NCBI GenBank assembly: GCA_963971425.1
Contig: OZ020517.1
Location: forward strand, 5,954,501-6,018,500
From: Bryoerythrophyllum caledonicum
Taxonomy: Eukaryota > Streptophyta > Bryopsida > Pottiales > Pottiaceae
Reading direction: 5' to 3'
DNA length: 64,000 bases
Numbering within the stretch: the first letter of the stretch is position 1; the number at the start of each line of letters is the position of its first letter. A program made the translations under genes and the position numbers. Below the pieces are notes generated by a model that ran no database searches, was not told the origin of the DNA, and saw only the letters and a program-made list of their open reading frames with translations. Positions 1 through 64,000 of this stretch are shown piece after piece.

Positions 1-186
1 CTGTAGATTGTTTCTATAAAAATCATAAAAATTATTAAAATTGCATATACAAAAAAAAAAAATTAAAAATCATGAGTATCAATTCTAGAGTAATATGTAG
101 CTGACAAACTAGGCATATGTTTGATTAAATCTTTCCTTACATGAAATCTACCTATATAATAGGCATCAGTCTTTCTGTCCGCCGCT

Positions 187-236
187 CCCTAACCCTGTAC
201 CCTAACCCTAACCCCTAAATCCTAAACCTAAACCTA
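187..236. repeat. Degenerate telomere-type CCCTAA repeats
   Basis: A short run of CCCTAA, CCCTAAA and related variants lies just upstream of the Helitron helicase fragment. The units are imperfect, so this is an interstitial telomere-like patch or a cluster of telo-box motifs, not a chromosome end. The preceding 186 bases are AT-rich and I see nothing else in them. Confidence 0.6.
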
Positions 237-251
237 AGACTTCGCCGGAAC

Positions 252-560
252 ATGCGCGCTGTTGTTGATGAACGGCGTGTGGATTTGGGCAACCGTACAT
301 TTCTAGAGTGGCTCCTGGCGCTGGGGGAGGACAGGTTGGAGAAGGTGAAGGATGACATGATCACGTGTCCACAGGTGATGATTGTCAGCAATTACACCTT
401 GAACGGCTTGATCAATGCCGTCTATGGAGGAATTGCCGACGTCGAAGCAAATGCACACAAGTACTTCAGCGGTCGTGCCATCCTTGCCGCATGGAATGAC
501 GATGTTTCGCAGATCAACGCACGACGTTCCGAGGGATGCAAATTGCAATCTAAAATATAA
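252..560 (+). pseudogene. Helitron PIF1-like helicase fragment
   Basis: This 102-residue open frame matches the C-terminal part of Helitron-type PIF1 helicases: a region reading NGLINAVYGGI is followed by YFSGRAILAAWNDDVSQIN, the usual place where these proteins have Y-F-x-x-R-A-I-L-A-x-x-N-x-x-V-x-x-I-N. Rolling-circle replication domains, upstream helicase motifs and the last helicase motifs are all absent nearby, so only a remnant of an autonomous Helitron is present. I could not find a Helitron 5' TC or 3' CTRR terminus with confidence. It is not expected to be functional. Confidence 0.75.
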
Positions 561-1555
561 CACGTCAAACAAATTTTATTCTGAGTATTAATAAAAAACC
601 TTCTCTGGTCGGAACAACAGGTATCGATACTAGTTTCAAATAATACAATGGATTTGGAGAAGATGACTCATGTCTATCTCATCTAATGTAGTCATTAATG
701 ATATCTTATTTGCATCATCACTACATGAAACTTCAAGAGAGTGATAGTAGATCCTACAAGTTTTAGAGTACATCCATTAACAATAGGAATTCAATCCAAG
801 ATGACATCGGGAGATAATGACCACTTTTTGGCTCTGTGGGCTGTAAGGGTTCAAAGAATATTACAATTGGGGCCTGCACCACTACAACTCAGTCTACGCT
901 TCTTAACGTAGTGCAAACAACTATTCGGCATCAGAGGTTGCTCTACAGATGCTTCCAAGGGGGAGTCAAAAGTGGGTGACGATAAGCATCAACCTAGCCT
1001 TTCGACGCTAAACAGTCAAATTCGTCCAATTTCTTGCGGAGGTCCCAGTCTACACAGGTCATCAAAACTGTTTCTATACAATGTAAAGCAAGGACATTTA
1101 AGGACGGAATTATAAGTGGGGAAAATTAGACACGACCTTCCATCCCACTCACATGTCTTGGAGATCTCTGCAACAAAGTAAAAGCAGGTCACCAGAAATT
1201 CCACATTCTTTCGTGAGACCTGCCGCAACCCAAGCTTTCACACGTCGCAGGTCCACTGAAGGGTGCGTATCCAACCACACGGGTCACCGTGGAAGTTGAG
1301 TACAATTGCAGAAGGCCAATACGAACTCGCCTACCATCACAACCGCCTTCGACTTCGTACTTCGTCACTTCTGTACGCACTTTCTCTTGAAGCATCTTGG
1401 TATCCACGAGACAACCAATTAACCCTCCCGATTATGTTCGGTTCGGGAGACTGCCTGACAACCTGCTCGATCTCTGGTTGTATTTCAGCCTCTTTGCTGG
1501 GGGCTTGTGTGATCCCGTAACGCCGAATACCTGTAACCGTGGATATACACCCAAG
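561..1555. other. Intergenic, no gene seen
   Basis: About 1 kb between the Helitron fragment and the stop codon of the POLAR-like gene. Short frames here lack domain features or good splice context. The part next to 1555 probably includes the 3' untranslated region of the leftward gene. Confidence 0.5.
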
Positions 1556-4500
1556 TCAGCAACGAAGAAGGTTAACGTAGCCACTGTCTGGCCAAATATG
1601 TATCACGCGACAGGCCTCGTACATACCTCGAGAGAGCTGGGCATTCGATTCCAGATTCAGCGCTGGAATGGCATCAAACTTCACCCCTCCAGGATCAGCT
1701 GCTTCTTTCGCGCCATTCTCCAATACGCCCTTCATCGCCTTCCTGTCTTTGCTGATTATTTCAAGTCTTCGGAAGAACTCGTACTCCTCACGCACGGCAG
1801 CATCTAGCAGTTTCTGGTTCTCCCGGTTGTCGTCTGAGAGATCTGCCTCGGAGTCCGTCCTGTCATACATGTATGTGTCTTCCATATTGTACACATCTGC
1901 CTCCACGCCATCGTCTCTCTCCAGCGTGGCGAGTGCAGATTGTGCCTTCTTCACCAGCGAGTCCGACCCCAGTCTCGACTTCTCCACGATCCGCTTGATC
2001 AGCATCTTCCCCAGCATCTCCTCGGCCTCCAACACCAGATTCTCCTCGCTGAACACGTTCACGTCGTCGTACTCCTGCTGCTCTGATTCCGAGGCTCGCG
2101 ATTGGCACTCCCAATCAGACCCTGTTGCAGGACCAGGCGTCTCTCCCTCCATCAAACCTTCCCATCGAGCAATCTTCTCCAGCACTGTGGGGCTCAGGTC
2201 CCCAGGCCACTTCACAGGTGCAGTACGAGGTGTCCTTGAGGACGGCGGTTTTGCCTTCTCGACTGGGGTAGTGACCCCTGCCCTTCCGAACCCAACCGCT
2301 CCCTCAGAAGCTGGCTTCTTTGCCGACTCTAGATACTGGGCAGAAGATGAAGCCTCGGTTGTCCTGTAATCTGCAGGCTCGGTCTCTGATATGTCAGACA
2401 CAGATTTCGACGACTCCATTGCTTCGCTACATCTTACAACGTCTGGACACTGATTTGCATCTAAGCACGAGGACATGTCGTTCTCTAGCTTTCTATTCAG
2501 CACTCGACTACCCCAGTCAGAGTTCCATGATCCCCGTCTGCTTGGATGCGGTACCACAAGTGTTGCTCGGGATAATGATGTACCTTTGTTAGCTCCATAC
2601 TGGAATCCCTCAGGAGTCACGGCTGAATCTAAAGGATGATCCCAGGTATCTGAAATCGAGACTGAGCTTGAAAACAGCCCGTGGCTCGGAGTGGCACTGC
2701 CCATTTCCACACTCTCTGCACGATCAGCGTATGACTCTAATCCTTGAACAGAATCGATGAGTTGCGTGATGATCTGGGCATTGTCCAGTATCGGTTTGCA
2801 GTCCCTGGAGCTCGCATCACCATGGCATGGCAGATCTTCGTCAAGCCGGGTCATTGATTGCAATTGAAATGTGGACGGCTCCCCATTTCTTGACAATTCA
2901 GTGCCATTGAAACGCTTTCTTCCAATTTCTTTGGAATCCTGTGGCAATCAAAAGACAAAGTACGTTAAATATGGAACATTTTCAGCAAAGCTTTGAAACA
3001 GATTTGCAACGTAGACATGTTCAAAACTATGCAAACCCAGTTAATGCTATGATGCCCGCTCAGGTAAGTCGAGCCTAACAGCGTAAACATGTCAGTCAAA
3101 TTGAACTGCTGAGGTATCCCCTTCAGAGTTTTCCAAATCGCCCACAGTTTTGCCAAGCTATATAGAATTCTCAAGTCCAAGATGAGGGAAAATTCCTGGA
3201 GATTCTACTGTAGTGGACCTTATCAAAAAAAGCGAAGATAGGCAATATAATTAACAAATCAAACTTTTGAATGTACCTGTTTTTTGGTTTCCGTGTCCAA
3301 GCATGACTTCACCTCTCCTTGTGCTGCAGGTTCTAGGGTAAACCGTGAACCTAATCCTGCTTGCTCTTCCTCTGACACAGTGCATCCAGCTGACAAACCA
3401 TTTCCGAGAGTCGAAAAATGAGAGAATTCTTGACCACCTATATGATCACCACCTCTCGAAGCAGCAGATGTTTCTGAAGCATCGTCCCTGACAGATGATT
3501 TGTTTTCAACAAGGGTAACAACCTCGGTGGGTGCGCGTGGAGGCAAAGATTCATCGCCTGCGAACATGAACCCGTGTAATAGGCCATCAGAATAGCTTAC
3601 AGCACTCATTTAGAACTACAATATTCCACGTAAAGGAAAACTTAAGCACTTGCAGCAAAGTCTAATGTTCACCGTTTTACTTCCGGGCACGAAGCTGATG
3701 ATTTCAGATGCTGGGATAGATTTTTCACAGCGGACTACGATAGTTACTACAAGAATTGGAAAAATACCCGAAGCAGGTACAAACGAACCCTCAGTTAAGC
3801 GTCTGACTCTGTCTTTCCAATCCTCAAGCTCCTTCTCCCTGCTTTGTAGCTTTGACAGCGCTGCTTCAAGATCCTCTTCTAATTCATTGATTAGCACCTC
3901 TTGCCGAGTAGTCTGATTTTCACCAAAGACTCCAACCATCAGCATGAAGCACATCGACTGTCATAAATTACAAGACATCAACGGATCACCAGATCCGACA
4001 AGTAGGCAATCAAGAGCGATAGTTGATTGAACCAACCACTAGCGAATGAAAATAGAACTGCACAAACCTGCAGTTTGCGCAATAAACGCGTCAACTCTCT
4101 TGGCGAAACTGCAAAATTGTTCGAGCGCACAGGTTGGCCGGAGGGTGACCCATCCTCATCCGTAGAATCCTCTACTTCGGCAGGTAAGCCTGCTGGTGCT
4201 AGATCACCATAAACCACGGATGCGTCAACGTCCATCTGCAACATCAACACCGATGAAATCATTAATCTGCAAACACATGGGGTGGCGTCTTGTAACATAC
4301 TGTACTTTGATGTATTACTGACATGTACACAGATGCAGTTATTGGTTGAGAGTTGCCTAACTAGCACTCAAACTCTATATACCGATGTTCAAGGGGTCGA
4401 ACCTCATCTAAAGTAGAGTACTGGCTCTCCATGGCTACGGAATCACCCCCAGTCAGTTGATCGAGTTCAGCCTCCAACTCAGCTTCAAGCTCAGCCATCT

Positions 4501-6686
4501 GATCTTCTTGCGGCTCTGATTCCTGCTGCATAGATCCAAACCAGTGATGGCATGTTCAGGCCCTTAACATTCGTTTTTTCAGTTCTCAATTTACTCATCA
4601 AGCATGCGAAGGGAACGAGCATTGTAGAGAAGTCAAGTCTCCGTAATTGAACCAACTATGAGAACAAGTTAGTTTGTGATATACGAACACTCTCTACTGC
4701 TATGCCAAAATGCTGAAACGCTGAAGGCACGAAGTTGCTTACGATAGCTGAGTCAAATCTGTTCGAGTGTGCATCACTTTCCCTTCTTGCAAGTTCCAAC
4801 TTCAGAGTCTCCAGCTCCGCTTGCGTCTCTTGCAGAAGCTGGCTCAGTCTTTTCGTTTCAATTTTCTCCTGGTTGGAAGCAAACAATACTCCAAGGGCCA
4901 ACCCAAAACTGAATAGCAGAGTCTCGAAAGAAGGCGACGTTGGACCTGAAAGGGAACGAGGGAACGAATGTGAGTAAACTTAGTACATCCACTGATTATC
5001 TACCAGCAGCAACGCAAGATAAGATGTTCCGGTTCCAACAATCCAATAATTCTCATGGTCCTAGTCAATCGTCTGATTTCCAGCTTAACCAGAGCTCATC
5101 TTGAGTGCGCAAGGAAAATATGAGTAAGAAATCTTAATTTTGGAAAGGAACAAATCAATGGACTTCTCTACAGTTGAAGAAAACTTAAATAAAGAATGAT
5201 ATTACTGATAACAAACGAATTGACGTAGAAAGAAAAAATGATCAGTTCACGTAAAAGAAATAAAAAAGATTCGTTCTTGCTTTTCGATAATTTCCGCTTT
5301 GCAGATTATGCTGTTAAAACGTGGAGAACGACTGTGTCGAATTCACAAGATGGTAAACCAGTCTACACTAGATTTAGAGATCTAGGAAGATGGCAAAAGG
5401 AAATCCAATTTTTTTTAAATTCAAATCGAAGAGTCAAATATTTAAGAGGTGCAAAATTTTCGACTAACATCACCCACATGTGGGCTCGACTTACGAAAGC
5501 AAGAGTCGGAATCATTTGAAAGTGCCAAGAGTGAGGATTGGCAAAGGGGCTCCTTACCATTGCGGACACGCGAGAAACTTGAAGCGAAATCGTCTGATCG
5601 AACGAGCATACGGCTACTATCACCCTTTGTGACACTCTCAGCTTTCCTTGACATCGATAGCTTTGCCGCATATTCCTTCAGGAATTTCGGCAGATTCGGC
5701 AGCTTAGGTAAAGCAATCATCCTGGACTTTGAGGTATTCTCCTCCCCGACATAAGCATGAGTTGAAGGCGATGCAGTGCTGTTGTCCGTCAAGGTCGCTT
5801 CGTCATCGTCATCGTCATCGTCACCTTCACCTTCGAACTCCTCAGCTACTGAGGTTGAGAAATCAAGCGGCCTGCTAACAAAATTGGCTCGACTACTAAT
5901 AGCTGCGTCCAGCATTTGAGCCCTGAGACAACTCTCCAAAGACGACACGGGCTTTGGGGAACCCCTCAGACCCCGCAGTCTCCGAGCCAAAGCTGCACCC
6001 TTACTCGTTTTTTTCGGAGATCTTCTCACAGGACCTCCGCTCATTTGATGCTCTTCAACAATAGCAGGCATCTTTCCCAAAACGCCAGACGCATCATAGG
6101 CCAAAAAAGGGGTAGCTTCTCCCGTCCATCCCTGTATATGAGTTCAACCTATATATGATCTCATTTGCAAGCTCGTTCTCGATAACATATTTACAAGCCT
6201 TTTTAGAGTTCAACAGTAGTTATACAAGTCGCTATCCAGTCCGAATTTCTTACTGTCGTATGTGTAGAATCTGCACAACAAAGTCAATTAAGAGAATGTG
6301 CACCTCTTTTGTGCCGGTCTTGTCTCCCATTCATCCCAAGAACATATAGAGGTCTTCCCCTGCTCGCTGCTAGAGATCATATGGGAATATCAACCTGCAT
6401 CCCGAGCAACACTACGCTCAATGAGTGCATTTCGCGGCTTACTTCCAAGAAGACGGGATGTCCTGACAGATTGCAAACATGGACCTGACACAAGCAGCAC
6501 GAGTCTGTACTCTTTCCCCGGAGGCGCAAAGGTATGACGATTGACTGTGAGAGTGCAAACTTTTGAAGGAATGAGGTCTTCCGTAAATCTACTGTCCACT
6601 AACGCTGAAAATACCCTATCTCTAAACAACAGCTGTACCTCAGGAGACAAGAGTGCACCGAACATATTACGAGAACGAAGAAGCAT
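1556..6686 (-). CDS. POLAR-like coiled-coil protein, 9 exons
   Basis: I join nine exons on the minus strand: 6686-6395, 6270-6254, 6131-5495, 4945-4743, 4525-4403, 4235-4068, 3912-3768, 3557-3277 and 2938-1556. All junctions are GT-AG and in phase, giving 1082 residues. The start is the ATG at 6686, with an in-frame TAG 18 bases upstream. A hydrophobic segment (about 324-338) is followed by a coiled coil (341-373). Near 467 comes VSPRELTRLLRKL, then a second coiled coil with REKELEDWKD. This order (hydrophobic anchor, VSP-E-L box, coiled coil ending in a W-K-D box) is typical of POLAR and POLAR-like proteins, which in Arabidopsis mark a polar cortical domain in stomatal-lineage cells. An acidic run sits in exon 3. 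The long last exon and the first exon do not resemble anything I know. Exon 2 is only 17 nt. Function in this plant is inferred from family only. Confidence 0.75.
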
Positions 6687-7837
6687 TCCTTGCCCTAAAT
6701 TCTAAACCTGTCTTGCTTCAAACATGAAGCGGCGATTCATTCATAGTTGCTTCAGAAAAAAAGATGCTGCCAATTCTACTCTCATCACACATGTCTTCGT
6801 TCCGCAACACCTGGAAAATGTTAGCGATGAAGACTCTACACATCGGACTTAAATCCACCTCGAGTACTGAAACACCAGATTGTCGCGAGAAAGATTCTAA
6901 ATCCAAATGTAAATTCCTCAATTGCCGAAAGACCTAAACCGCCGAAGCACATATCCACAGGAAAAAGAGCCTCACCACTCGCCAAATGCCATTCTTAAGT
7001 GCTACTGCATCGTCATTTCCTGAACACAATCTGAAAACTTTCCAAAAACAAAGAACAACTCCTGGACTCCACTAGAGTCAAGAAACACACTACCAAAACA
7101 AAAAGAACTGATCGCAAATCAGGCGCGCAGAATCGTTCTCTAAAAAACCACGACAGAGGAAATGCACTTCGACACGCACGCTCCAGACCTAACACGACAT
7201 CGATTACGCACGCTACATCGCCCTCGGCCTCTCCTCTCCTCTCCGCAATCAGCTAGCTCCAAAACAACGCAACCTGCACTCTTCCACGCATCCCGGCCAG
7301 CTCCTTCCACCACGCATCCCCTCCTCCAAATGCACTAACGCATCTCTCACTCCATACGCATATATCTCCCCCTCAAGCAATGAAATCTCCTGCTCCTAAT
7401 GCATCTCTCATCCCGCACGAATCTCCCTTCCCTCACATCCGCGCCACAAGAACACGCCCGACGCTCGCTCTTACCTCCGCCGGCCGGACGGAGCGACCAC
7501 CTCGCCTCCTCTCTCGTCGACCTCAGAAGCTCTCAAAACGCACAACTCACTCGCTCCAAAGAACAACTCACTCGCTCCAACACAACTCAACTCGCTCCAA
7601 AGAACAAGAAGTGGATGAAGCAGGCGAGATGAAGGCTCACATGAGGTGAAACAGGAAAAGGAGATGAGCGTACCTGCACTGCGCGGCGTGCACCACCGGA
7701 AGGCGAGGGGGCGAGACGAGACGAGCCATGGCCAAAGAAGCAGCCGAGGTGCACTGTAGGGCGCGCGCACTAACCAAACGCGCCGCGGGGCTCGCAGCCA
7801 TGAAAGGCCGTTTGTATGAAACGGCGTTCGGACGGCG
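6687..7837 (-). promoter_or_regulatory. 5' UTR and promoter region of POLAR-like gene
   Basis: This stretch lies upstream of the minus-strand ATG. A good acceptor (CATTTTCCAG on the minus strand near 6811) suggests at least one untranslated leader exon around 6711-6810. Pyrimidine-rich sequence at 7220-7250 and imperfect direct repeats containing CTCGCTCCAA at 7548-7602 lie where a promoter would be expected. No TATA box stands out. Several small frames of about 60-100 codons here look like chance frames in GC-rich sequence. Confidence 0.4.
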
Positions 7838-9519
7838 TTAGGACGGCGATCCGACGGCGTTTCTAACTGCGCTTATCTTACCAGACGAACCGACGAAGTG
7901 TTTGTCGCGTTCTGCAGTGAATGGCTGGGATGGCGCCAGAGATGGACGGAGATTCTCCCACGATGAGTCCATGGCGCGGCCGTTCGTCGGACGAATTCCA
8001 CGCATATTCGTTGACTGAGCTTCCATTTTGCAGCACCTGTCCAAGCCGCTCTTTTTGATAATAGAAAGGGAGTTATTTGTAAAGTTATCCAAGCTTTCTA
8101 ACTCCTTTTCTCCGGTTTGAATCAATGAAATTATTTTTTTATGTTTAAACTTGTGGATCCCCAATGGCCCAAGGGCAAATCCTAGTTAAGTAAATGTATG
8201 CCCGTAAATTACTTTAAATGTTTGTTTTCTTTTTTTAATTATATACCTCTTAGATACTTGGGTTGCCTAGGTATATAAAGTAAAAGTATAAAGTCTTTGA
8301 AAAACATAATAAGCTTTGTTGGACAGACAGTGATTTCTTACAATAGGAAAAGAGAAATTATTTTTTTAGATAGAGATGATTAATATCCACAGTGGGCTCA
8401 ATGTCAAAGAAGGCTTATATGAGGATGCAAGAATAGTATTGGGTGGGTAACCAAGGAAGCTAGGTCAAAATTTCCTCATTCTTCTTTTGACAAGTTTTCT
8501 TGTAGAGCCTTGGAACGATGGAGCTTTGGTGCTTCGGTATTTTAGAATGTCTATCCTTTTAAAAAAAACCTATATTTATTAATCCTTTGATGATTATTAA
8601 TTGTTGTGGTATGTAATTATTTATTATCTAATGCGGCTGCAAGAGGGGGGTGGCTTCCATCGCTGCCCCTCCTCGTGTGGTTGCACAAGGAGCAAATAAT
8701 TCAAATTTAAAGGTTCTTGTTTCACTACCGTGGTCCACGCTGACGAGTGCCCTATGTTGAGCAATGGACCAATGCGAGTTGTTCCACATCCTACCGGGGC
8801 AACACTTGTAGCTTTCATTTGCTTCCCTTCCAAGAGTTCCAAGTAGTTTTTATCTCCCTTATTAAGTATTTTCATCTTTCGCTTGTAGTACTTGTTTGTT
8901 GTTGACATCTTGCCAATATTTAGCCTTAGATGTAATTTACCACCCACTTAGGGTTTCATTCTAAACAACCCGGCTCAACGAGGTTGATAAGATTAGCCTC
9001 TGGATTTGAAGAAGACAATAGGGTTAAATGGTGAATTTACACCCTCTTCAAACCTCGTGGCCCTATTGAAGTAGGAAACAACCACACACCAATATGTAGC
9101 ATGTAGCCACTGTCCCCAACAGCTCGTGGTCACGAGAGCGGCCCCTAGCCCGTGGGTTGCCCCGACCCCATGCTCAAAATGAGCGGGCAAACCTATGCTT
9201 CGGGTTTGTCCTCCACAGCTGCACGAGGTGAAGCAAACATTGATTTTTGGTCCTTGTAATTCCATGGTCAAACCATCTACAATCCACCTCCAAGTGAGGA
9301 TATGTTTTGCACATCACATTTTAGAAACATGCACATTATTTCACTTTTTAAAAATTGTAGGAAGAGCATTTTACATTGCTAACACATAATTTTTACATGG
9401 GTTTCTCTTCATCCTCTTTGGGGAAAAAATGTATCGAAGGTATACCCCCCCAGTGACCGCCACCTTCCTATCACTGCCACTCTATATTTGATTCCAATTC
9501 CACCGCATATCCACCCCAT
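7838..9519. other. Intergenic, no gene seen
   Basis: No convincing gene. At the left edge a GACGGCG heptamer recurs several times within about 60 bases (7815-7860). The rest is mixed-composition DNA with scattered short frames lacking recognisable motifs. Confidence 0.5.
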
Positions 9520-9745
9520 TTCCACCCATTCACTCTTTGTTAGCTCCAAATTGGGGCTTACTATTGGTCAAGACCCCTAACTTTTGGTCGGCGCTAATGG
9601 GGGGTATGTAGTTGCAGAAATAGGCTAAACATGGCTGACCACTTTGAAAATTCATAACTAATTCACATCTCATTGGAAAAATATAAAATCACTTGGGTTG
9701 AGATGGTAGTTTCATTGACTATCACTGAAAATAAATGTATGATTA
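9520..9745 (+). repeat. Dispersed repeat, copy A
   Basis: Diverged direct copy of 10700-10925. Shared blocks in the same order include GTCAAGACCC, TTTTGGTCG, ATGGGGGGT, CTAAACATGG, CACTTTGAAAATTCATAA, ATCGGAAAAATAT or its variant, AAATCACTTGG, and a final CTATC-CTG-AAAATA. Probably two old copies of one non-coding mobile element or one old segmental duplication. No coding capacity is visible. Confidence 0.7.
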
Positions 9746-10699
9746 TGTTGGTGATTTGAATGGGAGAATGGATGGATTAGGTGTTTGAAGATTGGGCGAC
9801 GTGGAATGAGCAGAGGCGCCGGTGAGCTGTGGAATGCGAGGGAAGGGGTGGCGTGAAACGCACGTCGTGTTTTGACTCGCTCCATCGATGATCTACGCAC
9901 GCTCATCATTCCACTTGTGCACTAACCAAAGGCGTCAGAGGTCAGGTGTGTGGACTTCGGAGCTGACTTCGCACACTCAGTGCCTCAGACGCACATGTGT
10001 GCGGATGAGCCTCCAACGATTGGTGATGGGCCCCACTAAACAAAAGGTAAATTTGGATAAATTTTAAATATGTAAATTGGTTCCTAGGTGTAAATGCATT
10101 GGGAACGCTGGGAACGCGTTGGGGAACACGGTGGGAACTCTGAGGAACAACATGGGAACTCATTCGGGATGCAATGGGAACGTTGTGGTAATAATATGGT
10201 TCAAAAGGTAAATGAGAAGAGGGTAACCACATGGTTTGGTTAGGAACCACATCGGATTTTACCATGAAACTGATGTGGGCATGAGGAGCCAAACCCAAAC
10301 TTTCAGGGACCATATCTAGGAGATGAAGCCCCATATGGTCGTCACTGTGCGTTGGCCTAGTAGCTCCACCTTCATTGTCTGCAGGCTCTAGTCTACTTGG
10401 AAGTTCACATTCTGGAGCTGGATAAACCTGAATCTCCTTCGTGATGTGGGACAAGTTGTATCCATGATTCTATTTCTACTGAAGATCATCTTTAGCTAAA
10501 GCTGGACAGGAGAAGAAATAAAGTATCAACTTCCCTTCATAGGTCTACGAGCAAGAAGATGAGTTCTCCATCCTTAACTCTTTAATGCCTACAAGCTTAG
10601 GAGACTTGGGAAGAACTACAACTGTAATAATGTAAGCATCCCCATAACCAACCAAATCCCATAACCAACGCCCATAAAATTGGGGTATATCCAACCCAC

Positions 10700-10925
10700 T
10701 TCCATCCCATTACACCCATTAAGACCCAAATGGAGGTTTGTTATAAGTCAAGACCCTTGTTTTTGGTCGTTGCATATGGGGGGTGCCTATTGGTGGCCAC
10801 CCACTAAACATGGTAGCACACTTTGAAAATTCATAAGTAACTCAGTTTTCATCGGAAAAATATGAAATCACTTGGATTGAAATTGTAATTCTATTGGCTA
10901 TCGCTGGAAAATAGATTTATTTTTT
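10700..10925 (+). repeat. Dispersed repeat, copy B
   Basis: Partner of the copy at 9520-9745, same orientation, about 1.2 kb away. Point differences and small indels are spread over the whole length, so the duplication is not recent. The interval between the copies holds a patch with repeated TGGGAAC-type words (10100-10190) and a long minus-strand frame that I do not accept as a gene. Confidence 0.7.
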
Positions 10926-11418
10926 ATTTGCGCTCCCCATATGTGCACATTGCTTAACTTGTTGGTTATCGGGGGATTTACCAAGTTAGATCATGTAGAA
11001 CATCACCTGTATAGAGGGTACATTTTATTGCGACCCCTCTTCACGGAAATTGCTATAGTCTGCCGCATTAATCGGAAGCACACATATCCTTGGAACTTAA
11101 TTTTGAGTTGCGGATCAAACAAAGATGAAGTATTGGTTCACCAAATTTGCAGAATACTCCAAAAGTGACCACCTTTGGACCTCTTGTTCTTAAAGCGTTG
11201 TAGGTAAAGAGTTATGCGGCAAAAACCGACTACAAGGCAAGTTTTACTATTTCACGACATCAAAACTATTATAATAGATATTGATATTGCCTTATAATCT
11301 TCCAACATGGGGGCCAACAAACACCATTAATGGCTAATAATCTCACAGCCAATTAGCGGATATCTCTAATAGTAGAAGGCAGTGCACTCTCTCTCCAAGA
11401 TCTTATGGCATTCCAGTA
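10926..11418. other. Intergenic and 3' side of IPK gene
   Basis: About 490 bases between repeat copy B and the stop codon of the isopentenyl phosphate kinase gene. No gene seen; the right part is presumably the 3' untranslated region of that gene. Confidence 0.5.
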
Positions 11419-13690
11419 CTATGAGCTTCGACCAACAGCGCTTCTGATCAGTGTGCCCATCCAAGTTTTCTTGCTTTTGACGTGTCCTCTCAAGGCTTCT
11501 AAAGCATGTGGAGTTCCTGCCTGCACACATCATAATGAAACACCAAGAATAATTGAAAATGTTCTCAAGAAGGTCAGAGAAAAGTTCTTTGTCCTCCAAC
11601 CTCGAAAAATGATCAAGCCAGGCTAAAGTAACATTCAATGCAATTTTCAGGACTAAAAACCAATTTGAGGACTAGGAAGAAGATGAGTTTGAGGTGGGTG
11701 AGATACAACAACAAAGCATAATACCTCCACAATGTAGACGTCAATGCCCATGGCAGCAATTGCCGCAGCTTCGGCGATTTTAGTGGACATGCCGCCAGTT
11801 GTGTCATGAGCTGCCACGGTTGTTTGAACTGCAGCCATGATAAATTTCACAATGTGTCAGTTTTATATCAACTTATGAGTGGACTCAAGCGTGATCCACC
11901 AAATATTGCCATACCTCCACTCTTGTTATTCACTCCAGAAGGAGGATCCACAATTGTCCAGCTCGAGTCTTGAAACACCACTGTTACAAAGTGCCACAGA
12001 ATCCACTTCGGCATTTCATAACTCGGTGGAAAGTGCGGCAACATAAAACAGACAGGCAATGACATCCAGATTTGAAAACTTCAGCTGGTAAAACTTTAAA
12101 CATTATGACAAACATAAAATAGCAGTTCTCTCCGAGAAGATCAACTGCACTTGGAGAACTAGGCCGTCTCCAACTCACCAATTTCTCTTAGCAGGGTAGC
12201 ATCTGGTTCTTCAGGAGAGCGATCAAACACACCAGGCACATTGGTCTTGAGGCTCTTGTCAAAGATTCACCGCCAAAGAAATACCCTATCTAAAGAGCAG
12301 AACTAGCAAACGAAAGTCCTCAAAAAGGATACCAAAAACACAACAAAACTGGGCTTCACAACTTGAGCAAGCTTTCTCACAACCACGTCTCCACTGAGAA
12401 TAGTACAACCCTGCAGTACAACACATCAGATGTTGAGAACCAAATACCACATCTCAAACTGCAAACTCAAATAGGATATATGCCAAACACTCACCAAAGT
12501 AGTATCCAGTACTGCATCTCCGTGCAAGACCTGCATCCCAGAATGCGTAAACTAAAACAGAAATTACACACACTGTTGTAGAATAAAACTCTTATGCAGA
12601 AATCATCTAGAAGCACAACACCGAAGTTTGAGTAGAAGACACACAGGTACAAAGCCCGCATCAACTGTCCGCCGAACCTCCAGAACATTGTCCCGCTTCA
12701 ACTGTCACCATACACCACAGATCCCTCAAAGTCGGCAAAACATACGGTTAATGAGCTCTTGTATTGATCTGATAACCGAGGGAAGAGTAGTATGATAAAT
12801 CAATGGATACAACTCTTGGATACAATCACTGAAGGGAAACTGGATTACCGCTTTGTTCTGCGTCGACCAGCCGGCAGAAAATGGGGCAACTCCTACAGCA
12901 GGAATGCCCTCTGAATCACAGACACCGTGTTTTAGAGTTTCAACATCATGGTAAGGATGTAAGCATTACGACGGTAAGCACTCTTACCTGATGCCAAGGA
13001 TCGCACAACCTCCTGATTCAGCTTGGTCACCTGCATATTGCAAACGTAATAGAATGTAAAAAGAGAGCTGATAGAAAGAAGAATTATCTTATATTCAGTC
13101 TAGATAATCGTCGACTTACAGAAATGCGAGTGGCGACGAAGCCGGCCTTGACGAGCGGATTCTTCAGGTCGCCTTTGTTCGCTCCTGATTTGCTGGCTTG
13201 GAAGTGGCCATACGAACCTGCTCGTTCCAAAGCAGCGCATTCTCAGAGCATGATTTCCTCAAGAGAAGCGAGGAGTAGAAGGTAAGATACTCACCAACCT
13301 GCTCCGTGGACTATGATGAAGGCATTCGGGAAATCCAGGCTCTGGAAGTCGGGGACGTCGACGACGGAGGAGTCAGCGCCATCATCTCGCCGCAGGCTCC
13401 AGTCCATGGACGGAGTCCCATGAGGCATCCCCATGGCCTCCATCAAATGCAGCGTCGTGGCCGCGAGGGCGGGCTCGTTGATGGTCTCCAGGTTCGCCTT
13501 GTGCGTGATCGCTGCCCCACCTGATGAGAAAGGAGATCTCATCAGCGCGAACTGGGTAGAGAGGGTGGAGATGAGAGAGAAATCCAAGCTTACCCATCTT
13601 GACAATACACCGGACATGGCGATGATGCGAGTTTGCGAGCGCGTCCAGCGCGTGCGACTCTCGTGGTGGTGAGGAGCCCGGGGTCGCCAT
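11419..13690 (-). CDS. IPK: Isopentenyl phosphate kinase
   Basis: Twelve exons on the minus strand (13690-13594, 13520-13299, 13217-13120, 13030-12988, 12910-12849, 12701-12645, 12530-12495, 12410-12333, 12245-12179, 11980-11915, 11828-11725, 11520-11419) join in phase to a 343-residue protein, close to the usual plant size. It has the N-terminal G-G-A-A-I-T-H-K substrate loop (about 33-40), the HGAGSYGH motif carrying the catalytic histidine (about 104-111), SGDVVVRKLA in the middle, and AAHDTTGGMSTKI near 281-292, all typical of the amino-acid-kinase-fold IPK family. The enzyme phosphorylates isopentenyl phosphate (and dimethylallyl phosphate) with ATP, returning them to the isoprenoid precursor pool; in plants it is thought to be cytosolic. 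An in-frame ATG three codons upstream (13699) is an alternative start. It is divergently paired with TOM5. Confidence 0.95.
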
Positions 13691-13942
13691 GAAACTCATC
13701 TCTCTTGATCGATCGATCGCTCCAACTCTCGATCACACCCAACACTATCAATCAACCCGGTTACGTCCTCCAGAGCTTTTCAGAGATTCATCTCTATTCA
13801 CAAAAGTTGATCCAGTAGAAGGACCTGCTACGAGGTTTTGGCTCCTCTTGAAGCTGATAACCGTGGGTTTCCTCTTTAGGGTTTGGGGTATGAATGTTTC
13901 TCTATTTTAGGAATGTCAGCGCATTAGTTACTTGTTGTAGCG
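13691..13942. promoter_or_regulatory. Head-to-head promoter of IPK and TOM5
   Basis: Only 252 bases separate the IPK start codon (minus) from the TOM5 start codon (plus), so both genes must start transcription inside or very close to this interval. It holds a GATC-rich patch (GATCGATCGATCG near 13708-13720) and no clear TATA box, which would fit a bidirectional housekeeping promoter. Confidence 0.55.
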
Positions 13943-14273
13943 ATGGCGCAGAGTGTGGTGCAGAGGTTGAAGGATCTGTGGGCCGCGGAAACCAGGAACG
14001 AGGAGAAGCTCGCGGCTCATCTGGTAATTTCGCTGAGGCTTTTCTTCATCGTTGTGTGATTGGGATGGTGATGTGTGTTTGTTGTGGCTTCGAGCGCTGT
14101 CTGTTCGGGTTGCGGGAAGTATTGGTTGGTGATTGCGGGAGTTTTGGACGTGAAGAGAAATCCGACTTGATTGTGAACGCTCTTGTTTGATGCAGAGATT
14201 GCTGCGAGCTGTGGCAATGTTCGCAGGCTCTGTGACGTTGATGCGCAGTTTCGGTGACTTGATGGCGATTTGA
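13943..14273 (+). CDS. TOM5: TOM5, small subunit of mitochondrial outer-membrane translocase
   Basis: Two exons, 13943-14023 and 14196-14273, joined by a GT-AG intron in phase 0, encode 52 residues. The N-terminal half is charged and amphipathic (LKDLWAAETRNEEKLAAHL). The C-terminal half is one hydrophobic span, LLRAVAMFAGSVTLMRSFGDLMAI, followed at once by a stop. This matches plant TOM5 in length, in the K-x-LW start, in the LLRA-x-x-MFAG membrane segment and in the RxxGDLM end. TOM5 is a tail-anchored part of the TOM complex that imports preproteins into mitochondria. It is easy to miss because of its size and intron. Confidence 0.87.
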
Positions 14274-14892
14274 AGGAAGCATGTGGCGATTCACTTTTTT
14301 TATGTAGAGTAGTAGGTGTGCAATGAGCTTATCTCCTGCGCTTCATGACCCATTGTTGTTCTCCACATGGCTGTGCATTTGGGTACCACATTTGGGTGCA
14401 ACGTATGAGATCGGAAATTCAACGTGCATGTGAAAGATTGTTGGAGAGCAGTCATTTTGGTGGCAAGAAGTTGTAACTCCTGTTGCTCTGTGTGTAGGGT
14501 GAATCGACCTTCTCGATTCCGTTTCTCAAGCACTTTGTCTTCCACTTGTCTGTTGCTGGTGTGCGGTGTATTGTCAACAAAGTAGATTCGAATTTGCAGA
14601 CTCTTAAGTACTTGAAGACTCATCAGGTCTGTGCGCTGTAACTGTATGTTTAGTCGGGCATTCAATGATGGCCATGGTAGTGAAACATTCTGTGTGAGGG
14701 GCAACCTCTTGGCATGTGTCCTGATGGTGATTTTCTGTTGAAGAAGATGATGCTATACCATGGTTAGGGCGGCGGGTTAGCAGAATCCGACCTGGTGACT
14801 GACGGAATTTGTGATCCTAACCGAGCGTTAAGGGGTGAGGTGTCGCGGATGACAGTTATTGAAACGGAGGAAACCGTGGAAGTTACGCCGAG
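14274..14892. other. Intergenic: TOM5 3' UTR and upstream region of RNA-binding protein gene
   Basis: About 620 bases with no independent gene. An in-frame TGA at 14860 closes the frame just before the ATG at 14893, so that ATG is a reasonable start unless an extra upstream exon is spliced in. Confidence 0.5.
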
Positions 14893-17800
14893 ATGCATTG
14901 TGTCCGGGGGAGTGGGCCAGCTCCGAGGAGGGCAGAGAGTAGTCCGTCCGGGGAACGTATTGCTGCAGGTATGGGGCTCCCCGTTGCAGGTCCATCAGAC
15001 GAGAAAACACCTCTTTCTTCCGTTAGCAACAACAACACAGCTGAAGAAACCACTGCTGTTCTTGTAGAGCATCCTGATAGTGCCATGGATCCTGATACCA
15101 CGAGCCTTGTGGAAGAGTCCGAACGCATCACTGATGTCGACGTCGTGAAGATAGATGATGAGAAAACCAGGGACGTTAGTGATCCTTCGACTGGTTTAGA
15201 CGATGATGCCACTTTCATCACGGCAGTCCCTGTCATACAAAACCTGGCAGACGTGGTGGAGGTGATGTCCGTCGTCGCAAACGACGACTCGGAGACTCAA
15301 CACCAAGAACTCCAACTGCCCGCTCCACCAATCGAGCCTGTGGAGGGTGGAGATCAGAAGAACGAGCCGGCTGAAGAAGCATGTGCAGATGTGAAGCAAG
15401 GAGGCGGAAACACTGATGAACATCAGGCTGGTGGCCCAGACATCGACCAGTATTTCCTCTCAGGTAGCTCTTGGTTTCGTGGCTTTTCTCTTGGTTTCAT
15501 GACTTTCTCAGACAGCTCTTGGTTTCATGACTTTCATGACTCTTGGCTTGTTGATTGTGGTATTGGTTGTAGGGGGTGATGAGAAGGAGGAGGAGAATGG
15601 GGAGAACGAGCCCCATTCGGAAGGGGCGGATTATGAGGTGGTTGAGGCGCATCAGGCGCTGCCCATCTCGGAGAGACGCAAGCAGAAGAGGCTGGAGGTT
15701 TTTGTGGGCGGGCTGGATAAGGAGACCACCGAGGAAGACCTGAGCTCCGTGTTTAAGAAGGTGGGCGACGTGTTGGAGGTGCGGCTCATGAAGAATCCTC
15801 AGACTGGCAAGAACAAGGGTTACGCTTTCATCCGATATGCCACTGCCGCCTTGGCCAAGAAGGCTGCCGGGGAGTTGGAGCGAGTGGAAGTAAGTTCCTT
15901 TTACAGCTTTCGTCTTCTTATCTGTTGCATTACACTAGGTAATGTGTGAGCAGCCCCTGGTTATGAGAAGTAATCAGAAGGTTACCACACATAACGTCAA
16001 TGGTTGGATCTTGTCAAACTTCTTCGATTGGATGGTCTAAGGCATCGTAGCTTCAAAGGCAGCCCTTGATTATAGGACACAACCTTGCTCTTCCTAACCA
16101 ATGGTTGTCTACAGTTATGAGAAGTAATCACTTTCCGTGTTCTTTATCTGTTGCATTACACGTCAATGGACTACGTAGTGTGTGAGCTGCCCTTACTCAT
16201 GAGAAGTAATCAGGAGAAAGTTTGTTTCCATAATCAGAAGGCTGCCTACACATAACGTCAGTGGTTGGATCTTGTCAAACTTCTTCGATTGGATGGTCTA
16301 AGGCATCGTAGCTTCCAAGGCAGCTCTTGATCATCGGACATAACCTTGCTCTTCCTACCCAATGGTTGCCTACCTCTACAGTTATGAGCTGCATTTGACA
16401 TTATGTGTTCTTCATCTTTCGGGTGTACCACTAAACTGTTGGAGTAACTTCTTTTCAAGTTTGAGAAACAAGTCTCTGAGAGTTCCAACTTTCTTTGTGT
16501 AGATTCGAGGTCGTTCTTGTGGTGTATTGCCAAGTGAAGAGAACGATACATTGTTCCTGGGCAATATTAGCAGGTCATGGAAGAAAGAGCAGGTGGGCAC
16601 TTCGATCAAATTGTGTGAAGTTATTGTTTTATGTTTAAAAAAAAACTGGTATTCATATGTAAGTTGTATTCATTTGTCGCATAGAGAGAAATGCTTAGAG
16701 TGATGTTTTATCCAATTTAGGTTTTGGACGCATTGAAGAGCTTCGGTATTGAAAGTGTGGAAGACATTACATTGATGGAAGATCCACAAATTGAAGGTGG
16801 AAATCGTGGATTTGCATTTATTGAATTCAACACACACAAAGAGGCTTTGAGTGCGTTCCGTCGTCTTCAACAGAATGATGCAATTTTTGGAACTGATCGC
16901 TCAGCAAAGGTGTCATGGGCACAACCATTAAATGAGCCAGACGAAGACACTATGTCTCAGGTATATGCACAACCCTCCAATAATTTAATTGGTGGTAAAA
17001 AAATTCGTGTTGATGATGATGATGGCTTATGTTGATTGATTTCTTTTTCATTACAGGTGAAGTCTGTTTTTGTAGACGGAATGCCTCCATCATGGGACGA
17101 AGAGAAAGTGAAAGAACACTTCGGTACCTATGGTGCCATAGAGCGCATAGTTTTAGCTCGCAACATGTTGTCAGCAAAACGAAAAGACTTTGGATTTGTC
17201 AATTATGTTGAACGGGATGGCGCTCTTTTGTGCATTGGAGCGTTAAACAATACAGAAATCAGCGATGGAGATTTGAAGGTAAAAAAAACAAACTTCTTTC
17301 ATCCCTTGAATCTCTAGACAAAGCATTCACTCGCCTTCTTTTTTATCCAGATGAAAGTGAAAGTGATGTTGGCCAAGCCTCAATCAAAAAACAAACCTGC
17401 TAAAGGCGGGACACGTGGCGGATACCCATCGCAAGGATTTCGAGGTGACAACAGAATGGGACCTGGAGTCGGGTCTGGAATGGGACCTGTATTGGGACCT
17501 GTACCTGGAGTGGGACCTGGATTAGGAAACTTGGGAATGGGAATGGGAATGGGCATGGGCATGGGCATGGGCATGGGAATGGGTATGGGATTGCGAGGAG
17601 GAATGGGACTACTACCTTACGATGGTACGTCTTCTACTGAAGTTCTCATGAATATATTGCTTATTTTCCGCTCATAGTACATTAACCCCTTAGAGGACTC
17701 TGTACTCCATTGATTAAAAATGCCAACTTGTTGAGAATGTCTCCGTAGGATCTTCTTCTAAAACTTATATGAGATGATGTGGTAAACATTTTTGTGAATT

Positions 17801-20800
17801 TTGACAAGATAATGCAGTGAAAGTGAAGTTTTCTGGGGTACACTTGGTCCTGTAGGGGTCAATAATGATATTCAGTATCCTGTACCCTTCAGTGTCGGTG
17901 ACACTAGGAGGACGGTTTACAAATAGTATTGAACAAGACAGTTAGAATTCATGACATTATTTTTCCTTTTTAGTTTACTACACACAACAGTTGCATGGAC
18001 TAACCCAAGTTCATGCACACCATGCATGCAGTATTATCGACAGGATGGGGTAACATGGGAGGCAACATGGGATCGACGGTCGGAGCCAACATTTCTCGCT
18101 TCGAAAATCAGCTCAGATTCGGAAACATGCGCGACCGTGCATTCGGCATGTCAAGCAGTATACAAAGACCAGACGCGAAGAAAGCCAAAAAAACTGGGAA
18201 ACGGAACATCAGCACCACTAACAATAACAACAATAATAATAACAACAACAACAATACGAACAACAGATGCAACGACGACGACTCGACAGAGGTGGACGTG
18301 AAAACCAAAGCTCTGAAAGAAGAGAACGCAGGAAGAAAAGACCAGAAATCGGAGTCCGCCACCAAAGAGTCACCTCTGAACGGCGACGTCTCATCAGCAG
18401 CGGCAGCAGCGGGTCCTCCAGTTTCATCCGAGTCGCAAGCAGCAGCAGCTGCCGAACCCGTGTCGAAGCCCAGCCTGGACAAGTTCGAGTGCTCCATGTG
18501 CGGGTTCGGCTCCGACTCGGCGGAGGAGTACGAGACACACAAGAAAACCAAGGTGCACAAGCTCATCGAGGGGCTCCGGAAAGACCAGAAGCTGAACAAC
18601 AAAACGCCACTGTCGCTCCTCCATGAGTACGCTTCCAGGCACCACTGCGAGGTGCACTATGAGTCTGAAGCGGAAACGAACGGACCGTTTGAGGTGACTG
18701 CAGTGATCGGTGCGGCCTCCGGTGGAGCTGCAGGCACTACACCCGGGTCAGCTCCCACGAAAGGATTCGGCGTGGGCCGGAACAAGGCCCGCGCCAAGCA
18801 AATGGCCGCCGCCGGCGCGCTGGAGAAGATCCTGGAAAAAGTTTCCGAGTCGGAACTCACCAAACCCGGCCAGTCCCGGCAACGCTTCGACCGCCCTAAT
18901 CGCAAAGGCAAAGGATCAGGTCACTCCTTCACCATCACTGGTTTTTCACTTAATGAAAAACGCAACTTCGCTTTCTGTGCTCTAAGTTTACAATAATTCT
19001 TTCAAATCGGGAAACTTCTTCCTACTACGTACGTGCATGGTAAGATCCTCACCATCATAATAGTTATATTGGATAACCCTGGTCAGTGAAAAAGCTGCAG
19101 TAATGGGATTTTAAAAAAGCAAAATATTAAACGTCACACTTGACAAAATAAGCCTGCTACGTAACCAAAGTTCATCCAGATATCCCCTCCAACTCTTTCT
19201 TCACTCCTGAAAGATAGAACAATGAAAGAGCTGAGTGGTCTCCATAAGGAAGAGCTTGCTGGTCTACTCTTAACCTGGGTCTAGATCAGGTTAGAAGTTT
19301 TCATGTGCCATCACTCCTCAAGAGAGATGGGAAGGGAGCAGGTAGCAGCGCTCCAGCAGCGCGGAACGGTCGCGGCAGGGCGACGGAGGACTGGAGGTCG
19401 GGGATGAGCAACAGCAGCAGCAACAGCAGCAGCAACAAGAGCAAGCGGACGGCGTTTCCGGCGAGCGATCTGAGCTTCCTGGGCAGCAGCCGCGGCGGCG
19501 GCGGCGGCGGCGGCGGCGCGTACCTGGGCAACCCGAACGCGATCCCGTTGAGCGGGTACAACGACTTCGTGTCGGCGGGCAAGCGGAGCGGCTTCGGGGA
19601 CAGGTTCGGCGGGGGCCGCGGCGGCGCGGGCGGGCCGGGGGCGTTCGCCCGCGCGGGCGTGAACCCCGAGACGTACGCGGAGCGGTACGACCGCATTCAG
19701 AGCGGGCGCGGGTACGGGGTGGTGAGCCCCGGGTTCGGCGCCCGGGAGTTTGGTTCGGTGAGCGCGGGTGGTGGGTTCGGGGGCCGTGACCTGGCGGAGA
19801 ATACGTTTCCGAACCGGGAGCTTCCGCCGCCGCCGCCGCCCTTGCCCTCGTTCAACGGGCGCGACATGCCCGCCCTCGGGTTTGTCGGTGGGAACCGGGA
19901 CTACGAGGCTTCGCCGGGTATCAAGCGCCCGTTTGTTTCCATGGTACTTGTGTTCCCATTGTTCTCATTGTTCTCATTGTTCTCATTTTTCCCATTGCCT
20001 TCGTTGTTCCCATCATGTGCCTTTGGAATGGACAATGGTCGGAATAAGGTGAGTAGGGATGGGTTTTCGGGCACACCAAGGTAGGAAAGTCCAAAACCAA
20101 CTAGCAATCCAATGCCACTCCTTTCTATTCTAATCTAATACCACTTTTTTCTATACTAATCCAGTACCACTCCTTTCTATACTAATCTAATTCCATTTTT
20201 TTCTATACTAATCCAATACCACTCCTTTCTATACTAATCCTATACTTATGTAGCCGGTCATTACATCATTTACAAACTCATTGGTCAATTCATAAGTTAT
20301 ATAGACGTGCTACATTTCTTGCCTGGAATCTTAGATGGGTGTAGAAGGGGAGCGGTATTGGGTTGTCCTATCTCGATGTACTTCTATTGTAGACTCAATT
20401 TGGATAAATTGTTATTTCAACATTTTGGATTTTTTTTTAATCTATTTTATTTTGTTGATTTGGGTTCCTTAATCCAAATTTGGCACTGAAGATCCCTTCT
20501 TGTCCAACAAATTTTTAAATATTTTTCCCTTGTTGAATAGAGTGTTGTTTATTTGTTGCACAATCCAAGTTTAATATTGAAGATAGATGTAAGGGTTTAA
20601 CACAACTGCTATTAAATCTTATATATAGTATCCATCTATTTGAAGAAATGGAAACATTTTCAAATCAATGATGATTTTTTTCGATAAATAGGACATTATT
20701 ATTAAGCAATTGAATTAAAATTGAATGAATATTTTGAAGGATGAAGAAACAAGATTTGTAGAAGCTCAAAGAGCGCATCCACGCCAATGTTTAGAATCTC

Positions 20801-21903
20801 TTGATCAAGTATCTATTCATTCTAATACAAATGCACAAGGCTTTGGAGTACAACAAATGTTTTCGGAGTCACAAAGGTAATTGTTATATTAAAATATAAA
20901 TATTTGAAATTCAATTAATATCTTATAAATAGTACTATAGACTTGTTTAAATACAAAAATATGGTTATTTATACTATTAGATTTGAAAAAACAAGTTCAT
21001 TATGTAGTAGAATGTAATGAAATATTTTATAAACTACTCTTTTATATTTTCTTTGAAAAGTAGATCATCTGGCCCACGACCTCAAGAACAATCACAATTC
21101 AATGCATATGTTCAACCTCAACCTCAAGGGCTTTCTATTAATCACAACATTGTGCAATCTTCACATATTCCTAATCAACATCCAAACATGTCAATTGCAA
21201 TGGTGGGAGTACCTACTCTTACTAATACTCAAGGCGGAACACCGTATTCAATTTATGATGCGGCTTCCCAACCTAATAACTCACTTTCTACTAGTGGTAT
21301 GATCTTTCAAAACTTTCACATTTTACTTGAAATGATTCTTATATTCAAAATCTAATTATAAATTATAAGTACAAATACATATTTAAATATTTGTTTTCTT
21401 TTATAACCACAAAGTGCAAATGATTTATTAATACTTGTGAAAAAATTTATTATAATATCTCACAAATTTAAGTTATATAGTGTTTTAATATTATTTTAAC
21501 CTCGAAAGATTGTTTAATAAATATACTAATAAATTGTAAAATCATGGATTAGGATATGCAAATATGAATCAAGAATATATGGTCAATACCCCTTCAATAT
21601 TGGAGGTAATACTATACTATAATTTAAATATAGTGATTTCCAATACGAGGTTTAAGATTATAAATAATTAAAAAATAATACAATGTACATTTCATTGTTT
21701 AATGTTTGAAAATCTTATTTAAATTGATGATATATAATATGCCTTATATCTACTTTTGCAATTAGATGCCTCAGGGGAACTCATATCCAACTCAATCAAC
21801 ATATGGTGTTCCATATGGAATAATACAACAAACAATTCCTTCTCAAGCAGTAGGAAATTTTGCTCCCATGCAAAATTGCATTCAACAACAATCATTTTAC
21901 TAA
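14893..21903 (+). CDS. hnRNP R/Q-like protein: three RRMs, C2H2 finger, dsRBD, Q/N-rich tail
   Basis: Twelve exons join in phase: 14893-15463, 15573-15889, 16503-16592, 16721-16960, 17057-17278, 17351-17624, 18032-18919, 19342-19943, 20740-20876, 21061-21296, 21553-21605 and 21766-21903, for 1255 residues. After an acidic N-terminus come RRM1 (about 231-305, VFVGGL and KGYAFIRY), RRM2 (311-393, LFLGNI and RGFAFIEF) and RRM3 (408-480, VFVDGM and KDFGFVNY). This resembles plant hnRNP R/Q-like proteins of the Arabidopsis At2g44710 type. A Met-Gly repeat, an Asn run, a U1-type C2H2 finger (CSMC, about 723-746) and a double-stranded RNA-binding domain (about 762-845, TPLSLLHEYA to KARAKQMAAAGALEKIL) follow. 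Then come a Ser/Gly-rich region and a Q/N-rich, prion-like tail. Likely nuclear RNA processing. The eighth exon start is uncertain (19327 or 19342, same frame). Exons 9-12 are AT-rich, unlike the GC-rich exon 8; their linkage rests on phase and the KRPF-x-x-M-D junction. Confidence 0.82.
20105..20250 (+). repeat. Intronic minisatellite, ~25-bp units
   Basis: About five to six imperfect copies of a unit resembling ACCACTCCTTTCTATACTAA with a TCCAAT-type spacer, inside intron 8 of the RNA-binding protein gene. The same intron begins with several TTCTCATTG repeats (19960-19995). No coding role. Confidence 0.75.
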
Positions 21904-24900
21904 ATTTGTAAGTTTATAAGCTATAGTTTTAAGATTTTCAACAAAATTTAATTTAGTGTAAAATTTTCAAAAATACTTGTACTATTTAGAATATTCATCT
22001 TTTTAAGTAGTACTATTTTATTTGTACAATTTTAAAAGTGTTTGCATGTTGGCATAGAATAAAATTTACCAAACATTGTTGTCAATTCCATTATTCCTTC
22101 TTATATCAATTCATGAAAAATAACTAGAATTACAAAGTTTGATAATCACAAAACTAATTTTTATTTTTGACATTCAAATTGTTTTATTTTTTAAACACAA
22201 TTCTCTTCTCATTTTAAAATGTTTTTTGCAAAGTTTTACTTCTGAATTATAAAAAAAAATGTTAATTATATTGTCTTGTCTTCCAAACTATAAAGATTAA
22301 AAAAAATCTTAAATACAATGGTCACAATTGCTACAAAAAAGTAAAAAAATATTAAATATTAAATGAATCACATATGCATAATTTCATAGTGAAATTTGGA
22401 GATCTTCCAAAATCAAACTTGATCCGGTGACAAAGTGGACCCATATTGGCAACACCTAACAGTTTTAAATATTTGTGCAATATTGGAAATCAAAATTGAA
22501 TCTTAAGACTGTTGCTGTGGAATATTCTATGCATGAATAATTACATGGTGAACCATGGTGAAGGAAACAATCTCAAAGACATCAAAATCATACAATTTGG
22601 CAAAGTTTATATTTATCCACAAGTGCTAAGTTATCATGCGCTACAATCAAAGTTTGAATTGGTTGTGTCATAACATGCCTACATGCAAAACTTTTGGCCT
22701 TTAACTTTGGCAATAGCATCAATTTATTGGGTTTGTTGTATAGTATAGAATAGGTCATTGCATATATAATGGAAATGATATCATGTGACAATGTTGAAGT
22801 GTTCAAAACTACTACTTTGTTATTCACATTTCATTACTTATAGAACATGCATTTTGAAGTTTGAAGAAATGAATCATAGTTTCATTCAAAATATATTAGG
22901 CCTTTTAAGCAAAAAAACCGGAAACATACTATTTCTTTTTAATTAAATTAGTTCATTATTATTTTTATAATATCATTTTGTCTTTTAAAATTTAATTCTC
23001 AATGTAATTTTCAATTCTCAAATAATCATAATTGTACACAAAACTACAAAAGTCTAACTAAAGACTAGTATTGAATCTTTGATTATAAAATTTGCTTAAA
23101 AAATCAATAATGTTGTTAAATATGAATGATGCATTCATTTTTATGTTTCTTTTTGCTATCCACTTTTTAACATCAATATGATTTCATCCTCTAGACTGTA
23201 AAATATAAACCACTATATTATCTACCACGTAAATAATTGTAGAATAAATTACCAAAATTTTAATAATGAAGATTTAATATAGGAGTAAGTAAAATTGATT
23301 TTATGAATAGAATTGTGTTTACATATTACACTATAAAGTTTTACAAGTGCATCACTTTAATTTTCATTAACTATAAAAACTTACATATAATATACATAAA
23401 TGATATATTGAATATAAAAAAGAAAAAAAAATACAAACATGCTTCTAATATGTAAGAAAATCATAATTAGAGACAAAAATCCACATTTGTTTGTTTATTA
23501 CTCAATTTTGAAATTTACAATATCATAAATAATCATTATATTCATTTTGGTAGAAATTCATTTTAAATGTTGTACAAAAATATTATTGATGTTAACAAAT
23601 TTATTAATAATACATTTTGTTTTCAATCAATCAACATAGATGTAATTGGTTGATTTTTTTATTCATGAAAATGTAAAAATCCTCTAAATAGAGTAGAAGT
23701 CGCAATTAGATTTTGGAAATTCTATAAAAATTCTTCAAATTAAAAAAATTTACTTTCATAATTCATTATTATTCCAAAAAAATTGTATATCTAACTGATT
23801 TTTGTATTTAAAGGAAGAATTGTTATTTTTTATTTTTAAAATAAAAATTAATAAACATACGTGTTTTTCTTGAATTCAATATATTTTCATAAAATCATAA
23901 GAGAATGTATAAAATATAATGGATTTTTTATTAATTTATGATTTTTTAAATTATTCAAAATAAATGAAAACCTAGTTTAATTTGATTTAATTATATACTG
24001 ACATAAATCTCCTTCATTTTTTTTTCTTTTTTTCAAATTACATAATGACTTCATTAATAATTATAAAAAACATACATTCCACTAATAATGGAATCATAAT
24101 GCTCTATTTATGTCAGTTAATTTTGATATGAAGTGTGGAAAGTAGCAATTTCGAAGCAACACTAAAAGAAAGATCTTGCATTTATTCAACTTTGTTTGGT
24201 GAAAAACACATTTCTTAGATTATTTTCATATTTAAAAAAAAAACTTTCAAAAAGAATACCATTATCTTGCAATATTTTTCAACAACTATATACAGATTGT
24301 TTTATGTGTAGTTTGTTTTTACACAGGACCATAGTACTCCATATTTTCAAAGTCATTTCAGCTAAGATTTGGAGCAAATCAAATACAGATGAGGAGTTGT
24401 ACAAGTTGTAAGATGACATAATTTTTCTACAAGTATGTGCGTTGTTTTATTCTTCATGACATGATGAAAAGTAGTATATTCATATACAATTCTTTTATAT
24501 AAATGATTAAAAAAACACACAAGAAATTATATTAAGAAATTATTTTACAATCATATTATACTATTGAAAAAATAAGTTATAATGACTAGATTCATGAGTG
24601 TGAATTTTCATTTCCTTTTTTTATATTTAGTTGATTGAAGAATATTTGATAATTATTGATTTAGATCGAAATTGCAACATATGATTCAATTTATTTTTAT
24701 CATTTATGATTATTTTTCAAACACTTGCTTGGATACACCTAGATTCTATTTATAGCACCTTTTGTATAGGTTTATACATTATTTTGTTCATAAGTTACGC
24801 TTAAATTTTAAAAATCAAATTTTACGGAAAGAAGCTAGTATTGATTAATTTGTTTAATAATTTTAGTAGTGATCAAATGAGACTACTTCTTAAAATAAAT

Positions 24901-27900
24901 TTCTTATATAATTAAAAAAATATAATATCTGATTTAATATTTGTGAAAAATAAAATAAAATATAATAGTTTATAACTTTTTTTTAAAAAAACAATCCAAG
25001 ATAGTTGTTATTATATCATCAAAAAGAGTTCTTAAAAATAAAAATATTTTTATAATAAAATGTTATAAACTAGTTTTTTAAAACTAAAATAATTTTTTTT
25101 TATAGTTGTTATTGTATCACATTTATATAAGTGCATCATCACTTATATTGTGAGTGTCTCATTTAGACGTTGGTTGTTGTTATTAAGTAGGTTTTTTTTA
25201 AAAACAAGTATTAAATCATTACAAGAATGGTTGTAATGATCACACAACACTCACTATAGCCAAGACACAATCGCATTACGTATGTTTAAAAACATATATA
25301 GAATTTATTATCATATAAATTAATAATCTGCCTCTGTTATATATTAAATAATCTTCAAAAATATCCACTTTTTCTTGTGTTCTATATTTTATATCAAAGT
25401 AAAGAAACATACTTGTAGGTCAAATTTTCTTTTACATGGAATATCCCTAAAAAATGAAGCAATTCTTAATATCCATTATTATTAATTCATAAAAATGAAT
25501 CTCTAGAACTATATATCATTAAAACATTTATTTAATATTGAAATAGTATTAAATATACATTTGGAGCAATCTAATATGTGAATCCATCTATAAAGTAATA
25601 AATTTAATTCACTTTCAATACTTATTACATTATTCACTTAACCCTTTTAACATGAATTGTTTGTAAAGACATATGACAAATAATGCACAATCAGATTTTG
25701 AAATATTCTTTAGAACCCAAATACTTTCATATTTAAAACGTGGCTTCAACTATTATACATACATAAAAGTTTATAACGAATCATCAAATTAATAATTTCA
25801 TGATTTTGAAAATTTCTACGATCATAGCATATGCTACTCCTTCTATTTACCTTATATTGTGTGGATTCAAATTTAATGTGGATCATCTACACTGATTTAC
25901 ATCAAGCACATGCATGATCTCATCAATTTTTAAAAGGGCATTCATTTTCAAGCAAGTATGTGTCAGTCAAAGATTGCATGTAGATTTCAAATTAGTGTGG
26001 AACTTTGGAACTAAGGATATATACTAGAAAAAAATATCTTTAAAAATTTTGTGACCATTTTCTTAACTTAAACTTAGAAAAAATGAGCTTTTAAAACTAT
26101 TAAGAATCGTTATTACATGTGTATACAGAAGATATAAGGTAATCATGTTTTTGTGATACAATTGATGTAATTGGTTGATTTTTATAATTTTAATTTATTC
26201 ATATTGTAATTCTTATTTATGTTTTAAGAAAGTGGGCTTTAAATTTGCATTAATAAAACCTTACTGACCAAGAATCTAATATCTTAAGCTTCTTAAATCC
26301 TAAATTAAAGATCTAATTTATTTTCAACCAATGATTTTGAGATTTTTCCTTTTTTGAAGGTAATGATATAATCTATTTAATATTTAATTATTTGTTAAGT
26401 TTATTTCTCTGTGAGAAAAAATAATTTGAAATTCAATAAAGATATATGATTTTCAAATTCAAGACAATTTAAATATAGATTAATAATAAGGATATACATC
26501 ATCAATTATTGTATCACAAGTGGTTATTAAAAAAAGTTTTTAAAACATTAATTTTTTTTTTAACCTATATAAAATCTCTAGTTATAAATTGTTTTGAGGC
26601 TAAGTTGAATCATTTCATCTTCACTTGCATTCATTCAAGGTTCTTTTTAAAAATTATGTAAGATTTATCATATGACCAAAACACACTATTGTTAAACATA
26701 AAAACTGTGCATCTCATGAGGCTAAAATTCTTATGTACTTCCAATGCATGTATATTACCATGTAGAATTTATAATCATTATCACTACAATTATCATATTT
26801 AAATCAAAAGAGAATTCTTTCCATGTTTCACCATTAAATTGATGAGATGAATGCTTCCACAATAGAATCTACATTGTCTCCTTGCTCGAAAAACTTCTTG
26901 TTTGAGGAATCTAACTTGTAGAGCAAATAAATTCTTAGTTGAGATTAAAAAAAAAATAGCAATAAAAATAATCTCATTCACACTTGCATGTTGTATGTAG
27001 GTGGTAACTTTTGTGGCAAACACAATTGCAAAAATATCCATCCATGTGAACTTGAAGGTTTTTTACTCACTTGTTCGTTAAACTTGCTTGTAAAATAGAA
27101 CTTAAAAGCAATCCAAATTTAAAAAATTAGTATATTGTGAAATAAATATCATGTGAGAGATGACATACCGTAGGCATCCATTAGTTTAGGCACCTCTTCG
27201 ACAAATTATTTATTTTTCCAAATCACAGTGATTTGGACACAATGGATATTACCTATGTATTACATGGGTATCACCTAGGCATTACATGGATATAAAGTGT
27301 ACAAATCTCTTGAATTTTCCAAAATGTTGGACATTCTCCATTATGTACAAAGCTAACCAATGGATAGGGTATAGAGCATTAAAAAATCAATTAAGAATTC
27401 TTGGTAATAAGGTCTAAAGTACATTTTATCCATATGAATTAACTATTATGATAGCACAGTAAACAAGACGACATACCAAAAAAATCTTCACACCTATCAA
27501 TTCTAGCTTTAAAACACCAACGTTTTTTTTCATTGATCTTTGTTTTTTAAATAATCTTTTAGAACTCTTTTTTAAACAAATCACTAAGCATTTCATTTTG
27601 ATGTGAAAATAACTAGTGATGTCTGGCTTGCATGTGCATCATCCTAAAGTCTTTGCTACTCAAATAACGCTTATTTTTCTAATGTTGTAACCATATTTTC
27701 TTTAATCACAAAGATAATCAAATGTTGAATATAAATTTATTAATACCGAAATTTTTGGGACTATTTTATCTATTGATGCTAAAGCAAAAAAATTGTATGT
27801 ACCCATTTTAAAATAAACAATTAAAAGGTCAACCCTACAAAAATGATGATGCTCTACATGCCAATGACAAGTAAGCATTTGTTTTACTATGTAATGAAAG

Positions 27901-30900
27901 GCCACAAGGATATACCCGGTGATCCTACCTGAGCGATATCCGGGCAAGTGAACATGTTGCCTCAAGACTAGGCTTGCCCTATAGAATTAGCAAAGGAAGA
28001 AGACGGGGCACCAAATTTTTGATCCCTAAAGAGCACACATGTGCAACTAAACTTGCAATATAGTTTGGTTTTAAGGTTTAGGGTCTCGTGCAATTAAATT
28101 CAAGGATTTGTACATTTTTTGCGGATTGCAGGGTTTTATGAACATTTCTTTGGAGATTGTGAAATTTAGTGGCAAGAGAAGTTTGGATAAGGATGGATTT
28201 GAGCTTTGATTGGAGAGGTGTGGTGGCTTGATTTTGGATGCAAGGACTTTTTGGATCAGGGAAAGCGGGAGCAGCAGCTTGAGCATGTCATGGCGTAGTG
28301 ACAATCAGTCAAGTGCAAGGATTGAATAGATTTCAAACTTAGCATAGTCACGACGACGAGAGGATTTCTTGATGCTTAGATTTAGTGAGAGGATATCAAT
28401 TTTACGGCTTGATGGTTGTGCGCATTTTGATTCGCATTGGTACTACGAAATGACTTTCCAATTGCGGGTTTGCATTTAGGGTTTGGTGGAGGAAATTGAT
28501 CAAGGATTTTCCATCGGATTTGGAGAAATTGAAGCTAGTTTGGCCAAAAATTGATGTTCTCTTGTACATCTTTCTTAGTTGTTCTATTCAACATGGTCAT
28601 GGTGTTTTTAAATATGATAAAAACATGCTACGTTTTCCTGTTAGACAACGGATCAGTAAACTAGTATAACATCATAGAGGAAATGTTTATGAAAAATGAT
28701 AAAGAGAAATCTAGTCTTTGAAGCAACATCATGAACTATAAAGATCTAGTATTAGAATAGTTTGTAGTGAAGGGGGGCTAAAACAATTTGTAATTTTCAA
28801 CTTATAAGCCACTAATACTGACTCTAGATATCAAATTATATCTAAAAAGATGATTATATCATAACAAATTCTAGATTTTTATCAATATAGCCAAAGGCTG
28901 ACATCATCTAAAAAATCATCTCTAAATCCCACAGTAACTTAATACCAATTCACTAAGAAAACAGATTCATACATGGGAAATATTGTTTTCGTTGGTTCCA
29001 TTATTTATAAATTTCATTTTTCATGCAAATTAATTATAAGTGGATTTAATTTGAGTAGTACACCATTGAAAAGCATTTGATATTCTATGCACTTAGAACC
29101 TTGTTATCCAAATTTATATAAGAAGAAATTGAAATCTAACATGGTTTGTCGTTTACTTATACATTGTAAATCTCTTGACATTTTTAGAGATTCTCAAAAG
29201 ATTCAAGTGTAAGAAAGAACATGAAAGAAAAGATTCTAGAAACATTGGTAAAGCATAGAAGGTGCTACAACATGCCAAAGTTTGCATGGTTTGATTAAAT
29301 CAATAAAATGTAATGCTTTGATTATGTTATGACAATTCATCCTTTGTATTGAACCAAGTACAAAACTTGTTATTCAATAGAGAAAAATATAAAGAGAATG
29401 GATATTATGTGATTTTAATCTTTTATAGATTAAAAAATTTGAATGTAGTATTGTAAGAAACTTACATAATTGTATTATTTTTTATAGATCTGAACCTCCA
29501 CTTCTCAAAGTATAGTGTAAAGCTTGGTGTTTTTGGAATTGAGATGTATTATCCAAAAACAAATACATATTTGGATAATGACATTGATTTTCAAAAGCAA
29601 AACATATCTACCATACTTCTTTTTTCTAAATATTTTTTGTGATGGAATTGTACTCCTCTATTTTCACAAAATTCAACATTAATCTTAAAAAACAAGTCCA
29701 TTATTAAATTTTCATTCAACTTTATTTGAAATTGTATGTTTCAATTTTGAAGACTTTATAGCCGCATGAGCTCAAGTTTCCATTGTGAATTTTGGATACC
29801 TTTCACTTTCACATTGTGGATGCATTTTATTCCAAAACTCAAGTGCCATTGCATCTTCTGACCTTCTAGATTTACTTTTGAAAGAAATGATAAAGTGCCA
29901 ATTTCCAAATGAAGAAGTTTGATTTAGAGAAAGTGAAGAAACATCAAACAATTTATAATTCCTTGTTTTTGTTGCTAGATATGGAAATATTATAGTACAT
30001 AGTGGCCAAAAAAACATTTCTAAGTACAATAGTTAAATCTTCAAAAGACAAACCTAAGGCTACTAGTAAAGAAGTGGCTCCAAATTTGGCATATTTCCAC
30101 ATCCAATAATTATGATAACATATAATACAACCTACAAACAAATAAGATGATGGTTCGACGAGGTGCATTTTCTATGAACAATATTGGAATCTCTTATTGT
30201 AGATGTCTTTACCATGATGGTACAATCATACTCATCTTTTAAATATACAATATTGTGGTCTTTGTATTTGATAGAATCAAAATGTCACCAAAATCAACAC
30301 TTTCATTTTATTGTACAAAAACCATAAAAATTATGGTTTAGGTTGAAAATAATGATTTAAATCTAAATAATAAAATGTATGATGGCAAATTACAACTCCA
30401 ATATTTTTCTTCAAAACCTAATATAATTTTTGTCATTTTTAGTATTAATAAAATAAAATAGTGAATATTACTTTGATTTTTTACATATAAATATATTTAT
30501 ATGTTGTTTGAATTTTTTTAAATTTCAGAAATAAATCGCATAGTTTTATAAAATATTTATTATCCTTGAAAGTTGAGAGTAATAAATGTAGATATAATTT
30601 AGGAAGATCAAAGTCTCTTTAGTTTTATGTTAATATATTATCTATCCTCTATGTACAAACAAATTTATATTTATTTGTAAATGCAAGTAATTACCATGAA
30701 AAATGAGAATATCTCTAATTTCTTGGTTGATGTTTAGAAATTAGGACATATTTGACAACAAAGAGTTTCCACCACAACAATGTGTATTTATTCTAGAAAC
30801 TTGGTACAAATACATACTTGATTTCTTAGCACATACAATTGATGAAATAATAGATATAATTTTCAAATCAAACCTGTAAAAAAGTTTCTAAAATAAACAA

Positions 30901-31382
30901 GAAAATATAATTGAGTAAAAAGGCAATAATTAAGAATTTGTAAACTACTCAAACTTTTATGTCCTCGATGAACTTGGAATCATGTATGTGATACATTACT
31001 CAATGAGTCCAATATATCTAATTTAGATTCATTTTTTGTTTAGAGCTAAATATTTAAGGGAAAAATCTTCATTCAAACGGAAGCTATAAAAAGAGATTTA
31101 AGAAATAAAAAATGAATGATTAAAAATAATACTAACAATATAAAATAAAAAGTATACTAACTATTTAAACATAAAGTTAGGATGATTGCCTTCCAAGCAA
31201 TGGACTTTAAATGACCCTTAAAAGATTGAGTGTCCGTTTCATGGACAAATGAGATTTAGGTAGGTATTTATTTTGAATATATATTTTTGAAAACTTTATT
31301 GAGAATAATAATATTGATAAGCTTCACAAGAATATCTTTATTTCATTATTTGAATTTAGAAAAATATTTATGGCACTTCAAA
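21904..31382. other. AT-rich gene-free region
   Basis: About 9.5 kb of strongly AT-rich sequence. I find no frame longer than about 90 codons with recognisable features, no tRNA or rRNA, and no clear transposon ends. A slightly GC-richer island at about 27890-28560 interrupts it and could be a piece of an old insertion, but I cannot identify it. The region stops at the target-site duplication of the Mutator-like element. Confidence 0.6.
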
Positions 31383-31392
31383 CATCAAAAGC
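31383..31392. repeat. Left target-site duplication of Mutator-like element
   Basis: CATCAAAAGC, ten bases, repeated exactly at 45786-45795. Nine to eleven bases is the usual range for Mutator-like insertions. Confidence 0.8.
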
Positions 31393-31406
31393 AGACGAGG
31401 CTATCG

Positions 31407-31434
31407 TGTGAGCGGTGAGCGGTGAGCGGTGAGC
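31407..31434 (+). repeat. Left terminal 7-bp repeat array (GGTGAGC)
   Basis: Four adjoining heptamers: one TGTGAGC and three GGTGAGC. Mirrored in inverted orientation by five heptamers at 45738-45772. Repeated short words at both ends are what one expects of transposase binding sites; binding is inferred. Confidence 0.85.
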
Positions 31435-31863
31435 TATAAGATTTGGATATTTAAGAGCAAAAATAGTTCAGACTTAAATGAAGATTTAAATAATCATAAA
31501 TTTTCATTTTTTAAATTATTTATAGTAAGATTTGAGACCTATAACCGTGAATCATTTATTCACAGTAACCGTTGAAAATTTGTTTTCAAGATGAATAAAA
31601 ATGGGATAAGTTAGTAAAATGAGTAAAACTGCAACTATCCAGGCAGATTCTGTGAAAGGCTATGCCGCATCTTTTAGATTAATTTAGCGCGATGCATTGT
31701 AAGAAATTTAAGGTAGTAAAGATTATGAGGAGTAATTTGATCGATTCTCTGAAAAACAGAAGAAAGGTAATACTGCAAAACTGGTAGTGGCCCTTTTAGT
31801 CTCACTACTGAATAATTAAATCAAGAGCTGCTTACAAGGGTTTCATTGTAGAAACTGTCAAAT

Positions 31864-34800
31864 CTACAAGTGTAGGTGGTTCAACAATCCACTCTCTAGA
31901 ACTCGCTTCACTTCATTGAAGCTAAAACTAGCTGCGTGCATGAATGTATCGGACTCTGAATCCAAACCACAAATGACTGTAAATACATAATAGAGGTGCT
32001 TACAATTGGCCCACTAACCACGCTTTCCAATTGCTTTTGTCGCCATCTCCTTGAAACTTGGGCAGGTGCATGCAGAGAGCTGCGAAATTGTCAAATAATA
32101 CTGCTGGACCTTTGGAGGTGTGCCCGAATCCAATGAAACAATGCATCCAAGGGCAGGGGCGGGAAGCATGCATAACTTGTGCACAATTCCTTTCAAAGAT
32201 AGGGCCGACGCACAATTGTTGGCATGCTTGGTGGACGGTGCCTTCTTGTTGCGCCGGATATTCTTCCCTGATCTGCGGGTGGGAAATTCGTCTGGATATG
32301 CTGGAGTCGTGTAAGTTGATAAGTCCATAAATAATGGTTGGTCCTGAAAGAGCCTTGCTGGCGACATCTCCTTCCGCTGGGGTAGTCTGAAGCCTGCATT
32401 CTCCAAGGAGAGGATCTCTTTGCGAGATAAATTAGTCCCCAACTTAACCGGCCAAACCTCTGGAACCTCAGGTCTTGACATCACCCACTTTCGACGAGTG
32501 CCCTTCACGCATCTTTCAATGTCGTCATTGCAGAAGAAGAATTGCATAGACTCCTTCCTGTTCTTCTTGTAGTTGTCCATCATGCCAGTGTAGGTTGGAG
32601 CAACAGTGTTCTTCCCGTCTTGTACAATCCGAGCGACGCACTTCTTCTTGGTGATGGCTTGTTGAGCAAAACACGCTTTGGCGGATGTCTTCGCAAGGCG
32701 TGCGATGTGCCATTCGGAAGGGTCGCATGCAGTCTCCTCCACAGCAGTGACGTGGTGGCAATCGATTTGATAAGTAGGTTGGTGTGGTTCAAGGCTCGGC
32801 TCCTCCTGATCAGAAGGTGTAGGAGAATCAGTTGGTGGAAGGTTGTGGTCGTTGTCATTGCGTGCTGATCTGGTTTGGACGCGCGGTCTTGACATGCTAA
32901 TCTTGTCGGGCCTGTGAGACTCATATTCAGAACCAAAAGCGATATCCGGCTTTCGTTTAAGAGAAACAAATACCTCTTCCCCTTCAAGGTGAGGAGTTCT
33001 GGTGCACAACACGTCGGCGCCAGGCATCTTCAAGAACGCTTCGTGGAGTGGTTTCGAGTTTCCAGTTCGAGACGATAACCTCTGAGCACTTCTGAGCTTG
33101 AGTTCTTCCTTTGACGGACCAGTACCAGGGCGCTCTCCTTTGAGGAATTGGTAGTATGCTAAGCACTGCATGAAGCCGCGAACAAAGTCGTCCACGGTCG
33201 CCACGTACAGGTCGCTCCCTCGATCGCCGGATTGCTGTTTCCACTTGTTATGGATCGATTCTGCAAGGTTACAAGATGGCATTTCTGCAAGTTCGTCTTG
33301 AGAGAGATCCTGCAATTGTAATATGGTGTCAATTTAGCCTTATCAGAGTACTTATGTAATGTTTGGAAGCGAAGTAGATTATGAAAAAAAAGGTAGAGGA
33401 AAGTAGAGGAATTACTAGCTGCATGAAGCCACCCCACTGCCGGTAACGAAAGTGCCAGAAGGCGAGCCAAACTTCAAGTCGAGGAAGGCCTTGTTCAGAT
33501 GCAGCACCGGATGACATCCACCATGCTCGAATTGCAAGATACTTAGTATCGGCCTCAGTCATGGACTTGACATTTTTGTATTGCTGGCAGAGTTCCCGGT
33601 GTTGAGCTTGGAGGTCCTGGCGAATGTCAGCCTTGGTGTGTTTTTCCAGAGACTGTGTCCAGTGGAAAAGGCAAGTCCTTTCTCTATCCACCATTTTCTC
33701 ACTCGCCACTCCACTTCCGTAGATGATGCGAACAACGTTCCAATTAGCCTGGGCGCTATCGGCCATGAATCCCTTGAAATTGACTTGATGCACACCGTGG
33801 CGCGCCATGACAACATTCAGATTCTTCCATACTACTGATTGGGCTGCAACGTCCTCCGATTGCATGTCACATACTGCGATTGTCATGACCCGACAATAAG
33901 TGGAGTCGTACACGTGGCAAGCCATGGTAGTCCAGGATCTGACACGTTTGACATGGTCAAACATTATCCATGCGTTCTCAAGGTCACCCCCAGACTGCAT
34001 TCGCTTCACCAAGTCAACTCCGCTGCCAGGCCCGACCTCGGACATCTTGAAGACGAAGACCTTGTCCATGTCTGATCCTTGTCCCGGAAACATATTCTCC
34101 TGAACAAAATTCCAGGTGCTCGAGCCTCGAAGCTTGGTAATGTTGTCCATGATTCCATACCGTCACAGATGCCTAAAAGTAGAGACAGAATTATGAAGAT
34201 TGGGAGAGGTTAGATGCTTGCACCGATCAAAGAGTGGCAACAACTCCGGGAGCTCCAAGGTCTTCCGTTCCTCGCCTTCTCTAGCCAAAAGGAGTGGGCC
34301 AAATACTTCCTTCGCTGTTTCAAGCACAATGGCGGAACGAGTTGCTGATGGAGTCCGTTCCACCTGTTCACCAATCAAGCTCTCTGTCTGCTCAATGAAG
34401 TCACGGAAATCACTAGTCTTGACAAGATGGTCGTCAGATCCTAAATGCACACATGCTCTCGTCATGTGTGGTGTTCCAAACACATAGTATATCTTCGCAG
34501 GGCAAACTGCAATACATGTAGGTGGGACATTACATGTTTTGCAAACTAGTGTGGAACCGGTAGGAGGACTGGATCCAACTTCAAATACTTTGACAGATAT
34601 TCCATCCCACTCAGTCTCATTCACATCGGCGGTTCTATGGTCTCGAGATAGATACTCACAGTCGACATTGTCACAACGGAGGTGGCCAAGACAGGAAGAT
34701 GTACGGAATGTAAGTTTCAATTCGTTTTGAATATTAGACGTGATGGTGCGAGACCAAGCATGGCCATCATAACGTTTGTCCATGCCACGAAGCTGCTTGG

Positions 34801-35515
34801 CTATAGTTTGCTGGCCATGGATTCCTAACGGAGGAAATTCAAAAACAATGTCTCCATTGTATTGAGGCGGAAGAAATTCTACCTGCTCTAATTTAATTGC
34901 ATTGAAATCTATTCGGGACAAGACATTTTTTGACCTCTTACGTGCACTAAGTTTCATTAAGGACTGAACTACGCTGATTGAGTAAATTGGTGGAGTATTT
35001 GACGGCTCGCTTGAGCGTGACGGACTCATAGGATGAGTTGACTTTTGGCGTATAGTTTGCGGAGATAGCGCCCTCTGCTCTCTGCACTTTGGTTCTAACA
35101 GTGAACCCTGGACGTCTTCACTGTCCGAGTCATCACTAAGCTCATAGATGGTCTCAAGACCTGGCTCTACTTCGACTTTGGAAAGCATTGGGGTCTTAAT
35201 GCTAATAGTGAAAGACTCCCGAGGAGTAAAAAGTTCAGCGGAAGCTGCTGAAACTGACTCAGAGACTCCATATGCTCGATACTTTCCGGGTTTAAGCAAC
35301 CAGAATGTCCCCACATCGTTCATACTCGACAACTGACCAATAGCATGCGAGACTTGTCCCGTTGTAATGTCAAAAACCTCTTCTTCCACAAAGACAGACT
35401 CTTCACGAAAAAGAAACCTCAGACCTAGGGTTGTGGAAGTGACCATGGCATGACCATCTTCACCCAACGGAAATGTAATTGGCACAGAATGCAAATCAAC
35501 ACGAATGAAGGCCAT
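31864..35515 (-). pseudogene. MULE transposase with SWIM finger, two nonsense codons
   Basis: Two exons (35515-33416 and 33309-31864, GT-AG intron, in phase) give one frame of 1182 codons, broken only by a TGA at 34165-34163 (codon 451) and a TAG at 32016-32014 (codon 1132). The N-terminal half has cysteine-rich segments (about 270-330). The catalytic core fits the MULE DDE layout: D about 537 in VYDSTY, D about 586 in FMADSAQANW, a C-x-x-HW stretch (CLFHW), and E about 717 in CNLAESIHNKW. A SWIM zinc finger starts CTCPSF and ends CKHLYYVF; the TAG falls inside it. An ATG five codons after the TGA could start a shorter protein that retains the catalytic core. Both stops can come from CGA and CAG by C-to-T change, as expected of a methylated element. 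As it stands the copy probably makes no full transposase. Confidence 0.82.
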
Positions 35516-36526
35516 TGTAGTCTAAGTAAATTGCAACCTCGCAAAGACAGAATGAAATCGATACAAAAGAGGGAATTTAGCAGAGGCACAGAAGATTAAG
35601 TACTTGCACAAACAAAAACTTCTTACATGGACGAATGTAAACAATTTACTAGAAGTAAATTTTGGGAGTAATCCAGGAATAAAATTTCTTTAACAGAATA
35701 GCCGTAAATGAAAAAGTAAACGTTGATATTCGGTATTTTTGCAAGTCCTATTCTTGAAAGTGAATGACGGCGGATAGATGCAATTAGAGAAATTTTTAAA
35801 GAATAGACGAAGGCACAATTCACGGTGTATAATTGCACTCTGACTGCACTATATGATTGGAATAAGATTGAAAGGTTGACAACCCATCATGTTCATGAAT
35901 TAAAGTGACTGGGTATTATCAGGCATTAGAATGACGGCAATGAACCCAAATTAACAATGAGTGACAAACAACTCATAAATATGTAAGCTATAAATAAAGT
36001 GTGAACAATTATTGAAGTGAATGGCGGCGGCTGACAGAGAGGAAGCTATCATATTTCTACCAAGTTGTATGCAAATTAATACATAAAATTCTGTAAATTA
36101 GTCGTCTACCTGAAAGTAAGGTGGGCGATCATTAATAATAGAATGGGAGGGTGAATGTTAGATGTTTTGGATTTGAAATTGAGCCAAGGAAGGAGGGGCA
36201 AAGATAAAGCAAATGAGGGATTTAGGCACATTACACATGGATACTTGACTGCGGATTTAGCCACAAAGCATGAGAGCTTGACAACACATTACATCTCATG
36301 TCGGCACAATTTATGTGAGTAGATGCGGCGTGATTAACTTACCTCAATGTAAATTTTTCGACTAAATCTTACCCTCTCGATTATTTGATTCAAGATAGGT
36401 ATCCCCAGATTTGTACTTGACAAACACTATCGACTAGACTCAGCATAGCGCCATCCTTTCTTCCTTCAACTTGCAGGAATACTCAAAGGTGAGAGTTTTA
36501 ATGTCATTTGAGAGTTGCAGATCCAG
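35516..36526. promoter_or_regulatory. Divergent promoter region inside the Mutator-like element
   Basis: About 1 kb between the leftward transposase and the rightward small gene. A GAATGACGGCGG-like word occurs near 35761, 35930 and (as GAATGGCGGCGG) 36020. These recurring words may be regulatory or protein-binding sites; nothing else recognisable. Confidence 0.4.
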
Positions 36527-37078
36527 ATGCCAGAGGAGAGAGAGGAGTTGTTATGTTTGGCAATTGCACAGAAGAAGAAACGTAGGAGGCGTGGTTTGCG
36601 CTTCTCTAGTACGAAGCAACTAAAGAGGTATAGGATGAGCAAGAGAGTTGCTCCGAGGGTAGACTATGATGTGGGGGACACCGCACGCGTCCTATCATTT
36701 GACACTGAGAATTGCAGAATCAAGGGCAGTTTAAGAACTGTTATCGAAGTGCAAGGAAGCGTGCCATCAGACCTTGTGCGGAGTGGTGGTGCTCGGAGCG
36801 GTAATCATGGAAGCAGTGACTCGGAGGGGCGGAGGCAAGGGATGAATCGAGGAGCCAAGGTGGAGGCAAACGAGATGGAAGAAGAGCAATCACTTTTAGA
36901 CTTAGGTACAAGTGAAGCGCCTTCAAGTCAATCTGAGGAGCATGATGATTTATTGAACAGTCAAAGCAGTGAAGAACCAAAGAAGAGAAAGGTAAGATCT
37001 GACTTGCTTTGCTTGGACTTTTCATGTGTGTTTAAGATAGTGAGTTTAAGATGCAAGTCTTCTCAGGTCAAATATTAA
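36527..37078 (+). CDS. Small basic protein with C-terminal NLS-like motif
   Basis: Two exons (36527-36991 and 37067-37078) separated by a 75-bp GT-AG intron encode 158 residues. The N-terminus has a lysine/arginine cluster (QKKKRRRRGLRF) and the middle is hydrophilic and acidic. The spliced C-terminus reads EEPKKRKVKY, which contains the classic monopartite nuclear-localisation pattern PKKRKV; the last V comes from the second exon. Because the intron is a multiple of three with no stop, the unspliced message ends at the same stop with 25 extra residues. I do not recognise the family. It may be an accessory protein of the element, or a host-derived passenger. Confidence 0.5.
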   Translation: MPEEREELLCLAIAQKKKRRRRGLRFSSTKQLKRYRMSKRVAPRVDYDVGDTARVLSFDTENCRIKGSLRTVIEVQGSVPSDLVRSGGARSGNHGSSDSEGRRQGMNRGAKVEANEMEEEQSLLDLGTSEAPSSQSEEHDDLLNSQSSEEPKKRKVRSDLLCLDFSCVFKIVSLRCKSSQVKY

Positions 37079-39017
37079 TGATTAGGAATGCTCATGGAAT
37101 GGTGGCAAGGAATTGGAAGTTATTGAGCTCGGTAGGCTTCAGGGCCGAAGCTTCTTTTGGGCAACCGTTGGGCCTTGTCTAAACATATTCTTTTTAGGGA
37201 AATTGACCAATATACTCTTGGAGTACATAGTCGTTGGACCGAAAAGAATATTTGAAAGTAAAAAATTTCTATCATCATGAAAGTATATGATTGTAAATTA
37301 CTTCCACTATCATTCATCCAACTCATCTCAACGTGACTGGTCAAATATTTACCAACGTTGGCTTTTTGTTGGATGTAAAACTTCATTTAGGCTACATTGG
37401 TATTAGAGAACAAATTAGAGTATAATACCCTCAACATGAGGGTCAGATTTTGATCATGTATGGATGCCATTATCAACAACTTCAAATACATTTGGTCCTT
37501 TAGATGGTAGAATAGTTACTGAGCTTCAGTGATTAGACTTCATACCATAACTTTTGACGTACATAGTCAAATGTCGAAGCCATTAATTATATTAATTGTA
37601 ATGTTAAATTCAAAAGAGAGGGACAAACTGTTTGTCAGAAAATGAATGTCCTTGGGGCTAAATTATCATAATGAAGAATAAAAGTTGATAAAAAATCAAC
37701 TCAAAATCATTCAATTATGTCTATTCAATATATTACAATTTCGATGAGAGACTTCAACTGTAATGTATCATCTTCCATCAATACGTGTCACCAAAAGTAC
37801 ATTTCCAGTGAAAATTTCCAGAGACCATATTCTAAACAAGGTCTAAGGAGTCCTGGGGAAAGCAAGTTACACAAGATATATGGTTTGGGAGGAGTCAGGA
37901 CTGTATATGGTCTGTGAACGTGGAACCTTTCTGACGCTTGTCTTCAACTGACTTTTGTCCTCAACTGCTTGATTTTACCGCTAGCACAATTTTCAAAATC
38001 ATCGAACTGGGAGCCAGCTTCTTCTCACGACGTGTGTAATCTCACAGATGTAATCTCACGTTGTCGTAATCCACGATTTGCACTCCAAGATGGGATTTTA
38101 GCCTTGTGTACAATGAGAGACATCAAGTATACATTACCACTAATACATGTCTCTTAAGTGTTGAATAAAGTAATTTGTAGATTTGAAGTCTAAAATGTCT
38201 CTGCTGTCTAGATTTATTCGCAACGAAGTTCCTGTGAAGTGTAGATGATGACTATTCTGTGCACGATGTTCCTGTGAATGTACCATTACCTGTTCTAGAT
38301 CTGGAGGTCTTGCATTGGACTTCGTCACAGAACCCAACTCTGGCGGAGTGCCGGCAGAAACGGATTCTGCGGTTCAGTCTTGGTGATTTGCCGGTTCAGT
38401 CTTGTAGGATTCGTTAGAGAAGTTTGCAGGATTCGTCACAGTATTGGTGAGAAGTTTGCTGGATTTGTTGCTGGACTCATCGCGTATGTGGTGATCGTCG
38501 TATCTGTGCTGGATTCGTCGTTGTTGAAACTTGTGGTTGTTGGCGTACTCTGGTTGTGTCCTGGTGCGAACGCTAGGTCGATTATGGGTCTCGTTAGGTC
38601 TTGAAGTGCGTCGTTAGGTCTCGTTAGGTTTTCAAGTGCGACGTTTGGTTCCAAGGAGGCTTCGGCGCCGAAGCCTTCTCGATGTGCAGAACGCAGTATC
38701 TCCGTCGACATCCTGGCGACAAGACCTCGACCTCCCAGCGCCGAATTTTTGGCACCACGGGACAGATTCCATCGTGACAGCCAATGGCGAGACACGCAAC
38801 GCGACTCTTCGCTGCGGAACAGAGTGCCGCGACTGGCATCGAGACACTCACCTTGACCTGCAGCGAGACTTGCACCTGGACACTTCGCAATCAGTGCCGG
38901 AATTGCAGCAGGACACTCCGCAGCACAATCTCACCAACAGTGCCGACTTCTTCCGTGTAGGTCGTTTAATTTGATAATTGTGTTGTGTGCCGGTGACAGG
39001 AAGTTGACAGAAGAACG
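37079..39017. other. Non-coding stretch upstream of ParB-methyltransferase gene
   Basis: No supported protein gene. The part from about 38300 is GC-richer, and a splice donor (GTAG/GTCG near 38960) could end an untranslated leader exon for the gene starting at 39018. Frames on both strands at 38430-39200 are short and motif-free. Confidence 0.4.
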
Positions 39018-42000
39018 ATGGAGGCTCCTCTCGGAGAGAGTTCGGCACCGAACCCTCCTGTTGTTGCGAATGTAAGTCTTCCAGTTGATTACGGTTCTGG
39101 ATATGTATATCTACAGTAGTTGCGCTTGGTGCGCTCGATACCTTTCGGGATCCTTCAAGCTGAATCCAGATTCTCTTGTTGGTCACAGGAGGGAGCCGAG
39201 ATGACACAGGACGGAGAGCAGCTGGAGCCTTTGGCGCCGAACTCTTGCATGGCGACCGAGGTAAGCCTTAACTTTGACCTCGAAATCTAGCAGAATGTGG
39301 TCGATCCGACTCTGGTCAGGCTCTCAGTTACTAAATTGAGATCTTACTTTAGAAGATATTCACGGTCAAAGTTAGCTGGTCGAGATCTTCAAACCTAGCT
39401 GGTTGAGCTGCATCAACGCGTTGATGGTCTGTTCATGCGAATTCTGCATGTCATTAATGGCCATGTACGTCATGATCTCGAAGTACTATCATAAGTCCAA
39501 CTCGGGTCAGGTTCTCAATTACTAAATTAAGATCGAATGAAGTTCAACTTTTGGAAGGTTGTAGAGATTTCCCATACCATTAAAATGACACCATTCATGC
39601 TTCAAAATTCCTCATACTTGAGGAGATATTCTCAGTCAAAGTTTGAAAACACTATTAGGGCATGCTGTAATCACTGTTCTCGAGAAGGTTATGAATAGTT
39701 TTCCTGCAGACAATAGTTTCGGTGTTGTCTTGGGAGATAGTTTTCAGTTCCAATCCTCTCACTGGGTGGGTGCAAGATGGGTTCAGGCTCTGCGCTAGAC
39801 CCTTGAAGCTCACATGCACACGTTGAGTATGCACACGTTGAATATGCTCACATGCACACGTTGTAATTGCTGTGGTGATGGATCATCTTGTAGATTGTGT
39901 AGGGCGAGTGTACTTCATGTGCCTGCAGTATGAATTGGAAGTTGCGGGTTAGCTAGGAACAGTAGCTCACCCAAGAGTGAGTTCTAAAGGAGCCGTCGGA
40001 AGTGCAAACCAAAAGGATTTTAGTTCTAGAGTGTCAACTGTTAGCTGAGGAGCTGGACTGTGTTTGCATGTAGCGGAGCATTATTATGAAAGGCAACATA
40101 AATTGACTGTTCCCACGCTGCAATGCTTGCTATTTGCTAGTGTCCACCATTCGACAATTCTGGGGAAGTGGGCTTGGTTGATCATTTGAACGTACCTTTC
40201 TCAGGAGTAGCTTCCAGTTTTTTATATGGGCTGAAAAGAGTGGACAATCATTTGCACACTGAAATTTGAGGTGCAACTGTGGCCTACTCGACTAATCTAT
40301 ATTATGGTAGAACGAACATTATCTATGTCTTGGGGGCTACAGACTCAATCATGCTGGAATATCCAGTCTGAGTGAGACTCGTAAAATTTTGAAGTATTTC
40401 AGTATTGCTTCTCATGGAGAGAGTTTTCTTCGCAGTTTTGCGTCCTGCCCAAAACTGCGGTGTATGCTCATTAATACTCATAATCTGCCCAAAATCAGTT
40501 AGATCGCAGTAACATTATATATTCACCAAAAAATGAGTTTTTTCATTTTTTCGAATTTTGTTTTTCGTACATGTAAAAGGGATAGTAAAGCATGATCTCA
40601 CCGTTTGGATTTTCAATACAATAATTTTTTTCATGCCTTAGTATTACTATTTGTATTTCAGCATACCTCCATGTGGAAAATTGAAAGCTTTGGCATTATC
40701 TAGTATTGCTATGATTTAGTGAATTCTTTAATATTTGGATACAGGTCACTGATTCGGAGGATTCAGTTGCCGACTCCGACGACTGCACAACGGTGAAGTG
40801 TCCACCAAATTGCCACGATGCTAAAGAAGGGGAGCGATTGCGGCGCAAGTTGGAGAAGCGAGACTATCACTCCATTTTAAATAGCATGCGATCTTTGGAT
40901 TTAGGGTTACAAATCCCATTATGCAGGCTCTTACCTTTGCCACGAGTTAGACCAGTTCAAGAGGTGGATGTCCGACGCTTGGAGATTCTTTTTGAAGATT
41001 GTGATGGATATGATGATGCAGATCGTGCTCTATACGTGTCCATCTACAACGATAAGGAGACCACTACTGACGTTGGAGACGAGCATCGAACTTCTTGGGG
41101 TCATCATTGGCATGATGCAAATGACCGGTTTGACGCCCAGCTTGAGTCTTCAGCTTTATACGCTCATCTGAGAGGTAAGATGTTCTATGTTTGGGATGGC
41201 AATCACAGATTCTCTGCTTGGTGGCGCAAAATCAACATCGATCACTCTGAGGAAGCTCGCTGGCATTTCTCAGTCATCTGCATCGTCTTGGACCCCCGAG
41301 GCCGCATTGGACCTCTTCTGAATGCAATGAACGACGTTAACTGGTATGTCTTTGAAATTTCTATTTTTTCAAATTCCATTTTTTCATTTATTTTCTTTAA
41401 CCACTCTCAAATTAGGTCCACTCAAAATGATCATGTCAAGATTAGTCTCCCTGCTCGATTGACACGGATGCGATATTTTGGAGCACTTTCATTGGAGGAC
41501 TTTCGTGACTTGCTGATTCCCACTGAGTACAAAACTTGTGGAAAAATAAAAAAGAGTAGGCCGACGTGGTTCCCTCTCACGGTTGATGTCTTCATCTCCT
41601 TTTTGTATCGGGTGCGTTTTCTTTTATCACATTTGAGATTTCAAGATTATTTCACTCAATATTTAATAAAGACTTCGTTGCTAATAATTGAAACTTATTC
41701 CCAGGCTGACATATCCCGTGCTTCTGATGAGGCTGTCCGTGAGTACAATGATCGTACTCAGGAGAAGGATAGGACTGCGGAGGCCGTGTGGGGGGTCATG
41801 CAGGCTGCTTCAGAAAAAGCCATCAAAGTCAATAAGCAGAAGGACTTTCTGAAGTACTTGACTGTGGCGAATCCTAGAAATGGGGAGGATTTCTTCAATC
41901 AGGTTAGAGCATTTCAACTCTATTTCTACTTTCATGTCATGTACATATACTGTCTTTCGTGACTTTTCATATTTTATTTCATGTCATTTATCATAAATAT

Positions 42001-44723
42001 TTTTTATGGGCAACAGATCAATTTGCACTATAGTACAAATTCCAAGCCAGAGATGACAATTGAGAAGCTTCAAAAGATTGCAACATCTGTGGTGGAGCCA
42101 GAATTTAAAGCCAAATGGCTTCGGTGGTGGAATTCAGGCACTATGCGGCGAGCCGCCTACCGCTTCCTTCCTGCCAATTTTAAGGAGGCAGACCTTGATT
42201 CTTGGCTCAACAAAGCCACATTTTGGGCTCAGGTAATGTGATTTCCTTGCATTCATTATTCTTCTTCTGTAACTTCATTTAATTCCACTGCTTGATTATA
42301 TATATTCATTGCAGATCGAAGACCGTGTTGTCAAGCAGTTCAATGAGATTTCTGGTGATGAATTGGGTAATATTGATTGGAGTGCATCTGGAGGCATCAA
42401 AAAGCCCTCTGATTTTGTGGAGTCTTGGAGAATTTTGCTTTGGGACAAAGCGTTCCAAACTTTTCTCCACCCAAATGCTACCCCTCCTTTTATGAAGGGA
42501 TCCATATTTGATGATCATCCTGGAGCTCAATTGGCAGAGAGACGTGTGTTATATCGGTATTTTTTGAACCTTAACTTATATATTTATAATTGTCTCCTTT
42601 CACTACATTGAATTTTTTGAGCTTGCTAAAAAATTTTCTTCTGGCAGATATATGATGCGGGAGCTTATTTCTAAACATGCCATTCCATCTCAATCTCTCC
42701 CACCCTATGTTGAAGCTTGGATCAAGCTTTCCTCCGACCTTTGCATGTATACTCCAGTGCAACAAAAGAGGTACGCAGCCAATCACCTCGAAGCTGGGTG
42801 TTGGTACCTTGATTGTTCACCAAACTATACTCCGGATGATGAGGTACACATTAGGAATAACCTTGATGCTGCTTCTGTGTCTCCTACTGGAGCTACCGAA
42901 GTTGTCGACCTTCTTGAGGAAGACTCTATTCAACCAATTCATGTTCGTGGCGACGGTTCATCTCAGAAGAAGAAACCTTTGACCAAAGCCCAGAAGGAGG
43001 CGGTAAACAAGGTTACACAAGTGAAGGAGGTAGGAGATGCCACTACTACTGCGGCCTCTAGTCTTCCTACATTCTCAGTATTACCTAGCAATATCACTGC
43101 CCCAACAAGTGACCAACATGGTATGTTACCACACTCTTCATCTCAGTTCCCTACCACTTCAAGTGTTGCACAAGCCACGGAGGAGCTCCTTGGGCAACGG
43201 AAAGTCCGCCAGCTGCCCTCTGCTTCCACCTCTGTTGCACAGATACATCCTTTGGACGTGATGTTGGAAAATGCGTCCCTTTTTGCGGTAATGGAGACTC
43301 TTGGTAGGCCAGCAGGCCCTGATCAAATATGGGAGACGCTTCATCAATTTATTACCCAGGTATTTTTTCATATTTATTACCTATTTTAGTTCTTTAGACT
43401 ATTCATCAGATTATTCATCATTTCATCTCACTTCTTATTGTTTCATGCAGGTTGGTTCTGGTCGAACACGTCGTGTGTCTTCTCCACATTGTAAGAACAC
43501 CGGTCTGGATCTCATCATCGCCGACATTCCAGAGAATCTGCCAGTGCCTGGCATTTCAACGCCGCCTTCGACAATTCCACAATGGAATTCACGACCTGAA
43601 CGGTATGTAGAGTCCATTTTTGAGTTTGGTGATGCATATTTACATGATGACGCCGCCATTCTTCTTTTCCACTGTGATGATCGTGCACTCTGCTCCGAAG
43701 TTGAAGAAGTTGCGGAGCAATATAGCTTCCACTTTTGTAAAGATTGGTGGGGAATTAATGATATTGCCTTGGCATCTCCAAAGTTCCCCTCGACCACGGT
43801 ACGATATATTTTCCAATTCCATTCTCTCTTTTGGATTTTTTTTTATCATTTGTGATTTTTAATGGATTGGGTCTATTGCAGTCGCATCGCTTTTGGATCC
43901 AGCTCTTTGTCCGTGATGAACCCATTCAATTACAATTCTCTATCATAGAGAATCGTGAGCTTTCGGATGTGGGTCTCGAAGTTGAGCAGACTGACACTTT
44001 TTTCAATCTCACCACCGTCAAGAACCAGCTCATGCGAGGGAGTTTGCCCTGGCGTGGTGCACGGGAAAAAGATCCCCTTTTCATGCAAGTCTTGATTGAG
44101 TCCTTCACAAAACCTGGTGACATCCTGTTGGATTGGAAGGCCTCCACTGGTACCATTCATGAACTCTTTATTTATTTTTGCAATTTGATTTCTTGTTAAC
44201 CATTATCATATGATTATTTATATGTTTTCTAATTCTTGCAGGTGCCTCTATTCGTGCCTGCCAAGCCACTGGTAGGCACATTGTTGCATTTGAAGATGAT
44301 CTGGATATCTTCACTACAATCCTCCAGCCATTGGTTGCTAAGCCTTCTCCTCCTCCGGCGGTTGCCAGGAAGTCTGTCAGGAAGGCTAGCCAGCCTCTTT
44401 TAGAGGAGCGCCCATCAAAGAAGCCAAAACGCAATCGATTTGCCTGTGCGTAAGTTTTTTTTTATTTATCCATTCTAAAATATTTGTAATCCATATACTC
44501 TACTTGTTAGCGGATCACTAACTGTATGTTATGCAGAGCTGTTTGTTCGAGCCTTCTGGAGGCTTTCACGCTTCCAAGCTATGCCGAGGATATGGCTAAT
44601 GCATATGCACACACTCCTTCTCCAGCTCCTTCTCCTCCCCGCCGCGCATTCCATTCCAGTGTGGAACAATTTATGGATGTTGAGGCTTCGGAAGGGGATG
44701 TTAGTGAGGGATATAGTAGTTAG
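39018..44723 (+). CDS. ParB-like / N6-adenine-methyltransferase-like fusion protein (transposon cargo)
   Basis: Twelve exons join in phase: 39018-39071, 39189-39260, 40745-41343, 41416-41611, 41705-41902, 42017-42232, 42315-42556, 42648-43359, 43451-43798, 43882-44149, 44242-44449 and 44537-44723, for 1099 residues with no stop or frameshift. The N-terminal third resembles a ParB/sulfiredoxin-type domain: VDVRRLEILFED, then VWDGNHRFSAW (about 191-201), the G-x-x-R box of that fold. The C-terminal part follows the order of beta-class adenine methyltransferases: DLIIADIPEN at 783-792 where DPPY is expected, then FTKPGDILLDWKASTG and ATGRHIVAFEDD (about 953-988) where P-G-D-x-V-L-D-P-F-x-G-S-G-T and G-R-x-x-x-G-x-E are expected. 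The altered tetrapeptide and SAM loop suggest no methyl transfer. A basic patch (KKPKRNR) and Pro/Ser-rich tail end the protein. Bacterial and phage proteins pair these domains; here the gene is fully intron-split, so it is long resident. Possible role: DNA binding or epigenetic control of the element. Confidence 0.8.
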
Positions 44724-45192
44724 GAAGGGTCTTCACTTGTAGCCCGTGATTTTACTAGTATTTGTATTTTCAGTGTCATTGACTTGTGAGTCCGACATGC
44801 ATATTTTTTATGTGCAATTTGGCTAACAATCATTACATGTGTTTCTAAATATTTATTTTATATATTATATATTTTGTATATGGCCTACTACTATTCATAG
44901 TTTTATTTGTGGGCCATAAATAGTAACTAATGTATTAAATATAATAAAGTAAATAAATTGGTAGAATTTATGAGATTTTACCCTTAGTTAGTCAATTAGA
45001 TGTGTGTATATGATTAGCAAAGATATTTCACTCAAATTTGAATTTCTAGTTTAGCAAGGATTGTATTTATCAAAGTCATTTGGTATTAGTGGGTAACGGT
45101 GACTTATCTAGAGAAATGATATGGATGGAAGTTGTACTGGATATCACTAACCAGTATTAAAGCTTGAGGTTTCTCATTGCAAAAAACATGTT
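44724..45192. other. Downstream region of cargo gene
   Basis: AT-rich sequence after the stop of the ParB-methyltransferase gene, presumably its 3' untranslated region and terminator. No gene seen. Confidence 0.5.
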
Positions 45193-45482
45193 TTTAAATA
45201 ATTGAAAAAAAATTTAAAAAAAAATATAGACAAAGAAGGAGAAGAAAAAGAAAAAGAAGATAAAATTTTATACAAGAAAAAATAGAAGAAGAAAAAAAGG
45301 TAAAAACATTATTAAAAATAAAAAAAGAAAAAGAAAATATAAAAGAAGAAAAGAAGAAAATGAAGAAGAGAAAAAATGGAAAAGAAGAAGAAGAAGAGAA
45401 TAAATTTAAAAGAAAATGATAAGAAAATAATGGAAAGAGAAAAAGAAAAAAAACAAAGAAGAAGAAAAAGAAGATGTATGGA
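45193..45482 (+). repeat. Polypurine (A/G) tract
   Basis: Nearly 290 bases of almost pure A and G on the plus strand, dominated by GAAGAA and GAAAAAG words, near the right end of the Mutator-like element. The complement is a polypyrimidine tract. Mirror-type purine tracts can form triplex DNA; that is inference. Long phenylalanine-rich frames on the minus strand are artefacts of this tract. Confidence 0.8.
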
Positions 45483-45737
45483 GATGAAGAACAACAACAA
45501 TATAAAACAAAATCAAATAAAATCAAATCCTCCTACCGTTTTGTTTGCTCTTTTATTCTCAAAATTTCAATACAACAGATATAATGTCAAAATGCCCCAC
45601 TCACTGTAAACAAATCCCACGGTTATAGAACCTCTAATTACTAAAAAAAACCATCCAACCTCTGATAATCCACGGTAATAAATCCCTAGGATCTAAATTT
45701 TTGGAACTTTCATCTCGTCGCCACTTAAAATTCTCTG

Positions 45738-45785
45738 CTCACCGCTCACAGCTCACCGCTCTACGCTCACATAATAGCATTCCCC
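45738..45785 (-). repeat. Right terminal inverted end of Mutator-like element
   Basis: On the minus strand, from the outer end: GGGGAATGCTAT, a 2-base spacer, then five heptamers (TGTGAGC, GTAGAGC, GGTGAGC, TGTGAGC, GGTGAGC). It mirrors the left end at 31393-31434. Confidence 0.85.
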
Positions 45786-45795
45786 CATCAAAAGC
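45786..45795. repeat. Right target-site duplication of Mutator-like element
   Basis: CATCAAAAGC, identical to 31383-31392. Confidence 0.8.
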
Positions 45796-47269
45796 TAGAC
45801 TTATGGGTAGTTGGACAAGGTACTTTAGAGTTGATTAGTGCAATTATTTGAGGCGGGCTACAATGAAAGAAAGTTCCTGGTAGCCTTCATTGATTTTTGA
45901 AAGAATTATTGCTAGCTCTATGAGGCGGGGGATATTTGTTCTTTTGTGCATGCACGGTTTGCATTTGAGAGACAAAGTTGGCTTGGAGGCTTGCAAGACT
46001 ATGGATTTTATTGCGGCCCTTATTGGTTGTATTTTTTTCTTCCTTGTGGTGGTAGAAGGACTACTCTATATGGAGGTGTGGGATTTCATGGTTCCATGGG
46101 CTAAAGCAACAAAGTAGTTGCGGCAGGTGTCTCCACAAAAGCAAAGTTCAAGGTTGATTGTAGAAGTAGGACGGGGGTTGAATTTGAGCATCTTGTAAAA
46201 TATCTCATTTATTGAGGAGGTTGAGCACATGTGTTTGAAGCTACTAAATGACAACAGAGCCTGACTATGGCTAATACTAAATATAAATCTTGTGCTATTT
46301 GCCAAGTTTGGTATTTTTCTAGTGTAGAAGAAATGTTTTTGTCCATTTGGTGATGGATGAATGTATGTTTTTGTTATTTTTGATACTACTTGTTGTGTGC
46401 AAGAAGTCTTATACTCTTGTTCCTAAAAGACAAGTTTACTTTGGTGAGGTCCACAACCATACACGTGCTCAAGTATTAACAAAATTTATAGAACCACAAG
46501 AATACCATCTAAACTTCGCTACACCAAAAAAATTATATATAATGTAGTGGACATCAAATGCAAACTTGGACAACAATTGCAAACTACTTATTTTGGTGTA
46601 GGGATGATACAATACATTAAATGCCAACTCAAACACTATCTATCAACTCTTGTAAAATTTAGAACAGTTTTTTACTTGATGCCTTTTGATGTAGAGATCA
46701 AATAATCAACAAATTATGTAAATAAACAATGTCGTGCTTTGGTGTCGTTGTCCTTGTTCTTTGACGCATTGTGAATGTGGGCCAAATGCCAAATATGAAC
46801 TGGAGTGTCCTTGGAGACAGTAAAGTATTTGCTTCCGACGAGGCTGACATGGTAGAGCCGACACGTCCCAGAGGGAATCAAAGCATGCATCAATGCACTT
46901 TTGGGAGAAGACGCTTGCAAGCTGACACAATGCATGGTGATACATGTTCCATGTGCTTGCAGGCTAATGTAGGGCATGGTAGTTCATGATTGTTGGCCAA
47001 CACAATGTTTGCAAGCCGATGTAACACGTGGTAATATTTGCTTACACTCTTAGTGGAAGACGTGCTTGCATTAAGACAATGCACTTGGTGGTGATACGGG
47101 TTTCATGTGCACAAAAATAGCGAATGTCGTTGTGAAAAAAAAAGTTGAAAGTCTTTGACACGTAGTGTATTGGACAAAGTTTAAATGCAAATTCAAATGC
47201 AGATTTGTTTATTCAACACGCCGCTAATTACAAAGACCGATTAAAACAAGGTATTATTACCAACAGTCT
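45796..47269. other. Intergenic with degenerate repeats
   Basis: No gene seen. From about 46920 to 47105 words such as ACACAATG, CATGTGCTTGCA and GGTGATAC recur in imperfect copies, suggesting an old tandem array. Confidence 0.45.
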
Positions 47270-48600
47270 CACAAATTGTACAGTACCCACCAATAAGTAT
47301 ACGTTCATTTTGCATATGTACGTTTCCACTCTACACTGCTGCCAACTTTGACACCCTTTTAAAGGCTGAAAAATTGTCAATTCACCATGATATTTTTGGC
47401 ACAAGATCATTTCTACGTTGACAACATGTGTGCAAAATTTCAAGGTCGGAAGTCGAATTAAAAGAAAGATATTCAAGATCTACCAACATGGGTAGCACTA
47501 AGAAAAGTTTCATAGCTACGAACTTTGACACCCTCCCAAGGATTGAACTTTTTCTTTTTGCCCATGTAATTTTCGGCATGGGACCGCCTCTGTGTTTATT
47601 ACATGTTTAAAGTCTAAAACATCCACACAAAGAGACATATTTAAAATCTAGCAACATGTGTAGTTGTGAGTGTAGTTGTAAGAAACATTTCACTCCTGGC
47701 CAACTTTGACACACTCCCAAGGATTAAATCTTTTGTTTTTGCGCATGAAATTTTTGGCATGAAACCATTTCAATATCAAATACATGTGTGCCAAGTTTTA
47801 AGGCTAGAATACCTACACAGCAAAAGATTTTTGAAATCTACCAACATGTGTAGTTGTGAGAAACATTTCACTCTTGCCAAATTTGACACCCTCCCATGGA
47901 TTGAGTTTTATATTTTTTCCCATGAGATTTTGGACATAAGACCATCTCTATGTTGATTATATGTGTGCTTAATTTCAAGTCTAAAATATCCACGATAGAA
48001 AAGAAAAAATTCAAAATCTACCAACGTGCTAATTGTGACAAACAACCAAGGGTACCATTTCAACTTTGGCACCTTCCCTAGGTTTGAAAAATTGTTATTT
48101 TACTATAAATTTTTTAACACATGATCACCTCTATGAATATAACATGTGTGCCAAATTTCAAGGCTAGAAGATGAATAAAAAAACCCATATTCAAAATCTA
48201 CCAACATGTGTAACTATGAGAAACAATCTTGTGTATCTATTATTGTATTCATCACATGGCTTTGAAATTTAACACACATGTTATGAGCATAGAGATGATC
48301 TTGTGATAAAACTTTCATGGTAAAATATCAAATTTTCAGCCCTCAAGAGGGTGTCAAAATTGGCAATAGTGAATGGCTTACAACTACACTTGTTGGTAAA
48401 TTTGGAATATCTTTTTCTATATTCATCTTCTGGCCTTGAAATTTGGCACACATGTTGTCAACATAGAAATGATCTTGTGCCAAAAATTTCATGGTAAAAT
48501 GACATTTTTCCAGCCCTTAGGAGGGTGTCAAAGTTGGCAGCAGTGTAGTGTGGAAACATTCATGAACGTATATTTATTGGTGGGTACTGTACATGCACAT
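47270..48600. repeat. Foldback array of ~180-bp satellite-like units
   Basis: Five plus-oriented units begin with CCAACTTTGACACCCTCCC or close variants at about 47343, 47519, 47699, 47877 and 48058 (spacing 176-181). Each continues with a GAAATTTTTGGCA-like block and an ACATGTGTGCCAAATTTCAAGG-like block. After about 48230 the same unit appears twice inverted (blocks at 48346-48380 and 48512-48545). The outermost flanks are also inverted copies: GTACAGTACCCACCAATAAG at 47278 matches the complement of the end near 48590. The whole could fold into a long hairpin. It is a foldback-type element or a satellite fragment with a palindromic junction; no protein is encoded. Confidence 0.8.
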
Positions 48601-51113
48601 GGACAAAGAAGGGAATGTCTTGCTAGGGCTCCACGTTTTCCTGTAAGGAAAGGAGGGGGGACTTAGCTGGAATTCAGATTCAATTGTAGGAGGAGGTAGT
48701 TGGCCCTTCTAAGAGCACAATTGACTCGAGGTTCTACGCTAGTATGGTTGTGGGAGAGAGTAGAGAAGTGCTAGAAAGTGCTCTGAGAATCAGATCTGGA
48801 CACGAGAGTCGATTGACCGTAGCCAGTGTGCGGATCGAAGAGGAGGAACTGTAGCGAGCGCCTAGAAAGTGTTGGTGGTGAGATCGCATACATCTGCCTG
48901 CGTCGATAGCCTCGATCCAGATCATGATAGCGGAAAGTTACGATTAGAACCCCAACCGTTAGTCCCTCCTTCTCTCCGAACCAGATCCCTACGCCTCCAT
49001 GATCATAGAGAGCACCGACTTCGCCTTGCTGCATTGCAGCACCTACGCACCATCACATCACGCAAAGAGATCGCTCAAGGGACGAGTACAACATCAAGAC
49101 CTCCACAATCTCCAGCACTGATCTCCACACAAGATATCTTCTCACCTTCTCATCTCATTTTTCATCAGATCCTTGAATTGTTCAGTATATTGCTACCCAA
49201 ATCGTCTTACACCAAGTTTTTGTATGCACATAGTGGATCTTTTCTCACTGATCCACCCAAAACTAGCTCATAGTATAGAAGCCTTCATTGAACTCACCAG
49301 ATCCAAAACAACATCTACACTTAGATCTAGCAGAAGAGAGATACTATACACTCACCGCCTGCAACGGCACAATTTCTGTGACTGTAGAACAATCAACTCT
49401 TCACGCACAAGGGAGAAGTACAACCTGCAACACCAAGAGCAACTGACCATACAACTTGAAAAAGGTTGCCGACGTGACAGAAAACCAACATTCATCTCCA
49501 AACATTTACAGGCTACCACTTACCTACTCTCGACTATTATCCCATCCTCTCCTGCATGTCTATCCAGTCTGTCTTGGAAGCTTTCTGGCACTCGTACACA
49601 TCTGATTGTTTTCTTCATATCAGCTAACCTACTAACATATAAAGTACAAAAAACAACCTCTATTTTTGAAGCAGAACACTAGATATACACAACACCGAGA
49701 GAGGGTCGGACCTGGGAGCTACACAGCTACAACAACGTCACAGCCCAGAAGCAGAAAAACCAATAAAACGCCGAACTGCAAGAAGAACCCAACACCATCA
49801 TACTGCAGCCAACAAGTACAAGAAAACCGACAAAAGCTACCCCAACACATCTAAGCAGCACATCCGGAGGACTTCATCACAGACAACCAGCAAGCACCGA
49901 CCACACTACGCATGCACACCAAACTCAGCTACACATTCTCCTAACCCTAAACTATGCATTTGCTGCACCGCATCTGTTTTCACAAAGCTTCAAGTTCATA
50001 GTTCTCGTCTTACATATTACCATGAGTCACACAAGTCCAGATCAACCACCACACAAAACCCTAGCACATGTTCAAGTGACACACTTCAGTTTAGACACTT
50101 CAATATCTTTATAAAAAATTCTAACACAGTACAAAGACATTATAGGAATTTGGTGGCGTTTGACCTGCTTTGGCAATCCGAGTAGTTTGGTGACCAATTT
50201 ACCTCGGAACAGTTCCTCGGTTTTTGACCTACTTCCTCGAATGGACCGTTCACCCGGAAGTAGTGTGCACCCCTGCATCAACCTCCTCAATTGGAAGAAG
50301 AAAGCGCAACCTTAGTACTGGAAGTACAAGTTAACAGACAGTCAACTCACCATCAAGAAAAGACAAGAGCGATTAAAGCAAAGCCGCGTCGGTGTAGCCG
50401 CAGAGACTACGATTGTAGACTCAAATTCGGAAAGCACAACAAACAAGCCCACGGGTTCAAGATCGGAGCAAGCCGAAGCCATCACAGTTCCAGATGCTGC
50501 AGCCCTCGCACTGATATTACCAACCTGCCGCTTCTGTGGCCAACTCCGACATGCTTGGAAACAACTCGGCACAAAGCGTCAGACCAGGATTCATAAAGCT
50601 GTGAAGAACAGACAACTCGTGAAAGCTGAGGAGAGCGAACATTACGCAGAGGCGAGAGAAAAAAAAAAAAGAGAACGATCCAAAAGCAGAGATCGAGTTC
50701 ACCAGGATAGCCACAACAACAATCACTCCAATATCACCCTCCAAGACAGACACATCGCGGATAAGGTAAGTCTCTTTTTCCCTCTTATTTCACCCTATCT
50801 AACAGACAATGGATTGGGTGTCATCAGGGAGGAGCAAGGTGTGGGGAGACGTAGAACGCATCAACAACAAAAGGATCAAAAGACAACTCGAGACCACGAC
50901 GCATGAGACTAAGCAACCAAGGAAGAAACAACCAAACAAAAACAACAAGTAAAAAGAGGAGCAGAGAGTAGTTGTCTAAGAACTAGAAGCAAAAGATTGT
51001 GCATCCCTCCTCTCTCCATGATACAAACCTCAAGCTTCAACCGTGACTCTCTGCCTTCATCAAACTTACAAGTAAGTCACTCTAATCCACCTCTTTCTAC
51101 CAGATCAGCTAAT
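48601..51113. other. Region upstream of LINE ORF1, possible LINE 5' UTR
   Basis: About 2.5 kb of mixed-composition DNA with short frames, none recognisable. It may be the 5' untranslated region of the LINE that follows, but I cannot see a start point because the 3' target-site copy lies beyond the window. Confidence 0.35.
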
Positions 51114-52783
51114 ATGGCCGGGAGTGTTAGAAGGAACCTTGAGCTTGAAGACAACGTGGACATAGAAGCCCCGATGGAGAACCTTGTGGAGACTAACAAG
51201 GAGATCGTTGCTCGACCCCCACAAGCCCTGGTGGCAGAGAACACAAATGAAGCAAGGAGTCTTTACAAGAGAAAGAAAAGCTCCACGGAAAAAGAAGGTA
51301 TGTCACCCATTCTAGAACCAGCTCTAACTAAATTTCAATTTTGGCTTGGGTTTCAAACTATGGAGGACATGGCCAAAGAGGAGGGAGTGGTACCACTCCA
51401 AAGCAATGAGACTATACCCGACATGGTCACACGAGGAATCAAGGAAATGGAGGCCAGAGAGATCACCTTAGCAACACCAGCTTTTCCAAGGATTCTTCAA
51501 ATCCTCTATCCATGTGCAAGAGAAGGTATTGTTGGACAACATTACAACCTAACTCAAATCCCATTTGACATCCCGGTATGTGATAAGAGTGGACTTGCTC
51601 TTGATTTTCACGTTTCCATCCATTTTGAGATTTCTAACCTTGTGCTCATGCACGATGATGTCAAAGCCTTGGTGGTTGAAAGGTTGAAACTCATGGAGAT
51701 TGAAGTAGGCAAGGAGGTAATTGACCCTATCTCTATCCTTTGTATGAGTGTAAAAAATGCGGGGAAACAGGGGGTTTAGGTAGGTTCAATAAAATTGCAC
51801 CTTCACAAACCCGAAATTGATGGCATTGGACTTTTCAAAGGGATTAGACCTTTTATCCTTAAGCTAGACAAACAATATGTTCTTAGCAAGGTATGCAAGA
51901 CCTACAATATCATTGCTAAAAACTCTAATCTTTCTATCAAAATCAAAAGTGAGACTCTCAAAGGAATTTCAGCCAATGCTCTTTTTGTAGATATCCTCTA
52001 AAATAGTATTAACGATGGACTTGAGTTTGAGATAACAAGTGTGCAGAAGGGAAAGGAGGACTCTCATGCCTTTGTTATAGCACCAATCCCTCAACAAGCG
52101 GCGAAGATCAAACTACATCAAGTTGCAACCCACCACGAGATTTTGCAACCAACGGGCAATGTTGGAGCTTCATCAAGTGGCAATAATCGTGAGAGTAAGG
52201 CAAAAAATGATGCTATATCTCTAACCCTATCTCAATTGCCTATTTGTATGAGCATGGAGGACACTTGTGCGGAGATTCATAAGGTTATGGAGTTGAAAAA
52301 TGTTGTCCACATTTACTTCCACCGCCATGATGGACATCGACACAATGGAAGTGCCAATGTCAATGTCTCAACCCTATAGTCTATAGAAGGTTTGTGGACA
52401 AGGTTATTAAGATTGGGGGACATTATGTGGACTTCGCACCACATTGTAGAAGCCTTGACGGAGTGGAGGCACCTTCCAAAGAGAAGATTGAGGAGTTTGG
52501 CTTCTCGGACGTCAACAAAGCCATTGTCAACTCCGTGGAGGCCTACAAGATGGATGGGCCAACAAACAACATCACGAAGAAGGACATCATTACAATTGTG
52601 GAGACAAAGATGGAAGAAAGCAACAAAAAAATATGGATGGAGGCATAAGAGTACACGGACAAGAAATATGAAGAGTTACAAGATCAAATATATGAAGTCC
52701 AAGAATCCATGAGTGTCACTCTTGCAAACTTGCAAGCCATCACCAAAAGATTGCCCTCCCGAAGAATTGAAGATGGGGAGTAA
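51114..52783 (+). pseudogene. LINE ORF1
   Basis: The frame from the ATG at 51114 continues past a TAG at 51777 and a TAA at 51999 without shifting. It then changes frame near 52340 and crosses a TAA at 52646 before ending at 52783. The readable protein is about 550 residues. It contains PALTKFQFWLGFQTMEDM early, a middle region rich in beta-type residues, then VYRRFVDKVIKIGGHYVDF and EEFGFSDVNKAIVNSVEA, and a short coiled coil at the end. The layout matches an RNA-binding ORF1 of plant LINEs in place and size; the family assignment is from memory and moderate. The stop codons are all convertible from glutamine or arginine codons by one change. Confidence 0.6.
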
Positions 52784-53395
52784 AAAATGTGAAGATTGAA
52801 GACCGCAAAGTAAAAGGTATAATACACATACTAACTCATTTTTACTACAAGTTCTATATACTTTGTAATCACTATACCAATAGACATTACATAGTAGAAT
52901 ACAAGGAAGTACTTATAGTATTATACATTGAAGTATCCACCGCAACAATGGTATTATACATAGAACAATATAGAGTAGAATACATGGAAACATACATAGT
53001 AGAATATCCCATCTTATACTATATTAAAACCAAAATATATACATACATTATATTGAATACATACTGTCCAATACAAGTAAATACATTTGTATTTATATTG
53101 ATATAAATACCAATATAGCTATTGGTATGAATACAGATCCAAACTAATACAAATACTGGTATAAAATACTAATACAAATACTGGAATAAAATATAGTATA
53201 AACACCAACAATGACACTCGAATAAAAATCATCAATACCGGTACAAATACTGGCACCAATAAATATAATAGCACAACTACGCATACATATACTAATATTG
53301 ATACAAGTTTATCTAACACTTCTACAAACACAATTACAAACACTAGCTTCAACACTACAATAAATACACATATTATTACAAAACCAAACCTAAAT

Positions 53396-54376
53396 ATGCC
53401 TATACACAAATGCAAAGTACAAAACAAAGAATATAACTCTTTCCGCACACTTGATAAAACAAAAGACACAAACACCAACAAAAACACATACAAAAACTCA
53501 ACCCCTGGAATATATCTACTAAACCTTATTTCAATACATTTACAAATGCATATTCCATTCAAAATTATAAACACAAAACCACTCCTGTTTCAAAAAACAA
53601 AAATTAAGAAATTACCAAAAGAAAATGTTAATGAAACATCCCTCTTACTGTTATGTGGTGACATTGAACAAAATCCGGGGCCTATGCCAAATGTACTATG
53701 CATCCATCCTCCAATACACAAGAAAAGAGAACAAATGTACTTTATTCCAAGTACTATCAAATTTCAACCGGAATACCAACATCTTGCAAAGTTATATGCA
53801 CCCCTTGTAAAAACCTCCCACACGTTTTATAATGAATACAACAACACATATCCACATTTATATCGCTATATCCAAACAATACAACATTTCCCCCCAACAC
53901 ACATAATATATGCCATCATAGTTACAATTAGCCCATCTTTAGAATCATGCAACTACATAATCTCTTCAAATATCGAACAAGACTCAAATATTATTTGGAA
54001 AACTAACTTACTACACACACTCGCGGCTCTCGAGAATCCCCCCGAGTGACATATTGCCACCGAGTGACATATTGCCACCGAGCACAAATATACTCAATTT
54101 CAGAAAAATAACCAGAACATAATAAATCCACCAGACCTAATCCACGACAAACTATACGACAACATACACAAACACAACACAGAAGTAACCCACCACATAC
54201 TAGAAAACAAATTCCCTTTCCTGTCTCATGAACTGATTAATAAATCACTAAGATGCCTCGAACCCATTACGGCTACACTCACCCACCAGTCAACAATTAC
54301 ACTCCTCCAACACTACAACCCCCAACAAATAACCAACACAATACAATTTTCATCACTTGGAACACAACATCATTAA
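53396..54376 (+). pseudogene. LINE ORF2 N-terminal part with 2A-type motif
   Basis: The frame starts in a region of Asn/Thr-rich low complexity (it may begin upstream, near 53160). It reaches a 2A-type motif at 53639-53683 and continues with a hydrophilic stretch before the endonuclease. TGA codons at 54047 and 54065 lie in a perfect 18-bp tandem duplication (54043-54060 and 54061-54078). The frame then stays open to 54376, overlapping the start of the AP endonuclease in another frame at 54253. Position just before the endonuclease fits 2A-type sites of other LINEs, where the motif would separate an N-terminal peptide from the enzyme polyprotein. Confidence 0.7.
53639..53683 (+). other. 2A-type ribosome-skipping motif
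   Basis: Fifteen codons read SLLLLCGDIEQNPGP. The last eight residues fit the 2A consensus D-(V/I)-E-x-N-P-G-P exactly, and the preceding leucine-rich stretch ending in CG is also typical. At such sites the ribosome fails to form the Gly-Pro bond and continues, releasing two proteins from one frame. Activity here is inferred from the consensus alone. Confidence 0.85.
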
Positions 54377-55397
54377 ACACTACACTTCCCAGCATCCAAA
54401 ATATGACTACAGAACTTCAATCTACCCCATCATTCATCTTCATACAGGAAACCAAAATAACAACCACAAAATCAACAAAATATTTGAAAGACTATTTCCT
54501 GACTATAAGTTAATATTCAACAATCTTTAAGGACTTACCAGATGTGTGCAACAAAGAAGACCCTACACACATACAAGAGAAGGACTACTAACACTCATCG
54601 ACAAAACGTATGCTTTTCCCGGAAATATAATTAAAACATATCACTAACTATATCACAAACCATATCACAAAACTGCTAATATATCACCTTACCTACAAAT
54701 AATAAAAATCACAAACTATCCACTTCAACCATGGCTACTCATACACCTCTACATGCCCTCACATCAGGACGACATTGGGCTTATAAACGAAATACAAACA
54801 AACATCACAAATCAAATTCAAAACCATCAAAATCACACCCATATTTTAACTGGTGATTTCAATAGAGATATTGCCCTCATCGGTCGTACAAATAGAAATC
54901 ATACCATGCCCCCCCCCCAAGACATAGACTTTGAATGGAAAACATATATTGATACCCTACAAATGTCATACATTCATACTAACACTACCTTCTCAAGACA
55001 AGGTGGAAACAACTATACAGAGACAAGCTTAATAGATGGATTTTATATAAACATCCAAAATCAACAACAATACTCTTGCACAACAAACACAGATAACAAT
55101 TTAAACTCTGACCATTATTCACTTCAATTAAAAATCCCAGTCAATACATTTATCAGTAGAAAACCGCAATCAACAAACAACAACACCATTAGAATCCTAA
55201 ATCCTATCCCACCAGACAACATGGAAAAATTCCATAGTGCCTACTTTGTGAAAAATTCACTAATCATTGAACAACTAATCAACATTCTAGAAAATAACGC
55301 AAATCTTACAAATACTCAATGGTTAGAAGCATGTGAAACATTGGATACACCAACTCAAGAGATATCGGCTATACTTGAGCAAACTTGCAAAGCATAA
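54253..55397 (+). pseudogene. LINE AP-type endonuclease domain
   Basis: Motifs in order: IFITWNTTSL (the position of the first active-site Asn), FIQETKI (catalytic Glu), then after a broken stretch with a frameshift near 54510, YMPSHQDD, ILTGDFNRD (GDFN metal-binding motif), LIDGFYI and NSDHYSL (the terminal S-D-H triad). This is the exonuclease-endonuclease-phosphatase fold that nicks target DNA in APE-type LINEs. The gap between the halves contains TAA/TAG stops, so no intact enzyme is made. Confidence 0.85.
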
Positions 55398-57252
55398 TCT
55401 CTACCTCAACTTACCCCCAGAACCGCACAACAAGGTGGATTCTTGCCTCACAAACTAGCAAAACCATGGAAACAACATCTATCAACATATCACTTCATCG
55501 ATAAAATCATACGCATAGTAAATTCAAACGTAAAGTGGCGCGACCATACTATACTCCACAGCTTGCAAACCCATAGATACATAGACATACCACAACCACT
55601 AGCAGACAACAACCTGGTAGAAACATGGATTGCAGAAATAGCACAACTAGCACAGCAAGCCAACAAACATGCCCGTAAAATTACAACCAAATACAATAAA
55701 GAATGTATTAAAAAAACCATATCAAATGTAGACATTTATATGAAAAAAGCCCTAAAAAGATAAATAGAAAGGTCTTCAAAGACAACACAACACATGCACT
55801 TGACTGCATTATAGACCACCAAGGCAACATCCTCACAAGCCCAGAAGATGTTGCTAATGAAATATACAGACAATAGTGGCAAATAAACAAACCAACAATA
55901 CCTACATGCCACTACCAAAACACACACTCTGACACATGTGTTTGCAACGTCAGACAATACCCTTGGAATGAAGTAGACGGATTTATCTTAGAAAATAGAG
56001 GAGAACCAGATATCCCACTACACACATACTTTAATAAAGAAACATTCGATATGTGTCTTAAAAAACTAAGTAAAAACAAAGCCCTTGGACCGGACCGCAT
56101 TCCAAATTCAATACTAAAAAATATGCCTGAAAAATATCACAAACTACTATACCTTTTCTTCAAACACTGCTACAGACAAAAACAAATTCCTGAACTGTGG
56201 AAAACTAGCTTAACTATATTACTCAATAAGAAAGGAGACCCCTTTATACTAACTAACCATAGGCCCATTGCCTAAGCAAACACTATCTATAAGTTATACA
56301 CAAGTACACTAACATCAATTTTGTCCACGTATGGAGAAAAACACAACATATTATACAACAACCAAGAAGGATTCAGAGCTGAACGTAGTACTGCTCGACA
56401 AATACAAACACTAATAGTTGCTCTAGAAGACGCTAAATTTACCAACCAAGACATATATATTCTATATGTAGATTTCAAAAATGCATTTGGATCTATAGAC
56501 CATGCAAGACTACTTGCAATTATGACAGACCTTGGATACCCGAGAGACGCAATTACACTTATTGGAAATATCTACTCACAATCCACAACCTCATTCATTG
56601 GGGAACACTTTGGGAAAACCCACCCAATTCCTATACAAAGAGGCACAATTCAAGGCGACACTCTAAGCCCATATCTTTTTATAATATTCTTGGAACCTCT
56701 ACTCAGATGGCTACAATGTGGAAACTATGGGTACACACTAAACACATCAGGAATCACAATCAATTCTGCCGCATACACAGATGACCTAGCAGCATTATCC
56801 GATGAACCAAAATCCCTACAAACATAATTAAATAAAATAGACAAATATTGCAAATGGACTGGAATGGATGTTGGAGTGCCCAAATGTGTAGTCACCGGAA
56901 GCCCCAATGAATCAAAATTGAATCCGAGAACCTTTAAAGCACAAATGTAGGCCATAAATATTAACTACAGAAATCAAGCTATCCTAGTAATACATGAAAA
57001 TGAAGCATATGTATATCTTGGGGCCCAAATGGTACCCTCATTAAAATGGAAAATTCAAACACATGTTACCACTACAAAACTCAACAAACAATGTCTAGCA
57101 TTGACAATTGCCCAACTACTATGAAATAGAAAATTAACATGATTGATACTGTTATTAGACCTGGGATATCATATAGCTTCTATAATGTTCCATACTCAAT
57201 GCCAAGAATAAAAAATTTAGACAAAAAATTATAGCAATACAAAAAACAATAT
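55398..57252 (+). pseudogene. LINE reverse transcriptase domain
   Basis: The conserved core runs from about 56051 to 56827: KALGPDRIPN (motif 0/1), LTNHRPIA, QEGFRAERSTARQ, YILYVDFKNAFGSIDH (motif A, catalytic Asp), RGTIQGDTLSPYLF (motif B) and AYTDDLAAL (motif C). Motif C reads YTDD in place of the more common YADD. In-frame TAG/TAA codons at about 55874, 56274 and 56825, and further ones after 56900, break it; most could derive from CAA or CAG. One shift of frame separates it from the following module. Confidence 0.88.
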
Positions 57253-58182
57253 TTGGTCTTCCAAAATAGGAATATATTTGCTCTAATAAAAATCCACAAA
57301 CTTATAAAAAGTGCATTAAACCTAGCAAAACAAGTTTTTTGTCTCCCCAAATGTCATGACACATGCCCTACTACGTGTAACATACCATTTACAAACCCAC
57401 GCACACTCAAAGAGGAATATATTTGCTCTGACAACAATATAACCCCTAATATCCTCACCCCACCTACCCACCCACCCGACCCACTTCAACCACGATATCC
57501 TAGACCACCTCCACATATTCTCAAAAACCCCGCAACATACCATTTACAACACATAATTGGTGTTAAACACCGTACATACTATGACACTAAAAATGTTAAA
57601 GTAGAAGGCACGTCATTCCATTGCCAATGGGAGAACCAAGGAAATACATACACTACATGGCAAACACAACGAGACCTATTTCCATGGCACGACCCCAATA
57701 CCGCAACTCACCAAGTAGCATGCCTCAAGAAATACTACCAAGCTCAAACTAACAAATTCTACCAAAAAATCATACAAGCACACCACCCTCAAAACCAATG
57801 TATAGACACACGATTAATCACACCCCCTACGCAAATTCCCCTAGCACATATCTCTATCACAAAATGTAATCCACAGAAAGACATTAACTCACAAAAACAC
57901 ACCATTCAAATTCAAAATAACGAAGCACACATTTATGAGAATAGTGGAAAACACCTAATAACTATTCCTACAAGTAGACTAGAATGACTTTGGAATCAAT
58001 ACCACCTAGCACTAAACACTCCACACAATCTAGAACCAAAAACCCAACCATTTGAAACTGAAGTTGTTTGGCTATACCAAAGATACAAATACAAAATTCC
58101 TAAAACTGACTTCCTTAAAAGGACATAATACACTATATCAACAGAAATACTAGACTTCCTCACTACAACATATAATATCTAA
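57253..58182 (+). pseudogene. LINE chromodomain-like segment and linker
   Basis: The frame carries a cysteine cluster (CLPKCHDTCPTTC) and a proline-rich stretch. Then comes a segment of about 60 residues with the chromodomain pattern: IIGVKHRTYYD, KVEGTSFHCQWENQGNTYTTW and ACLKKYY, i.e. a first strand, a K/Q-W-E strand, a T-W element and a C-terminal helix. Chromodomains are common in integrases of some retrotransposons but unusual in LINEs; the match is by eye and moderate. In-frame TGA (57985) and TAA (58126, 58180) codons follow, while the frame itself continues unbroken into the next module. Confidence 0.45.
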
Positions 58183-60288
58183 CAATCATACTTCTCATCC
58201 CTAGTCACATGCTCTACAAAGATATCTATATTCTTCTCACCATTCTCTAGAGACCAAGTTTTTGGTTCACTTGGCAAAGCATTTGATTACAAATGGGACG
58301 ATATTGGATACGCACACCCACACAACAAAGAAGAAGCCCAAAAAGCGCTACATTGGGCTAGACTTGCAGCTAAACATGATTCAAGAAATATAACCTATCT
58401 TGTATTACCAGACAAAGGTTGGTACCAAAATCTTACTCCTCATATAGGCCCATATATAGACTCTCATATCATATGTCTATTCCCAGCAGATACCATAGCT
58501 TATTTTGAACCAACCATACTAGAAGAGCTCAACAAAAAACCCCGAACAAAAAAATCCACTTTACAAATAATATGTGTACATCAACAAAACAACACAATAG
58601 GTACCCAAATCAGCATAGAACACCTAAAATCACTAACCAATACCCTCAACATAAAACAAATATATGCCAAATTAGCCCCATCAACACCCACACCCAACAC
58701 GGTTAACCGTAACAAACAATGGTCCAAAGCCGAATACCAAAACACAAATCAAGCACCCTTGGTCATCCCAATACCACTCCCACCATATAACACAAATCTA
58801 TTTCTTAAATTTAACCGAGAATATAGCTATTACACAGACGGATCATTTAAAGAACCACAAGAAGTAAGCCCGAGACACTGGCATAGAGAAAAAGCCGGCT
58901 ACGGCATATATAATGCGCCAAAAGACGTTAAAATAGCCAAACAATTATATGGACTACAAAACATTATCAAAGCCGAAATGATGGCTGTCCATAAAACACT
59001 ACGTATTCTAAATGCTAAATACCCAAATGAGCCCCCATACTTATTTACAGACTGCATCAATGTATTATACCTCTTAAACACACAAATTCAACATCCTATT
59101 GTGCACAATGGCCACCCCGATAAAACTATTTTAGCATCAATGGTGCAAATGCTACAAGCACGTACCCAATCCATATCATTACACAAAGTAAGAGCCCATG
59201 TGAACATTGATGGCAATGAAAAAGCCGACGAATTAGCAAAAATTGGTAGAGACAAAGAACATAGAGAAGCTAGAGAACCATTTGAACATGCCCACCCCAC
59301 CCCATACTATTATCAAAGAAAGGAATGGCCGTCTATGGAAGACACCCCGGACAAAGGCCCCATCAGATTCCTACCCGAATACCTCAAAAGATATGACTTA
59401 CACAACAACTTAACAAAACTAGCGACAAATTTTCCAAATATAGAAAAATGGGCAGGCAATAGAAACATTGACAAGGAACTCTCCAATGAATTTTGGACAA
59501 ACCCTCTTATTACAGACTCACAAAAAACATGTATTATAAAATTTAGAACAGGCCAATATATGGGAAATGCACGTAAACAACTATTCTTTGGGAGAAAAAG
59601 ATTTCCCTCCATTACATGTCCCATTTGTAACTCTACTGAACCAGATACATGGCTACATGTATTACTTAAATGTCAACAACCACACATCCACGCAATGATT
59701 GTCAAAAGACATGACAAAGCAGTATGGAAAATTAGAAAACTACTCGTATCCTCTAGTAAATCTAGATGCCTCACCTATATGAACGCGGGAACCTTTCACA
59801 ACAACCCTCCGGAAAACACAGTCCCACAATGGCTACTACCATGTACATGCAACATTCAAAGATGTCACTGCAACGCCAAATTTAAACCCGATTTACTATG
59901 CATCCGCGGTGTGCCACGCAATCACCCCCTACCAATAATTCCAGACCCAACCATTACTATACAATTCATAGAATTCACATATTGCAATGACCGGTTCCCT
60001 CCAAAAACAATAACACACAAGATAAACAAATACCAACCTCTTCTAGATGAAATTAGCTCATTAGGATGGAAAGTGGATCCGCTACTTGTAATCACGGCTG
60101 GAGCTAGAGCCACTACGCATTTTCCCTCCATGAAATCTTTGGAATCCACATTTAAAATCTCAATGACCTCCATTAAAAATACCTTAAAAAACTTTAACAC
60201 CATTGGTATCCAACATGCTATGTCCATCCTCCTCCACAAACGTAGACTAGAAAATAACCAACCAATACCCGACCTACACACCTCTTAA
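58183..60288 (+). pseudogene. LINE PCIF1-like segment, RNase H, CCHC finger and probable restriction-like endonuclease
   Basis: This 701-codon frame is open throughout. Its first part (58220-58620) resembles the catalytic domain of PCIF1-type cap adenine methyltransferases: FFSPFSRDQVFGSLGKAFD, a helix, YLVLPDKGW, then a late strand ICVHQQN. At the NPPF catalytic position it reads AHPH. RNase H follows, with YYTDGSF, IKAEMMA, LFTDC and NEKADELAK supplying the D-E-D-D set. CPICNSTEPDTWLHVLLKC is the CCHC finger. The last 150 residues have KPDLLCIRG, a strand IQFIEFTY and NKYQPLLDEI, which fits the PD-(D/E)xK restriction-like endonuclease of R2-type and Dualen LINEs. RNase H and finger are firm; the end domain is probable; the PCIF1 match is moderate. 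Confidence 0.75.
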
Positions 60289-60403
60289 AACTAATCAAAC
60301 CTGCCACACATGTTTTCAAAATTGCCAATACTCTCCTATTATGGGTTTGTTATGTTTATACTATAGTGTCTACCTTCGAAAGAGGGAAGTAGTTCCATCC
60401 TGC
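60289..60403 (+). other. LINE 3' untranslated part, left of Harbinger insertion
   Basis: Sequence between the ORF2 stop and the Harbinger insertion. Its continuation is at 63838-63917, across the inserted element. Confidence 0.6.
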
Positions 60404-60406
60404 TAA
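60404..60406. repeat. TAA target-site duplication (left) of Harbinger
   Basis: TAA, repeated at 63835-63837; the usual 3-bp duplication of PIF/Harbinger insertions. Confidence 0.85.
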
Positions 60407-60869
60407 GGGCCGCTTCACACTTGGAGGCCAAGTCGAGAGGCCGTTGATTTCCACCAATGAGATTGCTAGAATGGCCAAAGTCCGGACTTTGGGCCTTCAC
60501 ACTTGTGCCCAAACTCCAAAAGTCGTCGTCCTACATGGCAACACTTTTGGGCTATTTTGGCGCCAAAGCGACGGCCTCTTGAGCAAAACTTGGGTCGCCC
60601 ATTTCGGTCGACCCAAACTACAATCGAGAGTCTGTCGATTTTTTTTAATAAAAAAATAAAAAACTGACAAGATCTAGACCGTTAGATCAAAATGGCAGAA
60701 TTTGTGGGGGTAAGTGGAAATGGCCGTTTTTTCTCAAGAAGTAAAAGTGGCTGTCTCTCTCCTTCTCTTGCTCTCTCCCTTCCTCTCTCTCACGACAATT
60801 TTTTGGGTTGGCATTTTTTGAGCTGTTGGTGTTTTTGGCGTCGATTTTTTTTTTGCACAATTTTTGAAG

Positions 60870-62088
60870 ATGGATCGTTTTTCTCAAAACCTCCACTACC
60901 GTAGCGAGGAAAGCCTTGAGGGTGCGGAATGTTTTTTTGGGCCCAATTTGTATGGCGCATTTGAATCCATTTCAGCTCAAGTTAGAGAACAAGTGATAGA
61001 AAGAGTGGAAATGGAAAGGATTGAAGAGAAGGATGTTGATAGAGAGGAGTGTGAAATTATAGGGTCCTCGAAAAAAAGAGCTGCTCCAAAAAAGAAGGCT
61101 GCCCCAAAGAAGAAGATTGCAAAGGAAGTGGTGGTCAAAGTTGAAGGAGAAGAAGGAAACCGGACTTGGTTGGATTCGGACGTCCTTCAATTGATTGCAT
61201 TGAAGGGAGAGATGGAGCCCGAATTTGAGATAAACGGCAAGAAACAAGGTAAATTTTTTAAACCCTAAACCCTATTTTTTTTTGGAACATTCATTTTTGC
61301 AAAAGCTTGGTGAGGATTGTGAGGTAAATTGGAGGCCAAATTGGAGACGTAAAGGCCTTTGCCTTTTGGCATCGGCGCCCGGCCACCACGGCCCCCCTTT
61401 CCCCCCATTGGAGGAGCATGGAGGTCGTTGGGATTTGAATCCTAGTCTCCTCGTTACAACCCGTAGCACCTCTACTTCCCTAGTCTCCTCCTTACCACCT
61501 GGTAGCACCCCTACAATCCTACCTACCTCCTTGGATGTACAACAATGTGATTCACATTCTTTCGTGGCAATGTTTTAGCTCCCTACATGTGCTGTAATTG
61601 TTCTTCCACTTACATTCTTGAGCATTTTGACTCATTTTTTGATTGTTTTGAGTGTAGGAATCGACACATGGGTGCGGTTACATGCTAGGATGGTAGTAAT
61701 GCTTCCAAAATTCAACCGCACGGCCATGGCATGCCGCAAGAAATTCACTCAAGTATTTGCTGCTTACAAAGAAGACAAATTGGCTAATGGGATTTCAGGC
61801 AACAACCGTCAAGAAAACAAATTCTATGATGCAATGGATGAGTGGCATCATCAAGCCGGACAAGTGTTCAAGCATGTTTCGGCTACAACTAATGACAATA
61901 GTGATTTTATGGCCGACTCTCCTCCCCAAGTGGATAGTGTGTCATCATCGACACCATCTTCAACAACACCATCATCATCTTCAAAAGGTAAGCACGGTTT
62001 TCAAGAGAGATCCCTAGAAATTCTTGAGAAGATGGCAGAAACTAGTGTAGGATTAATGAGAAACTTTGAGAGAACAAATGAACTCTAA
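60870..62088 (+). CDS. Harbinger SANT/Myb-like DNA-binding protein
   Basis: Two exons (60870-61248 and 61658-62088, GT-AG, phase 1) give 269 residues. After an acidic N-terminus and a lysine-rich patch (KKRAAPKKKAAPKKK) comes a trihelix/SANT-like region, about 95-185: NRTWLDSDVLQLI, KFNRTAMACRKKFTQVFAAYK, then FYDAMDEWH. A Ser/Thr-rich linker and a C-terminal helix with LEILEKMAETSVGLM finish it. In this family the second protein binds the element ends and brings the transposase to them in the nucleus. Confidence 0.85.
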
Positions 62089-62135
62089 GAGAGAGTAGAT
62101 CAACAATTTGATCGCCTAATCAATAAGCTCTAGTT

Positions 62136-63584
62136 TTACTCCGACTCAGAAATCGAACCACTAGAGCTACAATCCTCGAATTCAACCTTTGATTTTTGAG
62201 CCAAATGAGCCTTGTAAAAACTGTCCGCTAATACCAAATGGACTTGTGTTGCTTCAGCTAGCATATCCTTCATTTTTTGAGCTCGCTCATTTTTGGTTTC
62301 TTCATGTTCTTCATTGTCTTCCTCCATTTCTTCTTCTTCTCTCGGTTCTATGAATGGTGTGTATTCTGCTTCAGGATTGACTTTTTGTAATTCTCTCATT
62401 TCCCTCAATGAAGACTCCAAGACTTTAAACATGTCTACTTCTCGCAAATCACCTAGACTTCTATTAGCCTCTTCCTGCAACTCCATCTCAGCATCCTTTG
62501 CCCATTCCATGTTGAATTCGTCATTTTCCATAATACACAAATTATGGAGACATAATGCAGCAGTTACCACATCCGGTACATTTTGAAGCGGCATGTCAAT
62601 TTTTTTCAGTAGTATACGCCATCTACCCTTTAAAATACCAAATGCCCTTTCAACCGCCATTCGAGTGCTCGATTGGATAAAGTTCCAATGAGCCTTTTTC
62701 CTAGGCAAACCTTCCCTCTCTCCTTTGAATGGTGAGTAAAACCAAGGCCGCATAGGATATGCGGCATCACCTATAAACTTAAAAGGTAAAAATGAACCCT
62801 TCATGGTTTTTTTCCCTATTTCTGATTTCTGAAATAGAGCCCAATCATGAATTCTTCCAGCCCATCCAAAGTCATAGTCCCAAAACTTACATTCCGCATC
62901 TACAACCCCTTGGAGTAAACATGAATAAAAACCTTTTCTATAATAATAAGCTACAAGATCTTGAGATGGTGCTGGAATAGGAATATGACTTCCATCTATT
63001 GCACCTAATATGTAGGGTATGTCGTATAATGCTTCAAAACCCGAAGCAATCTCCTTCATCATTGTAAGCCTGGGCTTCTTAAAAACCAATGGTCGTAAAT
63101 GAATTCTAATTGCTTTACAACATTCCCTCACAATCACCGAAGTAGTACTTAAACCTATTCCAAATAAATCTCCAATCATGGCTAAAGTATTTCCTGTTGC
63201 CAATCGCGATAACGTTACAACGAGCCTACATTCGACGGTAATACTCTTCCTAAGTTTTGTATCCTTTCTCCTCAAAACAGGCCCCCAAAGATTACACAAA
63301 TATTTAAAAGTGGATGGACTTACCCTCATTTGCTTTTGAAACTCTCTCTCCGAATAAGACCCCATAAGACTATGCTCCAAAAAACCTCCATACCTTTGAA
63401 ATTGCCAACAAGACCTCCCAAAATCCACCCTCCGTCTTTGAGCCATAAAAACCGCCATCACCATCATTTGAACATTTTGTTGAAATATTGCAAGTTTTTG
63501 CATTGCCAAAATGCCCACTATAACATACTTCATCACCATAAACACCGAAAGAAGAACAAGGATACGTTCCCTTCTAGAAGCCAT
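62136..63584 (-). CDS. Harbinger (HARBI1-type) transposase
   Basis: A single-exon 482-residue protein. I choose the ATG at 63584 (MASRRERILV). The open frame extends 44 codons upstream, but only from a TTG into the terminal inverted-repeat region. A helix-turn-helix region lies at about 80-165 (VSPSTFKYLCNLW to IGLSTTSVIVRECC). The DDE catalytic residues are D about 197 in GAIDGSHIPI, D about 272 in FIGDAAYPMRPW, and E about 311 in MAVERAFGILKGRWR. RIHDWALFQKSEIG is also typical. The C-terminus is acidic. Length and motifs match intact plant PIF transposases. It cuts and pastes the element into TAA/TTA-like sites. Confidence 0.95.
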   Translation of the reverse strand: MASRRERILVLLSVFMVMKYVIVGILAMQKLAIFQQNVQMMVMAVFMAQRRRVDFGRSCWQFQRYGGFLEHSLMGSYSEREFQKQMRVSPSTFKYLCNLWGPVLRRKDTKLRKSITVECRLVVTLSRLATGNTLAMIGDLFGIGLSTTSVIVRECCKAIRIHLRPLVFKKPRLTMMKEIASGFEALYDIPYILGAIDGSHIPIPAPSQDLVAYYYRKGFYSCLLQGVVDAECKFWDYDFGWAGRIHDWALFQKSEIGKKTMKGSFLPFKFIGDAAYPMRPWFYSPFKGEREGLPRKKAHWNFIQSSTRMAVERAFGILKGRWRILLKKIDMPLQNVPDVVTAALCLHNLCIMENDEFNMEWAKDAEMELQEEANRSLGDLREVDMFKVLESSLREMRELQKVNPEAEYTPFIEPREEEEMEEDNEEHEETKNERAQKMKDMLAEATQVHLVLADSFYKAHLAQKSKVEFEDCSSSGSISESE

Positions 63585-63834
63585 GGTAAAAGAATGAGAG
63601 GTAAATTTCAGCAAATTGTTCCATTCATATAGTAAGAAATGAATGGAATCTTGGCGAATGGTATGGGGTTTGGCCACTCCACTTGGCCTTTGGGGCTTCA
63701 TACCACAACCGGCCAAACCTTCAATCTATATTATTTAATGTATGTTTTTGGCAAAAAAGTTTGGCGTCTCGCCATAGTTTGGCCACTCATTTTGACGGTC
63801 GACCTCTCAACTTGGGCATAGTGTGAAGCGGCCC

Positions 63835-63837
63835 TAA
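63835..63837. repeat. TAA target-site duplication (right) of Harbinger
   Basis: Matches the TAA at 60404-60406. Confidence 0.85.
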
Positions 63838-63894
63838 TCCTTTGTCTAGTAGGCATCGTTTTAGTAAGTGGAACGAATAGACACTCTATTCACG

Positions 63895-63916
63895 CCGGCC
63901 TCCTTTTGGAGACCGG
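63895..63916 (+). other. Hairpin at the LINE 3' end
   Basis: CCGGCCTCC and GGAGACCGG pair around a TTTT loop with one mismatch, two bases before a (TTC)n tail. A stem-loop followed by a short simple repeat is the usual 3' signature recognised by LINE reverse transcriptases of this broad type. Confidence 0.7.
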
Positions 63917-63918
63917 AG

Positions 63919-64000
63919 TTCTTCTTCTTCTTCTTCTTCTTCTTCTTCTTCTTCTTCTTCTTCTTCTTCTTCTTCTTCTTCTTCTTCTTCTTCTTCTTCT
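63919..64000 (+). repeat. (TTC)n microsatellite, LINE tail
   Basis: Perfect TTC repeats run to the end of the window. They follow the LINE hairpin directly, so they are best read as the LINE 3' tail, possibly expanded. The true end and target-site copy lie outside the window. Confidence 0.85.

Follow-up and report, generated by a model that had tools for sequence, protein, structure and literature searches.

A 14-20 kb MULE-like transposon family with a conserved, probably non-catalytic, methyltransferase-like second protein

In a 64,000-nt stretch of DNA from Bryoerythrophyllum caledonicum (the window), a first-pass annotation had proposed a Mutator-like (MULE) transposon with three genes, one of them a methyltransferase described as cargo. 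The locus raises the question of what purpose such a protein serves for a transposon.

Positions 31393-45785 form a 14,393-bp element flanked by an exact 10-bp duplication (Table 1). Besides this duplication, no word of seven or more letters was common to the 72 and 70 nt around the two ends. The inverted arms (31400-31434 and 45744-45778; 35 nt, 86% complementary) are made up of GGTGAGC-like heptamers, and GCTAT starts 7 nt inside either end. The duplication, the inverted arrays and the GCTAT ends were all as annotated.

Table 1 Features of the element and its flanks (window coordinates)
Feature	Position	Strand	Remarks
Target-site duplication, left copy	31383..31392	.	10 bp, CATCAAAAGC; end comparison
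Left terminus	31393..31434	+	AGACGAG, GCTAT, then GGTGAGC-type heptamer array
Transposase gene	31864..35515	-	Model exons 35515-34224, 34172-33416, 33309-31864
Recombination breakpoint, approximate	36080..36081	.	Transposase side / second-gene side; element position ~4688; alignments to C3_8.5, C1_27.9, C8_8.42
5' exon of second gene, inferred (model)	36527..36991	+	Basic, NLS-like; EEPKKRK, then donor GTAAG
Small exons of second gene	39000-39071, 39189-39260	+	Modelled
Exchanged module	40681..45785	+	Exons from 40745 and the right end; 94-97% identity across subfamilies
Main exons of second gene	40745..44723	+	Open and in phase
First five main exons	40745-41343, 41416-41611, 41705-41902, 42017-42232, 42315-42556	+	
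Last five main exons	42648-43359, 43451-43798, 43882-44149, 44242-44449, 44537-44723	+	
FYVWDGNHR motif	41183..41209	+	Conserved; ParB-like by eye only
Methyltransferase-like domain	43451..44449	+	Motif IV precedes motif I
Motif IV position	exon 43451-43798	+	DIPE
Motif I position	exons 43882-44449	+	DWKASTGAS
Right terminus	45737..45785	-	Inward from 45785: GGGGAAT, GCTAT, heptamer array
Target-site duplication, right copy	45786..45795	.	10 bp, CATCAAAAGC; end comparison

Ten further full copies carry ends of this type, so the ends are not due to chance; at the left terminus, the match in five other subfamily-A copies starts at the same first or second base. An exact 10-bp duplication was found in nine of the eleven full copies (the window and the ten others); in C11_24.9 it matches at 9 of 10 positions and the rearranged C1_27.9 (16.1 kb) has none. 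Eight further copies were read at their ends only, and each has an exact 10-bp duplication, in five of them as cut and in three once the register had been shifted by 1-2 nt by eye. Overall, the 19 copies with both ends read comprise 17 with exact duplications, one with 9/10 and one with none. A distant lineage has a similar inverted-end plan, a length of about 19.7 kb and a duplication of 10 bp or more. The genome has LEAFY matches, in keeping with a plant host. The element thus belongs to a large, young and recently mobile family of unusually big elements (14-20 kb), and the search supported the proposed large lineage, with many further copies that have the same ends and 9-10 bp duplications. 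The size is notable: the available text of PMC6431247 gives no reported Pack-MULE above 7 kb and less efficient DNA transposition above 6 kb, and mentions CACTA elements of 16-20 kb in a red alga.

The transposase of the window copy is broken by two in-frame stops, one a TGA in exon 2, the other a TAG within the SWIM motif; the relatives used for comparison have no stop at either position. All four transposase lineages compared have the C-terminal SWIM pattern CxCx(n)CxH, interrupted by the stop codon in the window copy, and the candidate DDE residues (D86 or D99, D135 and E266) are invariant across the four. A Pfam search gave no match up to E = 5, the MULE family included, and NCBIfam gave nothing useful. 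A genome search with PF10551 (MULE), in which 150 of 384 candidates were scored, listed 138 matches; the window's transposase was not among them. Compared by hhalign with four proteins from this assembly that have a MULE domain, the transposase core gave no match (probability 0.2%, shallow alignments).

The element nevertheless has a 10-bp duplication, terminal inverted repeats and a C-terminal SWIM zinc finger (not universal in MULEs). It is on the duplication length, the ends and the SWIM finger that MULE membership rests, Pfam and profile comparison not having confirmed it. That the transposase represents a separate DDE-type superfamily, which happens to make 10-bp duplications, would fit the missing matches to Pfam and to the local MULE proteins. 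We consider this unlikely, as 10 bp lies inside the 8-11 bp range of MULE target-site duplications, SWIM fingers are frequent among MULE groups (both from the available text of PMC6446971), and the SWIM pattern and candidate DDE residues recur in all four lineages.

The element probably carries two head-to-head (divergent) genes rather than the three first annotated, because the small plus-strand gene at 36527 is a probable 5' exon of the second gene. Its reading as a third gene was dropped in favour of this exon; in 5 of 11 copies at least one of the exon's splice sites was not found. The exons upstream of 40745 are a gene model. The second gene is intron-rich (12-13 exons) and its reading frame is open in 7 of 11 copies. 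The region around the DGNHR motif matched nothing in Pfam or the PDB, and a ParB-like reading of it was discarded, since neither database linked it by profile to ParB or a related family. Rfam at its gathering threshold gave a single LSU rRNA fragment, elsewhere in the window.

The second protein of the distant lineage matched PF01555 (E = 3.6e-7; 30.8 bits, exceeding the cut-off of 26.7); the window copy scored under the cut-off, and Pfam otherwise gave just a chance-level match to PEX6_N (E = 1.6). Profile comparison of the C-terminal domain gave DpnA at E = 9.1e-7 and CcrM at 2e-5. These profiles place the domain among the relatives of beta-class DNA methyltransferases.

The canonical catalytic motif IV is of the DPPY/NPPF type. 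The motif IV position was read at 14 second-gene loci (the window, D, L057 and 11 picked from 150 matches), 13 of which were aligned, L061 being omitted as near-identical to L062. None of the 14 has a canonical motif, and 12 have [DE]xP[ED] instead; the variants seen were DIPE, DLPE, ELPD, DVPE, DMPD, EYPD, DLKD and DQPF. The aromatic residue is E or D at 13 loci and is retained only in the DQPF of the distant lineage. The position looks constrained rather than decaying, since [DE]xP[ED] is kept in 12 of the 14, and the motif I loop DxxAS[TV]G is retained in the four aligned loci. The protein could be enzymatically active despite its unorthodox motif IV, as a DNA methyltransferase (adenine or cytosine-N4) with which the transposon would mark its own DNA. 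The relation to DpnA and CcrM, the order of motif IV before motif I, the retained loop and the recurring [DE]xP[ED] all speak for it. We regard it as rather improbable, since the canonical motif is missing at every locus and its aromatic residue is replaced by an acidic one at 13. Of the annotated methyltransferase, the domain stands, with a non-canonical motif IV at all 14 loci; the 'epigenetic toolkit' of the annotation, by which the protein would edit DNA methylation, is a putative function.

A bacterial or phage origin was also considered and set aside. A phage tblastn search gave weak, general methyltransferase matches (103 records with E values no higher than 1, the best one displayed being 1e-4). 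Among viral contigs the DGNHR part had no relative, and the one methyltransferase that turned up was of the ordinary phage type, with DPPYG. Among genome contigs there was one match, on a contig assigned to a cyanobacterial metagenome bin; the match is interrupted as if by introns, so the contig was read as eukaryotic contamination.

The association of the two genes was counted. Of 2475 transposase candidates 140 were scored, and of the second-gene candidates 150 of 1704 and 150 of 2602. A divergent second gene lies within 25 kb of the transposase at 78 of the 140 listed loci; random placement gave a mean of 1.2 pairs and a maximum of 5, and other arrangements accounted for 8 locus pairs. The remaining 62 are explained in part by second genes having been counted only among the matches listed. 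Two initially unpaired transposases (C14 and C4) were inspected and a second gene was found beside both (L056 and L057); C14 became paired in a later list and C4 did not. A lineage of transposase without the second gene may exist. The second gene lies upstream of 37 of the 40 right ends scored, in 36 cases at a distance of 4.3-4.9 kb; for the other 3, none is among the matches listed. These counts bear out the expectation that the genes travel together.

The second gene also accompanies a transposase just 34-44% identical to that of the window, so 'cargo' is probably the wrong word for it. Capture of host sequence is common in MULEs (available text of PMC6446971 and PMC13317346), and the second gene might be a passenger in the style of a large Pack-MULE, with no role in transposition; an unlinked host gene may exist. 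The passenger reading appears very improbable, as an intron-containing gene is divergently paired at many loci, also with the 34-44% identical transposase, and it is under purifying selection (see below). The genome search with PF01555 also argues against a passenger: it gave 8 places, the one opened lay within another such element, and 7 of the 8 came up again, at no less than 97% identity, in the search with the distant lineage, so that they seem to be copies belonging to a single element family. Pack-MULEs are defined by captured host fragments without transposase, whereas here a transposase is present, with an open multi-exon paired gene.

Subfamilies that share the module at 94-97% identity align at only 66-73% on the transposase side. 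Among 20 transposases with a paired second gene and at 93% identity or more, that gene is at least 95% identical in 11 and only 48-54% identical in 9. These comparisons show that the second gene, together with the right end, has been exchanged between transposase lineages. The dN/dS of the second gene is 0.29 for the window against subfamily C, 0.26 against B and 0.14 for B against C, and C15_14.9 gave 0.25 against each of C and B; dS is close to intron divergence. Values within subfamily A were higher (0.58 and 0.47). Between subfamilies, then, the second protein is under purifying selection.

In the window copy, private C>T/G>A changes occur at 2.5% in CG, 2.1% in CHG and 0.8% in CHH contexts, and the order is the same in three other copies compared. 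The four copies thus carry a C-to-T excess in CG and CHG contexts of the kind expected of plant methylation. This trace would suit a VANC-like anti-silencing factor, which removes or blocks host methylation of its own copies. So would the tandem heptamers at the family's ends, as VANC binds short tandemly repeated motifs of its own family (available text of PMC5735166), and module exchange is reminiscent of the TET/JBP genes that pass from one fungal transposon to another (Kojima 2025; available text of PMC12730594). Such a role for the second protein is possible, if somewhat doubtful, and it overlaps with the explanation that we prefer, as one branch of it.

That explanation, which we consider probable, is of a giant MULE-like family with a conserved, probably non-catalytic second protein that serves transposition or anti-silencing. 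The transposase would bind the terminal heptamer arrays and move the element by cut and paste. The second protein, with its NLS-like 5' exon, its conserved DGNHR region and its C-terminal methyltransferase-like domain with a replaced motif IV, would enter the nucleus and there, with no amino-methyl transfer, mark the element's own copies as a partner that binds DNA and perhaps AdoMet. This marking would either license transposition, a MURB-like role, or counter host silencing, a VANC-like one. More tentatively, and at a little short of an even chance, this may be a whole branch of plant transposons that requires two proteins as a pair: a transposase, and a catalytically re-purposed DNA methyltransferase that recognises the ends and shields or licenses the element. 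The helper module would be traded between transposase lineages, and would with the right end form a unit whose evolution is separate from that of the transposase and left end.

Little is understood so far of the partner proteins that transposons encode, MURB, VANB and VANC among them. The present family offers hundreds of listed loci, near-identical young copies, a replaced catalytic motif and natural partner swaps, and with such natural variants the role of partner proteins becomes testable. A literature search found no title or abstract describing such elements; most subscription papers lay outside its coverage, which makes this weak evidence of novelty.

The VANDAL MULEs of Arabidopsis that carry VANC likewise have a SWIM-type transposase, companion genes and short tandem motifs; action of the companion on its own family's copies is shown for VANC and proposed for the second protein. 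The present elements differ in their methyltransferase-like companion, their 14-20 kb length, their inverted terminal arrays and their 10-bp duplications, VANC having been compared by description. MuDR (mudrA/mudrB) is much smaller than the present element. It is likewise autonomous, with a transposase and a second gene of unclear biochemical role (available text of PMC6446971), but the second gene here is split into 12-13 exons and encodes a domain recognisably like a methyltransferase, MURB being set apart by description. The Ulp1-carrying (KIU) VANDALs are MULEs whose conserved companion gene also includes a domain derived from an enzyme, one of a different fold (available text of PMC13317346). 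DpnA and CcrM share the motif order and significant profile similarity with the C-terminal domain of the second protein, which differs in its replaced motif IV, its long extra N-terminal regions and its intron-rich eukaryotic gene. The fungal TET/JBP transposons, too, have a DNA-modification-type gene in several lineages, passed between them (PMC12730594, in its available text); here, in contrast, the protein is methyltransferase-like with an altered motif, the host is a plant and exchange takes place within one transposase family.

The limits proposed for the element in the first-pass annotation, window positions 31393-45785, proved exact: 14,393 bp are flanked on both sides by CATCAAAAGC, a 10-bp target duplication identical in the two flanks, and besides this no word of 7 letters or more is common to the 72 and 70 nt compared around the element ends. 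Inverted arrays of GGTGAGC-like heptamers lie at the two ends, with arms of 35 nt that are 86% complementary, and GCTAT starts 7 nt inside either end. A 23-nt repeat resembling GGCTTCGGCGCCGAAGCC occurs four times (window 37132, 38655, 39035 and 39224), two of the copies being within small exons of the second gene. Elsewhere, window 53000-60285 (plus strand) holds retrotransposon remnants, non-LTR-type by eye, and the region 60822-63725 contains a DDE_Tnp_4 transposase, which we take to be PIF/Harbinger-like, adjoined by plus-strand ORFs.

Coordinates of features in the window
Feature	Position	Strand	Details
LSU rRNA fragment, eukaryotic	8543-9187	minus	stands alone; 65.5 bits
Transposase	35515-34224, 34172-33416, 33309-31864	minus	three model exons
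Upstream ORF, putative 5' exon of second gene	from 36527	plus	ends EEPKKRK before GTAAG; phase 0 with acceptor before 39000
Second gene	exons from 39018, ends at 44723	plus	all in phase, 1099 residues
RVT_1 reverse transcriptase	56279-56824	plus	4e-20
RNase H within 700-aa ORF	58186-60285	plus	3e-11
DDE_Tnp_4 transposase	62142-63725	minus	4.5e-27

Copies were sought in the genome holding the window (437 Mb, 894 contigs). For LEAFY, a marker of plants, this genome gave a single strong SAM_LFY match (E 1.3e-27) plus six weaker ones, whereas 14 control genomes gave none. A search with the second protein gave 221 matches, the best 39 of 5482 candidates being scored, and 36 further copies were found via the large second-gene exon. 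Ten of these were read full length and, with the window copy, form subfamilies A (the window, C10_9.3, C15_14.9, C2_21.8, C3_8.5 and C1_27.9), B and C. All ten have the window-type right end; the left end is close to that of the window in five and diverged but of the same plan in five. The 10-bp duplication is exact in nine of the 11 full copies; in C11_24.9 nine of its 10 positions match, and C1_27.9, rearranged and 16.1 kb long, is without one. The ends alone were read in eight of the remaining 26 copies, selected as one similarly scoring group, and all eight had an exact 10-bp duplication, three of them after a by-eye shift of 1-2 nt, the predicted end being off by that much. Two copies in this group are 99.9% identical across 14,371 bp, suggesting that the family has moved recently.

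The element had been called Mutator-like. Its duplication length, inverted ends and SWIM finger all fit MULEs, as these are described in PMC6446971, but no sequence profile used linked the transposase to MULEs, and MULE-like is used here as a name for that reason. Two in-frame stops interrupt the window transposase, a TGA and a TAG, of which the TAG falls within the C-terminal SWIM motif. The transposases of relatives read through at both positions; other stops or frame problems are present in three of the A copies shown, and the full copies C8_8.42 and C11_24.9 are stop-free in the aligned exons. The three best matches in the genome to the MULE profile PF10551 (loci L001-L003) lie on small contigs, C340 and C165, which are possible contamination, and are unlike the other proteins viewed.

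Where the first-pass annotation saw a transposase plus two further intron-containing genes, the transposase and one such second gene were borne out. The supposed third gene, a small plus-strand ORF, would be the 5' exon of the second, with splice sites in phase in the window copy, giving two genes and not three. Donor and acceptor of this exon are both present in six of the 11 copies (the window, C10, C15, C2 and both subfamily C copies); C3_8.5 has the donor only, and in C1_27.9 the donor is altered and the acceptor was not found. In the three B copies, which match the small exon only weakly, the pattern used picked up neither site. From exon 40745 onward the second gene is open in seven of the 11 copies; extra stops occur in C2_21.8, C3_8.5 and C1_27.9, the last having also lost an acceptor, and C10_9.3 has 42 stops in the joined frame. 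In C3_8.5 and C1_27.9 (L017-L018, L021-L022) the small 5' exon is present in two tandem versions; the one resembling that of the window is preceded, at a distance of ~0.9 kb, by a diverged one, which may be an old exon that a module exchange left in place.

The expectation that the genes travel together was upheld. When 140 listed transposase loci were compared with 299 listed second-gene loci (149 of 150 rows of one list, a second fragment of a locus being dropped, and the best 150 of another), a second gene lay head to head within 25 kb of at least 78 of the 140 transposases (median 7.1 kb). Eight pairs in other arrangements were present among the listed loci, and random placement gave 1.2 pairs on average and never more than 5, versus the 78 seen. 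Some unpaired cases reflect the scope of the lists, which hold the best-scoring matches only: a second gene (~40% identity) was present beside both initially unpaired transposases inspected, on contigs C14 and C4, the former paired by the second list and the latter unpaired even there. Upstream of the right ends (best 40 of 325 candidates) a second gene was found in 37 cases, at 4.3-4.9 kb in 36 and 17.6 kb in one; for three, none was among the matches listed.

Searched with PF01555, the genome yielded eight matches, all outside the window's element family. The one examined (L037-L039) represents a distant lineage, a ~19.7-kb element with ends of the same plan and the 10-bp duplication CTGTCGACTG. 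Its second protein is 35% identical to that of the window over the DGNHR part and 54% over the motif I part; its transposase, upstream on the opposite strand, is 44% and 34% identical in two segments. The gene pair is old. Near the right end of this element, in L039 (position ~19.4-20.7 kb of the joined L038+L037+L039, minus strand), lies a 419-aa ORF with cysteines that look RING-like by eye.

Between subfamilies, DNA identity is 66-73% on the transposase side and rises to 94-97% in the final 5.1 kb (window 40681-45785), a stretch that takes in introns and the 3' flank. Twenty of the 22 transposases with at least 93% protein identity to the window's were paired, the second gene being at least 95% identical in 11 and 48-54% identical in nine. 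This split, and the conserved 5.1 kb beside a diverged transposase side, show that the second-gene module recombines with the transposase side; recurrent breakpoints lie near 36080 and 40681. For the nine swapped elements the left ends were read: a window-type left end lies ~1.8 kb from the transposase in seven (a reading of 42 rows), ~20 kb away in the C15 case, and none is near in the C14 case.

The C-terminal domain of the second protein is related to beta-class DNA methyltransferases. Profile comparison, from a four-row alignment with exons joined by hand, gave 9.1e-7 for DpnA and 2e-5 for CcrM. Against PF01555 the window protein, as a single sequence, scored below the cut-off (0.0023), as did that of L057 (21.4 bits, 2.6e-4), and the distant-lineage protein scored over it (30.8 bits, 3.6e-7). 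Motif IV precedes motif I. None of 14 loci read (the window, the distant lineage, L057 and L058-L068, these 11 picked from 150 matches, with L061 and L062 near-identical) has DPPY or a close equivalent at motif IV: 12 have [DE]xP[ED], one DLKD and one DQPF. DIPK, in C2_21.8, is the single such case among the 11 A/B/C copies. The neighbouring VPG and IPxWN vary little or not at all across the 13 aligned loci, so the replaced motif looks like a maintained alternative and not decay. The 'methyltransferase cargo' first described thus holds for the kinship of the domain but not for its motif IV; that the protein is an active methyltransferase, as the DpnA likeness might suggest, is improbable with DPPY missing throughout.

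The DGNHR motif upstream of this domain is invariant in four lineages; by eye it looks ParB-like, a likeness that its region did not bear out, giving nothing convincing against Pfam and PDB. An interrupted, intron-like relative of the second gene (L070; 57% identity to L064, 97 residues) is present on CADCWO010000058.1 from a cyanobacterial metagenome bin, a contig that is probably eukaryotic contamination, suggesting that the family probably exists in other hosts too.

Second-gene dN/dS (exons from 40745) was 0.29 for the window against C and 0.26 against B, 0.25 for C15_14.9 against each, and 0.14 for B against C; dS was 0.05-0.08 versus an intron divergence of 0.05-0.09 in between-subfamily pairs. 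Within subfamily A, the two pairs tested gave 0.58 and 0.47. Private changes in four A copies (the window, C10, C15 and C2, with C3 and C1 left out) have an excess of C-to-T in CG and CHG over CHH (2.5%, 2.1% and 0.8% in the window copy), the pattern that host methylation of the copies would be expected to leave.

The element would move by cut-and-paste, with the conserved second protein as a nuclear, probably non-catalytic partner bearing a methyltransferase-like domain. Transposition cofactor or anti-silencing factor are its likelier roles; anti-silencing taken alone is a tentative reading, somewhat short of an even chance. The nearest functional analogue of the protein, likened by function and not by sequence, is VANC of the VANDAL elements, as presented in PMC5735166; the main text of the MULE paper PMC6446971 does not contain the word methyltransferase. 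For the module exchange, the nearest parallel is found in fungi, where TET/JBP genes have passed between transposons, as described in PMC12730594.
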